Origin: an uncultured Bacteroidia bacterium | GTDB taxonomy: Bacteria; Bacteroidota; Bacteroidia; Bacteroidales; F082 | Direction of reading: 5' to 3' | DNA length: 47,583 nucleotides | Assembly (NCBI GenBank): GCA_902771635.1 | Contig: CACXXW010000004.1 | Location: forward strand, 1 to 47,583 | Shown: piece by piece, positions 1 through 47,583 of the stretch | Position numbering within the stretch: position 1 is the stretch's first letter | How the letters are laid out: each line of letters begins with the position of its first letter | The notes under the pieces: generated by a model | The model's input: only the letters and a program-made list of their open reading frames with translations | Database searches by the model: none | What the model was told of the DNA's origin: nothing | Position numbers and translations under genes: made by a program

Positions 1-10
1 AGTTTTTTCT

Positions 11-18
11 TATCTTTG
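11..18 (+). promoter_or_regulatory. Bacteroidetes -7 promoter element for the DIP1984-family gene
   Basis: TATCTTTG matches the Bacteroidetes -7 consensus TAnnTTTG and lies 40 bp before the ATG at 59. The -33 element would fall outside or at the very edge of the window. Confidence 0.6.
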
Positions 19-58
19 CGCCAAATTCGAAGAATCAACGGAGTTAAATCCATTCCCT

Positions 59-514
59 ATGAAACTCGCAGAAGCATTAAGCATCAGGAAAGACCTGCAA
101 AAGCGCATCCAACAATTAGGACAGCGCATACAGAACAACGTGAAAGTGCAGGAGGGCGACATGCCTTCGGAAGAGCCTTTGGAGCTGATGAAGGAACTCG
201 ACGCCTGCCTCACGCAACTCGAAGACCTCATCTGGCGCATCAACGCCACCAACATGCAGACCACCAATGCCCAGGGCGTCACCCTCACCCAACTCATGGC
301 CCGCAAGGACGTGCTGACCATGCGCGTCAGCAACCTGCGCAGGATCTTCGACACCGCCTCGGCGGGACAAGACCGCTATTCGCGCTCAGAGATCAAGACG
401 GTGACCGTGATCGACGTGAAAGCCATCGGAAAGAAGGTGGACGAATGCTCCGCGCAGCTGCGCCAACTCGACATGGAGATACAATCGCTCAACTTCCAGA
501 CCGAGCTGGTCTGA
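59..514 (+). CDS. DIP1984 family protein
   Basis: This 151-residue protein has the layout of the DIP1984 family. It opens with MKLAEALSIRKDLQKRIQQL, has a VQEG segment near residue 35, a central acidic helix (LDACLTQLEDLIWRINATN), a RYSRSEIK motif near residue 107 and ends ELDMEIQSLN-type followed by an aromatic-Thr-Glu-Leu stretch. It is almost entirely helical with heptad-like hydrophobic spacing, so a coiled-coil fold is likely. The family has no firmly established biochemical function that I know of; older annotations call it septicolysin-like. It has no signal peptide and should be cytoplasmic. The ATG at 59 is preceded by a good TAnnTTTG promoter and the length is normal for the family. 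It stands alone, with a convergent small membrane protein downstream. Confidence 0.85.
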   Translation: MKLAEALSIRKDLQKRIQQLGQRIQNNVKVQEGDMPSEEPLELMKELDACLTQLEDLIWRINATNMQTTNAQGVTLTQLMARKDVLTMRVSNLRRIFDTASAGQDRYSRSEIKTVTVIDVKAIGKKVDECSAQLRQLDMEIQSLNFQTELV

Positions 515-723
515 ACCTTAGGGCATCCGCATTCATAGGGCGAACCGAACCCCCACTATGACCGTTGCCCGGAGCCGGCAGCACCCGTTCACGATGAACA
601 TCACGGCGCAGGCTCAGCACGTTGTCACCCGAATGCACGGCTTAGGCCGCACGGCGCACTACCGACCGGTTGACTATGGATGTCGGATGCCTTGTTTCTT
701 TACTTTTGTAGGGTGGAGCCCCA

Positions 724-951
724 TCAATACTCCTCCTCGCGTTCTATGCCCATGAAGCCGAAGAGGCAGAGCAAGAGATAGAACGGCAACAATCCAAGGA
801 GGCCGGAGATGATACCGCCCTTCCAGGTGGGCTTGTTCATGACTGAGCGGCCCATGGCTTTCAACACCATGATGCCCACAATGGCCGACGCCATCAATAC
901 TGTTGCAATGATTAACCACATAATGCTCAATTGTTTTTTAGGTTTGTCCAT
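724..951 (-). CDS. Small two-helix membrane protein, unknown function
   Basis: Starting at the ATG at 951 gives 75 residues: a basic N-terminus (MDKPKKQL), a first hydrophobic helix (roughly residues 10-30, IMWLIIATVLMASAIVGIMV), a short loop with a lysine-tryptophan-lysine segment, and a second helix rich in Leu and Gly (GLLGLLPFYLLLCLFGF), ending in acidic residues EREEEY. An in-frame ATG at 1044, 17 bp after the TonB receptor stop, would add 31 polar residues and would make it part of that operon by translational coupling. I prefer the shorter form because its basic N-terminus precedes the first membrane helix. No family was recognised. The second half of the intergenic stretch 515-723 holds no supported gene. 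Confidence 0.45.
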   Translation of the reverse strand: MDKPKKQLSIMWLIIATVLMASAIVGIMVLKAMGRSVMNKPTWKGGIISGLLGLLPFYLLLCLFGFMGIEREEEY

Positions 952-1060
952 TGGGTTGCAATAATCGTACCAACTTTGTTGGCCTGAGAATAAAGACGCA
1001 GCCATAGATTCCATGCCTCCCACATACCCGCGCGGGAATGACATGGCTGCTAACTCTAGA

Positions 1061-2929
1061 CTAATACCTAAACTCCCCCATCACCTCAAAACTCCTCCCT
1101 GGCATGGCACGCCAAATGACGTTCTGGTAGTCCTTGTCGGTGAGGTTGTTGCAGCGCAACTCGAAGGCAAAGAACTCCTGTTCGTTATAAGAGGTGCTGC
1201 GGCGACCCGTCACCTCAACGGTATAGCTCAGGTTCCAGGTCTTCCATTGCGTGTTGAGGAACACATTGGCATGGTGGCGCGGGATGTAAATCAACTGTTT
1301 GCCATTGGTGCCTTGGGCAACGGCTTTCTCGCTCTCATCGGTGGTGACGGTGAAGACATAGTTGCCCGACAACGTGACCTTCCAATCCTCCTTGACAAAA
1401 GCCGCATCGATATGGTTCTCTATGCCGCGCGCATAAACCTTGGACACGTTCTCAGGCACCCAGAATCGGTACGAGGTCGGCATCCATTGGATCCAGTTCT
1501 TCACGTTGGAGAAATAGCCGCCCGTGCGCAGGTCGAGCTTAAAAGGGCCTTTTTGCAGGCCATATTTCACGGCTAAGTCGACCGTGCGACCGTTCTCGGG
1601 CAAGAGGTCAGGGTTGCCGCCAGGATACCAATAAAGGTCGTTCAACGAGGGGTTGCGGTAGTTGTGGCTATAGCCCAAGGTGAAACTCAAAGCCTTATAA
1701 AAGGGCATCTGATACGAGAAAGTGGCCGTCGGGAAAAGCCCCATGCCCTTGCCGTCGGCCCAGTCGTAGCGGGCGGTAAGGTTGAGTTGGGCACAATCGA
1801 AAGGCTCGCCGCCAATAGCCGCGTAGGCCGACACAAGATTGCGGAGTTTCTGTCCCGTGTAATTGTTGCTCCTCACCTGCTCGTTGTCCCATTGCAACTT
1901 GGCCTTCAGCGTCCAGCTCTGGTAAAGATGCTGCTCCAAATTGGCGATTTGGTGCAGAATCAAGGCGTGGTTCTGTGAATTAATAAAGGTGACGGAATCG
2001 TCGGTCACAGGGTTGCGCGTCAAAAGGAAATAACGTTGGTTTTCCACGAAGGCCGCCGACTTCAACTGCAAGCTGCCTGTCTCCCAGAAGGTCTTGAAGG
2101 AAACAAAGTTGCGGGAGAAATTATCTCGTGTCCATTCCTCTGAGTTGAGGTTGAACACGTTAGGCATGATGGGCGGCAGGTTGCGGTTGTTCCATTGGTT
2201 CCACGACGACACGGAGATGACGCTCTTGCCCAACAACACGCTCATCTCGGGCATCACGCCGTAGTCGACAAAGTCGGCATTGCGCTGTTTCATTGTCTCA
2301 TGCGGTATGGTGGCCAAGTTCTCGTATTCAAAGTCATTGTCCGAGGAGTTGCGGTAGGCTTTCACGCGAAACGAGAACCGTTTGCCATAGTTGCCCACGG
2401 TGATGAAGCTGCCGAGGGTGTTGAAACTGCCATAGGTCTGTTTGAGGTCGAGGAGAAAGCCGTCGCCGAAGTGGTGCGTGTTGTCGATGTTGACCGCACC
2501 GCCCAAGCCGCCACTGTTGTTGGAGGTGCCACTACCCCAGTTGAGGCTGACGTCATCGGCCAGAAACACGGGGATAGTGCTGAAGTCGACCTGTCCGAGG
2601 CTGGGCGCATTGAGTTGGAAGCCGTTCCAAAGCACCAAGGTGTGGCTGGCCGTCGTGCCACGAAACGAAGCCGTGGAAGTACCGCCCGGGCCGTAGGTCT
2701 TGATAAATACGGGACTGTGCTGAATCAACAGATCCGAAAGGCTTGAGGTGCTTTTGGACTGCAGCACAAGGGTGTCGAGCTTACGGGCCACCAAAGGCTT
2801 CAAGGTCTCCACCGACTCTTTGTCGCCGATCACCTCGACGGATTGCAGCAGAATAGTATCTTGGGCATGAAGCTGCGAAAGCATCATGCCCAAGAATATC
2901 AAGACAATAACTCTGAAATAACGGTTCAA
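1061..2929 (-). CDS. TonB-dependent outer membrane receptor, BtuB-like size
   Basis: This 622-residue protein starts with a signal peptide (residues 1-23, cut after LHAQ). A plug domain follows (about 30-150: VEVIGDK, SLSDLLIQHSPVFIKTYG, SFRGTTASHTLVLWNG, GGLGGAVNI), and then a long beta-barrel of alternating aromatic strands. It ends in GEFRY, the terminal-aromatic signature of outer-membrane proteins. The length is that of small-substrate receptors such as BtuB/CirA; it lacks the extra N-terminal carboxypeptidase-like domain of SusC. Its ATG overlaps the stop of the MORN-repeat gene by four bases (ATGA), so the two are co-translated. No riboswitch or SusD gene is adjacent, so the substrate cannot be read from context. 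Cobalamin is one possibility because of the distant corrinoid operon at 35-40 kb, but that link is inference. Confidence 0.85.
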   Translation of the reverse strand: MNRYFRVIVLIFLGMMLSQLHAQDTILLQSVEVIGDKESVETLKPLVARKLDTLVLQSKSTSSLSDLLIQHSPVFIKTYGPGGTSTASFRGTTASHTLVLWNGFQLNAPSLGQVDFSTIPVFLADDVSLNWGSGTSNNSGGLGGAVNIDNTHHFGDGFLLDLKQTYGSFNTLGSFITVGNYGKRFSFRVKAYRNSSDNDFEYENLATIPHETMKQRNADFVDYGVMPEMSVLLGKSVISVSSWNQWNNRNLPPIMPNVFNLNSEEWTRDNFSRNFVSFKTFWETGSLQLKSAAFVENQRYFLLTRNPVTDDSVTFINSQNHALILHQIANLEQHLYQSWTLKAKLQWDNEQVRSNNYTGQKLRNLVSAYAAIGGEPFDCAQLNLTARYDWADGKGMGLFPTATFSYQMPFYKALSFTLGYSHNYRNPSLNDLYWYPGGNPDLLPENGRTVDLAVKYGLQKGPFKLDLRTGGYFSNVKNWIQWMPTSYRFWVPENVSKVYARGIENHIDAAFVKEDWKVTLSGNYVFTVTTDESEKAVAQGTNGKQLIYIPRHHANVFLNTQWKTWNLSYTVEVTGRRSTSYNEQEFFAFELRCNNLTDKDYQNVIWRAMPGRSFEVMGEFRY

Positions 2930-3696
2930 GGCTTCTTCACTTCCTTTTTAACGTCCTGCAACTTCACTTTATCCATCTTTTCTACCCCTTGAACCTTTTT
3001 GGCACCAGATTCCATTTTCAGCTCTTTTCCCTTCTTCAGATCCTTTTCTTTATCTTCCTGCGGTTTCTGCTTCTGAGCGTAGGTCTTTTCCTTACCTTGA
3101 AGCTTGCCGTTTTTGTATGAAGCCTCTTTCTTGAGGGAGCCGTCCTCATAGAAAGACTGTTGCAGTCCATTGAACTGGCCATCCTTATACTCGATGGTCA
3201 TTTTCTTGACACCGCTCTCATAGAACCAGGTGGTCAGGCCATTGCGATAGCCCTCTTTGTATTCCGCCACCTCAAGGTTACCGCCCTTCTCATAGCAAAG
3301 CACCTGCTTGCCGTCCAGGACACCGTTTTTATAGGTGTTCATCTTCGAGAGGCGACCACCACGGAACCACTCGCTGCATTGTCCTTCGAGCATATCATTC
3401 TTATATTCAGCCTTTTTCGTAATCGAACCCGTCTTATCGATCTCAATAAAAACGCCGTTTTTCTTACCGTTTTGGTAATTCACAATCTTCTTGGGCAAAT
3501 AGGTGTTGTTGTTGAAATACTCAATCCATGTACCTTCTTTCTTTCCATTCACGACATTACCCTCGATGGTGCATTCACCGGCATTGGTCGTAAACATTCC
3601 GTTTTTGGCTTTAGAAACATCCACGCTTTCGATGGTTTGCGCGAACATAGGCATGGCAAACAAAGCCATTGCAATGATAATCAAAGTTTTACGCAT
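2926..3696 (-). CDS. Exported MORN-repeat (YwqK-like) protein
   Basis: This 256-residue protein has a signal peptide (MRKTLIIIAMALFAMPMFAQ). It is followed by about seven repeats of the MORN-variant type (Y-K-N-G-x-x-x-G-x-x-x-x-x-Y-x-x-G-x-L), spanning about residues 45-205. The last 50 residues are very lysine-rich and charged (KEKDLKKGKELKMES and so on) and probably disordered. Databases often label this family toxin-antitoxin YwqK antitoxin, but the signal peptide and position argue for a cell-envelope role instead. It is the first gene of an operon whose second gene is the TonB-dependent receptor (four-base ATGA overlap). A partner or accessory role for that receptor is inference. Confidence 0.8.
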   Translation of the reverse strand: MRKTLIIIAMALFAMPMFAQTIESVDVSKAKNGMFTTNAGECTIEGNVVNGKKEGTWIEYFNNNTYLPKKIVNYQNGKKNGVFIEIDKTGSITKKAEYKNDMLEGQCSEWFRGGRLSKMNTYKNGVLDGKQVLCYEKGGNLEVAEYKEGYRNGLTTWFYESGVKKMTIEYKDGQFNGLQQSFYEDGSLKKEASYKNGKLQGKEKTYAQKQKPQEDKEKDLKKGKELKMESGAKKVQGVEKMDKVKLQDVKKEVKKP

Positions 3697-3720
3697 TTCT
3701 CTTTTCTTTTAATGATTGGA

Positions 3721-3728
3721 CAAAATTA
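3721..3728 (-). promoter_or_regulatory. -7 promoter element of the MORN/TonB operon
   Basis: The minus strand reads TAATTTTG, a TAnnTTTG match 25 bp before the ATG at 3696. Confidence 0.55.
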
Positions 3729-3820
3729 TAAAATTCACGGCAATTGGATGCAATTTTCATGCAAATTCTTTAAAATTCAGTTTTTTTTCGGAATTTCGCG
3801 GCATTATTATAGTGCTTTAT

Positions 3821-3942
3821 GTCACTGCGAGGAACGAAGCAGTCCAGAAAACTAGTTACCTAGATTAACTCCGTTGAATCTGCGATTTGCTTCGTCGTTT
3901 TCCGTTTTCACGGAATGAGGCCTCGCAATGACGCGAAGCGAC
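3821..3942. repeat. Dispersed palindromic repeat, family A, copy 1
   Basis: The outer arms GTCACTGCGAGGAACGAAGC and its near-complement (CTCGCAATGACGCGAAGCGAC) enclose a diverged centre that includes CCGTTTTCACGG. Related copies lie at 17857-17971 and 36436-36520. It sits in the divergent gap between the MORN operon and the 99-residue gene. Confidence 0.7.
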
Positions 3943-3964
3943 AACAAGAAAAACTTCATAACCC

Positions 3965-4264
3965 ATGAAAAAAATCGAAGTCAAAAACTTTAAGCTCTAC
4001 ACCACGGCGGTCATCAGCATCGAGTGGAAACAAGACCTGCTCAACGTCAACCTCGACCTCGCCATGATGCTCAAGATGATGCGCATGGAAGGCCTCACCG
4101 AAGCCGACATCGAGCATTACAGCAAAAGCGGACAACCCATCCCCTTCAAGAAGGTGACGCTCATCCTCTTCCAGGACGACAACAAGCCTGGACAATACTA
4201 CACGGATGAGTCATTCTGCGAAGATGATGACCCGACGGTGTTTTATGTGGAAATCAAAGAATAA
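3965..4264 (+). CDS. Conserved-looking hypothetical protein, 99 residues
   Basis: I do not recognise this protein. It is compact, soluble and acidic at the C-terminus, with a Met-rich helix (LAMMLKMMRMEGLTEADIEHY, about residues 31-51) flanked by beta-like segments (KLYTTAVISIEW before it; KKVTLILFQDD and TVFYVEIKE after it). It has no signal peptide, membrane segment or cysteine cluster beyond one Cys. The codon use matches neighbouring genes and the reading frame is clean. It starts 22 bp after repeat family A copy 1 and I see no convincing TAnnTTTG immediately upstream. It is convergent with the NfnAB-type gene, separated by a nested hairpin. Confidence 0.7.
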   Translation: MKKIEVKNFKLYTTAVISIEWKQDLLNVNLDLAMMLKMMRMEGLTEADIEHYSKSGQPIPFKKVTLILFQDDNKPGQYYTDESFCEDDDPTVFYVEIKE

Positions 4265-4268
4265 CGTT

Positions 4269-4339
4269 TGTAGGGCTGTCACATTGTGGCAGCCGCTGTT
4301 TTCAACCCACAGCGGCTGCCGTAATACGACAGCCCTACA
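4269..4339. repeat. Nested perfect inverted repeat between convergent genes
   Basis: The outer arms TGTAGGGCTGTC (4269-4280) and GACAGCCCTACA (4328-4339) are perfect 12-bp complements. The inner arms GGCAGCCGCTGT (4288-4299) and ACAGCGGCTGCC (4309-4320) are a second perfect 12-bp pair. It could act as a bidirectional terminator for the two convergent genes, but it lacks a clear T-run, so a REP- or MITE-like element is equally possible. Confidence 0.7.
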
Positions 4340-4360
4340 ATCTGTTACCAATGCAATCTA

Positions 4361-6631
4361 TCAATGCAATGATTTAATGTACTCATCAATCGCCTTGGCG
4401 GCTTTCTTGCCGGCGCCCATGGCGAGGATGACCGTGGCGGCACCGCTCACTGCATCGCCACCGGCGAAGATGCCGGGACGTGAGGTCGTGCCCACCTCAT
4501 CGGCCACGATGCAACCCTTCTTGTTCAAATCGAGGTTGCGGGTCGTGCTGCCAATCAGCGGGTTCGGCGAAGTACCCAAAGCCATGATGATCATGTCGAC
4601 ATCGAGGACAAACTCCGAGTCCTTGATCGGGACAGGGCTTCTGCGGCCAGAAGCATCGGGCTCACCCAGTTCGCATTTCACGCACTTGAAGCCTTTCACC
4701 CAGCCGTTTTCGTCGCCCAGCACCTCAACAGGAGCCGTCAGCAGGTCGAAGATGACACCTTCTTCCTTGGCATGGTGCACCTCCTCAACTCTCGCAGGCA
4801 GCTCGGCCTCGGAACGGCGGTAGACGATATGCACCTCGGAACCGAGACGCAAAGCGGTACGAGCGGCATCCATAGCCACATTGCCACCACCGACCACGGC
4901 GACCTTCTTACCCACGAAGTTCGGGGTCTGATAGCCTTCCTTATAGGCGAAGAGCAAGTTGTTACGGGTCAGGAACTCATTGGCTGAGACCACACCGCAG
5001 AGGTTTTCGCCCGGCACGTTCATCATCATCGGGAAACCAGCACCCGAGCCGACGAAGACAGCTTCAAAGCCTTCGCGTTTTATCAACTCGTCGATGGTGA
5101 TGGTGCGACCGACAACCACGTCCTTTTCGAACTTGGCACCCAACTTACGCACGCTTTCCACTTCTTTCTTCACTACAGTGTCCTTAGGCAGACGGAACGA
5201 CGGGATACCATACATCAACACACCGCCCAATTCGTGCAAGGCCTCGAAGATGGTGACATCGTAGCCCATTGACAACAAGTCCTTGGCGCAGGTCAAACCT
5301 GAAGGACCGCTGCCGATGATGGCCACCTTGTGACCGTTCGGGATGCTCTGGCTGCTGAAGTGCAGGTCGTGCTCGATGGCATAGTCGCCAACGAAACGCT
5401 CCAGCTTACCGATAGCAATAGGCTCGAACTTCTTGCCCATCACGCAGGCGCCTTCGCACTGGGTCTCCTGCGGACACACACGACCGCAGACGGCCGGCAG
5501 TGCCGAGTCGCAGCTGATGACGCCAGCAGCACCTTCGAAGTCGCCTTTAGCCACACGAGCGATGAAATCGGGGATATTGACGTTGACAGGGCAATGTGCC
5601 ACGCATTGCGGGCTCTTGCAGTGCAGGCAGCGCTGGGCCTCCATGATGGCCATGTCGGCTGAATAGCCCAAGCACACCTCATCGAAGTTATGGGCGCGGA
5701 CTTCGGGCTTCTGTTCCGGCACTGGCACACGTTTTTTCTTGTCGAAAGTTTCTTCCGAGATGCCTCCGATATGGCACTTATGGCCTTCGGCTTTCTCCTC
5801 GGCTTGGAGTTGCTTACGTGTCACCACATTATTATACATGGCCTGACGCTTCATGGCCTCATCGAAGTCGACATCACGACCCAAGAACTCGGGACCATCG
5901 ATGCAGGTGAACTTGGTCTTGCCGGCGATGCTCACACGGCAGGCACCACACATGCCCGTACCGTCGACCATAATCGAGTTGAGCGACACCGTGCAACGGA
6001 TACCCAATTCCTCGCAGGTCTTGGTGGCAAACTTCATCATAATCATAGGACCGATAGCCACAGCCTCGTCATATTGTTTGCCGCTGGCGACCAATTGACG
6101 CAACACATCGGTCACCAAGCCCTTACGGCCTGTAGAGCCGTCATCGGACGTGACATACAAGTTACTGACTTCTGCCAGTTCCTTTTCAAAGATGAGCAAG
6201 TCCTTGGTACGGGCACCGATGATACAGTCGGCGGTGGCACCATGGTCATTGAGCCACTTCACTTGGGGATAAATCGGGGCGATACCCACACCGCCGCCGA
6301 TGAAGACGAACGAGCGTTTACGCAGTTCTTCAGCCGTCATCGTGGCAAACTCTGAGGGCTTGCCCAAGGGGCCGACAATGTCGGCGAAGCGGTCGCCTTC
6401 CTTGTATTCAGCCATTTTCTTGGTGGACTCACCGATGGCCTTGAACACGATGGTCACCGTTCCCCTGACGCGATGGTAATCGCTGATGGTCAATGGGATA
6501 CGTTCCGAGTGATCTTCCATCTTGATGATAAGGAACTGACCCGGAAGAGCCGAATGGGCGATACGCGGTGCATAGACGTCCATGAGGTAGGTCTCGGCCG
6601 CGAAGGTTTCTTTGTGTATAATCTCGAACAT
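4361..6631 (-). CDS. Fused NfnA-NfnB type flavoprotein (ferredoxin-NADP/NADH oxidoreductase; 'glutamate synthase' fusion)
   Basis: This 756-residue fusion has two parts. Residues 1-280 resemble PyrK/NfnA/SudB: an FAD-binding barrel (RIPLTISDY), an NAD-binding IGGGVGIAP (111-119), and a [2Fe-2S] site with D223, C228, C231 and C243. Residues 300-756 resemble NfnB/SudA/GltD: Cys ligands in CLHCKSPQCVAHCP (335-348) and CGRVCPQETQCEGAC, an FAD site IGSGPSGL, and an NADP site VGGGNVAMDAA. In known NfnAB the [2Fe-2S] cluster has one Asp ligand, which fits D223. NfnAB links NADH, reduced ferredoxin and NADPH by electron bifurcation; related sulfide dehydrogenases use sulfide or polysulfide. No large glutamate synthase subunit is adjacent, so the common glutamate-synthase label is doubtful. 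It is a single-gene unit with its own promoter. Confidence 0.88.
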   Translation of the reverse strand: MFEIIHKETFAAETYLMDVYAPRIAHSALPGQFLIIKMEDHSERIPLTISDYHRVRGTVTIVFKAIGESTKKMAEYKEGDRFADIVGPLGKPSEFATMTAEELRKRSFVFIGGGVGIAPIYPQVKWLNDHGATADCIIGARTKDLLIFEKELAEVSNLYVTSDDGSTGRKGLVTDVLRQLVASGKQYDEAVAIGPMIMMKFATKTCEELGIRCTVSLNSIMVDGTGMCGACRVSIAGKTKFTCIDGPEFLGRDVDFDEAMKRQAMYNNVVTRKQLQAEEKAEGHKCHIGGISEETFDKKKRVPVPEQKPEVRAHNFDEVCLGYSADMAIMEAQRCLHCKSPQCVAHCPVNVNIPDFIARVAKGDFEGAAGVISCDSALPAVCGRVCPQETQCEGACVMGKKFEPIAIGKLERFVGDYAIEHDLHFSSQSIPNGHKVAIIGSGPSGLTCAKDLLSMGYDVTIFEALHELGGVLMYGIPSFRLPKDTVVKKEVESVRKLGAKFEKDVVVGRTITIDELIKREGFEAVFVGSGAGFPMMMNVPGENLCGVVSANEFLTRNNLLFAYKEGYQTPNFVGKKVAVVGGGNVAMDAARTALRLGSEVHIVYRRSEAELPARVEEVHHAKEEGVIFDLLTAPVEVLGDENGWVKGFKCVKCELGEPDASGRRSPVPIKDSEFVLDVDMIIMALGTSPNPLIGSTTRNLDLNKKGCIVADEVGTTSRPGIFAGGDAVSGAATVILAMGAGKKAAKAIDEYIKSLH

Positions 6632-6675
6632 AATGATATGGAATATGAGTTAGTTTTTGCGAGAAAATTATCTTG

Positions 6676-6704
6676 CAAATATAGTGATTTTATTAAATTT
6701 CAAA
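6676..6704 (-). promoter_or_regulatory. Promoter of the NfnAB-type gene
   Basis: On the minus strand the -7 element is TATATTTG (6676-6683) and a TTTG lies upstream at 6701-6704, with 17 bp between them. That is close to the Bacteroidetes TTTG/TAnnTTTG arrangement. Confidence 0.6.
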
Positions 6705-6725
6705 GAAAAACACACAAAATTGCAC

Positions 6726-6753
6726 AAAAAAAGCCCCGAACAACTTCGGGGCT
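6726..6753 (-). terminator. Rho-independent terminator of the gyrA-TPR unit
   Basis: The stem AGCCCCGAA / TTCGGGGCT (6732-6753) with loop CAAC is followed on the minus strand by a run of T. It lies directly after the TPR gene stop. Confidence 0.8.
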
Positions 6754-6780
6754 CCTTTGTTACATTAAGTCGGGATGAAC

Positions 6781-7959
6781 TTATTCGCCCATCAAAGCCT
6801 TCACTTCATCCATCATGTTCAGCTTCACGTAGATGGAACGCAGCACGTTCTTCACATCGTCGGAAGGCTGGGCATCGTAGGCTTGCTTCAGATACGGCAG
6901 ACCCGTGCGAAGCAGTTCGTTGCCTTGTTCAATCAGGCTGTTGTACTGATCCTGTTCCTTCTTCGAGAAACCGGTGATTTCGTTGGCCTGTTCGATGTAC
7001 TTGTTGGCCATCGTGGTGTAAAGCACGCCGATGTTGTAGGTGGCATCGTAGTAGTCAGGCTTGATGCTGAGGGCTTGCTCGTAGTATTGACGGGCCTTGT
7101 CGGTGTCATACAGACCTTCGTTGGACTCGTCACCGTAGATGGTGCCAAGCACGAAGAGCAACTGAGCGTTATTGGGGTCGAGCTCAAGAAGCTTGGTAAG
7201 GTCTTGCACAGCTTCAGCGCCCTTGCCTTCCTTCAGGTAGGCATTCACCTTTTCAAGAATCAGGTTGGCGTCGCTGGGATCCTTCTCCAGACCAGCATTG
7301 ATCATGGCCATGGCTTGTTCGGCATTGCCCAGACCGTTGTAGCAAGCGGCAAGGTGACGGTAAACCTCAGCAGTTTCCGTTCCATTATTCTTCACCTCTG
7401 TGAAATAGGCCAAAGCCGTGTTGTAGTCCTCAGCTCTCAAAGCGGAAGTGGCGGCCAGGTTCAGCATCTCGTTGGCATCAGCACTACCAAGTGACTTGGC
7501 GATGTCGTAAGCCTTCTTGAACATAGGAGCAGCCTCGGCAAACTTACCGCTGTTGTAGTCATCGGCACCTTTAGTATAATAGGTGGTCATGACCGAACCC
7601 ACACGCTGATAAATATCCATCTTATTCTGTTGATCCTCCATAAATTCGGGATTCTTCATGCAGTTCATCAGTGATTCGTAGATAATTTCCAATGCGTTGG
7701 GAGCCTTGGCCATCAGAGCTTCATCACCCGATTGGAGGATGTTCTGGTAGATAGCGGCACGATACAACCAAGCCTGGGACTGGTCGTTGGGCTTCATGCC
7801 AAGGAATTGTTCGTGATTGACGCATTTCTCAATAGAAGCCATGGCCTTCTCATATTGGCCATTCTTGTTGTACATGAATGCATCGGTTCTGTCTTTCTTT
7901 TGGGCCATCATCACGTTGGCAGTGAGGGCGATGACCAGCAAAATCATTACTTTTTTCAT
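6781..7959 (-). CDS. Exported tetratricopeptide repeat protein
   Basis: This 392-residue protein has a signal peptide (MKKVMILLVIALTANVMMAQ). A succession of TPR-like helical pairs follows, for example AEAAPMFKKAYDIAKSLG, NTALAYFTEV...AEVYRHLAACYNGLGNAEQAMAMIN and DKARQYYEQALSIKPDYYDATYNIGVLY. It is probably a periplasmic or envelope scaffold protein; no catalytic domain is visible. It begins 56 bp downstream of gyrA with no TAnnTTTG in the gap, so it is probably read through from gyrA, and it is followed by a strong terminator. Homologues in this phylum are widespread and mostly uncharacterised. Confidence 0.85.
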   Translation of the reverse strand: MKKVMILLVIALTANVMMAQKKDRTDAFMYNKNGQYEKAMASIEKCVNHEQFLGMKPNDQSQAWLYRAAIYQNILQSGDEALMAKAPNALEIIYESLMNCMKNPEFMEDQQNKMDIYQRVGSVMTTYYTKGADDYNSGKFAEAAPMFKKAYDIAKSLGSADANEMLNLAATSALRAEDYNTALAYFTEVKNNGTETAEVYRHLAACYNGLGNAEQAMAMINAGLEKDPSDANLILEKVNAYLKEGKGAEAVQDLTKLLELDPNNAQLLFVLGTIYGDESNEGLYDTDKARQYYEQALSIKPDYYDATYNIGVLYTTMANKYIEQANEITGFSKKEQDQYNSLIEQGNELLRTGLPYLKQAYDAQPSDDVKNVLRSIYVKLNMMDEVKALMGE

Positions 7960-8015
7960 TTTCTCAATTATTTAAAGTTTTACAATTTCGTTAAGGTTAT
8001 TCTTTTCTATAGCAA

Positions 8016-10559
8016 TTATTGTTCCAAAGTGGTTTCGTCAGGGTTTTCTGACTCTTCAACCGGCCCTTCGACAGGCTCAACGGCCTCGGTTCCATCGGGG
8101 GTCGGCCCTTCTACGGGCTCAGGGACCTCGGTCTCTTCAGGTTCATCCTCATGCTCCACCTTGGTGACAGCAGCAATCTCATCGGTGCCGCGAAGGTCGA
8201 TGAGCTTCACGCCTTGGGTGGCACGACCCATCACACGCAGCTTGCTGACAGCCATGCGGATGACGATGCCCGACTTGTTGATGATCATCAGGTCTTCATC
8301 GTCGGTCACGCCCTTGATAGCAATGAGGTCGCCAGTCTTGTCAGTGATGTTCAAGGTCTTGACGCCCTTCGCGCCACGGTTGGTAATGCGATAGTCCTCG
8401 ATGTCGGAACGCTTGCCGAAGCCCTTTTCTGAAACGACAAGCACCGTCTGTTGCGGATCATTGATGCACACCATACCGATGACTTCATCGTCAGGTGAAC
8501 CCAAGGTGATAGCCTTCACACCGGTGGCGGTACGGCCCATCGGGCGGACGGTCTGCTCGTTGAAGCGAACGGCCTTGCCCGAACGCACAGCCATCAGCAC
8601 CTCGTCGTTACCGCTGGTGAGGCAAGCCTCCAGCAGCTGGTCATCTTCACGGATGTTGACAGCGATGATGCCATTTTGGCGGACATTCTTATAGGCAGCC
8701 AAGTTGGTCTTCTTGATGATACCCTTCTTGGTGCAGAGGATGATGTAGTTGTTTTCAAGGTATTCCTCATCGCTCATGCTCTTCACGTTGAGGTAGGCCA
8801 TCACCTTGTTGTCCTTGTCGAGCGGCAACAGGTTCTGGATGGCGCGACCTTTGCTGTTCTTACCTTCTTCAGGAATCTCGAAGGCTCTGAGTTTGTAGCA
8901 CTTACCTTGTTCTTTCGAGCCCTTGCCGCCACGGCTCTGCACGCGGTATTCGGTCAGCGGGGTGCGCTTGATGTAACCAAGGTGCGAGATGGTGATGACA
9001 ACGGCATCGTCGGCGATGATGTCTTCCATGCGGAACTCACCGGCGGCAGGCACGATTTGGGTGCGGCGCGCGTCGCCATATTTTTCTTTGATGACCAGCA
9101 GTTCATCCTTGATAATCTGGAACTGCAATTCCTCATTTTGTAGAATTTCGTGGAAATGTTTGATGCGTTCGTGAATCTCATCCAACTCATCCAAGATTTT
9201 CTTGATCTCGAGACCGGCCAACTGACCGAGGCGGTAGGCCACGATGGCACTGGCTTGCGGGTCATCGAAGCCGAACTTGTCCATGATGGCTTGTTTGGCT
9301 TCAGGTGTGCCGCCCTTACAGGCGCGGATGGTGGCGATGATTTCGTCCACGATGTCGATGGCGCGGGCCAAACCTTCCAAGATATGGGCGCGGTCTTCGG
9401 CTTTCTTCAGCTCGAAGCGGGTGCGACGCAGGATGATTTCGTGACGGTGGGCCACGAAATGCTCAATCAGCTGCTTGAGGTTCAAGGTATAGGGACGGCC
9501 ATTGACCAAAGCCACATTGTTCACATTGAACGAGCTTTGGAGCGGGGTCATCAAATAGAGCTTGTTCAGCACCACATCGGGATTGGCATCGCGCTTCAGC
9601 TCATACACCACACGGATACCTTTGCGGTCTGACTCGTCGCGAATGTCGGCCAGACCTTCCAGCTTTTTCTCGTTGACAAGGTCGGCAGTCTTCTTGATCA
9701 TCTCAGCCTTGTTGACCTGATAAGGTATGGAGGTGGCGATGATGCGCTCGTGGCCATTGTGTTCCTCGAAGTGGGTCTCGCCACGGAGGACAATGCGTCC
9801 CCTACCCGTCTCAAACGCCTCGCGCACACCTTCGTAGCCGTAGATGACGCCAGCCGTCGGGAAATCGGGGGCCTTGATGTATTGCATCAATTCCTGAGTG
9901 GTGATTTCGCGGTTATCGATATAGGCGATGATACCATCGACGCACTCGCTGAGGTTATGCGGCGCCATGTTGGTGGCCATACCCACGGCGATGCCGTTGG
10001 TGCCGTTGACCAACAAGGTAGGAATCTGCGTAGGCAGCACGGTAGGCTCCTGCAACGAGTCGTCGAAGTTGTTCTGGAAGTCGACGGTGTCCTTGTCGAG
10101 GTCGTCGAGCATCTCTTCAGCAATCTTCTGGAGGCGTGCCTCAGTGTAACGCATGGCGGCGGGGCTGTCGCCGTCGACCGAGCCGAAGTTGCCTTGGCCG
10201 TCGACCAAAGGATAGCGCAGTGACCAGCTCTGGGCCATACGCACCATGGCGTCATAAACTGACGAGTCGCCGTGCGGGTGGTACTTACCGAGCACCTCAC
10301 CGACGATACGGGCTGACTTTTTGTAGCCGCTACGTGAGGTGACGCCCAATTCCTTCATGCCATACAGCACACGACGGTGCACGGGTTTCAAGCCGTCGCG
10401 CACGTCGGGCAGGGCACGCGAGATGATAACGGACATCGAATAGTCGATGTAAGCCGACTTCATCTGGTTCTCAAGGTTGACCTTGATTATTTTTTCTCCT
10501 GAGAGTTCTTCAGGCATTTCGCCCTGATTTTCAGGATTGTTGATATTGTTATCGTCCAT
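8016..10559 (-). CDS. gyrA: DNA gyrase subunit A
   Basis: The 847-residue GyrA is the DNA cleavage and rejoining subunit of the type IIA topoisomerase that introduces negative supercoils with GyrB. The catalytic tyrosine is Y138 (AAMRYTEAR). The quinolone region reads [10 protein letters not shown], so the positions equal to E. coli Ser83 and Asp87 are Ser99 and Asp103, the unmutated state. The C-terminal beta-pinwheel with the GyrA box (SRGGKG) separates it from ParC. The tail is odd: after the pinwheel comes a Pro/Glu-rich extension in which EPVEG occurs twice, encoded by two copies of a dispersed repeat (8061-8085, 8103-8127). The ATG at 10559 follows a TATCTTTG promoter. Confidence 0.97.
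8061..8127. repeat. Two copies of a dispersed short repeat inside the gyrA 3' end
   Basis: CGGCCCTTCGACAGGCTCAA (8061-8080) and CGGCCCTTCTACGGGCTCAG (8103-8122) match at most positions. They resemble the CTTCGACAGGCTCA short repeat seen in many unrelated bacterial genomes. Read in the gyrA frame each gives EPVEG. Confidence 0.7.
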
Positions 10560-10596
10560 TTTCGGGTTCTAATTTTCTCTTTTATAAATAGGGGCG

Positions 10597-10604
10597 CAAA
10601 GATA
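10597..10604 (-). promoter_or_regulatory. -7 promoter element of gyrA
   Basis: The minus strand reads TATCTTTG, 38 bp before the gyrA ATG. Confidence 0.6.
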
Positions 10605-10689
10605 GGAAATTTTTGGATAGGTTTGGAAAAAATGGTCAAAAACTTCAAAACACGAATCCTCATCAATGAGCCATGAATATCCCAAAAAC

Positions 10690-10827
10690 GGAATAAGTGG
10701 TCGATTTTAGCCAATAAAAAATGGAATAAGTGACAAATTTTTATGATTTATTCCGAAAATTTCAATAAAATTTGGAGTTATATTCCGAAAATTTCGGTAA
10801 AATTCGGAATAGTGTTCCGAAAATTCG
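10690..10827. repeat. Helically phased repeat array in front of the AAA/DUF4143 gene
   Basis: ATTCCGAAAATTT-type units begin at 10750, 10782 and 10814 (the last as GTTCCGAAAATTC), exactly 32 bp apart. Two further units of GGAATAAGTG begin at 10690 and 10723, 33 bp apart. The array ends directly at the TATTTTTG promoter, so an operator role is likely. Confidence 0.75.
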
Positions 10828-10835
10828 TATTTTTG
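10828..10835 (+). promoter_or_regulatory. -7 promoter element of the AAA/DUF4143 gene
   Basis: TATTTTTG is followed by CAGCG and an A-rich leader. The same core (GTATTTTTGCAGCG) precedes the truncated second ATPase on the opposite strand. Confidence 0.7.
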
Positions 10836-10855
10836 CAGCGTAAAAACTTATCGCC

Positions 10856-12022
10856 ATGATTCAACGATTATTGACACAAGAGACTCTTAATGAAGATAAT
10901 ACATTTCTTTTTGGAGCCAGACAGACGGGAAAGACCACTTTGTTGCTACAACTTTTCCCCATTGCACGATTCTATGACTTGCTCGAAAGCAACACTTTTG
11001 AACGTCTGCAACGCAACCCGTCATTGCTGCGGCAAGACTTGGAATTATGCGAAAGTGGCACCTTGGTCATCATTGATGAAGTGCAGTCCTTGCCCATTTT
11101 GTTGAACGAAGTGCAGTGGCTTATCGTTCGGAAAGGTATCCGATTCATCCTGAGCGGGTCGAGTGCGCGAAAGTTGAAGCGCGGCGGAGCCAATATGCTT
11201 GGTGGAAGGGCTTTGCAAACCAACCTTTATCCTTTGGTAAGTGCGGAAATCCCTGATTTCGATTTGGTTAAGGCTGTCAATCAAGGAATGATTCCAAGAC
11301 ATTACCTTGCCCGCGAGGACAAGTATTGGTCCATGCTGCAAGCTTATGTTGCGGTGTATTTGCGCGAGGAAATCAAGGCGGAGGCCATCGTGAGAAACCT
11401 AAACACCTTCACTCGTTTCTTGGAGGCCGCCGCACTGACTGATGGCGAAATGGTGAACTACAGCAACATCGCACAAGACTGCGGCATCGACTCCAAAACC
11501 GCAGCGGCCTATTTTTCCATTTTGGAAGAAACCTTGATTGGCTACATGGTGCCGGCTTACACAAAAACCGTCAAGCGAAAGATTCGACAAGCACCGCGTT
11601 TCTATTATTTCGATGTCGGCATTCCCAATTATTTGCTCGGTCGCCGCAACATGACACAGGGTTCCACTGATTTCGGACATGCTTTTGAACATCTTATCAT
11701 TCAAGAGATTGTGGCCTATTTGGGTTATCATCGGCAGTTGGAGAAGTTGTCGTATTGGCACACTTATTCCGATTATGAGGTGGATGTCGTTTTGGGCGAC
11801 GCCGAGGTCGGTATCGAGATAAAATCCGTTGAAGAAGTGCAGTCGCGGCACCTTCATGGCCTGAAAGCCTTCAAGGAGGAACATCCCAATGTGCGCATGA
11901 TTGTGGTTTCCTTCGACCCTGTTCCTCGTCTGTTCAAGGAAGTGGAAGTATGGCCCGCAAAGCAGTTTTTGGCACAACTTTGGGCGGGGAAAATTTACAA
12001 GTCCAAAACATATGTATTATAA
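10856..12022 (+). CDS. AAA ATPase with DUF4143 (AAA_14 family)
   Basis: This 388-residue protein has a Walker A motif GARQTGKTT (about residues 20-28), a Walker B LVIIDEVQ (about 70-77), a sensor SGSSARKLKRG, a winged-helix-like middle (NYSNIAQDCGIDSKTAAAYFSILEETLIGY) and a C-terminal DUF4143 domain. That domain carries a PD-(D/E)xK-like signature (EVDVVL ... EIKS). Proteins of this family are abundant in Bacteroidota, usually in several copies, and their role is not established; DNA binding or nuclease-related activity is inferred from the fold. The last residues (YKSKTYVL) may be read-through past an older end, because the truncated ATPase remnant abuts the stop. The promoter is preceded by a 32-bp-phased repeat array, suggesting autoregulation. 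Confidence 0.9.
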   Translation: MIQRLLTQETLNEDNTFLFGARQTGKTTLLLQLFPIARFYDLLESNTFERLQRNPSLLRQDLELCESGTLVIIDEVQSLPILLNEVQWLIVRKGIRFILSGSSARKLKRGGANMLGGRALQTNLYPLVSAEIPDFDLVKAVNQGMIPRHYLAREDKYWSMLQAYVAVYLREEIKAEAIVRNLNTFTRFLEAAALTDGEMVNYSNIAQDCGIDSKTAAAYFSILEETLIGYMVPAYTKTVKRKIRQAPRFYYFDVGIPNYLLGRRNMTQGSTDFGHAFEHLIIQEIVAYLGYHRQLEKLSYWHTYSDYEVDVVLGDAEVGIEIKSVEEVQSRHLHGLKAFKEEHPNVRMIVVSFDPVPRLFKEVEVWPAKQFLAQLWAGKIYKSKTYVL

Positions 12023-12190
12023 ACACAGGATAGACTTACCACTTCTTCTCACCCCAATAACCACCTGGGCAAGACGGCTGTCAAGATGAAGTCGAGGCTC
12101 TTCATGACGACTGATTAAAGTCGTCAAGTCGTTGTCCTTGAGCTCTTCTTGCTGGTCAAGCAGTATTTCTTTTAGCATTTGAGTGTCCAT
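12017..12190 (-). pseudogene. Truncated N-terminus of a second AAA ATPase (DUF4143 type)
   Basis: From the ATG at 12190 the minus strand encodes 57 residues: a helical lead (MDTQMLKEILLDQQEELKD) and then QVVIGVRRSGKSIL, a complete Walker A of the AAA_14/DUF4143 family. It then stops two codons later, at the point where the plus-strand ATPase ends. Everything downstream of the P-loop is missing. The promoter (TATTTTTG), the leader and an upstream repeat array are all intact, so a short peptide could still be made. I read this as a gene cut by recombination or insertion. Confidence 0.8.
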
Positions 12191-12211
12191 AATAAGGATG
12201 TTTTTTCGCTG

Positions 12212-12219
12212 CAAAAATA
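12212..12219 (-). promoter_or_regulatory. -7 promoter element of the truncated ATPase
   Basis: The minus strand reads TATTTTTGCAGCG, the same core and leader as the intact ATPase promoter. Confidence 0.65.
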
Positions 12220-12221
12220 CA

Positions 12222-12340
12222 TAAACTTCGATAGATTACAAGTTTTTTTGTTCGTAAAGTTCGATAGATTACTGATTTTTTTCTTATAAACTTCGATAGA
12301 TTACAAATTTTTCCTGCTTAAACTTCGATAGGTCACAATA
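12222..12340. repeat. Second helically phased repeat array (AAACTTCGATAGATTACA)
   Basis: Four units of AAACTTCGATAGATTACA-type sequence have their TTCG at 12227, 12260, 12292 and 12324, spacings of 33, 32 and 32 bp. The array ends directly at the promoter of the truncated ATPase. The unit sequence differs from that of the first array, but the spacing and position are the same. Confidence 0.8.
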
Positions 12341-12382
12341 AAAAATCTGACTTTGGCACTGGCGCGGCGCGGTTTTTGTTTG

Positions 12383-12390
12383 TACCTTTG
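12383..12390 (+). promoter_or_regulatory. -7 promoter element of clpC
   Basis: TACCTTTG is an exact TAnnTTTG match, leaving a leader of about 70 nt before the ATG at 12465. Confidence 0.6.
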
Positions 12391-12464
12391 CACTCTGAAC
12401 GAATCAGACAGAAGAAAAGTTGGGTATTTTATTAAAGTATTGATAACAAACGAATTATAACTAT

Positions 12465-15044
12465 ATGGATGCAAAATTCTCTCCCCGCGTTCGTGCCATT
12501 TTGTCACTTAGCCACCAAGAGGCACAACGTTTAGGGAACGCATATGTCGGGTTGGAGCACCTTTTTCTGGGCATGTTGAAGGAAGGTGGCAGCGCTGCCA
12601 TCCGCATTTTGGAGAACCTCAACCTGAACATCGAAGTTTTCTCAAAGAAACTGGAAGCCTCGGTGCGTACCGCCAACAGCAACCCAAACCCGGTTTTGGC
12701 CTTGCCGTTGACCAAGCAGGCGGAGCGCGTGCTGAAGTTCACTTATATCATCGCCAAGGAGTTCCATTCGGACATTGTCCGCTCGGAACACCTCATGCTG
12801 GCCATCTTGCACGAGAAGAACAACATCATCTCGCAAAACCTTGAGTTTGAAGGCATCAACTACGACAACTTCAAGCAGGAGTTGCTGCGCTTTACGGCAG
12901 AAAACGCCGACCCACAGGAATCGGCACCCGAAGAGCAACAAGGCTACGCGTCCAACATCTTCGATGAGGAAGATGAGGAGGACGATGACTTGATGAACGA
13001 CATCCGCCCGCAGCAAGAGAAGCCCAAGAAGACCAGCAACATCAAGAGCAAAACGCCCGTGCTGGACAACTTCGGCCGCGACCTCACCAAGGCTGCTGAG
13101 GAAAACCGCCTCGATCCCATCGTGGGCCGCGAACGTGAACTGGAACGCATCGCCCAAATCCTCAGTCGCCGCAAGAAAAACAACCCCATCCTGATTGGCG
13201 AACCTGGCGTGGGCAAGTCGGCCATCGCCGAAGGCTTGGCTATACGCATCGTGCAACACCGTGTGCCGCGCACCTTATTTAATAAGCGAGTGGTCATGCT
13301 CGACATCGGCTCCATCGTGGCCGGCACCAAATACCGCGGCCAGTTCGAGGAACGTATCAAGGCCATACTCAACGAGTTGGAGAACAACCGCGACATCATC
13401 CTCTTTGTCGATGAAATCCACACTCTCGTTGGCGCAGGCAACGCCAATGGCTCGCTCGATGCCAGCAACATGTTTAAACCCGCTTTGGCACGTGGCGAGT
13501 TGCAGTGCATCGGTTCCACTACCCTCGATGAATACCGCCAGTACATCGAGAAAGACGGTGCCTTGGAACGCCGCTTCCAGAAGATCCTCGTCGAGCCTAC
13601 CACGCCTGCCGAGACCATAGAAATCCTGAACAACATCAAACCGAGATATGAGGACCATCACCTGGTCACCTACACGCCTGAGGCCATCGAAGCCTGCGTG
13701 AAGCTCACCGACCGTTACCTCAGCGACCGTCACCTGCCCGACAAGGCCATCGACGCCTTGGATGAGGCTGGTGCGCGCGTCCACATCAAGAACATTGACG
13801 TGCCGAGCGAAATCACCGAGCTGGAGAAACGCTTGGAAGAGGTCCGCAAGGACAAGAAAGCCGCCATCGCCGAGCAGAAGTTCGAGGAGGCGGGCATGTA
13901 CCGCAACGAAGAGGTGAAAATAATGGCCAAACTCGAGGACGTCAAGAAGGCATGGGAAGACAACGCCGTGGCACATCGCCAACCCGTGACCGAGCAGAAT
14001 GTCGCCGAGGTCGTTGCCATGATGACCGGTGTGCCCGTGCAACGCATCGCCAAGAACGAAGGCGACCGCTTGATGCACATGGAGACCGAGCTGGCAGGTA
14101 CTGTCATCGGTCAGGATGAGGCCATCAAGAAGGTGACCCGTGCCATCCGCCGCAACCGTGCCGGACTGAAAGACCCGAACAAGCCCATCGGCTCGTTCAT
14201 CTTCCTCGGCCCCACGGGCGTAGGTAAGACCTACCTCGCCAAGGTGCTGGCCAAGTTCCTCTTCGACAGCGAAGACGCCCTCATCCGCATCGACATGAGC
14301 GAATATATGGAGAAGTTCGCCGTGTCGCGCCTCGTGGGAGCGCCTCCTGGATATGTGGGTTACGAAGAAGGCGGACAGCTTACCGAGAAAGTGCGCCGCA
14401 AGCCCTACTCCATCGTGCTTTTGGATGAAATCGAGAAGGCTCACCCCGATGTGTTCAACCTATTGCTGCAAGTCCTCGACGACGGCCAGCTGACCGATAG
14501 CCTCGGTCGCAAGGTCGACTTCAAGAACACCATCATCATCATGACCTCCAACATCGGCTCGCGCCAACTGAAGGACTTCGGTCAAGGTGTCGGCTTCGGC
14601 ACACAGGCCAAGCTCAACGCGAAGAACGAGTATTCACAGAGCGTCATCGACAATGCCTTGAAGCGCACCTTCGCGCCCGAGTTCCTCAACCGTGTCGATG
14701 ATGTGGTGATGTTCAATGCCTTGGATAAGAATGACATCCAGAAGATCATCGGCATCGAGATACGTCAGGTGGTGAAGCGCGTCGAAGAGATGGGCTACAA
14801 GATCGAGATCACCGAGAAGGCCATGGACTTCCTCGCCGAGAAGGGCTGGGACGAACAGTATGGCGCCCGTCCGTTGAAACGTGCCGTCCAGAAGTATGTG
14901 GAAGACGTTCTGGCCGAGGCCATCATCTCCGCCAATCTCCACATCGGCGACACCATCAGCATCGACCTCGATGAAAAGGGCGAAGAAACCATCGTCAACG
15001 TCATCCCGAACGAGAAGAAAGTCCTTGAAGAAGCCAAAGTCTGA
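12465..15044 (+). CDS. clpC: ATP-dependent Clp protease ATP-binding subunit ClpC
   Basis: This 859-residue Hsp100 unfoldase feeds substrates to ClpP. In order it has: the Clp N-domain (1-150, [20 protein letters not shown]), an acidic linker ([13 protein letters not shown], about 165-180), AAA1 with Walker [10 protein letters not shown] (about 245), a UVR-like coiled segment ([18 protein letters not shown], about 465-482), and AAA2 with Walker A GPTGVGKT (about 582) and the arginine-finger region. The UVR-type middle and the absence of the long ClpB M-domain favour ClpC over ClpB. The stop and the next ATG overlap by one base (TGATG), coupling it to the nucleotidyltransferase gene. No ClpP gene is in the window. 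Confidence 0.95.
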
Positions 15045-16522
15045 TGAACTACGACTTCAAGAAACATATCAGCAGCAAGATCTTTAAGGTGATTGCCTAC
15101 GCCAGCGCGGAGTTGGGCTACAAGAGCTATGTCATCGGCGGCTATGTTCGCGACATCCTGTTGCGCCGCCCGTCGAATGACATTGACGTGGTCACCGTGG
15201 GTAGCGGCATCACCCTCGCAAAGAAAGTCGCCTCCCTCCTGCCCGGCCACAAGGAAGCCAAATACTACGGCGCCTTCGGCACGGCCATGATTCGCTTCGA
15301 TGGCATGGAAGTAGAGTTTGTGGGCGCGAGGAAAGAATCCTACGACCGCAACAGCCGCAAGCCTGTGGTGGAAAACGGCACTTTGGAAGATGACATCAGC
15401 CGCCGCGACTTCACCATCAACGCCATGGCGCTCAGCCTCAACGCTGAGGACTTCGGCACGCTCATCGACCTCTACGGCGGCATGGGCGACATGGAAGAAC
15501 TGTTGTTGAGAACACCTTTGGACCCCGACATCACCTATTCCGATGACCCTTTGCGCATGATGCGTGCCATCCGTTTCGCTTCGCAACTCAAGTTCTACAT
15601 CGAATCCGAGTCGTTCAAGGCCATCAAGCGCAATGCGGAGCGCATCAAAATCGTGTCGATGGAGCGTGTCACCGAGGAACTGAACAAAATCATCCTCTCG
15701 CCGAAGCCTTCCATCGGCTTCAAGCTTTTGGATGAAAGCGGTTTGTTGAAACTCATCTTCCCGCAACTCTGCCAATTGAAAGGTGTGGAAGTCGTGCAAG
15801 GTCGAGGCCACAAGGACAACTTCCTGCACACATTGCAAGTGCTTGACCAAGTGGCCGAGAAGAGCAATGACCTCTGGCTGCGCTGGGCCGCCTTGCTGCA
15901 CGACATCGCCAAGCCACAAACCAAACGTTGGGAGGAAGGCACGGGCTGGACCTTCCACGGCCACGAGTTCAAAGGATCCAAGATGGTGCCCAAGATCTTC
16001 GCTGCCATGAAGTTGCCCTTGAACGAGAAGATGAAATATGTGGAGAAGCTCGTGTTGCTCCACCTCCGCCCTATCGTGTTGGCTGAGGACATCGTCACCG
16101 ACTCCGCTGTGAGAAGACTGTTGTTTGACGCTGGCGATGACATCGACGACCTCATGTTGCTCTGCCATGCCGACATCACCTCGAAGAACGAAGAGAAGAT
16201 CAAGAAATACCATCACAACTTCGAGATTGTTCAGGAGAAACTGAAGGAAATCGAAGCCAAGGACCACCTGCGCAACTGGCAGCCGCCTATCGACGGCATC
16301 GCCATCATGGAGACCTTCGGTATTCCCGAGGGTCGCGAGGTCGGCGTCATCAAGAATGCCATCCGCGAGGCTATCCTGGACGGGGTCATTGGCAACAACT
16401 TCAGCGAGGCATACGCCTTTATGAAAGAGGAAGGCAAGAAGCTGGGACTTAGCGTGGTGAAGGAAATCCAAGAGCCGATTGTGGTGGCGAATAATGGGCC
16501 GGTGCCGAATAAAAAAGTATAA
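15044..16522 (+). CDS. CCA tRNA nucleotidyltransferase / HD-domain poly(A) polymerase family
   Basis: This 492-residue class II nucleotidyltransferase adds or repairs the 3'-CCA of tRNA. The head shows GGYVRDILL (GG at 32-33), the metal-binding DID (46-48), RRDFTINAMAL and DDPLRMMRAIRFASQL. A C-terminal HD phosphohydrolase domain follows, with LLHDIAKPQ near residue 285. HD-containing forms are typical of this phylum and usually do the whole CCA job. It is translationally coupled to clpC (one-base overlap). A paralogous poly(A) polymerase function cannot be excluded from sequence alone. Confidence 0.9.
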   Translation: MNYDFKKHISSKIFKVIAYASAELGYKSYVIGGYVRDILLRRPSNDIDVVTVGSGITLAKKVASLLPGHKEAKYYGAFGTAMIRFDGMEVEFVGARKESYDRNSRKPVVENGTLEDDISRRDFTINAMALSLNAEDFGTLIDLYGGMGDMEELLLRTPLDPDITYSDDPLRMMRAIRFASQLKFYIESESFKAIKRNAERIKIVSMERVTEELNKIILSPKPSIGFKLLDESGLLKLIFPQLCQLKGVEVVQGRGHKDNFLHTLQVLDQVAEKSNDLWLRWAALLHDIAKPQTKRWEEGTGWTFHGHEFKGSKMVPKIFAAMKLPLNEKMKYVEKLVLLHLRPIVLAEDIVTDSAVRRLLFDAGDDIDDLMLLCHADITSKNEEKIKKYHHNFEIVQEKLKEIEAKDHLRNWQPPIDGIAIMETFGIPEGREVGVIKNAIREAILDGVIGNNFSEAYAFMKEEGKKLGLSVVKEIQEPIVVANNGPVPNKKV

Positions 16523-16550
16523 CAAGTCCTTAGACCTTATGCCAAAAACC

Positions 16551-16660
16551 GCGCTCTTTACCCTCATTGCGGGCTTGACCCGCAATCTCCCAAACTTTAA
16601 GGACTCGTCTTCGTGTTTGGGAGATGGCGGATGTTCCTCCGCCATGAGGGTTAAAAGCGC
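16551..16660. repeat. Compound palindrome with two compensated side arms
   Basis: The outer arms GCGCTCTTTACCCTCAT (16551-16567) and ATGAGGGTTAAAAGCGC (16644-16660) pair at 15 of 17 positions. The inner arms ATCTCCCAAAC (16585-16595) and GTTTGGGAGAT (16615-16625) pair perfectly. Each half also carries its own small hairpin: TGCGGG/CCCGCA (16568-16584) and GGCGGA/TCCGCC (16626-16643). It lies between the nucleotidyltransferase gene and miaA. Confidence 0.75.
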
Positions 16661-16689
16661 AATAGTCACCTTTCGCAGTCTAAAGTCTC

Positions 16690-17586
16690 ATGTCCAATAA
16701 TAAGAATACCCTCATCGTCATCGCTGGCCCCACTGCCTCGGGCAAGACCTCCTTCTCTATCAAGTTGGCCAAAGCCTTGAATACCGTCATCCTCTCCGCC
16801 GACAGCCGACAATTTTACAAAGAGATGAGCATCGGCACAGCCGCGCCAACCGAGGAAGAATTGGCTCAAGTAAAGCATTACTTTGTGCATCACATCAGCA
16901 TCGAGGACAAATACGATGTGGCCGACTATGAGCGTGATGTATTACGACTTTTGAATGAACTCTTCAAGACCCACGATGCTGTCATCATGACGGGTGGCTC
17001 TGGCCTTTTCATTGATGCGGTCTGCAACGGCATCGATGCCATGCCCGATGTGGAGCCCGAAATCAGGGAAAAAGCGCAAAGGCTGTTTGACGAAGGCGGC
17101 TTGAAATCCCTCCAAGATGAAGTCCAGCGCCTCGACCCTGAGTATTTCGCTATCGTTGACCAGCAGAACCCTCGCCGCTTGCAAAGGGCTTTGGAGGTCT
17201 GTTACCAAACGGGACAGCCTTTCTCCTCCTTCCGCAGTGGCAACACCGTCCACCGCGACTTCGACATCAAGAAATACGCCTTGCTTTGGGACCGTCAAGC
17301 CCTCATAGAGCGCATCGACAAGCGCGTCGACATGATGATGGAGCAAGGCCTTTTGGAAGAAGCCAAAGCCTTGTATCCCAAACGGCATCTAAACGCCCTA
17401 AATACCGTTGGCTACAAGGAACTCTTCGCCTATTTCGACGGGCAATGCACCCTTGAAGAAGCCGTGGAGCAAATCAAGATCCACACGCGGCAATATGCCA
17501 AGCGACAGATGACTTGGTTGAGGAAGGATAAAAGTTATCAGTGGATTATGCCAGAAGCCACTTCCATGCTGGAATTACTTCAATAG
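16690..17586 (+). CDS. miaA: tRNA dimethylallyltransferase
   Basis: The 298-residue MiaA transfers an isopentenyl group from dimethylallyl diphosphate to A37 of tRNAs that read UNN codons. The P-loop is GPTASGKTS (13-21), followed by SADSRQFYKEMSIGTAAPT (substrate and tRNA binding), TGGSGLFIDAVCNG, and the C-terminal TVGYKELFAYFDG and RQYAKRQMTWLRKD blocks. The length is normal. It follows the nucleotidyltransferase gene after a 167-bp gap filled by the compound palindrome. No clear own promoter was found, so it may share the clpC transcript. Confidence 0.96.
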   Translation: MSNNKNTLIVIAGPTASGKTSFSIKLAKALNTVILSADSRQFYKEMSIGTAAPTEEELAQVKHYFVHHISIEDKYDVADYERDVLRLLNELFKTHDAVIMTGGSGLFIDAVCNGIDAMPDVEPEIREKAQRLFDEGGLKSLQDEVQRLDPEYFAIVDQQNPRRLQRALEVCYQTGQPFSSFRSGNTVHRDFDIKKYALLWDRQALIERIDKRVDMMMEQGLLEEAKALYPKRHLNALNTVGYKELFAYFDGQCTLEEAVEQIKIHTRQYAKRQMTWLRKDKSYQWIMPEATSMLELLQ

Positions 17587-17666
17587 TTTGTCCATTTCCG
17601 AGAGAAATCGTCATATCCTTTCAGCAAAAACAGACATTTTATTTAATATCACCAAACAAATTTTGA

Positions 17667-17749
17667 TATTTTTGTTTATTATGGTTAAACAAATCCTAGT
17701 TTTTGGGCTAATGGACAAAACCTATATTTGGTTTTTGAGACACAACTAA
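17667..17749 (+). other. Orphan promoter with a 22-codon open frame, possible gene remnant
   Basis: An exact TATTTTTG (17667-17674) is followed after 6 bp by ATG (17681), opening a 22-residue frame (MVKQILVFGLMDKTYIW plus five residues) that ends at 17749, five bases before a dispersed repeat begins. The stretch is AT-rich, unlike the flanks. This could be the 5' end of a gene cut by the repeat, or a chance frame. Confidence 0.3.
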
Positions 17750-17753
17750 TTGG

Positions 17754-17836
17754 CCGTGTCGGAGACACGACCTCCTATTTACCCCACACGGCAGAGTGTG
17801 GGGCTCGTAAACTCGCTTACAGTCGTTAGCATGCCT
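17754..17836. repeat. Dispersed repeat family C, copy 1
   Basis: A stretch of about 82 bp containing CGTGTCGGAGACACG and CCCCACACGGCAGAGTGTGGGG hairpins. It is repeated in the same orientation at 19504-19585, on the other side of the first FISUMP gene. Confidence 0.75.
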
Positions 17837-17856
17837 CTGGGCTTCGCACCCGGACC

Positions 17857-17971
17857 CGCTTCGCGTCATTGCGAGGAACGAAGCAAATCGAAGATTCGAC
17901 GAAGTCAATCCAGATAAATAGCGACAATCCTGGATTGCTTCGTCGTTCCTCCTCGCAATGACGCAAAGCGA
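17857..17971. repeat. Dispersed palindromic repeat, family A, copy 2
   Basis: The arms CGCGTCATTGCGAGGAACGA and CCTCGCAATGACGCAAAGCG are near-complementary, and the inner CAATCC..GGATTG region is also complementary. It belongs to the same family as 3821-3942 and 36436-36520. Confidence 0.8.
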
Positions 17972-18003
17972 CGCGGCGCAAAGCGAACCATGGGATAGGT
18001 CCG

Positions 18004-18075
18004 CAAAAAAGTTGCCGAGCAGGGCTGGGTAGCCTGCTACCGCATGCGCCCTCGCCTGCCAACTTTTTTGCCCAT
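18004..18075. repeat. Long-stem hairpin downstream of the first FISUMP gene
   Basis: The arms GCAAAAAAGTTG and CAACTTTTTTGC are perfect 12-bp complements around a GC-rich centre. It lies just past the stop at 18097 on the minus strand and may end that transcript. Together with the two repeats before it, this accounts for the gene-free stretch 17587-18096. Confidence 0.55.
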
Positions 18076-18096
18076 AGCCCGTAACGGAACAAAAGG

Positions 18097-19317
18097 TTAG
18101 TTCTGCCCTGAAGAACGCACTGGGCGGACAGATAGCCCATAATAGCGACCGTAATATTCCACGGCAAAATTGTCCGCATAGAAGAATAAGTACCACGCGT
18201 CGCCCGGGTAGTCTGTGTAGAGCGAACTCGACCAATAGTTGCCGCTACTAACATTGCTGAGATTGCTATTGTCGAAGTAGCCAGCAGCGGGCAGGAAGAG
18301 ACTGTTGCCGTTTGCGGCGGTGAAGAGGAGTCCGTTTACACCGTTCTGGGTCGTCAATGTGCAGGTCGTGTTTTGGTAGAGTTCCTGCCATTCCTCCTTG
18401 GTAGGCATACGCCAGTCTGCACCCCAATTGGCCGTGGCAGCGTCATCCTCGGGCAAGAGGGTGATTAGGTCGTCGGTAAAGCCATTGTAGCCGTAGCTAG
18501 AATTGTTGCAATACTTGGTCAGCATGTCGTTGTCGCCCATGCAGTACTGATAGGTACTCCAATTGTAGGTGTCCTTCGGCTGGGTCTCGCCCCATGCAAA
18601 ATAGTCACCGTAGTCCTCAGGGCTGGCGGCACCCACGTTGCAGGTAGCCCAAAGCAGGCCGCTCGGCAGGCCGAGGTCAACATAGGCGTGGTCATCGCCG
18701 CCGCCTGCCTCGGTGGTGAAGCTCTGCTCGCCTCCGTAGGCCAAGCCTTGGTCGCTCACTACATAAGCACGCACATAGTATGTGGTGTTGGGGTCCAATT
18801 CTTCAAGTGTTCCGCTAAAGCTGCCAATGCCCGTACCATCCGAGGTGTGGTCGCCATCGATGTCGGGATTCGACTCCGTACCCCAGCATACACCACGCAG
18901 GAACACGTGAGTGCCCTCGGGCAAAATCACCATACCACCCACGATGGCACTTGTAGCAGTAATGCCAGTCGGTGTAGATGTGACCACAACATTGGAAGCA
19001 GTTTGTGTAAATGAGAAGTCAACCTCTTCGGTACGCTTCGAATAATACTTATAGCCACAGCCAGGCACCAATTGCGTAACGCCTCCCATCCAGCATCCAT
19101 CGGAATAGACGGAGGATGTGTACTGCGACTTGATGATGTCGCCCTGTGCAGGGGTAAAGTTCCCAAAAGCAGAGGCAATATCCATCGCTTCAGCATTGGG
19201 ATAGCTAATCCAGTTAACACCTGGGTACAATGTAATCGTAATCTGCTGTGCCTTAGCACTCAGGCTTGCCGCCATCATCGCAAGCAAGCCCACCAATAAG
19301 ATAAACACTTTCTTCAT
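18097..19317 (-). CDS. Secreted surface protein with FISUMP C-terminal domain
   Basis: The start at 19317 gives 406 residues, opening with signal peptide MKKVFILLVGLLAMMAASLSA and so avoiding a 17-residue AT-rich extension. The N-terminal module (about 25-105) begins ITITLYPGVNWISYPNAE, a segment common in Bacteroidales surface proteins. A fibronectin-III-like module follows (GITATSAIVGGMV...TTYYVRAYV...QSFTTE). The C-terminal half is a FISUMP domain (YVDLGLPSGLLWATCNVGA, YFAWGE, WRMPTKEEWQELY, YWSSSLYTD, SVRPVR). No T9SS domain was seen. The first ~225 residues are almost identical to those of the neighbouring paralogue (19820-21286). It is flanked by direct copies of repeat family C. Function unknown; surface adhesion is a guess. 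Confidence 0.85.
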   Translation of the reverse strand: MKKVFILLVGLLAMMAASLSAKAQQITITLYPGVNWISYPNAEAMDIASAFGNFTPAQGDIIKSQYTSSVYSDGCWMGGVTQLVPGCGYKYYSKRTEEVDFSFTQTASNVVVTSTPTGITATSAIVGGMVILPEGTHVFLRGVCWGTESNPDIDGDHTSDGTGIGSFSGTLEELDPNTTYYVRAYVVSDQGLAYGGEQSFTTEAGGGDDHAYVDLGLPSGLLWATCNVGAASPEDYGDYFAWGETQPKDTYNWSTYQYCMGDNDMLTKYCNNSSYGYNGFTDDLITLLPEDDAATANWGADWRMPTKEEWQELYQNTTCTLTTQNGVNGLLFTAANGNSLFLPAAGYFDNSNLSNVSSGNYWSSSLYTDYPGDAWYLFFYADNFAVEYYGRYYGLSVRPVRSSGQN

Positions 19318-19350
19318 AACTATTATTTTTAAAAATTGTAATCTAGGGGC

Positions 19351-19358
19351 CAAAAATA
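19351..19358 (-). promoter_or_regulatory. -7 promoter element of the first FISUMP gene
   Basis: The minus strand reads TATTTTTG, 33 bp before the ATG at 19317. Confidence 0.55.
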
Positions 19359-19503
19359 CAAAAAACAATGCTTAGGACAAATAGTCCCTCAAAAAAAGCC
19401 AAAACTCAATGACGCAGGTGTGGGACACAATGTAATGTCAAGATAGGGTGTAGCCCATGATTATGGAAAAAGCGGATAATGCATTTCTATCGTGCAGCAC
19501 CAG

Positions 19504-19585
19504 CCCGTGTCGAAGACACGACCTCCTATATACCCCACACGGCACAGTGTGGGGCTCGCAAACGCGCCTAAAGTCGTAGCATATC
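19504..19585. repeat. Dispersed repeat family C, copy 2
   Basis: This copy runs CGTGTCGAAGACACG, then CCCCACACGGCACAGTGTGGGG, then TCGCAAACGCGCC, aligned with copy 1 at 17754-17836. The rest of the gene-free stretch 19318-19819 holds more degenerate pieces: GTCTACAGT at about 19602 and 19724, a CCCCACACAGC..TATGGGG hairpin near 19742-19766, and CGTGCCTTCGGCACG near 19780. No gene was seen. Confidence 0.7.
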
Positions 19586-19819
19586 CCTACCTCCCGAGTC
19601 TACAGTCTGGTCTGCCCCACACCTACCTGATGCCATGCAGTACCGACACAGCATAGGTACCCCTACACACCATATCCACTGCATCCTGACGCATCTGTAG
19701 CGTGCCTCCAGCACGCCCAGCCTAGTCTACAGTGTGGTAAACCCCACACAGCAGAGCTGTATGGGGTAAATAAAGTATCGTGCCTTCGGCACGAGGATGA
19801 CGATAGTCAACACATGAAA

Positions 19820-21286
19820 TCAGTTCTCAGCAGGGGCAACAAGGCGCACACTCTGACCGTTGCCGCGGCGGCTTTCGTCAGTGCCGAGGTTCGCGTTGTC
19901 GAAGGATATGCCCCGCGCGGAGTCTGTACTAAAGTACGAGGACGACCAGTAATAGCCGTAATCGGCCACTAAGCAGACCGAAGTTCCGTAACGGTAGCCC
20001 GCTGAAGGCAGGAAGACCGCACCGGCTTGCTCCAAAGTGTTCCATTGAGAAGAGGTTATCACATTGCTGCTGTAGCTGACACCATTAGTATTGGCGTTGC
20101 TCAGATTATAGGTGTCGCTGTTCCAGTCGTCGGGCAACAGGATTACGCCATTCACATCGTTCACTTTGGCCTTGGCAAAGCGGACGCCCGAGGTAGTGCT
20201 TCGATTGTAGAAGACATAGTTCCATTCTGGTTGGGTCAACGTTCTCCACTGGTTGGCTTGGTTGCCACCATTGCTTAACGGATTGTAAACGCCCCAGTCG
20301 GCCATACCGGTTTGGTTGTACAGGTTGGAAGATAAGCTACCATAGGCATAATAGTCGCTATAACTGGTGCTTGTGCTCCAAGGCTGGTAGCAGTTGGCTC
20401 CGTGGTTGCAGCCGCTCGTGCCCCAGCCGAAGAGGTCTATCCAACCACTGTAGGTTTGGGAGATGTTCCTGTTGTCACTTCCAGTAACTGTACCTCCAAC
20501 CAATCCATAATTATCTGGAGTTTGTGTTCCAACATAATCCCATTGGTTTTCAGCAAAACGCCAAGTGTTTGTGCTGGCTTGGTACTGCAGGTTTCCTTGC
20601 GAGAAATACACTTGGTCGCCACTATTGTTTATGGAGAACTTGCCGTTTATGGCTCCTATGGGAGCGCTGCCACCTGCCTCGGTGGTGAAGCTCTGCTCGC
20701 TGCCGTAAGCTAAACCGTGGTCGCTCAATACATAAGCACGCACATAATAGGTGGTTGCAGGGTTCAGGCCTTCCAACGTGCTGCTAAAGCTGCCAATACC
20801 CGTGCCATCCGAGGTATGGTCACCATCGATGTCGGGATTCGACTCCGTTCCCCAACACACGCCACGCAGGAACACATGGGTACCCTCGGGCAAAATCACC
20901 ATGCCACCCACGACGGCGCTTGTAGCAGTAATGCCAGTCGGCGTGGCCGTGGCCACAGCATTGGAAGCAGGTTGGGCAAATGAGAAGTCAACCACTTCGG
21001 TTCGATTGGAATAATACTTATAGCCGCTGCCAGGCACCAAATGCGTAACGCCTCCCATCCAGCCTCCATTGGAATAGACGGAAGAGGTGTACTGCGACTT
21101 GATGATGTCGCCCTGTGCAGGGGTAAAGCTCCCAAAAGCCGAGGCAATATCCATCGCTTCAGCATTGGGATAGCTAATCCAGTTAACACCTGGGTACAAT
21201 GTTATCGTAATCTGCTGTGCCTTAGCACTCAGGCTTGCCGCCATCATCGCAAACAAGCTCACCAATAAGATAAATACTCTTTTCAT
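19820..21286 (-). CDS. Secreted surface protein, mosaic paralogue of the FISUMP gene
   Basis: The start at 21286 gives 488 residues with signal peptide MKRVFILLVSLFAMMAASLSA. The N-terminal module and fibronectin-like module match the upstream paralogue up to QSFTTEAGG (about residue 225), after which the sequence is unrelated. The C-terminal 260 residues contain GKFSINNSGDQVYFSQGNLQYQ, WRTLTQPEWNYVF, FAKAKVNDVNGVILLPDDW, VFLPSAGYRYG, YYWSSSYFSTDSARG and SVRLVAP. This is the longer Bacteroidetes DUF1566/FISUMP-like type, often on secreted or surface proteins. No T9SS domain was seen. The sharp boundary between shared and private parts indicates module exchange after duplication. Confidence 0.85.
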   Translation of the reverse strand: MKRVFILLVSLFAMMAASLSAKAQQITITLYPGVNWISYPNAEAMDIASAFGSFTPAQGDIIKSQYTSSVYSNGGWMGGVTHLVPGSGYKYYSNRTEVVDFSFAQPASNAVATATPTGITATSAVVGGMVILPEGTHVFLRGVCWGTESNPDIDGDHTSDGTGIGSFSSTLEGLNPATTYYVRAYVLSDHGLAYGSEQSFTTEAGGSAPIGAINGKFSINNSGDQVYFSQGNLQYQASTNTWRFAENQWDYVGTQTPDNYGLVGGTVTGSDNRNISQTYSGWIDLFGWGTSGCNHGANCYQPWSTSTSYSDYYAYGSLSSNLYNQTGMADWGVYNPLSNGGNQANQWRTLTQPEWNYVFYNRSTTSGVRFAKAKVNDVNGVILLPDDWNSDTYNLSNANTNGVSYSSNVITSSQWNTLEQAGAVFLPSAGYRYGTSVCLVADYGYYWSSSYFSTDSARGISFDNANLGTDESRRGNGQSVRLVAPAEN

Positions 21287-21321
21287 AACTGATATTTTTT
21301 TGTTGATAATATTTCCGACTG

Positions 21322-21329
21322 CAAAATTA
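21322..21329 (-). promoter_or_regulatory. -7 promoter element of the second mosaic gene
   Basis: The minus strand reads TAATTTTG, 35 bp before the ATG at 21286. It overlaps the end of the upstream kinase-like gene region, where the stop is at 21336. Confidence 0.5.
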
Positions 21330-21335
21330 AAAAAA

Positions 21336-22172
21336 TCAAGCAATTGCTCCTTGATAATACTTTATCAGCCCTTCAGCAGGCGCTTGCATGACCTTGCCCA
21401 TAGTGAGGCCATATTCAGCAAGGCTTTCTTTCAGGATGTCTTGGAAATGGAAAGCCACGGAGCCAATATAACTAACTGGCAAAGACTTACAACTTTCATA
21501 ACGAAGAACAAAGGCCTCAATGAAGGCCTTGAAACAGCCTTTCACCAAACCTTGAATAAAAGGATGTGACTGGTTTTCTCCAGCAAATCTGGCAAAGGAG
21601 GCCAAATATTTTGAAGGCTGTCCCTCATGATACAACCGCTGGATGAAATCCTTCAAGACCAAATGATACTCCGCATCGAATTTTATCCGCAAATCATCAG
21701 GCATAAAGCCATAGAAATAGGCCCTCACCACTTTCCTGCCGATGTGCATGCCACTACCTTCATCGCCGACAAGATAGCCTAAGGAAACGGCTTTTTCGAT
21801 GATGTTTTCGCCATCGTAAAGACAAGAATTCGAACCCGTTCCAAGGATGCAAGCGATGCCTCTTTCATGACCCAACACGGCATGGCAAGCCGCCATCAGG
21901 TCATGGGTGACATGGATGTCGGCATCGGGAAATCGGTTTTGGAAGGCCTCCTTGATGGCTTGGCAATTCTGGTCATTGCCACAGCCTGTGCCATAATAAT
22001 GGATGGAACGGATTCCGTCAGGTAGAGATGCGACACGGCACGTCTCTACAAGGTCTTGCATGGGAGAATAATTCGGGTTGAAGCCTTTGGTCACAAAATG
22101 TGCTTTGACTTCAGGGCCATCCATGAGAATCCATCCCATTTTGGTAGAGCCAGCATCGATAATGAGCCTCAT
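21336..22172 (-). CDS. BadF/N-acetylglucosamine kinase-like ATPase
   Basis: From the ATG at 22172 this is 278 residues. It has the ASKHA/BadF-type phosphate loop at the very start (MRLIIDAGSTKMGW), a GTGCGND segment, a second loop GTGSNSCLYDG (around residue 110), and GDEGSGMHIGRKV, which match N-acetylglucosamine kinase-like proteins of Bacteroidota. It probably phosphorylates an amino sugar in the cytoplasm. An in-frame upstream ATG at 22244 would add 24 residues, but it would run through the promoter at 22190, so the shorter form is preferred. It is divergent from speA. Confidence 0.82.
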   Translation of the reverse strand: MRLIIDAGSTKMGWILMDGPEVKAHFVTKGFNPNYSPMQDLVETCRVASLPDGIRSIHYYGTGCGNDQNCQAIKEAFQNRFPDADIHVTHDLMAACHAVLGHERGIACILGTGSNSCLYDGENIIEKAVSLGYLVGDEGSGMHIGRKVVRAYFYGFMPDDLRIKFDAEYHLVLKDFIQRLYHEGQPSKYLASFARFAGENQSHPFIQGLVKGCFKAFIEAFVLRYESCKSLPVSYIGSVAFHFQDILKESLAEYGLTMGKVMQAPAEGLIKYYQGAIA

Positions 22173-22189
22173 AGGTGCATAATTTTGTG

Positions 22190-22197
22190 CAAAAATA
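22190..22197 (-). promoter_or_regulatory. -7 promoter element of the kinase-like gene
   Basis: The minus strand reads TATTTTTG, 17 bp before the chosen ATG at 22172. This also argues against the longer start. Confidence 0.55.
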
Positions 22198-22228
22198 AGG
22201 AAAACTGCGTAAAACCGAATATTTTTAA

Positions 22229-22236
22229 TAGTTTTG
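22229..22236 (+). promoter_or_regulatory. -7 promoter element of speA
   Basis: TAGTTTTG matches TAnnTTTG and lies 76 bp before the speA ATG. It is divergent from and 31 bp away from the kinase promoter. Confidence 0.55.
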
Positions 22237-22312
22237 CAGCCCATTTATGCTTCGACCAGGCTTAGTAGCCACGAAGCCACAACCGATGTAGAACCATTAA
22301 ACAATACTGCAA

Positions 22313-24199
22313 ATGAGAAAATGGCGCATTGAAGACTCCGAGGACCTTTACAACGTGAAAGGCTGGGGCGGTAGTTATTTTTCCATCAACGAAAAAGGCC
22401 ACATGGTCGTGACACCCAAGGAAGGCTGTGCCTCGGTCGACCTGCCAGAACTGGTTGACGAGCTGTCACTTAGGGATGTTTCAGCTCCTATGCTGTTGCG
22501 TTTTCCCGACATCCTCGATGACCGCATCAACAAGATTGACTCCTGCTTCAAGGAGGCGGCCAAGGAATACGAGTTCCACGGCCAGAACTTCGTGGTGATG
22601 CCCATCAAGGTGAACCAAATGCGCCCCGTGGTCGAGGAGATCGTGAGCCACGGCAAGAAGTGCAACATCGGTCTGGAAGCTGGCTCAAAACCCGAACTCC
22701 ACGCCATCATCGCCCTCGGCACCGACTCCGACTCGCTCATTATTTGTAATGGCTACAAGGATGAAGAATTCATCGAACTCGCCTTGCTTGCCCAAAAAAT
22801 GGGGCGTAAAATAATCATCGTCATCGAAAAACTCAACGAACTGAAGATTACGGCTAAGATTGCCCGTCGATTGAAAGTCACGCCCAATTTGGGTGTGCGC
22901 ATCAAGTTGGCCAGCTCGGGCGCAGGCAAATGGGAAGAATCGGGCGGCGACGGCAGCAAGTTCGGCCTCACCTCTTCCGAGCTCCTTGAAGCCCTCGACT
23001 TCCTTGAGGAACACGATATGAAGGACTGCCTGAAATTGGTACACTACCACATCGGCAGCCAGGTCAGCAAGATCAAGAAAATCAACGTGGCCCTGCGTGA
23101 GGCGGCACAGTTCTATGTGCAGCTCTACAAGATGGGCTACCATATCGAATATGTCGACATGGGCGGCGGCCTCGGCGTCGACTACGACGGCACCAGCTCC
23201 AGTAGCGCCAGCTCGGTGAACTATAGCATTCAGGAATACGCCAACAACGCCATTTATACCGTCGTGGATGCCTGCGACAAGAACGATCTGCCCCACCCCA
23301 ACGTCATCTGTGAATCGGGGCGTGCCCTAACAGCACACCACTCTGTGCTCATCTTCGAGGTGCTGGAAAAGACCTCTCTGCCCGAATGGGACGACAATGA
23401 GGAGCCTGAGGAAAACGACCACGAGCTCATCAAGGAACTCTACGATTCATGGGACGAACTGACCAAGAGTTCTTCCTTGGAAATCTGGCACGATGCCCAA
23501 GAAATCCGTGAAGAAGCCCTCAACCTGTTCAGCCTCGGCCTGCTCGACCTCAAGTCGCGCGCCAAGATCGAACGCCTGTTCTGGAGTATCGCCCGCGAGG
23601 TGAACCACATCGCCAACAGCCTGAAGCGCGTGCCCGAAGACTTCACTTCATTGCCAAAGCTCTTGGCAGACAAATACTTCTGCAACTTCTCGCTGTTCCA
23701 GTCGTTGCCCGACCTCTGGGCCATCGACCAGCTCTTCCCCATCATCCCGATTCAAAGGCTTGACGAGAACCCGACCCACCTGGCTACTTTGCAAGACATC
23801 ACCTGCGACAGCGACGGCAAAATCACCAACTTTGTCGCCAAGTCGACGCAACACACCATCCCACTGCACTCTTTCGGTGAAAAGGAACACTATTATATAG
23901 GAGTGTTCCTCGTGGGTGCCTATCAAGAGATTTTGGGTGACCTCCACAACCTGTTTGGCGACACCAACGCAGTGCATATCTCGGTGGATGAGAAGGGCTA
24001 CTACATCGACCAAGTCATCGATGGCGAGACCGTTGCCGATGTGTTGGAATATGTACAGTACAGCCCGAAGAAACTCGTCCGCACGGTGGAGACCTGGGTC
24101 ACCAAGTGCGTCAAGGAAGGCAAAATCTCGGTTGAAGAGGGCAAGGAGTTCTTGTCCAACTATCGGTCGGGGTTGTATGGGTATACTTATTTGGAGTAG
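22313..24199 (+). CDS. speA: Biosynthetic arginine decarboxylase
   Basis: The 628-residue PLP enzyme of the SpeA type converts arginine to agmatine, the first step of the agmatine route to putrescine and spermidine. The PLP lysine is K99 in VVMPIKVNQ. Further family blocks are GLEAGSKPEL, ICNGYKDEEFIELAL, GVRIKLASSGAGKWEESGG, LVHYHIGSQ, YVDMGGGLGVDYDG, CESGRALTAHHSVL and the C-terminal GAYQEILGDLHNLFGDTNAVH. The length matches the family. No agmatinase or agmatine deiminase gene is adjacent. It is monocistronic by context, ending just before a long inverted repeat. Confidence 0.97.
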   Translation: MRKWRIEDSEDLYNVKGWGGSYFSINEKGHMVVTPKEGCASVDLPELVDELSLRDVSAPMLLRFPDILDDRINKIDSCFKEAAKEYEFHGQNFVVMPIKVNQMRPVVEEIVSHGKKCNIGLEAGSKPELHAIIALGTDSDSLIICNGYKDEEFIELALLAQKMGRKIIIVIEKLNELKITAKIARRLKVTPNLGVRIKLASSGAGKWEESGGDGSKFGLTSSELLEALDFLEEHDMKDCLKLVHYHIGSQVSKIKKINVALREAAQFYVQLYKMGYHIEYVDMGGGLGVDYDGTSSSSASSVNYSIQEYANNAIYTVVDACDKNDLPHPNVICESGRALTAHHSVLIFEVLEKTSLPEWDDNEEPEENDHELIKELYDSWDELTKSSSLEIWHDAQEIREEALNLFSLGLLDLKSRAKIERLFWSIAREVNHIANSLKRVPEDFTSLPKLLADKYFCNFSLFQSLPDLWAIDQLFPIIPIQRLDENPTHLATLQDITCDSDGKITNFVAKSTQHTIPLHSFGEKEHYYIGVFLVGAYQEILGDLHNLFGDTNAVHISVDEKGYYIDQVIDGETVADVLEYVQYSPKKLVRTVETWVTKCVKEGKISVEEGKEFLSNYRSGLYGYTYLE

Positions 24200-24206
24200 T
24201 CTTCTT

Positions 24207-24284
24207 GACTATGGCTTATGACAATGGCCTATGGCTGCCTCAACGTAAAGGCAAGCCATAGGCCATTTGCCATGGGCCATAGTC
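24207..24284. terminator. Long imperfect inverted repeat between convergent genes, possible bidirectional terminator
   Basis: The left arm (24207-24240, starting GACTATGGC) and right arm (24249-24284, ending GGGCCATAGTC) form a stem of about 34 bp around loop CAACGTAA. It fills the whole 86-bp gap between speA and the acyl-CoA ligase. It lacks T-runs, so a repeat element is an alternative. Confidence 0.5.
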
Positions 24285-24285
24285 C

Positions 24286-26055
24286 TCAAGCGAACATCTT
24301 CTCGATGACGTCCTTATATTTCGCGGTGATGACCTTACGCTTGGCCTTGAGCGTCGGGGTGAGCATGCCATTGTTGATGCTCCACTCATCGGCAAGCAGC
24401 ACTTGCTTCTTGACCTTTTCGGTCTCGCCCAAGCCCTTGTTCAGCTCGTTGATTTCGGCAGCGTAACGCTTCAGCACCTCAGGTTTTTGGATCATTTCCT
24501 CGTTGGTCGTGTAAGGAATGTTCTCCTCAGCACACCAGGCCTTCAGGTCGGTAAAGCTCGGGATGATGAGGGCACCGGCGAACTTTTGGTTCTCACCCAC
24601 CACCAAAATCTGTTCGATCAGCTTGGAGGCGGAGAACTTGGCTTCAATCATGTCGGGGTTGATGTATTTGCCGCCGGAAGTCTTGAAGAGGCTCTTGATA
24701 CGACCTGTTATCTTCAGGCGGTTGTATTGGTCAAACTCACCCATATCGCCCGTGTGGAACCAACCTTCCTCATCGATGACTTCCTTGGTGAGTTCAGGCT
24801 GTTTATAGTAGCCCATCATCACATTGTGACCCCGGCAGCAAATCTCACCATTGTCGGCAATCTTCACCTCGGTGCCGGGCAGTGGTTGACCCACATACCC
24901 TACCTCGCGTCCATGCGGGTTGCGGTTGCTGACGGCGATAACGGGAGATGTTTCGGTAAGACCATAACCTTCAAACACGGGCATCTTGATGGCCGAGAAG
25001 AAGCCAGCGATCTTCTGTGAGATGGCAGCCGCACCCGACACGATGATGTCGAAGTTGTCGGCGCCAATGCCCTGTCTGATTTTAGCGTATACTAACTTGT
25101 CGGCGATACCCAGTTTCCAATCGTAGAACCAGTGGCGGCTGACTGCGTCAATCTTGTAACGCTCACCAAGGCGCACGGCCCAGAAGAAGATGCGTTTCTT
25201 GATGCCCTTCTGCTTTTTGCCCGACTGCAGGATGGCGTCGTAGAAGCGTTCCAAGACGCGCGGCACGGCGCACATCATCGTGGGATGCACCTCGCGCATG
25301 TCGTTGGCAATGGTACCCAAACTCTCGGCATAGTAGATAGACATGCCGCGATATTGGTAGCAGTAGTTCAGTGCGCGCTCGTAGGCATGACACACGGGCA
25401 GGAAACTGAAGGCCTTATTGGAAGTGTCGCTGATGGTGTAGTGGAAGTTCGGGAACTGGTTCATCAAGTTGTGGTGCGAAAGCATCACACCCTTGGGCGT
25501 ACCCGTGGTGCCAGAAGTATAGATAATGGTGGCACACTCCATCTCGTCGACTGCTGCCTTTCGGGCAGCCAATTCCTCAGCATGAGGATGTTCCTTGCCG
25601 AGTTGGAGCAACTGGTCGAAATAGGGATATTTCTCACGGTCGACCATGGTATAGACCAACTTGACGTTAGGCGCATCAGGCAAGATGTTGGTCACCTTGT
25701 TCATCACGCTAAGGCCATCGATGATGACCATCTTGGCATCGCAGTCGTGAAGGATGTAGCGGTAGTCCTCTTCGCTGATGGTAGGATAGACAGGAACCGT
25801 GATGGCACCCACTTGGCTGATGGCCATGTCGAGCATGTTCCATTCGGGACGGTTGGTCAAAATCATCGCAACCTTGTCGCCTTTCTCGATGCCTAACTCG
25901 ATAAGGGCATAACTCAGCGTATCGGCATGTTCTTTATATGATGTAGAACTGTATTTCACCCATTGACCGTTCTTTTTCCCGGCAAGGGCTTCTTGTTGGT
26001 TGGGGTATTTCTCGACATAGTTGTCAAGAAGATCGAAAACTCTTTTTATTTCCAT
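24286..26055 (-). CDS. Long-chain fatty acid--CoA ligase (AMP-forming)
   Basis: This 589-residue protein of the ANL superfamily activates fatty acids through an acyl-adenylate to acyl-CoA. The AMP-binding P-loop motif is IIYTSGTTGTPKGVMLSHHN (about residues 173-192). The A5 motif is YGLTETSPVI, A7-A8 is GWFHTGDMGEFDQYNRLKITGR, and the ends SGGKYINPDMIEAK and LTPTLKAKRKVI carry the catalytic lysine region. The FadD15/FAA1-like length and motifs fit the long-chain class. It stands alone, with its own TATCTTTG promoter and a long inverted repeat downstream. Confidence 0.93.
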   Translation of the reverse strand: MEIKRVFDLLDNYVEKYPNQQEALAGKKNGQWVKYSSTSYKEHADTLSYALIELGIEKGDKVAMILTNRPEWNMLDMAISQVGAITVPVYPTISEEDYRYILHDCDAKMVIIDGLSVMNKVTNILPDAPNVKLVYTMVDREKYPYFDQLLQLGKEHPHAEELAARKAAVDEMECATIIYTSGTTGTPKGVMLSHHNLMNQFPNFHYTISDTSNKAFSFLPVCHAYERALNYCYQYRGMSIYYAESLGTIANDMREVHPTMMCAVPRVLERFYDAILQSGKKQKGIKKRIFFWAVRLGERYKIDAVSRHWFYDWKLGIADKLVYAKIRQGIGADNFDIIVSGAAAISQKIAGFFSAIKMPVFEGYGLTETSPVIAVSNRNPHGREVGYVGQPLPGTEVKIADNGEICCRGHNVMMGYYKQPELTKEVIDEEGWFHTGDMGEFDQYNRLKITGRIKSLFKTSGGKYINPDMIEAKFSASKLIEQILVVGENQKFAGALIIPSFTDLKAWCAEENIPYTTNEEMIQKPEVLKRYAAEINELNKGLGETEKVKKQVLLADEWSINNGMLTPTLKAKRKVITAKYKDVIEKMFA

Positions 26056-26086
26056 ATCCTAAAGATTTCTCGTTTCAATTAGGGCA

Positions 26087-26094
26087 CAAAGATA
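26087..26094 (-). promoter_or_regulatory. -7 promoter element of the acyl-CoA ligase gene
   Basis: The minus strand reads TATCTTTG, 31 bp before the ATG at 26055. Confidence 0.6.
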
Positions 26095-26148
26095 TGGAAT
26101 AATCCATATAACGCCAAATTTTTGAAAGAAAAGTATGGAATTTTTCAA

Positions 26149-27054
26149 TCAAATGCAGAGGCATACCAAGGCAGCCAACACCATCAGCAAAGGAATAATC
26201 TTGCTGCGGATGTTCTTTTCTTTGAAGCCAAAGATGCCATAGACGAACGACACGATGAGGCGCACACCGTAAAGGATGAGCGGGATAAGCACCACCACGG
26301 CTGCATCTTGCTTCAATCCAGTGAGATAGATGACATCGGCCACGGTGACAAAGACCGCCATAGCCACAATGCCCCAACGCCATTCAAAGGGTTGATCTTT
26401 GCGTTTAGGTAGCCAGATGATGAGAAACAACACGGCCATCATGAGGAAGTCATAAATGGTGTACCACGCCTGTATGGTAGAGGGTGAAATACTCTCCTTG
26501 CTGAGCAGGAACTTGTCATAGACTCCACTCAGAGCCACGAGAACAGCCGAGCCCAGCAACATATAGACCCATTTGTTCGACTTGAATTGAATGCCTTCAA
26601 GTTTGCCCGATCGGTTCATAAAGTAGAACGAAATGATGGCCAAAACCACACCTGTGCCCTGCAACCAAGTCAGGCTTTCACGAAAAACGCAAAACATCAA
26701 AATAACAGTGATGGCAGGGCGCAGCTGGTTGACAGGACCCACTACCGTAATAGGCAGGTGCTTCATCGCCGAATAGCTGAACATCCACGAACAGAGAATA
26801 AGCGCTGTCTTACCCATGATGAGCAAATGCTGCCGTGCCGTAAGAGGCTCGATATAAAGCTTCTGCATGAAGTCGCCCTCGAAAATGTAAGGCTTGAATT
26901 GCGACAGCAGGACAAAAGGCAAGAACATGAGCCCGCTGATCATCGTGCTATAGAACAAAACGGGAATGATGGCGTTGTTGACAACGGTTTGTTTCTTGAA
27001 GATGTCGTAAAAGCCGAGCAGGACGGCTGAAATCAAAGATAAGACTACCCACAT
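26149..27054 (-). CDS. EamA-family (DMT superfamily) permease
   Basis: The start at 27054 (MWVVLSLISAVLLGFYDIFKK) gives 301 residues with about ten hydrophobic helices in two EamA-like halves, for example LPITVVGPVNQLRPAITVILMF in the first half and GLKQDAAVVVLIPLILYGVRLIVSFVYGIFGFKE in the second. It is probably an inner-membrane exporter or importer of small metabolites; the substrate is unknown. The frame stays open 73 codons upstream, but that extension runs through the promoter at 27081 and a palindromic repeat at 27113-27237, so it is not coding. Confidence 0.88.
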   Translation of the reverse strand: MWVVLSLISAVLLGFYDIFKKQTVVNNAIIPVLFYSTMISGLMFLPFVLLSQFKPYIFEGDFMQKLYIEPLTARQHLLIMGKTALILCSWMFSYSAMKHLPITVVGPVNQLRPAITVILMFCVFRESLTWLQGTGVVLAIISFYFMNRSGKLEGIQFKSNKWVYMLLGSAVLVALSGVYDKFLLSKESISPSTIQAWYTIYDFLMMAVLFLIIWLPKRKDQPFEWRWGIVAMAVFVTVADVIYLTGLKQDAAVVVLIPLILYGVRLIVSFVYGIFGFKEKNIRSKIIPLLMVLAALVCLCI

Positions 27055-27080
27055 GGTGCTTGTTACTTTGGAATTGGCGG

Positions 27081-27088
27081 CAAAAGTA
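27081..27088 (-). promoter_or_regulatory. -7 promoter element of the EamA permease gene
   Basis: The minus strand reads TACTTTTG, 26 bp before the ATG at 27054 and 24 bp from the edge of the 125-bp palindromic element. Confidence 0.55.
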
Positions 27089-27112
27089 GGGATTTTTTTT
27101 GAATTGGAACGT

Positions 27113-27237
27113 GATTCCCTACGGGAATGGAGCGTTGCCATAGAGTGATCCAGCGGCGGATTGAAGTGTTTCCAAAGAAACAACCTCACTGCCGCCGCAT
27201 TAATAAACAAAACCCAACTCCATTCCCATAGGGAATC
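27113..27237. repeat. 125-bp palindromic element, family B, copy 1
   Basis: The terminal inverted repeats GATTCCCTACGGGAATGGAG (27113-27132) and CTCCATTCCCATAGGGAATC (27218-27237) match at 19 of 20 positions. Each is itself a small hairpin (ATTCCC..GGGAAT). An inner pair, GCGGCGG / CCGCCGC, lies near 27153 and 27192. An element of identical length is at 46029-46153. No transposase frame is present inside it. Confidence 0.85.
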
Positions 27238-27262
27238 AAAGGGTATGCATCGAAAAAATTTG

Positions 27263-27270
27263 TATTTTTG
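27263..27270 (+). promoter_or_regulatory. -7 promoter element of the dGTPase operon
   Basis: TATTTTTG followed by CAC lies 22 bp before the ATG at 27293 and 25 bp after the end of the palindromic element. Confidence 0.6.
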
Positions 27271-27292
27271 CACTATCTAAACGATTTTGACA

Positions 27293-28612
27293 ATGAACTG
27301 GAACGACCTTCTTTCCAACAAACGCTACGCACAGCCGCACAAGAGCCCCGACATCCGCAGCTCGTTTCAGCGCGACTACGACCGCATCATTTTCAGCAGT
27401 CCCTTCCGCCGCTTGGAAAACAAGACCCAAGTTTTTCCGCTGCCAGGCGCCCAGATGGTCCACAACCGTTTGACCCACAGCCTCGAAGTGGCTAGTGTAG
27501 GTCGTTCTATCGCTTGCCGGACGGTGGAGAAGCTGGCCAAGAAACACCCTGAGTTGAAAGAGCGTCAGTCCGACATCGAGACCATCGTGGCCACAGCTTG
27601 TTTGGCCCACGACCTCGGCAATCCGCCCTTTGGCCATTCGGGCGAAGACACCATCAGTAGCTTCTTCGAGGATGGCAAAGGAAAAACGTTGGAAAGCCAA
27701 GTGCTGCCCGAACAATGGAGCGACCTCATCGCCTTCGAGGGCAACGCCAACGCCTTTCGCCAGTTGACCCATCAGTTCACAGGGCGGCGGGCCGGCGGTT
27801 TCTCGCTGACTTCGGCCACCCTTGCCACTTTATTGAAGTACCCCTACCCTTCCTTCGACAAAGGCAACCGCAAGAAATACAACGTCTTCTATTCAGAAAT
27901 TGAGGCCTTCAAAGAGGTTGTCGAAGAATGCGGCATCCCACGCTTAGATGCCGAGCATTTGGTGTATGCCCGTCATCCCCTTTCCTATATGATGGAGGCT
28001 GCTGATGACATCTGTTACCTTGTCCTCGACATGGAAGACGCCCATAAACGCGGCATCGTGAGCACCGAGGCCATCGAGCGGTGCTTCCTTTCGTTCTTTA
28101 ACCCTGAGCAACCCAAAGACAAGGAAGTGTTCAAGCACAAGGATGAAGTCTATCAAGACGTGACCGACATCAACGAGCGGATGGCCTTCCTGCGCGCCAC
28201 CTTAATTAATAAGCTCGTCAATTGTGCCAGCGACATCTTTGTGAAGCACTACGATGCCATCATGGAAGGTCGCTTCGAGAAAAGTCTGATTGCACACTTG
28301 CCTGAGTTTGAAAAAAATGCGCTGGAAATTTGTCGCGATGAATCGGTAAAGCACATCTATCGTCATCCCTCAGTGGTGAAAATCGAGCTGACAGGCTTCA
28401 ACGTAATTGGCACACTTTTGGAGGATTTCACTGATGCCGTGTTGAATCCTGGTACACCATACAACAAAAAGCTCCTTTCGCTCATTCCCGAGCAATTCAA
28501 GGTGGAAACCGATGACACCTATGCCAAGCTGCAATCTGTCATCGACTTCATCTCCAACATGACCGACCTATATGCCGTACAACTTTACAAAGACTTGAGA
28601 GGAATTGACTGA
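27293..28612 (+). CDS. dgt: dGTP triphosphohydrolase (dGTPase)
   Basis: This 439-residue HD-domain enzyme hydrolyses dGTP (or other dNTPs) to the nucleoside and triphosphate. The motifs are RDYDRIIFSSPFRRLENKTQVFP, the first metal His in NRLTHSLEVASVGRSIA, and the HD pair in CLAHDLGNPPFGHSGE; the later AADDICYLVLDMEDA block is family-typical. The ATG at 27293 is used rather than the TTG two codons earlier. It ends in TGATG, overlapping the start of the next gene by one base, so the two are translationally coupled. Confidence 0.93.
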   Translation: MNWNDLLSNKRYAQPHKSPDIRSSFQRDYDRIIFSSPFRRLENKTQVFPLPGAQMVHNRLTHSLEVASVGRSIACRTVEKLAKKHPELKERQSDIETIVATACLAHDLGNPPFGHSGEDTISSFFEDGKGKTLESQVLPEQWSDLIAFEGNANAFRQLTHQFTGRRAGGFSLTSATLATLLKYPYPSFDKGNRKKYNVFYSEIEAFKEVVEECGIPRLDAEHLVYARHPLSYMMEAADDICYLVLDMEDAHKRGIVSTEAIERCFLSFFNPEQPKDKEVFKHKDEVYQDVTDINERMAFLRATLINKLVNCASDIFVKHYDAIMEGRFEKSLIAHLPEFEKNALEICRDESVKHIYRHPSVVKIELTGFNVIGTLLEDFTDAVLNPGTPYNKKLLSLIPEQFKVETDDTYAKLQSVIDFISNMTDLYAVQLYKDLRGID

Positions 28613-30144
28613 TGAAGAGGGTTTTATTCATTGTTTGCCTATTGTTGAGCGCAGTTGTCACCTTCGCGCAAGACCCTTTATGTCCTCCCAACATTTCAAG
28701 AAGCACAAAGTCCTATCTGATCGCTGATGGCAACCCGAAAGATACTGCCTACCTAAAAGGGAAATGCCGTCAAGCTGGCTTGGACTTAGGCCTTCAAGTG
28801 CTGGTCAATCGCATCCCGACCGACAGCAAACTCGTCACACCCAAGCCTTCGAAACATCTATTGAAACAAGGGACATTACAGCTGCAACTCCCTATTAATG
28901 AGACCCAAACCGAGTTTGCTGTATATCATTCCGAACTCTTTTCCGTTCCCGCCACCATCAATGTCCTACAAATCGATGATGAGCTTGTCACATACCGCAG
29001 CACCGAGGAGGTCGGCAACATCCATCTGTTCTACGGTTGTGTGCGTGGAGCCTTTGGCACGAGGAGGTCGGCCCACTCGAAAAATGCTACGGTTTACAAG
29101 CTTTGGGACACCCCCGAACGGGCCCTGCTCCCTGATCTTGAGCTACAAGACCAAATGGTCCAAACCCAAGCCAAGAAACTGGCTAAAACAACATATGATC
29201 TTTTGATTTTCAACGACTTGAAAAGCTATGCCTACAATAAGCAAGGTGACACAGCCATCGGTCATTTCCTTGACACGATGCACAAATACAATCCCGACAA
29301 ACTCTTGCAAGCCGACCTGCTCACCCCCTTGTCGTGGCATTACCTGAGCCGTATCAACGAGAATCAACCCTGGAACGAGTCGATGCGCACCAAGATTGTT
29401 GAAACTTCGACCGAGAAGCAGGATTACTACAGTAAGGACCAGATGCCGTGGATGATAGGTAATTTCCAAATCCATCTCGCTGACAAAAACCGGAAAGCGA
29501 CCTCAATGGAAGAGTTGGAATGGTTCCTCTCCAAAGCCGCCGCCTTCGATGCAGGCTTTGGCCTCGACTTCAGCGCGGAAACCATGCGGAAACATGGCCT
29601 CACCAATATCATGCTCAATACCATACGGACATGGGAGAGCCTTCGCTTATCCCACGCCTTCAGCGACAAAATAAAGGAAGCTCTTAAAGACCCATACGGC
29701 GACTGGCATATCAAGAAAGATGATGATGCCTCTTTTCTCCTTTATCCCCAAAACAACTCACGCCGATATTTTTGCAATCTTACCGACGACCATTGGGAAT
29801 GGAACTCCCCTTACACAAGCCGATTTGCGCTCAGCATAACCGTAGAAGGCAAAGGCAGCATAAGCAATCTGGCATTCAGAACCCCAAATGGAATGCTTTA
29901 TTTCCCATGCTCCATCAAAGCCGGCCAATATCTCATTTATGATTTCGAAGGCAACGCCTGCATTACCGACTTAAACTATAACAAAATTGGAGATGTGACC
30001 GCAGAAGGTGTTTCGGTCTTGGAAGAAGGTGTTTCCGAAGTATCATTCACTTGCGAGGTCAAAACGGAAGAGAGAAAAAAGCCGGAAGTAACCATTCGTT
30101 ATTATACCCACGGCGATGCAATAAGGTTGCAAAAAGGCTCATAG
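28612..30144 (+). CDS. Exported protein of unknown function, coupled to the dGTPase gene
   Basis: This 510-residue protein has a signal peptide (MKRVLFIVCLLLSAVVTFAQ). I do not recognise a named family. The region around residues 180-350 (TYDLLIFNDLKSYAYN, DKLLQADLLTPLSWHYLSRIN, QMPWMIGNFQIHL, EELEWFLSKAAAFDAGFGLDF, NIMLNTIRTWESLRLSHAF) alternates strand-like and helix-like segments in a way that resembles a TIM-barrel glycosidase-like fold. The last 140 residues look like beta-sandwich. There is no lipobox and no T9SS domain, so it is likely periplasmic. Its start overlaps the dGTPase stop by one base, an unexpected coupling between a cytoplasmic nucleotide enzyme and an exported protein. 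Confidence 0.8.
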   Translation: MKRVLFIVCLLLSAVVTFAQDPLCPPNISRSTKSYLIADGNPKDTAYLKGKCRQAGLDLGLQVLVNRIPTDSKLVTPKPSKHLLKQGTLQLQLPINETQTEFAVYHSELFSVPATINVLQIDDELVTYRSTEEVGNIHLFYGCVRGAFGTRRSAHSKNATVYKLWDTPERALLPDLELQDQMVQTQAKKLAKTTYDLLIFNDLKSYAYNKQGDTAIGHFLDTMHKYNPDKLLQADLLTPLSWHYLSRINENQPWNESMRTKIVETSTEKQDYYSKDQMPWMIGNFQIHLADKNRKATSMEELEWFLSKAAAFDAGFGLDFSAETMRKHGLTNIMLNTIRTWESLRLSHAFSDKIKEALKDPYGDWHIKKDDDASFLLYPQNNSRRYFCNLTDDHWEWNSPYTSRFALSITVEGKGSISNLAFRTPNGMLYFPCSIKAGQYLIYDFEGNACITDLNYNKIGDVTAEGVSVLEEGVSEVSFTCEVKTEERKKPEVTIRYYTHGDAIRLQKGS

Positions 30145-30247
30145 TTTGGTGCAAAACGCAACAAACAAGGTTACGCTCATCAAAAATGAGGATAGTTTTC
30201 GAGAAAAAGTATCATAAATAAGGATAGGAGCGTATGCTCGGTCTTCG

Positions 30248-30255
30248 TATTTTTG
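30248..30255 (+). promoter_or_regulatory. -7 promoter element of feoAB
   Basis: TATTTTTG lies 22 bp before the ATG at 30278. No Fur box could be assigned with confidence. Confidence 0.55.
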
Positions 30256-30277
30256 CAACTTCAAACAGAATCCTTAG

Positions 30278-32644
30278 ATGATAACCCTCGATAAAATTGA
30301 AATCGGACAATCCGCACGCATTCAGAAGGTGAACGGAGAAGGACAACGCCGTCAGCATTTCCTGGACATGGGCCTCATCCCCGATGCCATTGTCAAGCTC
30401 GTGAAATACGCGCCTTTAGGCGACCCGATGGAAATCATGGTGCACGGCTACGCCCTGACGCTCCGTAAGGCCGATGCCGCCCTTATTGGAGTGGAGCCTT
30501 GCAACGGAACCCAAACCGAAGAAAAAGACAAAGACACCAGCATTGACCGCCTGTATATCACCTCCCTCCCCGACCACAACGCCCACCCAGGCTTGGGTGA
30601 GGAAGGCATCTACCACGACAAGACCCACGAGAAACCACTACCCAAAGGCACCAAGCTGACCTTCGCCCTCGCCGGACAACAGAACTGCGGCAAGACAACC
30701 CTTTTCAACCAGTTGACGGGAGCCAATCAGCATGTGGGCAACTTCCCTGGTGTCACTGTCGACCGCAAGGACGGCACCATCAAAGGGCATCCCGACACCT
30801 CGGTCACCGACCTGCCGGGCATCTACTCCCTGTCGCCTTACACCTCTGAGGAGATCGTCTCACGTGAGTTCATCATGAAGGAGAAGCCCAAAGGCATCAT
30901 TAACATCGTGGATGCCAACAACATCGAGCGCAACCTCTACCTCACCATGCAACTCATGGAATTGGGCGTACCTATGGTACTAGCGCTCAATATGATGGAT
31001 GAAGTACGCAACAATGGCGGCAGCATCCTCGTCAACGAAATGGAGCAAATCCTAGGTCTGCCTGTGGTACCCATCTCAGCAGCCAAGAACGAAGGCGTTT
31101 CCGAGCTTGTCGACCATGCCATACATATTGCGAAATACCAGGAAGCCCCTGTGCGTCAGGACTTCTGCGACAAGGATGACCATGGCGGCGCCGTACACCG
31201 CTGCCTCCACAGCATCATGCACCTCATCGAAGACCACGCCCAACGCGCCGACATCCCTGTCAGGTTTGCAGCTTCAAAGCTCGTGGAAGGCGACCCCATC
31301 GTTATGGAAGCCCTGCAGCTCTCCCAAAACGAGAAAGAGACCTTGGAGCACCTCATTGTGCAGATGGAAGAGGAACGTGGCCTCGACCGCGCTGCGGCCA
31401 TGGCCGAAATGCGCTTCGCTTTCATCAAGAAATTGTGCGACAAGACCGTGGTGAAACCCAAGGAAAGCAAGGAATACCAGCGCAGCCGCCGCATCGACCG
31501 CATCCTGACGGGCAAATGGACTGCCATACCCATCTTCATCCTGGTCATGGTAGGCATTATCTATCTCTCCATCGACCTTCTTGGAGCGCCGTTGCAGAAT
31601 TGGCTTGACCAAGGCATCTCGTGGTTAGCTGAGCAATGCGGAACGGCTTTGGCCAACTGGAATGTCAGTCCTGCAGTGCAGTCGTTAGTTGTTGACGGCA
31701 TCTTTGGTGGCGTAGGCAGTGTCTTGAGTTTTGTACCTATTATTATATTGCTGTTCTTCTTCCTCAGTCTGTTGGAGGACAGTGGCTATATGGCACGTGT
31801 AGCCTTCGTCAGCGACAGTTTCCTGCGCAAGCTCGGCCTCACAGGCCATAGCATCGTGCCTATGCTCATCGGCTTTGGCTGCACCGTGCCTGCGGTAATG
31901 TCGACGCGAACCCTCCACTCCACCCACGACCGTTGGCGTACCATCTTGCTGACACCTTTCATGAGCTGCTCGGCCAAGATTCCGATCTATGGCTTCTTCA
32001 CAGCAGCCTTCTTCCCCGGACATGGTGGTGTGGTGCTCATTTGCCTTTATCTGTTGGGCATTATCGTTGGCATCATCACTGCATTGTTCACCAAATGGTT
32101 TGGTCACAAGGGTGATGTGGCGCCTTTCGTCATGGAGCTTCCTAACTACCGTTTACCAGGAATGAAGAATGTGGCGCACCTGCTTTGGGACAAAACCAAG
32201 GACTTCCTGCAACGCGCCTTTACAGTCATTTTCTTGGCCACGTTAGTGATATGGTTTCTGCAGACCTTCGACTTCCATTTCAATATGGTGGAGAATGGTG
32301 AAGGTAGCATGTTGGCCAGTGTAGCTGGTTGGATTGCGCCCATCTTCCGTCCATTAGGTTTGGGCAACTGGCAGGTCGTCACAGCATTGATCAGTGGTTT
32401 CATGGCCAAGGAGAGCGTCGTAGCCACCCTTGAGGTCCTGAATGCCAAAGTACTTTTCACCACCGTCACCAGCATCTCGATGTTGGTCTTCTGCCTGCTC
32501 TACACGCCTTGCGTAGCTGCCATGGCCGCCATCCGTCGCGAGTTGGGCGCCAAGTGGATGCTCTTCATCATCTTGTTCCAGTGCGTCGTCGCCTGGGTCT
32601 GTGCTTGGATTGCCTATCTCATCGCCAACGCCGTCATCGCATGA
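30278..32644 (+). CDS. feoB: Fused FeoA-FeoB ferrous iron transporter
   Basis: This 788-residue fusion takes up Fe(II) across the inner membrane. Residues 1-75 are a FeoA SH3-like domain (GQSARIQKV, QHFLDMGLIPDAIVKLV, LRKADAALIGVE). A linker of about 50 residues leads to the FeoB G domain (P-loop GQQNCGKT at 133-140, VTVDRKDG, DLPGIYSLSPYTSEE, NMMDE). The helical spacer and the membrane core follow (Gate motifs such as GFGCTVPAVMSTRTL and SCSAKIPIYGFFTAAFF, about residues 530-570), and the protein ends in ECLAMAAI-like YTPCVAAMAAIRRELGAKW. FeoA-FeoB fusion is common in Bacteroidota. The stop overlaps the start of the next gene (ATGA). Confidence 0.96.
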   Translation: MITLDKIEIGQSARIQKVNGEGQRRQHFLDMGLIPDAIVKLVKYAPLGDPMEIMVHGYALTLRKADAALIGVEPCNGTQTEEKDKDTSIDRLYITSLPDHNAHPGLGEEGIYHDKTHEKPLPKGTKLTFALAGQQNCGKTTLFNQLTGANQHVGNFPGVTVDRKDGTIKGHPDTSVTDLPGIYSLSPYTSEEIVSREFIMKEKPKGIINIVDANNIERNLYLTMQLMELGVPMVLALNMMDEVRNNGGSILVNEMEQILGLPVVPISAAKNEGVSELVDHAIHIAKYQEAPVRQDFCDKDDHGGAVHRCLHSIMHLIEDHAQRADIPVRFAASKLVEGDPIVMEALQLSQNEKETLEHLIVQMEEERGLDRAAAMAEMRFAFIKKLCDKTVVKPKESKEYQRSRRIDRILTGKWTAIPIFILVMVGIIYLSIDLLGAPLQNWLDQGISWLAEQCGTALANWNVSPAVQSLVVDGIFGGVGSVLSFVPIIILLFFFLSLLEDSGYMARVAFVSDSFLRKLGLTGHSIVPMLIGFGCTVPAVMSTRTLHSTHDRWRTILLTPFMSCSAKIPIYGFFTAAFFPGHGGVVLICLYLLGIIVGIITALFTKWFGHKGDVAPFVMELPNYRLPGMKNVAHLLWDKTKDFLQRAFTVIFLATLVIWFLQTFDFHFNMVENGEGSMLASVAGWIAPIFRPLGLGNWQVVTALISGFMAKESVVATLEVLNAKVLFTTVTSISMLVFCLLYTPCVAAMAAIRRELGAKWMLFIILFQCVVAWVCAWIAYLIANAVIA

Positions 32645-32814
32645 ATTTGCCTACCGTCATAGTGCTTTTGGTTGTCCTGGCGATGGTCATTGTCGCCATC
32701 CGCGCCATGCGGATGGGCAAGGGCAAATGTGCTTGTGACGAAAACGCAAAGAAGCCAGCAAACGTCAGCAAATGTGCTTCATGTGCGGCAAATTGTCCGC
32801 TAAAAGGGCACTGA
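32641..32814 (+). CDS. FeoB-associated Cys-rich membrane protein
   Basis: This 57-residue protein begins at the ATG overlapping the feoB stop (ATGA). One N-terminal membrane helix (NLPTVIVLLVVLAMVIVAIRAM) is followed by a Cys-rich tail, with CAC at about 31-33, then CASCAANC and a terminal GH. That matches the FeoB-associated Cys-rich family, which is thought to assist Feo iron transport at the inner membrane. The much longer upstream extension of this frame is only an overlap with feoB. It is followed by a hairpin terminator. Confidence 0.9.
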   Translation: MNLPTVIVLLVVLAMVIVAIRAMRMGKGKCACDENAKKPANVSKCASCAANCPLKGH

Positions 32815-32826
32815 CAAGGCACAAAA

Positions 32827-32863
32827 AAAGCCCGTTTCGTTTGTGAAACAGGCTTTGTTCTTC
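32827..32863. terminator. Bidirectional terminator after the feo operon
   Basis: The stem AAAGCCCGTTTC (32827-32838) / GAAACAGGCTTT (32845-32856) has one C-A mismatch. It is followed by T-rich sequence on the plus strand and by a T-run on the minus strand. It lies between the convergent Feo-associated gene and the DUF1566-like gene. Confidence 0.75.
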
Positions 32864-32874
32864 AGTTTTAATAC

Positions 32875-33501
32875 TTAGAAATTGATCACGCTGCGGACAA
32901 CACGTCTCCCATCCTTGGTACCATTATAGGACTCGTCCTTGAAACGCAGCTCGCCGGAAGCCGTCATATACCACGCACTGACAACATTATACTCAGTGGA
33001 TGACCAACACTCCCAATTCGGGTCTGTATCTGACGAGAATTCATCGCCTCCCACAGCCGAAAGGCTTTCGTTCACCTTGTCAAGTTTGCTGTAAAGGCGC
33101 TTTAGCTGACCGATGGCAGGAAGATACCAACCGTTTTCAAAATCCAAGGCTTGGAATGCAGGATGTTCCTCTCCTTGTTCGATGATAATGCGTGTGTTAT
33201 TATATCCATCGAGATCCGCTGCCGCAGCCGCTTGACTTACACAATCACGCAATGGCGTATTGTAGCAGTTGGGAGCCCAAGACAGAATGCCGCTGTCATG
33301 CAGCGCCACGGCCCAACCGTGTTGACCTGTGCCATCCACATAAAAGACAACCGCTATTGCTTCGCTGCCAGCCAAAGCGGGGCTGACCACACGATTTCCT
33401 TCGCAAAGGATGTCACCCACATGAACTTGAGCGTTCGCAAATGAAGCCGACAATGCCACCACAAGTGACATCATCATTATTCTCAGTACATTTTTACACA
33501 T
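32875..33501 (-). CDS. Secreted DUF1566/FISUMP-like protein
   Basis: This 208-residue protein has a signal peptide (about 25 residues, ending SASFANA). The mature part is a single C-type-lectin-like domain of the DUF1566 group: VGDILCEGN, AVALHDSGILSWAP, ENGWYLPAIGQLKRLYSKLDKVNESL, ECWSSTEYNVVSAWYM and RRVVRSVINF. It is smaller than the two FISUMP-type proteins at 18-21 kb but shares the W-S-S / R-x-V-R-x-V end. Its function is unknown; it is probably periplasmic or on the surface. It has its own promoter, divergent from the beta-trefoil gene. Confidence 0.82.
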   Translation of the reverse strand: MCKNVLRIMMMSLVVALSASFANAQVHVGDILCEGNRVVSPALAGSEAIAVVFYVDGTGQHGWAVALHDSGILSWAPNCYNTPLRDCVSQAAAAADLDGYNNTRIIIEQGEEHPAFQALDFENGWYLPAIGQLKRLYSKLDKVNESLSAVGGDEFSSDTDPNWECWSSTEYNVVSAWYMTASGELRFKDESYNGTKDGRRVVRSVINF

Positions 33502-33535
33502 AGCTATTTCTATTTTTATAGTACATTTTGAATTG

Positions 33536-33543
33536 CAAAATTA
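33536..33543 (-). promoter_or_regulatory. -7 promoter element of the DUF1566-like gene
   Basis: The minus strand reads TAATTTTG, 34 bp before the ATG at 33501. Confidence 0.55.
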
Positions 33544-33597
33544 GTACTTTTTTTCGAAAGATAAAGCAAAAAAAATTGCATTCTAATCATTTTTGGC

Positions 33598-33605
33598 TAC
33601 TTTTG
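33598..33605 (+). promoter_or_regulatory. -7 promoter element of the beta-trefoil gene
   Basis: TACTTTTG is an exact TAnnTTTG match with a leader of about 80 nt before the ATG at 33691. Confidence 0.55.
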
Positions 33606-33690
33606 CCCAATAATCAATGCAAAAAGCGACTCTAGAAACAAAAAAAGAAAATAACATAACTCAAAATAACTCAAACTAAATCAATTCATT

Positions 33691-35220
33691 ATGAAAAAAC
33701 TATTCTTGACCCTAACGGCCATCTTGGCTTTTGTGGCCACAACGAATGGACAATTGATTCCCGAAGGCGAATATGTCATCAGATTCGCTCAAGGTCCCGA
33801 CTACGTGCTGACCTTGAAGGACAGCAAGGCAAGTGATGCCAACCGTGTTCACCTTTGGAAGTGGAGAAACGACAATTCACAAAAATGGAAGGTAACGCAC
33901 AACAACGGAAAAATAGTCATCCGCAGCATGGTCAACAACAACTATGTGCTAGATGTAAAGGGATCCAACTTCAGCAACGGTGCCGAAGTCTACATCCACA
34001 ACTATCATGGCCACAACAACCAACTTTGGATTTCTGAACGCATGAGCGATGGTTCATATATTCTGAAGACGGTGGGGAACCCAAACTATTGTATTGACCT
34101 GAAAAATGGTATTGCCAAAAACGACAACAATATTGAGCTTTGGCAAGTGCATCAACAATTCCAAGAAAAATGGATATTTGAGAAGACCTCCAAAATGCCA
34201 AAACCAGTTCAAGCCACAACTGTCGACATTGCTGACGGTGAATATGTAATCAAGTTCGCCAAGAATCCTGATTACGTGTTGACACTGAAGGATGGCAAGG
34301 CCAGCAATACCAATCCTGTCCATCTTTGGAAGTGGAAAAACGACAATTCCCAAAAATGGAAGGTGACCCACACGAACGGCAAAATGGTCTTCCGTAGCAT
34401 GGTGAACAACAATTATGTGTTGGATGTAAAAGGCTTAGCCTACGCTGATGATACGCAAGTCCAACTCTATGAGTATCGAAGTGCCACCAACCAACTTTGG
34501 ATTCCTGAGCAACTGAGCAATGGTTCATACGTGTTGATGACAGCAGGTAACTCGGACTACTGCCTCGACCTGAATGATGGCATTACAAAGAACAATAACG
34601 TGATTCAAATTTGGAGAGCGCACAAAGGATACCAGCAACAATGGCTCATCGAGAAAGCGCCCACACAAACCAACTCAAACGGCATTGCCGGTGTTTACGA
34701 CACCGATTTCAACGAGATGACCTTGCAAGTCAACGGCAATAAGGTGACTGGCACTTACAATTGGCACGACGGCCGCATTGAGGGAACACTCTCAGGACAC
34801 ACGCTCACTGGATTGTGGACTCAATCAAACGGCAAGGGGCGGCTTGTGATGGAATTCAACTCCGACTTCTCAGCCTTTACCGGCAAGTGGGATTACAACG
34901 AAGCCGAGCCATCAAAGAAATGGAGCGGAACGAAAAAGACAAGTATCGCGCCCATAGCGAACGTTGCGGGAGTTTACGACACCGATTTCAACGAAATGAC
35001 CTTGAAAGTCAACGGCAATAAGGTAACTGGCACATACGATTGGAAAGATGGCCGTATCGAAGGAACACTCTCAGGACACACGCTCACTGGACGGTGGACA
35101 CAATCAAACGGCAAGGGGCGGCTTGTAATGGAATTCAACTCCGACTTCTCGGCCTTTACCGGCAAGTGGGACTACAACGATGCCGAACCATCAAGGAAAT
35201 GGAGCGGAACGAAAAAATAA
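33691..35220 (+). CDS. Secreted protein with two ricin-type beta-trefoils and a duplicated C-terminal module
   Basis: This 509-residue protein has a signal peptide (MKKLFLTLTAILAFVATTNG). Two homologous beta-trefoil (RICIN-like) domains follow at about 23-165 and 180-325, each with Q-x-W-type motifs (NSQKWKV, NNQLWIS or TNQLWIP, QEKWIF or QQQWLIE) typical of sugar-binding trefoils. The C-terminus carries two copies of a 93-residue module (AGVYDTDFNEMTL...VNGNKVTGTY...RIEGTLSGHTLTG.WTQSNGKGRLVMEFNSDFSAFTGKWDYN.AEPS.KWSGTKK) that are almost identical at the DNA level (starts 34690 and 34969, 279 bp apart). No T9SS domain or lipobox was found. A carbohydrate-binding exported protein is likely. 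Confidence 0.88.
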   Translation: MKKLFLTLTAILAFVATTNGQLIPEGEYVIRFAQGPDYVLTLKDSKASDANRVHLWKWRNDNSQKWKVTHNNGKIVIRSMVNNNYVLDVKGSNFSNGAEVYIHNYHGHNNQLWISERMSDGSYILKTVGNPNYCIDLKNGIAKNDNNIELWQVHQQFQEKWIFEKTSKMPKPVQATTVDIADGEYVIKFAKNPDYVLTLKDGKASNTNPVHLWKWKNDNSQKWKVTHTNGKMVFRSMVNNNYVLDVKGLAYADDTQVQLYEYRSATNQLWIPEQLSNGSYVLMTAGNSDYCLDLNDGITKNNNVIQIWRAHKGYQQQWLIEKAPTQTNSNGIAGVYDTDFNEMTLQVNGNKVTGTYNWHDGRIEGTLSGHTLTGLWTQSNGKGRLVMEFNSDFSAFTGKWDYNEAEPSKKWSGTKKTSIAPIANVAGVYDTDFNEMTLKVNGNKVTGTYDWKDGRIEGTLSGHTLTGRWTQSNGKGRLVMEFNSDFSAFTGKWDYNDAEPSRKWSGTKK

Positions 35221-35259
35221 ATGTGTTTTTGCCGTGTAAGCTATGCAAAAATAAAACAT

Positions 35260-35299
35260 CACGAATTCCGTGACGGAGTCCTCCGCTGCGGAATTCGTG
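35260..35299. terminator. Hairpin between the beta-trefoil gene and the corrinoid operon
   Basis: The perfect 11-bp arms CACGAATTCCG (35260-35270) and CGGAATTCGTG (35289-35299) enclose an inner GGAG/CTCC pair. It lies between convergent stops at 35220 and 35302 and could serve both. Confidence 0.6.
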
Positions 35300-35301
35300 T
35301 C

Positions 35302-36552
35302 TTATTCCTCAACAAAATGATAGTATTTTGGCTGGTAGTCAGCCCATTCGTCCGTTAGCAATTCTGGGTGGAAGAAATGGATGAAGTCGGCTAAGAGCAA
35401 ATCGGGCTCGCACTGCGACTGCTCGAAATAGCCAGTAGAGAGGATGTCACAAACGATGATTTGATGGTTTTTGTAGGCATCGAAAAGCGGATAGACGGGA
35501 CTCTCCTTAGCCAAAGCTTCGTAGGTCATCGGGAAAGGATTGGAGTTGATGACGCGCCAATAATCTGCATGTTGTGCCTTCGCCAAAATGCTCTCTGCAT
35601 CCATGGGAACGCTGGCCGTCGAAGGGTTGTCCTTCCAAATATAGTCGGCACCAGCATCGGCGAAGAGCCTGGCAATATAGCTGCGCCCGCCAGCCACATA
35701 CCATTGTCCGTTGAAGGCCAGGTCGGAGAACACCGTGGGACGGTGTTCCACATCAGCACAAAGCGTGGAAAGGGCATTATAGCGTCGCTCAATGTCATCG
35801 AACCAAGCATCGGCCATGTCCTCGCAGCCTGCCAGAATGCCTATGACACGAATCCATTCGGCACGGCCCAAAGGCGTGTTTTCCATGTAATCGGCAAAAG
35901 GAAACAGCACTGCTCCCGTGACATTCAAGCCGCCTTGGTTGCCATCGAAATAGGGCGAATAGAGCAAAGCATCCGGTTGCAGTTGAATCATCCTTTCAAT
36001 ATCGGCAGAGGCTTCTGTACCAATGTCGTAGACCTTTTGCTGCGCCAACAGCGAGCGCATGGTGCTGTCGGTCACGAAACGGCCTTCAAGGATGCCTTTC
36101 ACACGGTCGATTTCACCCAAACGCAGGAAAACAGACCATTGCGTGGCAGAGAACGAAATCACCGTCTTCACCGGCACATGCAACACTCCTGCCACATCCC
36201 TGTCAACCGCGGCTGTCGTGTCCTTGACCAAGGCAAACTTGCCCAACGACAAGGTGGTATCCCAAGGGCAAATCACCTCCAACAAGTAGCCGTAATCCTT
36301 TTGGCAAACCGTGACATTGCGGGCATAGCGCATAAGGTTATCCACCTCGACCTTTTCTTCCTTGACTTGAGTGTTGAACCTACAAGCCGATACTGAAAAC
36401 AGCAACACAATAAAGAGCATCGCTCCAATTATGTGTCGCTTTGCGTCATTGCGAGCGAAGCGCGGCAATCCAGATATGGTGTTTCCTTCCTGGATTGCTT
36501 CGTTCCTCGCAATGACGGAATCCGTCAGTATTGTACGATTATTGTTTTCCAT
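35302..36552 (-). CDS. BtuF-like ABC transporter substrate-binding lipoprotein (corrinoid or siderophore)
   Basis: The mature part is a class III (helical backbone) binding protein: LMRYARNVTVCQKDYGYLLEVICPWD, VPVKTVISFSATQWSVFLRLGEIDRVKGI, IQLQPDALLYSPYFDGN, YVAGGRSYIARLFADAGADYIWKDN and PEILAKAQHADYW-like blocks. These proteins bind vitamin B12, heme or Fe-siderophores for an ABC importer. The last-gene position in a cobalamin-riboswitch operon favours corrinoid. The lipobox is FSVSAC. Starting at the ATG at 36552, which overlaps the CWC gene, gives 416 residues but reads through a dispersed repeat. A downstream ATG at 36420 gives 372 residues with a signal lacking a basic N-region. Which start is used is unresolved. 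No BtuC/BtuD genes follow. Confidence 0.85.
   Translation of the reverse strand: MENNNRTILTDSVIARNEAIQEGNTISGLPRFARNDAKRHIIGAMLFIVLLFSVSACRFNTQVKEEKVEVDNLMRYARNVTVCQKDYGYLLEVICPWDTTLSLGKFALVKDTTAAVDRDVAGVLHVPVKTVISFSATQWSVFLRLGEIDRVKGILEGRFVTDSTMRSLLAQQKVYDIGTEASADIERMIQLQPDALLYSPYFDGNQGGLNVTGAVLFPFADYMENTPLGRAEWIRVIGILAGCEDMADAWFDDIERRYNALSTLCADVEHRPTVFSDLAFNGQWYVAGGRSYIARLFADAGADYIWKDNPSTASVPMDAESILAKAQHADYWRVINSNPFPMTYEALAKESPVYPLFDAYKNHQIIVCDILSTGYFEQSQCEPDLLLADFIHFFHPELLTDEWADYQPKYYHFVEE
36436..36520. repeat. Dispersed palindromic repeat, family A, copy 3, inside a coding frame
   Basis: GTCATTGCGAGCGAAGCGCG and its near-complement (CTTCGTTCCTCGCAATGACG) enclose CAATCCAG..CTGGATTG. It sits in frame between the CWC gene overlap and the lipoprotein signal of the BtuF-like gene, encoding VIARNEAIQEG and LPRFARNDAKRH. 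Confidence 0.8.
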
Positions 36553-36706
36553 TGATTTCCTCCAAACAGTCTTTGCACAGGCAATCATTGTAATGTTCCT
36601 TCAGATAGGCTTTTGTGGCTTCGGTGAGCTTCACCTTGACGCACCAACAGTCGATGGAATGCACGCATTCGAAGGTTTTTCCGCAACGGGGACAGGTTTT
36701 TGTCAT
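36539..36706 (-). CDS. Small CWC-type Cys-rich protein (probable metal-binding)
   Basis: The minus strand encodes a 55-residue protein from ATG 36706 to TAA 36539, too short for standard ORF cutoffs. It begins MTKTCPRCGKTFEC, continues with DCWCVKVKL and ends CLCKDCLEEINGKQ. The arrangement CPxCGxxFxC...CWC...CLCxxC is that of the Cys_rich_CWC family, which is expected to bind zinc. Eight of the 55 residues are Cys. Its stop overlaps the ATG at 36552 of the BtuF-like gene. It lies inside the riboswitch-controlled operon, after a 106-bp gap holding two hairpins. Confidence 0.85.
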   Translation of the reverse strand: MTKTCPRCGKTFECVHSIDCWCVKVKLTEATKAYLKEHYNDCLCKDCLEEINGKQ

Positions 36707-36747
36707 TTGTTTAGTTGTTGATTGTTTAATTGTTTAATTGTTAGAAA

Positions 36748-36799
36748 GTTCGGGCGGATTTGAAATCCGCCCGAACCGTGTTGGGGATTTGCAATCCCC
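36748..36799. repeat. Two adjacent hairpins inside the corrinoid operon
   Basis: GTTCGGGCGGATTT / AAATCCGCCCGAAC (36748-36776) is a perfect 14-bp stem around one base. GGGGATT / AATCCCC (36783-36799) is a 7-bp stem with loop TGC. They lie between the BtuG-like gene and the CWC gene, where they could end, attenuate or stabilise the message. Confidence 0.75.
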
Positions 36800-36812
36800 G
36801 AAAGAATATCAA

Positions 36813-37997
36813 TTATTTAAACAACATTGCACTGGGAAATAGTCCAGCCTCGAACGATGATAGCAACACTCCATCGGAGGTATAGCGATACACGATACCA
36901 TTGACCGTCGGATTGGCGATGCAGGAGATATACAAGTCTCCCGAGTTGGGATCGACGGCCATGTTATAGAACGTTTTCCCATCGGCTGGAATACAAAACG
37001 ACTCAGAGAAAGAAAGCGTTTCCACATCAAAACGACGCACTTCGCTATCCGAAGACATGCCATATTCATCCATCTCACTCACAATGATATACATATATCT
37101 TCCTTGCGGGTCAGATTTCATGTTTGAAGCAGAATAGCCCATGTTTTCACCCGTCTGAGGATCGACAAAATCTTCAAAGACGTAGCGGCATTGGGCGGTC
37201 TTGAGTTGCGGGTCGATCTCCCACAACGAAGGCTCTTCGCAAATCGTGGGGTCATCGATGTGTTCCACGTCCCATGCACGACCTTCGCAAAGCACCCACA
37301 CATGGCCGTTCTTGTCGACCGTCATCGTGTTGGGCTCCTTCCCCACTGCGATGTCAGCGACTTTTACGTCATTATTCGCGTCAATCACTTGCACCGTATT
37401 GTAACTCTCATGCGAATTAGCATTAACATAATAATACGACCAGTTGCTGACATACAGCTCATTGCCGACCTGTACCATCTTTTCCGTGGTCTTGCCAGTC
37501 TCGACAAACCCGCAATGGCTCATGTCTTGAGGATTGACAATCCAAAGGCCTGTTCCCATCAAATCACTGACGTAGGCCTTGTTGGGAGCCACAAAGTGCA
37601 TCTCGCGCGGCGAATAGAAATCCAACAACTTAAACGGCTTTGTCATATCAATCCGAATCGTATTGGCATCCACCTTATAAATCAAGTTGCTGTTGTTGAC
37701 GACAATGTAGAGTTTACCTTCTGCCATTGCAAGACTTTGCCCCACATCGCCGATAGGTGCGTTGTTAGCCTTGTAGAACAAAAAGCTTGCCGCTGTGTCA
37801 GCCACAGGGTCATAAAACGAAAGCGACGCGTTGGAAGACATGTAAACGCCTTCGTTGAGAACATACACGCCTTTGAGATTGACCGGATGCGGCTTTATTG
37901 TATCTGAAGGGTCAACGGGAGTCGGTGTCGGGTCGGGCTTGCAGGAGAACAATGCCACCACCAACAGAGCCAACAGAAACAGTTTCGTCTTTTTCAT
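36813..37997 (-). CDS. YncE/BtuG-like beta-propeller lipoprotein
   Basis: This 394-residue lipoprotein has signal peptide MKKTKLFLLALLVVALFSC with Cys19 as the lipid site, then a Pro/Thr-rich tether (KPDPTPTPVDPSD). The rest is a seven-bladed-propeller-type sequence: GVYVLNEGVYMSSNASLSFYDP, MAEGKLYIVVNNSNLIYKVD, ELYVSNWSYY, VIDANNDVKVADIAVGKEPNTMTVDKNGHVWVLCEG, and RYMYIIVSEMD. It belongs to the YncE/DUF5074 kind that includes BtuG, the surface cobalamin-binding partner of BtuB in Bacteroides. Given its place behind a cobalamin riboswitch, a BtuG-type corrinoid-capture role is the best inference. It follows the T9SS gene after 16 bp. Confidence 0.85.
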   Translation of the reverse strand: MKKTKLFLLALLVVALFSCKPDPTPTPVDPSDTIKPHPVNLKGVYVLNEGVYMSSNASLSFYDPVADTAASFLFYKANNAPIGDVGQSLAMAEGKLYIVVNNSNLIYKVDANTIRIDMTKPFKLLDFYSPREMHFVAPNKAYVSDLMGTGLWIVNPQDMSHCGFVETGKTTEKMVQVGNELYVSNWSYYYVNANSHESYNTVQVIDANNDVKVADIAVGKEPNTMTVDKNGHVWVLCEGRAWDVEHIDDPTICEEPSLWEIDPQLKTAQCRYVFEDFVDPQTGENMGYSASNMKSDPQGRYMYIIVSEMDEYGMSSDSEVRRFDVETLSFSESFCIPADGKTFYNMAVDPNSGDLYISCIANPTVNGIVYRYTSDGVLLSSFEAGLFPSAMLFK

Positions 37998-38013
37998 ATC
38001 AGTTTGTGTTTAT

Positions 38014-38994
38014 TCATTGTTTCACAACACGTTTCGTAACAGTTTTTCCGTCAGCGTTGACGCGAACGAAATAAATGCCTTGGTTCAAGGCACCCATGTC
38101 AACGATATCGGATGTGGAAACCAAAACCTGCTGCCCCACAAGATTGTAAATCTCGACGGATTGCAAGTCTTCGGCTTTCACCATCAGTCTGTCTCTCAAG
38201 GGATTGGGGTACACGGCAATGGCTTCTTCCGCATTTTCGGGCACATCGTTATGGGCGATGTCATGAATCACGCCGACGGCATCAAGGTCGAAGCCGCTGG
38301 AAGCGAATGGTGTGGGCCATGGGTCGTTGACGATATGGCCTTCCGAGTCTTTGGTGGCATATTCAGGATCGATGTTGCCTACCACGTCGACAATACGGAC
38401 ATGGGTGACACGATTCTTGTCTAAGAGCTCGTTGTCCTCCACTTCATCCAGATCGAACGGAGTGCCATAGAACGCCCCGTATTTGCTGGCGAAGTTATGG
38501 AGTTGTGCAGGAACAATAGAGCCTGCATTACCCAATTGTTCATCGATCTGGACATAGGTTACAGCTGGAAAACGGAAGAAATTCTCGCCGTCAGAACTGA
38601 CCTCCACAAAGCCAAGCTCAAGTGCCCAAGTATCTGGATTCACAGCATTGGCAAAACCGTTCTCGAACACGGCAAAGTCGGGGCCAGGACCATTATATAT
38701 CGGCGAGGCGAAAGTCAACACGGCGTTGCCTCCGTCGCCAAGGCTGACAATATCATAGGTGCCACCTGGCATGCCCAAGGCGAGCGAATCGGCGCCATAC
38801 GATGCGAGGCCGCTTTCCGGCCTATCAATACGCATCGGGCCGCGCTCTACTGTGCATCCGGTAGCCCACGCTACGAATGCCGAAGAGTCGGCGTGCATGG
38901 CTGTGGTGCCGGGTTGATCTTGCGCAGGCGCAAACTGTGCCCACAGCTCAACCGGCACCATAGCCAATAACAGGATGGAAATCATTTTTATCAT
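38014..38994 (-). CDS. T9SS-exported cell surface protein of the corrinoid operon
   Basis: This 326-residue protein has a signal peptide ending VELWAQ. The body has conserved blocks found in an uncharacterised bacterial cell-surface family: SLGDGGNAVLTFASPIYNGP, GPDFAVFENGF, LELGFVEVSSDGENFFRFP, GTPFDLDEVED, VTHVRIVDVVGNIDPEY and SSGFDLDAVGVIHDI. The beta-rich, Asp/Gly-rich pattern suggests a calcium-stabilised jelly roll. The C-terminal ~75 residues (IAVYPNPLRDRLMVKAEDLQ...VRVNADGKTVTKRVVKQ) form a T9SS type A sorting domain, so it should be exported and attached to the surface. Its ATG overlaps the stop of the preceding gene by four bases. Confidence 0.85.
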   Translation of the reverse strand: MIKMISILLLAMVPVELWAQFAPAQDQPGTTAMHADSSAFVAWATGCTVERGPMRIDRPESGLASYGADSLALGMPGGTYDIVSLGDGGNAVLTFASPIYNGPGPDFAVFENGFANAVNPDTWALELGFVEVSSDGENFFRFPAVTYVQIDEQLGNAGSIVPAQLHNFASKYGAFYGTPFDLDEVEDNELLDKNRVTHVRIVDVVGNIDPEYATKDSEGHIVNDPWPTPFASSGFDLDAVGVIHDIAHNDVPENAEEAIAVYPNPLRDRLMVKAEDLQSVEIYNLVGQQVLVSTSDIVDMGALNQGIYFVRVNADGKTVTKRVVKQ

Positions 38995-40241
38995 TTTACC
39001 ACGAGTTTGGCAGTACGCACGGCGCTGTCATCGCTGACGGTGATGAAGTACATACCTGCATTCAGCATCTCGGTGCTGATGCGGACTTGCTCGCCAGCCT
39101 TTGCTTCGACGCTTTGCTCGTTGACCAGACGGCCTTGGATGTCGTAGACAGAAACAGTGGTCATTCCAGCATTGGTGATAGTCACAAAGGCCTCGCTGAT
39201 GGCAGGATTCGGATAAACAGCCAGAGTGTTGGACTGGTTTTCATTCACGCTCGTGTTGTTGATAGCGGGTTCAATGGGTTGTTCCCAAGCGATGGTGGTC
39301 CAGTCGGCAGACATGACACAGCAAGCAACACCACCAATCTTCACAAAGTCGTTGTTGTGAATCGGTTCCTCAGCCATCATGTTCATACCCATCAAGCCAT
39401 TCACGCTATGCATGGGAACATCATAATCAGGATCACCCCACTGTGCATCCGGGTTGGGGCACATCGTCAGGTCGTATTCATTATCCACATAAGTGATGTT
39501 GGAGGGAGCGTCACCGATGACCGTCAAGCGGCTGTCGGCAGCTGCAATAGCAGTAAGAGCTTGGAAAACAGTGGCATCACCATCGAAACGATAGCCCCAT
39601 GCCAGAGCAGCTTCAGTGTGGCTGCACCAACTGAGGGCAACCACAACTTCGTTTTCGCCTTCGCCAACCCAAAACAGGATCTCGTCAGCTGAAATAGTGG
39701 CGTCAACGACTGCATTCGGGTCGGTGGCAGGAATAATCTCTGTAGTCCAAGAGATGGTGGTCCAGTCATCGGACATAATGCTGCAAGCAACACCACCAAT
39801 CTTCACAAAGTCGTCGTTGTGAATCGGTTCTTCAGCCATCATGTTCTGACCCATCAATCCATTCACGCTATGCATGGGAACATCATAATCGGGATCACCC
39901 CACTGGGCATCCGGGTTGGGGCACATCGTCAGATCGTATTCGTCATCCACATAGGTAATGTTGGTGGGAGCAGAACCGATTACTGTCAAGCGGCTGTCGG
40001 CAGCTGCAATATCAGTAAGAGCTTGGAAAACAGTGGCTTCACCATCGAAACGGTAGCCCCATGCCAAAGCTGTTTCAGTGTGGCTGCACCAGCTGAGGGC
40101 AACCACAACCTCGTTTTCGCCCTCGCCAATCCAGTATTGGATGTCGGCAGGATCGATAGTAGCATCTTGTTGTGCAAACAAATTGGTCGTAAACAGACCG
40201 AAGATTCCCATAAGGAATGCTAAAGTAAAGATTTTACGCAT
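38991..40241 (-). CDS. T9SS-exported protein with two tandem AWGYRFDG domains, first gene of the cobalamin-riboswitch operon
   Basis: This 416-residue protein has a signal peptide ending TTNLFAQ, then two domains of about 140 residues (about 29-167 and 184-322) that are nearly identical (about nine residues in ten by eye). Each contains WIGEGENEVVVALSWCSHTE, LAWGYRFDG, LTMCPNPDAQWGDPDYDVPM, HSVNGLMG and FVKIGGVAC. Related single domains occur in surface proteins of other phyla; no function is established to my knowledge. A T9SS sorting domain ends the protein (LAVYPNPAISEAFVTI...MYFITVSD...LVVK). Conserved Cys, His and Met in each repeat are candidate metal or corrinoid ligands. The next gene overlaps by four bases. 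Expression should fall when cobalamin binds the leader. Confidence 0.88.
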   Translation of the reverse strand: MRKIFTLAFLMGIFGLFTTNLFAQQDATIDPADIQYWIGEGENEVVVALSWCSHTETALAWGYRFDGEATVFQALTDIAAADSRLTVIGSAPTNITYVDDEYDLTMCPNPDAQWGDPDYDVPMHSVNGLMGQNMMAEEPIHNDDFVKIGGVACSIMSDDWTTISWTTEIIPATDPNAVVDATISADEILFWVGEGENEVVVALSWCSHTEAALAWGYRFDGDATVFQALTAIAAADSRLTVIGDAPSNITYVDNEYDLTMCPNPDAQWGDPDYDVPMHSVNGLMGMNMMAEEPIHNNDFVKIGGVACCVMSADWTTIAWEQPIEPAINNTSVNENQSNTLAVYPNPAISEAFVTITNAGMTTVSVYDIQGRLVNEQSVEAKAGEQVRISTEMLNAGMYFITVSDDSAVRTAKLVVK

Positions 40242-40361
40242 AATAATATAATTTTAGGTTTGACATTCAATCCATTACATTAAAATGCTCGCGGAAATGG
40301 AGGGTACACCTTAATTTATATAAGGAAAGCCAGCTCTTGTCCCGAAAGCTTCGTTTCAGCG

Positions 40362-40518
40362 ACAGGCGGCAGGTCTTCTGACTTACTCCTTTTGGCTGAC
40401 CGCCTTCCCGAAAGAACAGGTTTTCAGTGGCATTGTGGCCAGCGTGAAGAGCTTACAGCAGCGGGAACTGTCCGGGATTTGCACCCGATTCCCTATTGAG
40501 CCTCGCGGCACCGCTTAT
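40362..40518 (-). ncRNA. Cobalamin riboswitch
   Basis: Read on the minus strand, the leader carries the cobalamin riboswitch hallmarks in order: GGTGCCGCGAGGC, AATAGGGAATCGGGTG, AAATCCCGGACAGTTCCCGC, CTGTAAGC, and the B12 box GCCACTG followed by a stem and AAGTCAGAAGACCTGCCGCC. It begins just after a TATCTTTG promoter and lies about 120 nt ahead of the first gene at 40241. That intervening stretch should hold the expression platform; I could not assign a terminator or a ribosome-binding-site-masking stem in it. Confidence 0.95.
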
Positions 40519-40524
40519 CGGCGG

Positions 40525-40532
40525 CAAAGATA
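40525..40532 (-). promoter_or_regulatory. -7 promoter element of the riboswitch operon
   Basis: The minus strand reads TATCTTTG directly before the riboswitch, placing transcription start at the 5' edge of the aptamer. It is divergent from the toxin-antitoxin promoter 44 bp away. Confidence 0.65.
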
Positions 40533-40576
40533 CAGTATTTTCAACAAAAAGTATATAAGTTCCGAGAAAAAGTTAT

Positions 40577-40584
40577 TATTTTTG
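40577..40584 (+). promoter_or_regulatory. -7 promoter element of the toxin-antitoxin operon
   Basis: TATTTTTG lies 26 bp before the ATG at 40611. Confidence 0.6.
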
Positions 40585-40610
40585 CACCGAAAACAAAACT
40601 TCAATCACAA

Positions 40611-40814
40611 ATGGCAACGCTTACAATAAAATATGATGGACGTAACCCTATTTTCAAGCAAGTCCTTGATTTGTTTGTTGCTCTTGGAGGTACTATCTCT
40701 GATGAAAAAAGTGAATCGTCAAATTCTATGATGATCGAAAAAATCAGACAGGGACGTGAAGATTTCAAGAATGGCAATTACAAAGTCATCAAAACCGAGG
40801 ATATATGGAAATAG
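40611..40814 (+). CDS. Antitoxin of a YoeB-type toxin-antitoxin pair
   Basis: This 67-residue protein has a short beta-rich N-terminus (MATLTIKYDGRN), a helix (FKQVLDLFVALGG), a polar linker and a C-terminal basic/acidic helix (MIEKIRQGREDFKNGNYKVIKTEDIW). It resembles the small partners (DUF2683-like in some annotations) found before YoeB toxins in Bacteroidota, with the conserved C-terminal toxin-binding segment ending in IW. It overlaps the toxin start by ten bases, the usual order for type II systems. It is expected to neutralise the toxin and to repress the operon. Confidence 0.82.
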   Translation: MATLTIKYDGRNPIFKQVLDLFVALGGTISDEKSESSNSMMIEKIRQGREDFKNGNYKVIKTEDIWK

Positions 40815-41071
40815 CCTATACTCCAAACGCATTAAAGGATCTTGAATGGTGGAAGGCCAATGGTAGCGAAACAGCGAAAAAAAAGATTTCTTCTCTGCTG
40901 CGCGAAATGGAGGTTCATCCCCGGACTGGAACTGGAAAGCCAGAAATACTCACAGGAGACTACACAGGTTGTTGGTCTCGAAGGATTAACAAGAAAGACC
41001 GAATTATTTATGAAATCCATGATGAAATAATTCTGGTATTGGTTCTTTCTATGCGCGGACACTACAATTGA
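40805..41071 (+). CDS. yoeB: YoeB-family ribosome-dependent mRNA interferase toxin
   Basis: This 88-residue RelE/YoeB-fold toxin cleaves mRNA at the ribosomal A site. The residues equivalent to E. coli YoeB catalytic Glu46, Arg65 and His83 are visible as E47 (GKPEIL), R66 (KKDRIIYE) and H86 in the terminal RGHYN. The family block DYTGCWSRRINKKDRIIYEI is intact, so the toxin appears functional. It starts inside the last codons of the antitoxin gene. The stop is only 16 bp before the large T9SS protein gene. Confidence 0.92.
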   Translation: MEIAYTPNALKDLEWWKANGSETAKKKISSLLREMEVHPRTGTGKPEILTGDYTGCWSRRINKKDRIIYEIHDEIILVLVLSMRGHYN

Positions 41072-41087
41072 AAAAAACAGCTACACA

Positions 41088-44000
41088 ATGAAAAAACTGT
41101 CATTATTTATCACCTTTTTGTTAATGGCCTTGGGAATGGCTCAAGCCCAAGACGTTTATTTCTCTGGCAATGGCAACAATATCGGCAAAATCTGGAAAAA
41201 CGACACGCTGATTTATAGCATCTCCGATACAGCCATGGTCATGCTAACCGATATGAAAGTGGCCAACGACAGCACCATTTATAGCGCAGGCTATAATTAT
41301 TCCAACTTTCGGGGTCATGTTTGGTTGAACGACTCGGTTCTATTTATGACCGACACCCCAACTTTCATCGAGCGGATGATGCCCAATGACAACGGTTGGA
41401 CAGCAGTCGGCGAAAACAAGGTTTGGCAAAACGGCGAGATTCTCTATGAATATAGCATTGACAGCAACACCGTTTGCAACCTTTATGCCTTGGCTGTTGA
41501 TGACCTCACAGGTGACGTATATGCAGGTGGTTCCATCGTTACCCCAGGCGTATATGCCTGCGTATGGAAAAACGACACCATACTTTGGCAATGTGCGGGC
41601 TGGTCGGAAGTCAACGACCTCTACTTTGATGGTGACAACCTCTATGCAGCAGGTTTCATCTATGGCGCTGAGTCAATCAATGGCGTAGTATGGCAAAACG
41701 ACTCCATCATTTTCCAAATCGAAGGGGGCGACATCACGGAAATCACCGCATACGACGGAAGCCTGTATTGGGCTGGAGTCTCAGCCTCCGACAACACTGC
41801 ATACATTTGGCAAGACGGCGAGGTGCTATTTTCCCATGTTGACGTAAACATTACGGCTTTGTACGTCAATGAATATGGTGTTTTTTATGCTGGTATTGAC
41901 GATGACATTGCCACCGTATGGAAAGACGGTGAAGTCCTCTATGAACCTGAAGACTGCGAAAGCATCACGGCGATTGCAGTGCTGCCCACTGAGACACCGC
42001 AACCTGGTCATGAGCCCAAACTCCTGCCTTGGTTCGATGGTTTCGAGGTCGACAGCACCTGGGCCGACTGGACCATCCTTGACTTCGACGGTAACACCGA
42101 AATCGCATGGGAGCGCAGTGATGACGAAGCCGCCACTGGCGACTTCAGCGCCCGTCACCTCGCCTGCGACAACATCCAGGAAGGCTGGCTCATTACTCCT
42201 CCCCTATACCTGAATCTCTACTGCGACTCCACTTGGATGAGTTTCAAGACCATGGAAGTCAATCCGAGCAACTACACCAACAGCAGCCTCTTGATTTCGA
42301 CCACAGGCACCCAACTCTCCGATTTCACCGAGATTTGGTCACAAGACAACCCATCCGACACTTGGGATTCCATCCACATCGACCTTTCTGCCTACCAAGG
42401 CGACACCATCTATTTGGCCTTCAAATACACTGGACATCACGGCCACGATTGGTACATTGACGACATAAACGTTGAAGAAGCACTTACCCTGTATGATATC
42501 ACCGTCGAAAGCAGCAACCCGGATTGGGGCACCGTCAGCGGTAGTGGCAGCTATCCTCACGGCGAAACCGTCCAAATCGAAGCCCATCCCAACATTGGCC
42601 GTGAATTCCTATGCTGGGACGATGGCATCGCCAGCAACCCCCGCGACATTGTTGTCCTCCAAGACAGCACCTTCGTCGCTTTGTTCGCTATTAGCCAATA
42701 CACCATCGAAGTCATCTCCGACAATTCCATGATGGGCACAGTGACTGGCGGCGGCACCTATCAATACGGCGACACCATCGAGATTGCCGCCACGCCTTAC
42801 ATCGGATTCGAGTTCATCAGTTGGACCGACGGCAACACTGACAACCCGCGCACCATTATCGTCACAGAAAACGCGACATACACCGCGCATTTCGGCTTAC
42901 AGCAATGCGTCATCAAGACCCAAGTCACCCCCGAAGGTGCAGGCACCGTCGATGGTGGCGGCACCTACGACTATGGCTCCACCATCCAGCTATTGGCCCA
43001 CAACAACACAGGTTATCGCTTCCAGATGTGGGATGACGGCAACCTTACCAACCCGCGCTCCGTTTTCGTGGAAGGTGATGCCTCTTATACAGCCGTGTTT
43101 GAGCCACTCCCATACGAAATCACTGCCGAATGCGACCCCGTGGAAGGTGGCACAGTGAGCGGAGCAGGCACCTATTATTATGGCACTACCGCCACGCTAA
43201 CCGCCACACCCAACGAGAACTACATCTTCCTCTGCTGGAGCGACGGCATCGCCAGCAACCCGCGCTCCGTCACTGTGACAGGCAACGCCAACTACAAAGC
43301 CTTGTTCCATTTCAATGGCACGACCGAATACACTATAACCGTGGCGGCCAACAACCCATTGCTGGGTACCGTCACAGGCGGAGGCATCTACCCTGAAGGA
43401 AGCATCGCCGAAATCAGCGCAACACCTTATGAAGGTTCTGTCTTTACGGGCTGGGATGACGGCAACACCGACAACCCGCGCAGCATCGTAGTGACGCAGG
43501 ACATGGAATTCATAGCTGTGTTCACCAAGACAGAGACCTACACCATCACGGTAAGGGCTGAGAGTCCGCTGTTGGGCTCCACCTATGGCAGTGGTGAATA
43601 CCCCCTCAACTACGTTGTCAACATTGGAGCCTCCCCCGCGACGGGCTATTATTTCACTGGTTGGCAAGACGGCAACATGGACAACCCCCGCACCATCATC
43701 GTGACCGGAGATGCCGAGTACGTCGCCTCGTTCGCCCGGGAACCCGTCCTGACCTATACCGTCACCGTACTGCATGATGAAGCACAAGGTCTCATCCTCG
43801 GTGCCGGTACCTATATCGCAGGCAGCATCGCCACCATCGCCGCCATCCCTGCCGATGGCTTCATATTCGTGAGATGGAGCGACGGAACCACCGACAACCC
43901 CAAGGAAATCCTTGTCGATGAAGACATCGTGTTGGCAGCCTTCTTTGAATTCACAAGTGTCGATGAGAACGGCTTAGAAAGCGTCAGCCTCTACCCCAAC

Positions 44001-44192
44001 CCTGCCAACGACAAGCTCTTCCTAGAAGGTCTTGAAGAAGATTGTGAAATCAGCATCTACAACGCCATGGGCATGAAAGTCAAAACCATGACACTGCAAG
44101 GCGACGCTGAAATCAACATCAGCGAATTGCCTGCTGGCCTCTACCTTCTCCGTATCGGCAACCAGCGCACTTTGAAATTCATCAAGGAATAA
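41088..44192 (+). CDS. Large T9SS-exported protein: propeller-like repeats, cleaved-adhesin/MAM-like domain and seven InlB-B-type repeats
   Basis: This 1034-residue protein has a signal peptide ending MAQAQ. Residues ~22-300 hold about seven units with V-W-K-N/D-x-x-x-L (IWKNDTLIYS, VWLNDSVLFM, VWQNGEILYE, VWKNDTILWQ, VWQNDSIIFQ, IWQDGEVLFS, VWKDGEVLYE), a propeller-like series. A cleaved-adhesin/choice-of-anchor J domain follows (~310-465: WFDGFEV, WLITPPLYL, LAFKYTGHHGHDWYIDDINVE). Then come seven repeats of ~68 residues (~467-955), each with GTVxGxGxYxxG, W-x-D-G-x-x-x-N-P-R and a C-terminal F, as in InlB-B/Flg_new repeats. A T9SS type A domain ends it (SLYPNPANDKLFL...). It is probably a surface adhesin. 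Confidence 0.9.
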   Translation: MKKLSLFITFLLMALGMAQAQDVYFSGNGNNIGKIWKNDTLIYSISDTAMVMLTDMKVANDSTIYSAGYNYSNFRGHVWLNDSVLFMTDTPTFIERMMPNDNGWTAVGENKVWQNGEILYEYSIDSNTVCNLYALAVDDLTGDVYAGGSIVTPGVYACVWKNDTILWQCAGWSEVNDLYFDGDNLYAAGFIYGAESINGVVWQNDSIIFQIEGGDITEITAYDGSLYWAGVSASDNTAYIWQDGEVLFSHVDVNITALYVNEYGVFYAGIDDDIATVWKDGEVLYEPEDCESITAIAVLPTETPQPGHEPKLLPWFDGFEVDSTWADWTILDFDGNTEIAWERSDDEAATGDFSARHLACDNIQEGWLITPPLYLNLYCDSTWMSFKTMEVNPSNYTNSSLLISTTGTQLSDFTEIWSQDNPSDTWDSIHIDLSAYQGDTIYLAFKYTGHHGHDWYIDDINVEEALTLYDITVESSNPDWGTVSGSGSYPHGETVQIEAHPNIGREFLCWDDGIASNPRDIVVLQDSTFVALFAISQYTIEVISDNSMMGTVTGGGTYQYGDTIEIAATPYIGFEFISWTDGNTDNPRTIIVTENATYTAHFGLQQCVIKTQVTPEGAGTVDGGGTYDYGSTIQLLAHNNTGYRFQMWDDGNLTNPRSVFVEGDASYTAVFEPLPYEITAECDPVEGGTVSGAGTYYYGTTATLTATPNENYIFLCWSDGIASNPRSVTVTGNANYKALFHFNGTTEYTITVAANNPLLGTVTGGGIYPEGSIAEISATPYEGSVFTGWDDGNTDNPRSIVVTQDMEFIAVFTKTETYTITVRAESPLLGSTYGSGEYPLNYVVNIGASPATGYYFTGWQDGNMDNPRTIIVTGDAEYVASFAREPVLTYTVTVLHDEAQGLILGAGTYIAGSIATIAAIPADGFIFVRWSDGTTDNPKEILVDEDIVLAAFFEFTSVDENGLESVSLYPNPANDKLFLEGLEEDCEISIYNAMGMKVKTMTLQGDAEINISELPAGLYLLRIGNQRTLKFIKE

Positions 44193-44212
44193 CCATCCAC
44201 CCAGATTCCACA

Positions 44213-44260
44213 TAAAAAGCGGAAAGCCGAATGCAATCGACTTTCCGCTTTTGTTTTGGT
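44213..44260. terminator. Bidirectional terminator between the large T9SS gene and the subtilase gene
   Basis: AAAAGCGGAAAG (44215-44226) and CTTTCCGCTTTT (44241-44252) form a perfect 12-bp stem, with T-rich sequence following in both directions. It lies between convergent stops at 44192 and 44273. Confidence 0.75.
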
Positions 44261-44272
44261 CGGCGACAATGC

Positions 44273-45919
44273 TTATTTCGTTATCACGAACTTCAGCGTT
44301 TGGTTGCCTAAGTCCGAAACGGCTTTGATGAAATAGACGCCCGAATCAAGCGTGTTTAAGTAGGTCTCCAAAGTCGTGTGGTTCAGACCGTTGAAGGTGT
44401 AAGTGTAAAGCTGGCGACCCATGAAGTCGAACACCGCCAACTCGGCCTTTGCACCTTCGTTCAGCACCACACGCATCTCGCCCTGAGAGGGATTGGGATA
44501 CACATTGATGAGATTGTTATTTTGAACAGGAGCCTCTTCCAGATGCAAGAGTTCAAAGGCTTGGCTAAAGTCGGGAATGCCATAGCCGTATTTGTTGTCG
44601 GGATTGTCGGCACGGTTACCACAAGAGCGAACGACATCACAAATCTCTTGCACCGAAGCGTAGGGACAGGCTTGACGCAGGCAAGCCACAGCGCCAGCCA
44701 GCACGGGCGTAGCAAACGAAGTGCCATTGCCATTGTAATAAGGCCACCAGCCTCCGTCACCCGAAGCCACGTATGTACCTTCGCCCATAGCCATCACGTC
44801 AGGTTTGATGCGTCCGTCGTAAGTGGGCCCCACCGAACTGAAATCAGCACGGTAGCCATTTTCATCAACAGCACCCACCGTCAAGATGTGCTCGGCATCG
44901 GCAGGAATACCCAAGGTGCAAACACCATCGCCTTCGTTGCTCGCAGCATTCATGCAAATCATGCCACGGCTTGCGGCAATCTCGGCGCCAATCGTCATCG
45001 GGGCAGTGTGGCCGTCAAAGTGCTCAAAAGGATGATCCCATTGCGACATGTCAAAATCAATATAGCCCAAAGAAGTGGAGCACACGTCAACACCTAAGCT
45101 GTCGGCATACTCCGCGCCAGAGACCCAGTTGTATTCCTCCACGATGTTTTCGTTCGGGCCATCCTCGGTATGCAGCAGATAATAGGAAGCCTTGGGAGCC
45201 GTTCCTACCATCTGGTTTGGAACATAGGCTGCCATAGTGCTTAAACATGAGGTGCCATGTGTGCTTTGCGAATAAACCGAGCTGGAACCATACACGAAGT
45301 CGCGGATGCCGAGCAAACGGCCTTCCTCGCGCATATTGTCGAAACAGGCGTGGCTTTCGGCGCCAATAAAGCCACCATCAAGGATGGCTATCACGACGCC
45401 AGTGCCATCAAAGCCCTGCTCATGCAAGACATCAATTTTCAGTTGGGTGGCTTGTGCTTCTGCGCCGCCATAATAGCCACGGAAACCACGAGAGCCTTCA
45501 ACGGCTTTCATCTCGTTAGCCATCCAACGTTCCTTCATCTCTTGTGCCTTGGGGTCATTGGGGCAATTGCGCACCACTTGCACAAACCCAAGGGCATTGA
45601 TAGCCTCAATCACAGCGGGGTCAGTGACATACACCGAAACACCATTCAACCATTTCGAGGGGTTGAGCAACTGCGCACCACAGTCGGCCACTGCCTGAAG
45701 ATACTGCGGATTCACAGGGATGTCGTACTCATCGATGCCAATGCCCAAATTGGCACGACGCTGCAAAGCCCTTGGACTCAGGTAAGCCTCGGGGTTGTCA
45801 ATAGAATAAGGTGAGTTTTCCTTGTCGGTAAACTGCACCCAGTAAATGTTGGTCGCGATTTGCGCTTGGGCAAACATCGTGACCGCAAGAAACAGTAGTA
45901 AAAAAGAAAGCTTTCTCAT
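44273..45919 (-). CDS. T9SS-exported subtilisin-like serine protease (S8 family)
   Basis: This 548-residue protein has a signal peptide (MRKLSFLLLFLAVTMFAQAQ) and a prodomain of about 120 residues containing YLSPRALQRRANLGI. The S8 catalytic triad lies in VVIAILDGGF (Asp), STHGTSCLSTMA (His) and GNGTSFATPVLAGAVA (Ser); the oxyanion Asn is in MNAASNEGD. A T9SS type A sorting domain ends the protein (INVYPNPSQGEMRVVL...GVYFIKAVSDLGNQTLKFVITK), so it should be secreted and surface-anchored or released. Similar Bacteroidales subtilases process or degrade proteins outside the cell. It is a single gene, divergent from trmD. Confidence 0.92.
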   Translation of the reverse strand: MRKLSFLLLFLAVTMFAQAQIATNIYWVQFTDKENSPYSIDNPEAYLSPRALQRRANLGIGIDEYDIPVNPQYLQAVADCGAQLLNPSKWLNGVSVYVTDPAVIEAINALGFVQVVRNCPNDPKAQEMKERWMANEMKAVEGSRGFRGYYGGAEAQATQLKIDVLHEQGFDGTGVVIAILDGGFIGAESHACFDNMREEGRLLGIRDFVYGSSSVYSQSTHGTSCLSTMAAYVPNQMVGTAPKASYYLLHTEDGPNENIVEEYNWVSGAEYADSLGVDVCSTSLGYIDFDMSQWDHPFEHFDGHTAPMTIGAEIAASRGMICMNAASNEGDGVCTLGIPADAEHILTVGAVDENGYRADFSSVGPTYDGRIKPDVMAMGEGTYVASGDGGWWPYYNGNGTSFATPVLAGAVACLRQACPYASVQEICDVVRSCGNRADNPDNKYGYGIPDFSQAFELLHLEEAPVQNNNLINVYPNPSQGEMRVVLNEGAKAELAVFDFMGRQLYTYTFNGLNHTTLETYLNTLDSGVYFIKAVSDLGNQTLKFVITK

Positions 45920-45968
45920 TGCTATAGAATTTGTATTATGAACACATAATTAGGTGATAAAAAACGGG

Positions 45969-45976
45969 CAAAAATA
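45969..45976 (-). promoter_or_regulatory. -7 promoter element of the subtilase gene
   Basis: The minus strand reads TATTTTTG, 49 bp before the ATG at 45919. Confidence 0.55.
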
Positions 45977-46028
45977 ATAAGTTTTTCGGATTCAAGATTT
46001 AAAAATCAATATTTAAGATTCAAATTGA

Positions 46029-46153
46029 GATTCCCTAGGGGAATGGAGTACTTCTTTTCGTTATTACCGGCGGCTTGAAACAGCTGCTGACAGGTAACTG
46101 TCAATGGCCGCCGCTTGTTACTCAATGCCTAACTCCATTCCCTTCAGGGAATC
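46029..46153. repeat. 125-bp palindromic element, family B, copy 2
   Basis: The terminal repeats GATTCCCTAGGGGAATGGAG (46029-46048) and 46133-46153 (CTCCATTCCC...GGGAATC) are complementary. An inner pair CGGCGGC / GCCGCCG also occurs. The length and layout match copy 1 at 27113-27237, although the middle sequences differ widely. Confidence 0.85.
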
Positions 46154-46177
46154 TCTTTCCGCATTCAAAAAAATCAC

Positions 46178-46185
46178 TACTTTTG
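46178..46185 (+). promoter_or_regulatory. -7 promoter element of trmD
   Basis: TACTTTTG lies 17 bp before the ATG at 46203 and 24 bp after the end of the palindromic element. It also excludes the longer in-frame start at 46104. Confidence 0.6.
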
Positions 46186-46202
46186 CAAAAAATTTCAAAG
46201 CC

Positions 46203-46892
46203 ATGCGCATCGACATCATCGCCGTCTTTCCCGAAATGTTTGAGGGGCCATTCACCGAATCCATCATCAAACGCGCTGTAAACAAGGGCATTGTGGAGAT
46301 TGGATTGCACAACCTTCGCGACTACAGCACCGACAAACACCACAAGGTGGACGACTACTCGTTTGCCGCCGGAGCGGGCATGGTGATGATGATCGAGCCC
46401 GTCGACAATTGCATCAGCCACCTGAAGAGCCAAAGAGATTACGACGAGGTCATCTACATGAGCCCCGACGGCGAGCTTTTGGACCAGCCTTTGTGCAACC
46501 AACTCTCAATGAAAGAGAACATCATCATCCTTTGCGGACACTACAAAGGCATCGATGAACGCATCCGTGAACATCTGATTACCAAAGAGATAAGCATCGG
46601 TAACTACGTCCTTTCGGGCGGCGAGCTCGGTGCGGCAGTCTTGGTCGACAGTTTGGTGCGCCTCATCCCTGGAGCTTTGGGCGATGAGACCTCTGCCCTC
46701 TCCGACTCGTTCCAGGACGGCTTGGTGTCGCCACCTGTCTACACCCGTCCGAGAAGCTACAAAGGCTGGGAGGTTCCCGAGGTGCTTTTGTCGGGCAACG
46801 ACAAGCTCATCAACGATTGGAGGCTGGAGCAAGCCATCGAGCGCACCAAGGTGCGGAGGCCTGAGATGTACGAAATTTTCAAAAAAAGCTGA
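46203..46892 (+). CDS. trmD: tRNA (guanine(37)-N1)-methyltransferase
   Basis: The start at 46203 ([21 protein letters not shown]) gives 229 residues, the normal length. TrmD is a SPOUT-class dimer that methylates G37 using S-adenosylmethionine. Its blocks are [56 protein letters not shown] and the trefoil knot [29 protein letters not shown] short gap leads to rplS, which has its own -7 element; trmD-rplS adjacency is a widespread bacterial arrangement. The reading frame extends upstream to 46104 through a promoter and repeat and is not used. Confidence 0.97.
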
Positions 46893-46921
46893 AAATCTTC
46901 TTCTCGTATTGAAATTATTTG

Positions 46922-46929
46922 TATTTTTG
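46922..46929 (+). promoter_or_regulatory. -7 promoter element of rplS
   Basis: TATTTTTG followed by CACCC lies 40 bp before the ATG at 46970. Confidence 0.6.
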
Positions 46930-46969
46930 CACCCACTTTTTGGAGAAAAATATACAAAAATATATAAAA

Positions 46970-47323
46970 ATGAGCAAAAACGCATTAATCCAATTCGTTG
47001 AAGATCAAATCGTTGTAAAAGATTTTCCGAAGTTTAAGACAGGCGACACCATCACGGTGACCTACAAGATTGTTGAAGGACAAAAAGAGCGTCTGCAGAA
47101 GTTCCAGGGCATCGTCCTGAAGCGCAGCGGTGAAGGCAAGGTTGGTACATTCACCATCCGCAAGATTTCCAACAACGTTGGCGTGGAAAGATGTTTCCCC
47201 ATTGCCTCCCCGATGATTGAGAACATCGAGGTGAACAAGAAGGGTGCTGTCCGCAAGTCACGCATCTACTATCTGCGCGGCCTCCGCGGCAAGAAAGCCC
47301 GTATCAAGGAGCTCAAGGACTAA
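46970..47323 (+). CDS. rplS: 50S ribosomal protein L19
   Basis: The start at 46970 (MSKNALIQFVEDQ) gives 117 residues, the usual L19 length. L19 sits at the 30S-50S interface. Typical blocks are FKTGDTITVTYKIVEGQKERLQKFQGIVL, GTFTIRKISNNVGVERCFPIASPMIENIEV and SRIYYLRGLRGKKARIKE. The 17-residue upstream extension crosses the promoter and is not coding. A perfect 16-bp stem terminator follows. Confidence 0.98.
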   Translation: MSKNALIQFVEDQIVVKDFPKFKTGDTITVTYKIVEGQKERLQKFQGIVLKRSGEGKVGTFTIRKISNNVGVERCFPIASPMIENIEVNKKGAVRKSRIYYLRGLRGKKARIKELKD

Positions 47324-47342
47324 TACCTTCAGCCACAACGAA

Positions 47343-47378
47343 AAAGAAAGCTCCGAGCGTTTGCTCGGAGCTTTCTTT
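47343..47378. terminator. Bidirectional terminator after rplS
   Basis: AAAGAAAGCTCCGAGC (47343-47358) and GCTCGGAGCTTTCTTT (47363-47378) form a perfect 16-bp stem with loop GTTT. It serves rplS and the convergent lipoprotein gene. Confidence 0.9.
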
Positions 47379-47411
47379 GTTATTAGTGTTTTGGCGCACA
47401 ATATAAAGCTT

Positions 47412-47583
47412 TCATTTCTCGCTTTCCCAGCGATTGGTCCATCCGTGCAGAGCCTTCCAGCGCTGCATCCGTTCGTAGAAGGCAGCCATCGTGTCCTCTT
47501 CGGTGGTGTCCACTGTGGCTTGCGTTTGTTCAACGGCTGGCACTTTGTCCTTTCCGTGATTACCCTGCTGGCATCCCGCCAGC
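47412..47583 (-). CDS. C-terminal part of a small lipoprotein (runs off the window)
   Basis: The minus-strand frame is open from the window edge to the stop at 47412. It begins LAGCQQGNHGKDKVP, a classical lipobox (L-A-G-C) at the very edge, and continues with an acidic and polar tail (VDTTEEDTMAAFYERMQ, WKALHGWTNRWESEK). About 53 residues follow the lipid-modified Cys, so the whole protein would be roughly 70 residues, with the signal peptide just outside the window. No family was recognised. It is convergent with rplS across a bidirectional terminator, which supports it as a real gene. Confidence 0.7.
   Translation of the reverse strand, partial: LAGCQQGNHGKDKVPAVEQTQATVDTTEEDTMAAFYERMQRWKALHGWTNRWESEK

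Follow-up and report, generated by a model that had tools for sequence, protein, structure and literature searches.

A cobalamin riboswitch operon encoding T9SS-tailed proteins predicted to take part in corrinoid capture in a member of the Bacteroidales

The window, the whole stretch of 47,583 nucleotides that was analysed, comes from a rumen-type bacterium and carries on its minus strand an operon headed by a single cobalamin riboswitch. The aptamer (40351-40530, minus strand) matched RF00174 over its full length with 107.9 bits against a gathering threshold of 31.5 (E 3.4e-26). It is abutted at its 5' end by a -7-type promoter box, TATCTTTG (40525-40532, minus strand), a perfect match to the pattern TAnnTTTG of a Bacteroidota promoter box. 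The TTTGC at this site is invariant across 10 aligned riboswitches. Folding of the leader gave a z of -2.48, a value that does not discriminate between transcriptional and translational control.

The riboswitch is followed by five genes, all on the minus strand: g5 (38991-40241), g4 (38014-38994), a BtuG homologue (36813-37997), a gene for a CWC mini-protein (36539-36706) and a gene for a BtuF-like lipoprotein (35302-36588 as the longest frame in the ORF list). Four-base overlap occurs at the g5/g4 junction only; the gap between g4 and the BtuG-like gene is 16 bases, that between the BtuG-like and CWC genes is 106 bases, and 118 bases separate the CWC gene from the probable start of the BtuF-like gene. 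The original prediction had correctly placed one promoter and one riboswitch before five same-strand genes, but of the four-base overlaps or short gaps it described, a four-base overlap is present at the first junction alone. Its reading of the products as a T9SS-tailed protein with a duplicated domain, a second T9SS-tailed protein, and BtuG-like, CWC and BtuF-like proteins is borne out by the matches described below. Located 3' of the last gene, a hairpin with a T run (35275-35257, minus strand) resembles a terminator, although this call is weak because eight such sites were observed against 5.9 expected from shuffled sequences.

By its ORF and HMM matches, the first protein, g5 (416 aa), comprises a tandem pair of DUF4430-like domains followed by a C-terminal sorting domain of T9SS type A (aa 342-416; 38994-39218, minus strand; TIGR04183 52.3 bits, cut-off 23). 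Domain 1 (aa 26-165; 39747-40166, minus strand) was delimited with the family HMM, and domain 2 (aa 180-319; 39285-39704, minus strand), 86% identical to it, is supported by an AlphaFold model (pLDDT 88.3) with Foldseek matches to intrinsic factor and transcobalamin. The mean column identity of the g5-type domain family is 40%. The DUF4430 family was not found by Pfam in the window's own g5, nor in eight of ten proteins of a further Pfam comparison; it was matched in 6 of 24 g5-family domains (best 2.3e-6), and a g5 orthologue (L084, 35% identical) in that further comparison scored 44.0 bits against a cut-off of 23.8. Among PDB entries, the 18 best Foldseek rows for the g5 model comprised 3u7z, a bacterial protein titled putative metal binding protein and ranked first, and animal cobalamin carriers, with transcobalamin, intrinsic factor or haptocorrin at ranks 3 to 18; since the E values ranged from 0.014 to 0.41, the support for the fold is moderate. 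A PDB profile search with the g5 domain returned no B12 protein, and Pfam gave no match to the cobalamin-binding alpha/alpha toroid domain in g5 or g4. The repeated domain, which the original prediction had called an 'AWGYRFDG' domain, appears to be DUF4430-like and a member of the intrinsic factor/transcobalamin beta-grasp family, with the same fold as the domain that holds B12 in human intrinsic factor.

The second protein, g4 (326 aa; ORF and HMMs), contains a conserved domain (38260-38934, minus strand), with a mean column identity of 63% in the alignment, and ends in a sorting domain of T9SS type A (aa 261-326; 38017-38214, minus strand; TIGR04183 51.6 bits, cut-off 23); PF18962 was likewise above cut-off in the tails of both g5 and g4. 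The conserved domain is present in a single copy in the genome, and no Pfam family matched the N-terminal domain above cut-off. A T9SS tail was found on 158 of 159 g4 frames, the remaining one being cut by a contig end; these frames are distinct sequences, but since the loci overlap in part they are not surely distinct genes. Among 1999 frames, g4 and BtuH (7biz, 8blw_B) were reciprocal nearest families, and a profile comparison aligned a 58-column block with a probability of 63.9%, including a shared SLG.GG..DF motif. PDB profile searches with g4 did not find BtuH, nor any B12 protein with the g4 domain, and beta-glucuronidase jelly rolls dominated the 50 Foldseek matches listed, with 8blw_B at rank 14. 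From the reciprocal relation and the profile comparison, the g4 domain is probably related, though remotely, to the domain with which BtuH binds B12. Unlike BtuH, g4 has neither Ig-like domains nor a lipobox, and bears a T9SS tail instead of a lipoprotein anchor. Of eight BtuH-type proteins in the loci, three were labelled T9SS-tailed, three had a lipobox and two had neither.

The third gene encodes a BtuG-like beta-propeller lipoprotein, with a lipobox recognised by eye and a match to PF16819 (DUF5074) of 80.9 bits against 27.2; in phmmer comparisons with solved BtuG-type chains, the best E value was 8.2e-44, and that for 8p97_B was 4.3e-42. A further entry of the latter, 8p98, also contains a chain named BtuB. 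The CWC mini-protein reached PF14375 (Cys_rich_CWC) above cut-off with 48.7 bits, and of 136 loci searched, 22 have a CWC gene next to g4, BtuG or BtuF. The BtuF-like lipoprotein matched PF01497 (Peripla_BP_2) with 79.8 bits against 27.5 and no PDB sequence up to an E value of 1; judging from a lipoprotein signal read by eye, it probably starts at M57 (position 36420), giving a gene at 35302-36420. BtuC and BtuD genes were not found beside it in the operon.

The original prediction held that BtuB, BtuC and BtuD are absent. This is disproved for BtuB, since a BtuB-type TonB-dependent receptor is encoded in the same window outside the operon (1061-2929, minus strand), with 57% identity to the operon-borne BtuB of a relative and matches to 8bmx_C (E 1.4e-61) and to 8p98_A, a chain named BtuB (4.4e-61). 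No riboswitch was found beside this gene. BtuC and BtuD are indeed missing from the operon, but genes of these types are present on another contig (C26) of the same genome. The genome also encodes the B12-dependent NrdJ and, as regards the T9SS machinery, for which SprA was the component sought, an SprA_N domain with 550.6 bits against a cut-off of 27.

Two sets of loci carrying g4 were compared. The first comprised the best 80 of at least 535 confirmed relatives and therefore leans to close relatives. Of the 133 loci, 113 have a riboswitch upstream of g4 and on its strand (69 of 80 in the first set and 44 of 53 in the second). Among riboswitch-matched loci this arrangement applied to 69 of 69 and 44 of 45, respectively, the sole exception (L204) having the riboswitch downstream of g4. 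The riboswitch model R1 used here was built from 10 sequences, six from the first set and four from the window's own genome, and one match (L098) is weak, at 27 bits. No upstream riboswitch was found in 20 of the 133 loci, and Rfam also gave none in eight of these with at least 8 kb of upstream sequence. Only 1 of 20 control loci with T9SS tails but no g4 had a riboswitch, which there precedes a BtuJ gene; another control (L233) has two BtuB-labelled frames and no riboswitch. A chance association between riboswitch and gene is rejected on these counts. The operon is real, and its gene order is conserved in relatives, a lack of which had been named beforehand as grounds for abandoning the prediction.

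The first set contains 69 operons with a riboswitch, of which 51 have a BtuG label and 40 a BtuB label. In 92 of 133 loci a T9SS-tailed capture domain (DUF4430, BtuJ or BtuG-like) is encoded immediately ahead of g4 or in one chain with it, and in the other 41 none was found directly before g4; the fusions comprise six DUF4430-g4 proteins (three per locus set) and seven g4-BtuJ proteins. The labels derive from HMMs built on seeds in these loci, several of them picked by eye, and operon strings end at gaps of more than 500 bases, a rule that hides the g4 of one locus (L087). In a check against Pfam, all five of the BtuJ-labelled proteins taken and a seed from contig C61 of the window's genome reached DUF4465. 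Of three BtuG-labelled proteins with T9SS tails, two reached DUF5074, as did one seed of the Bacteroides type, whereas L198 did not, so that 'BtuG-like propeller' is a loose label. The BtuC, BtuD and BtuF seeds from L090 reached FecCD, ABC_tran and Peripla_BP_2, families that are not B12-specific. The NrdD seeds reached NRDD; the NrdG seed matched nothing at 0.001, so its name was given by eye. The BtuB label was checked against references for the window's own BtuB.

Cobamide uptake loci of B. thetaiotaomicron have been reported to encode BtuB, BtuG, BtuH, BtuJ, BtuK and BtuL (PMC12751083, PMC8941943, PMC10404256). As these sources describe them, the loci share with the present one a riboswitch, a BtuG-type propeller lipoprotein, a BtuB-type receptor and extra extracellular capture proteins; however, those extra proteins are lipoproteins, whereas here two are T9SS-tailed, one of them DUF4430-like, and BtuB lies outside the operon. 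BtuJ/DUF4465 takes the corresponding place ahead of g4 in other loci, or forms a fusion with it, but it belongs to another Pfam family, with a jelly roll in print, and PF14717 was unmatched among the five operon proteins. Identification of g5 as BtuJ or BtuH was rejected, since PF14717 was not matched and the g5 profile had no significant match to six Bacteroides-type lipoproteins tested. The C-terminal targeting motif IPR026444 presumably corresponds to the T9SS tail. It has been listed for 229 of 824 BtuJ/DUF4465 members, and the original prediction overlooked this printed record of sorting motifs on another B12-binding family (PMC12751083). A 2007 survey, where it treats the transcobalamin-like SLBB clade, names low-GC Gram-positives, planctomycetes and euryarchaea, and predicts that this fold clade scavenges B12 in Gram-positives (PMC1796856). 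The g5 domain resembles the beta domain of intrinsic factor, transcobalamin and haptocorrin, in family through the Pfam match of its orthologue and in fold through Foldseek, but, unlike intrinsic factor and transcobalamin, g5 has no toroid domain according to Pfam, occurs as tandem copies and carries a T9SS tail.

We consider it likely that the operon encodes a T9SS-delivered outer layer of a corrinoid scavenging chain, with g5 and g4 as predicted binders. A T9SS-dependent outer layer had been proposed in the original prediction and is backed by comparative genomics, although BtuB and the probable kinships to DUF4430 and BtuH had been overlooked. We infer that the cobalamin riboswitch would permit expression when corrinoid is scarce, and that signal peptides would direct g5 and g4 across the inner membrane, with the type 9 secretion system then taking them across the outer one. 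The tandem domains of g5 could then capture corrinoid on the surface or in the medium, and g4, the constant partner, may bind corrinoid or pass the cargo on. Hand-over would proceed to the BtuG-like lipoprotein and BtuB, then to periplasmic BtuF and finally to the BtuC/BtuD-type importer. For Bacteroidota, surface B12 capture has been described for the lipoproteins of gut Bacteroides; the present locus points to a second route beside it, which uses T9SS, is linked to riboswitches and occurs in many lineages of the phylum, and would set the intrinsic factor/transcobalamin fold among the bacterial competitors for B12. Should g4 and g5 prove to bind corrinoid, many proteins so far recognised by nothing but their T9SS sorting domain would acquire a function, and the relation of animal B12 carriers to the scavengers of bacteria would become directly testable.

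It is quite conceivable, if less than probable, that only one of g5 and g4 binds corrinoid, the other serving in a structural or docking role by tethering this binder either to the cell surface or to the complex of BtuB and BtuG. The g4 domain is far more conserved than the g5-type domain and persists while the capture fold changes among loci, as would be expected of an adaptor, and BtuL, a product of a B. thetaiotaomicron B12 operon, is reported to have shown no cobalamin binding (PMC12751083). Against this reading, the family closest to g4 apart from its own is the BtuH domain that binds B12.

A bolder and rather doubtful reading is a split intrinsic factor, in which the DUF4430-like domain of g5 and the BtuH-like domain of g4 would clamp one corrinoid from two sides, much as the toroid and beta-grasp domains close in the animal carriers. 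T9SS would display this clamp or release it as a diffusible carrier, and across Bacteroidota g4 would be the universal half while the other half is swapped among DUF4430, BtuJ and a BtuG-like propeller; the DUF4430-g4 and g4-BtuJ fusions would then be natural one-chain versions.

A different small ligand for the DUF4430-like domains, such as a metal, another cofactor or a glycan, with B12 control only reflecting a need tied to B12 status, is unlikely. The title of the top structural match, 3u7z, would fit such a role, and the superfamily has been proposed to bind diverse soluble ligands (PMC1796856), but the gene neighbours of g5 are cobalamin uptake genes and the structural matches from rank 3 onwards are cobalamin carriers.

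Rearrangement does occur in this genome, where BtuB is split off and another cobalamin riboswitch precedes fibronectin-type frames, but the notion that chance brought g5 and g4, as unspecialised T9SS surface proteins or adhesins, behind a riboswitch is highly improbable and was rejected, given riboswitch linkage in 113 of 133 g4 loci against 1 of 20 controls. Contig C61 of the same genome carries a DUF4465 gene that has a riboswitch of its own.

The window's cobalamin riboswitch (40351–40530, minus strand), a full match far above the gathering score, is followed on the same strand by five genes, in agreement with the original prediction. In transcription order these are g5 (38991–40241), coding for a protein with two DUF4430-like domains and a T9SS sorting domain; g4 (38014–38994), coding for a second T9SS-tailed protein; a BtuG-like gene (36813–37997); the CWC gene (36539–36706); and a BtuF-like gene (35302–36588, probably from 36420). 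The predicted tight spacing held only in part: g5 and g4 overlap by four bases, but gaps of 16 and 106 bases separate g4 from the BtuG-like gene and the latter from the CWC gene. In its long form, the BtuF frame reaches into the CWC gene; its likely start, chosen by eye from the lipoprotein signal, leaves 118 bases between them. A palindromic repeat with 22-nt arms, 82% complementary and spaced by 50 nt, lies between these two genes (36434–36527), and the long BtuF frame runs through it. By pattern matching, a perfect TAnnTTTG box, which we take to be a Bacteroidota promoter element, abuts the riboswitch, and TTTGC at this position is invariant in 10 of 10 aligned riboswitches. The whole window contains 39 TAnnTTTG occurrences versus 22.0 expected, a number reached in none of 100 shuffles.

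A genome scan with g4 yielded at least 535 confirmed relatives among the 589 stretches listed, and the best 80 loci formed the first set. The nearest named relatives among the matches listed were uncultured Bacteroidales or Bacteroidia, several of them rumen- or ruminant-named. Record titles of the first set include Bacteroidales, Flavobacteriales, Chitinophagales, and others, as well as one Chlorobiota and one Saccharospirillaceae assembly, names which may be wrong since these assemblies are uncultured. The second set comprised 53 loci with g4 matches from below rank 30 in 295 Bacteroidales genomes; the two sets have no identical g4 proteins in common. Using a riboswitch model built from 10 sequences, a riboswitch on the g4 strand was detected in 69 of the 80 first-set loci (the match in L098 being weak, 27 bits), upstream of g4 in all 69 and at a median distance of 1.5 kb from the g4 domain; Rfam's own model found it in seven of seven loci tested. 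The second set had g4-strand riboswitches in 45 loci, 44 of them upstream and one, in L204, downstream. Altogether, g4 is preceded by a riboswitch in 113 of 133 loci. Of the other 20, 12 (L204 included) offer less than 3.8 kb of sequence ahead of g4; the remaining eight have at least 8 kb, and none of them contained a riboswitch according to Rfam. Of 20 control loci, whose proteins resemble g5 by the sorting domain only, one carried a riboswitch, located before a T9SS-tailed DUF4465 gene.

Gene order behind these riboswitches is conserved as well. With operons ended at gaps of more than 500 bases, g4 belongs to 68 of the 69 first-set riboswitch operons and lies beyond this limit in L087; labels assigned with HMMs seeded from these loci were BtuG (51 operons), BtuB (40), a DUF4430-domain gene (24), BtuJ, of the DUF4465 family (20), and BtuF (14). 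A T9SS-tailed capture-type domain immediately precedes g4, or is fused to it, in 50 of the 80 first-set loci (DUF4430 in 19 and, fused, 3; BtuJ in 16; BtuG-like, a loose label, in 12) and in 42 of the 53 second-set loci (BtuJ in 22 and, fused, 7; BtuG-like in 6; DUF4430 in 3 and, fused, 3; DUF4430 with BtuG-like in 1), that is, in 92 of 133. The remaining 41 divide into 17 in which g4 opens the operon, 14 in which it comes after an untailed BtuG or BtuJ, 8 in which some other gene precedes it, and 2 in which the available DNA includes no gene upstream of it. The window is therefore one instance of a general pattern: a riboswitch, an interchangeable T9SS-tailed protein of presumed capture type, the constant g4, and then uptake genes. 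A CWC relative adjoins g4, BtuG or BtuF in 22 of the 136 loci searched (L068–L147 and L162–L217).

The constant protein g4 is strongly conserved (mean column identity of 63% over 30 sequences), and 158 of its 159 frames have a T9SS tail, the remaining one being truncated at a contig end. No Pfam family matched its N-terminal domain above the cut-off, and the sole NCBIfam entry, LIC_13355, was matched by 21 of 30 members, below the cut-off. For comparison with the B12-binding lipoprotein BtuH, eight BtuH-type proteins were gathered with an HMM seeded by three Bacteroides-type lipoproteins, one of which matches PDB 8blw_B (2.4e-67) and 7biz_A (5.2e-36), the latter presumably BtuH2. When 1999 distinct frames of 100 residues or more were searched, the g4 HMM ranked the 159 g4 frames first (E < 1e-20), with all eight BtuH-type proteins next, ahead of everything else (E 1.5e-4 to 0.058); the reverse search with the BtuH HMM returned g4 frames immediately behind these eight (E from 4.8e-5). 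Profile–profile comparison gave 63.9% probability (E 6.6e-5, 58 columns, 36% identity), and Foldseek placed 8blw_B at rank 14 (E 4.7e-4) amid generic jelly rolls. However, BtuH was absent from the results of PDB profile searches with g4, and g4 lacks its Ig domains and its lipid anchor; therefore, g4 is probably a remote relative of BtuH rather than a member.

The two repeats of g5 are 86% identical to each other, and the loci examined, some of which overlap, contain the domain in 61 open frames; 50 of 55 DUF4430-type frames carry a T9SS tail, and the other five are cut. Pfam gave no family match in the repeat region of g5 itself. DUF4430 was matched by 6 of 24 aligned domain members (best 2.3e-6), and the L084 orthologue, 35% identical over the whole protein, matched it in two stretches (44.0 bits versus a cut-off of 23.8); of nine other proteins checked, L118 matched below the cut-off and eight had no match. 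For domain 2, the 18 best PDB matches of an AlphaFold model (pLDDT 88.3, pTM 0.84) have probabilities of 0.57–1.00 and E-values of 0.014–0.41; they are headed by the two chains of 3u7z, from Ruminococcus gnavus, and continue with transcobalamin, intrinsic factor, haptocorrin, and the isolated transcobalamin beta domain; the next, unrelated match had a probability of 0.41. Although single E-values are weak, the match list is consistent and the Pfam match independent, so there is good support from model and sequence for placing the domain with the DUF4430/transcobalamin-type beta-grasp domain. BtuH-type genes adjoin long frames starting with a DUF4430-like domain in L019, L021, L022, and L034; in L021, the two are separated by a riboswitch.

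DUF4430 is described as a C-terminal domain of transcobalamins in a paper devoted, by its title, to B12 binders (PMC4350170). According to Burroughs and colleagues, this transcobalamin-like clade falls within a beta-grasp superfamily, occurs besides animals in low-GC Gram-positives, planctomycetes and, less often, euryarchaea, and was proposed from gene context to scavenge B12 in its extracellular bacterial members (PMC1796856). Published B12 binders of Bacteroides include BtuG, BtuH, and BtuJ (PMC10404256, PMC8941943, PMC12751083, PMC6143338). DUF4465 is a B12-binding family often found near TonB receptors and DUF5074 proteins, with more than 70% of its proteins called lipoproteins and the rest periplasmic (PMC13398666), and 229 of 824 DUF4465 proteins have the C-terminal targeting motif IPR026444 (PMC12751083). 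The one open-licence PubMed Central paper to combine cobalamin, type IX secretion, and riboswitch reports a TonB-dependent transporter with a cobalamin riboswitch in front of it (PMC9723704). T9SS-tailed DUF4430 proteins, the g4 family, and their pairing were not found among the matches listed from the open-licence PubMed Central literature.

B12 shortage would most likely free expression of the operon, by analogy with the repression that cobalamin exerts on the comparable promoters of B. thetaiotaomicron (PMC12751083). From expression onward, we infer that T9SS would export g5 and g4, the tandem DUF4430-like domains of g5 would capture the corrinoid, g4 could bind it or relay it onward, BtuG and BtuB would carry it across the outer membrane, and BtuF with a BtuC/BtuD-type importer would bring it into the cell.

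Contrary to the original prediction, BtuB is not absent: it is encoded in the same window (1061–2929, minus strand), shares 57% identity with the BtuB that a relative encodes within its own version of the operon, and matches solved BtuB-type chains (8bmx_C, 1.4e-61; 8p98_A, 4.4e-61). BtuC and BtuD are indeed missing from the operon, but adjacent genes of these types are present on contig C26 of the same genome. In Bacteroidales bacterium Phil6 (L084), a 758-aa gene and then a 242-aa gene precede the riboswitch, after which come g5, g4, BtuB, BtuG, nrdD, and a small gene, by eye nrdG. The window relatives of those first two genes (72% and 42% identity) stand directly before BtuB, beside which the riboswitch search of the window found no cobalamin riboswitch. 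At 32 to 37 kb from this region are the riboswitch, g5, g4, and BtuG, together with CWC and BtuF. In two genomes from the same genus, both 99% complete (L216–L219), BtuB–BtuG and g5–g4 each have a riboswitch of their own. These gene orders thus indicate that the locus was split and rearranged in this group.

Other neighbours of the operon include, divergent from the riboswitch at 40611–41071 (plus strand), a gene for a toxin of the YoeB type (TIGR02116, 76.6 bits versus a cut-off of 51.8) with a small partner gene matching DUF2683 just below the cut-off. Surface-type genes on the plus strand encode a ricin-B-lectin-like protein (33691–35220) and a choice-of-anchor J protein that has InlB-type repeats and a T9SS tail (41088–44192).

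The window is part of contig C4 of its assembly. This assembly (3.02 Mb, 77% complete, 269 contigs) contains one g4 and one g5 gene, SprA of T9SS, and the B12-dependent reductase NrdJ. Three further cobalamin riboswitches were detected in it. One precedes an anaerobic ribonucleotide reductase gene on contig C42 (L007:424–3312; NRDD, 344.4 bits), and another two overlapping fibronectin-type surface-protein frames on contig C61 (L005:11261–15565). The third, also on C61 (about 17894–21044; L004, L005, L006), precedes a DUF4465 (BtuJ-type) frame (165.2 bits) that is possibly broken or mis-assembled: it ends without a sorting domain, and the next, overlapping frame ends with one.
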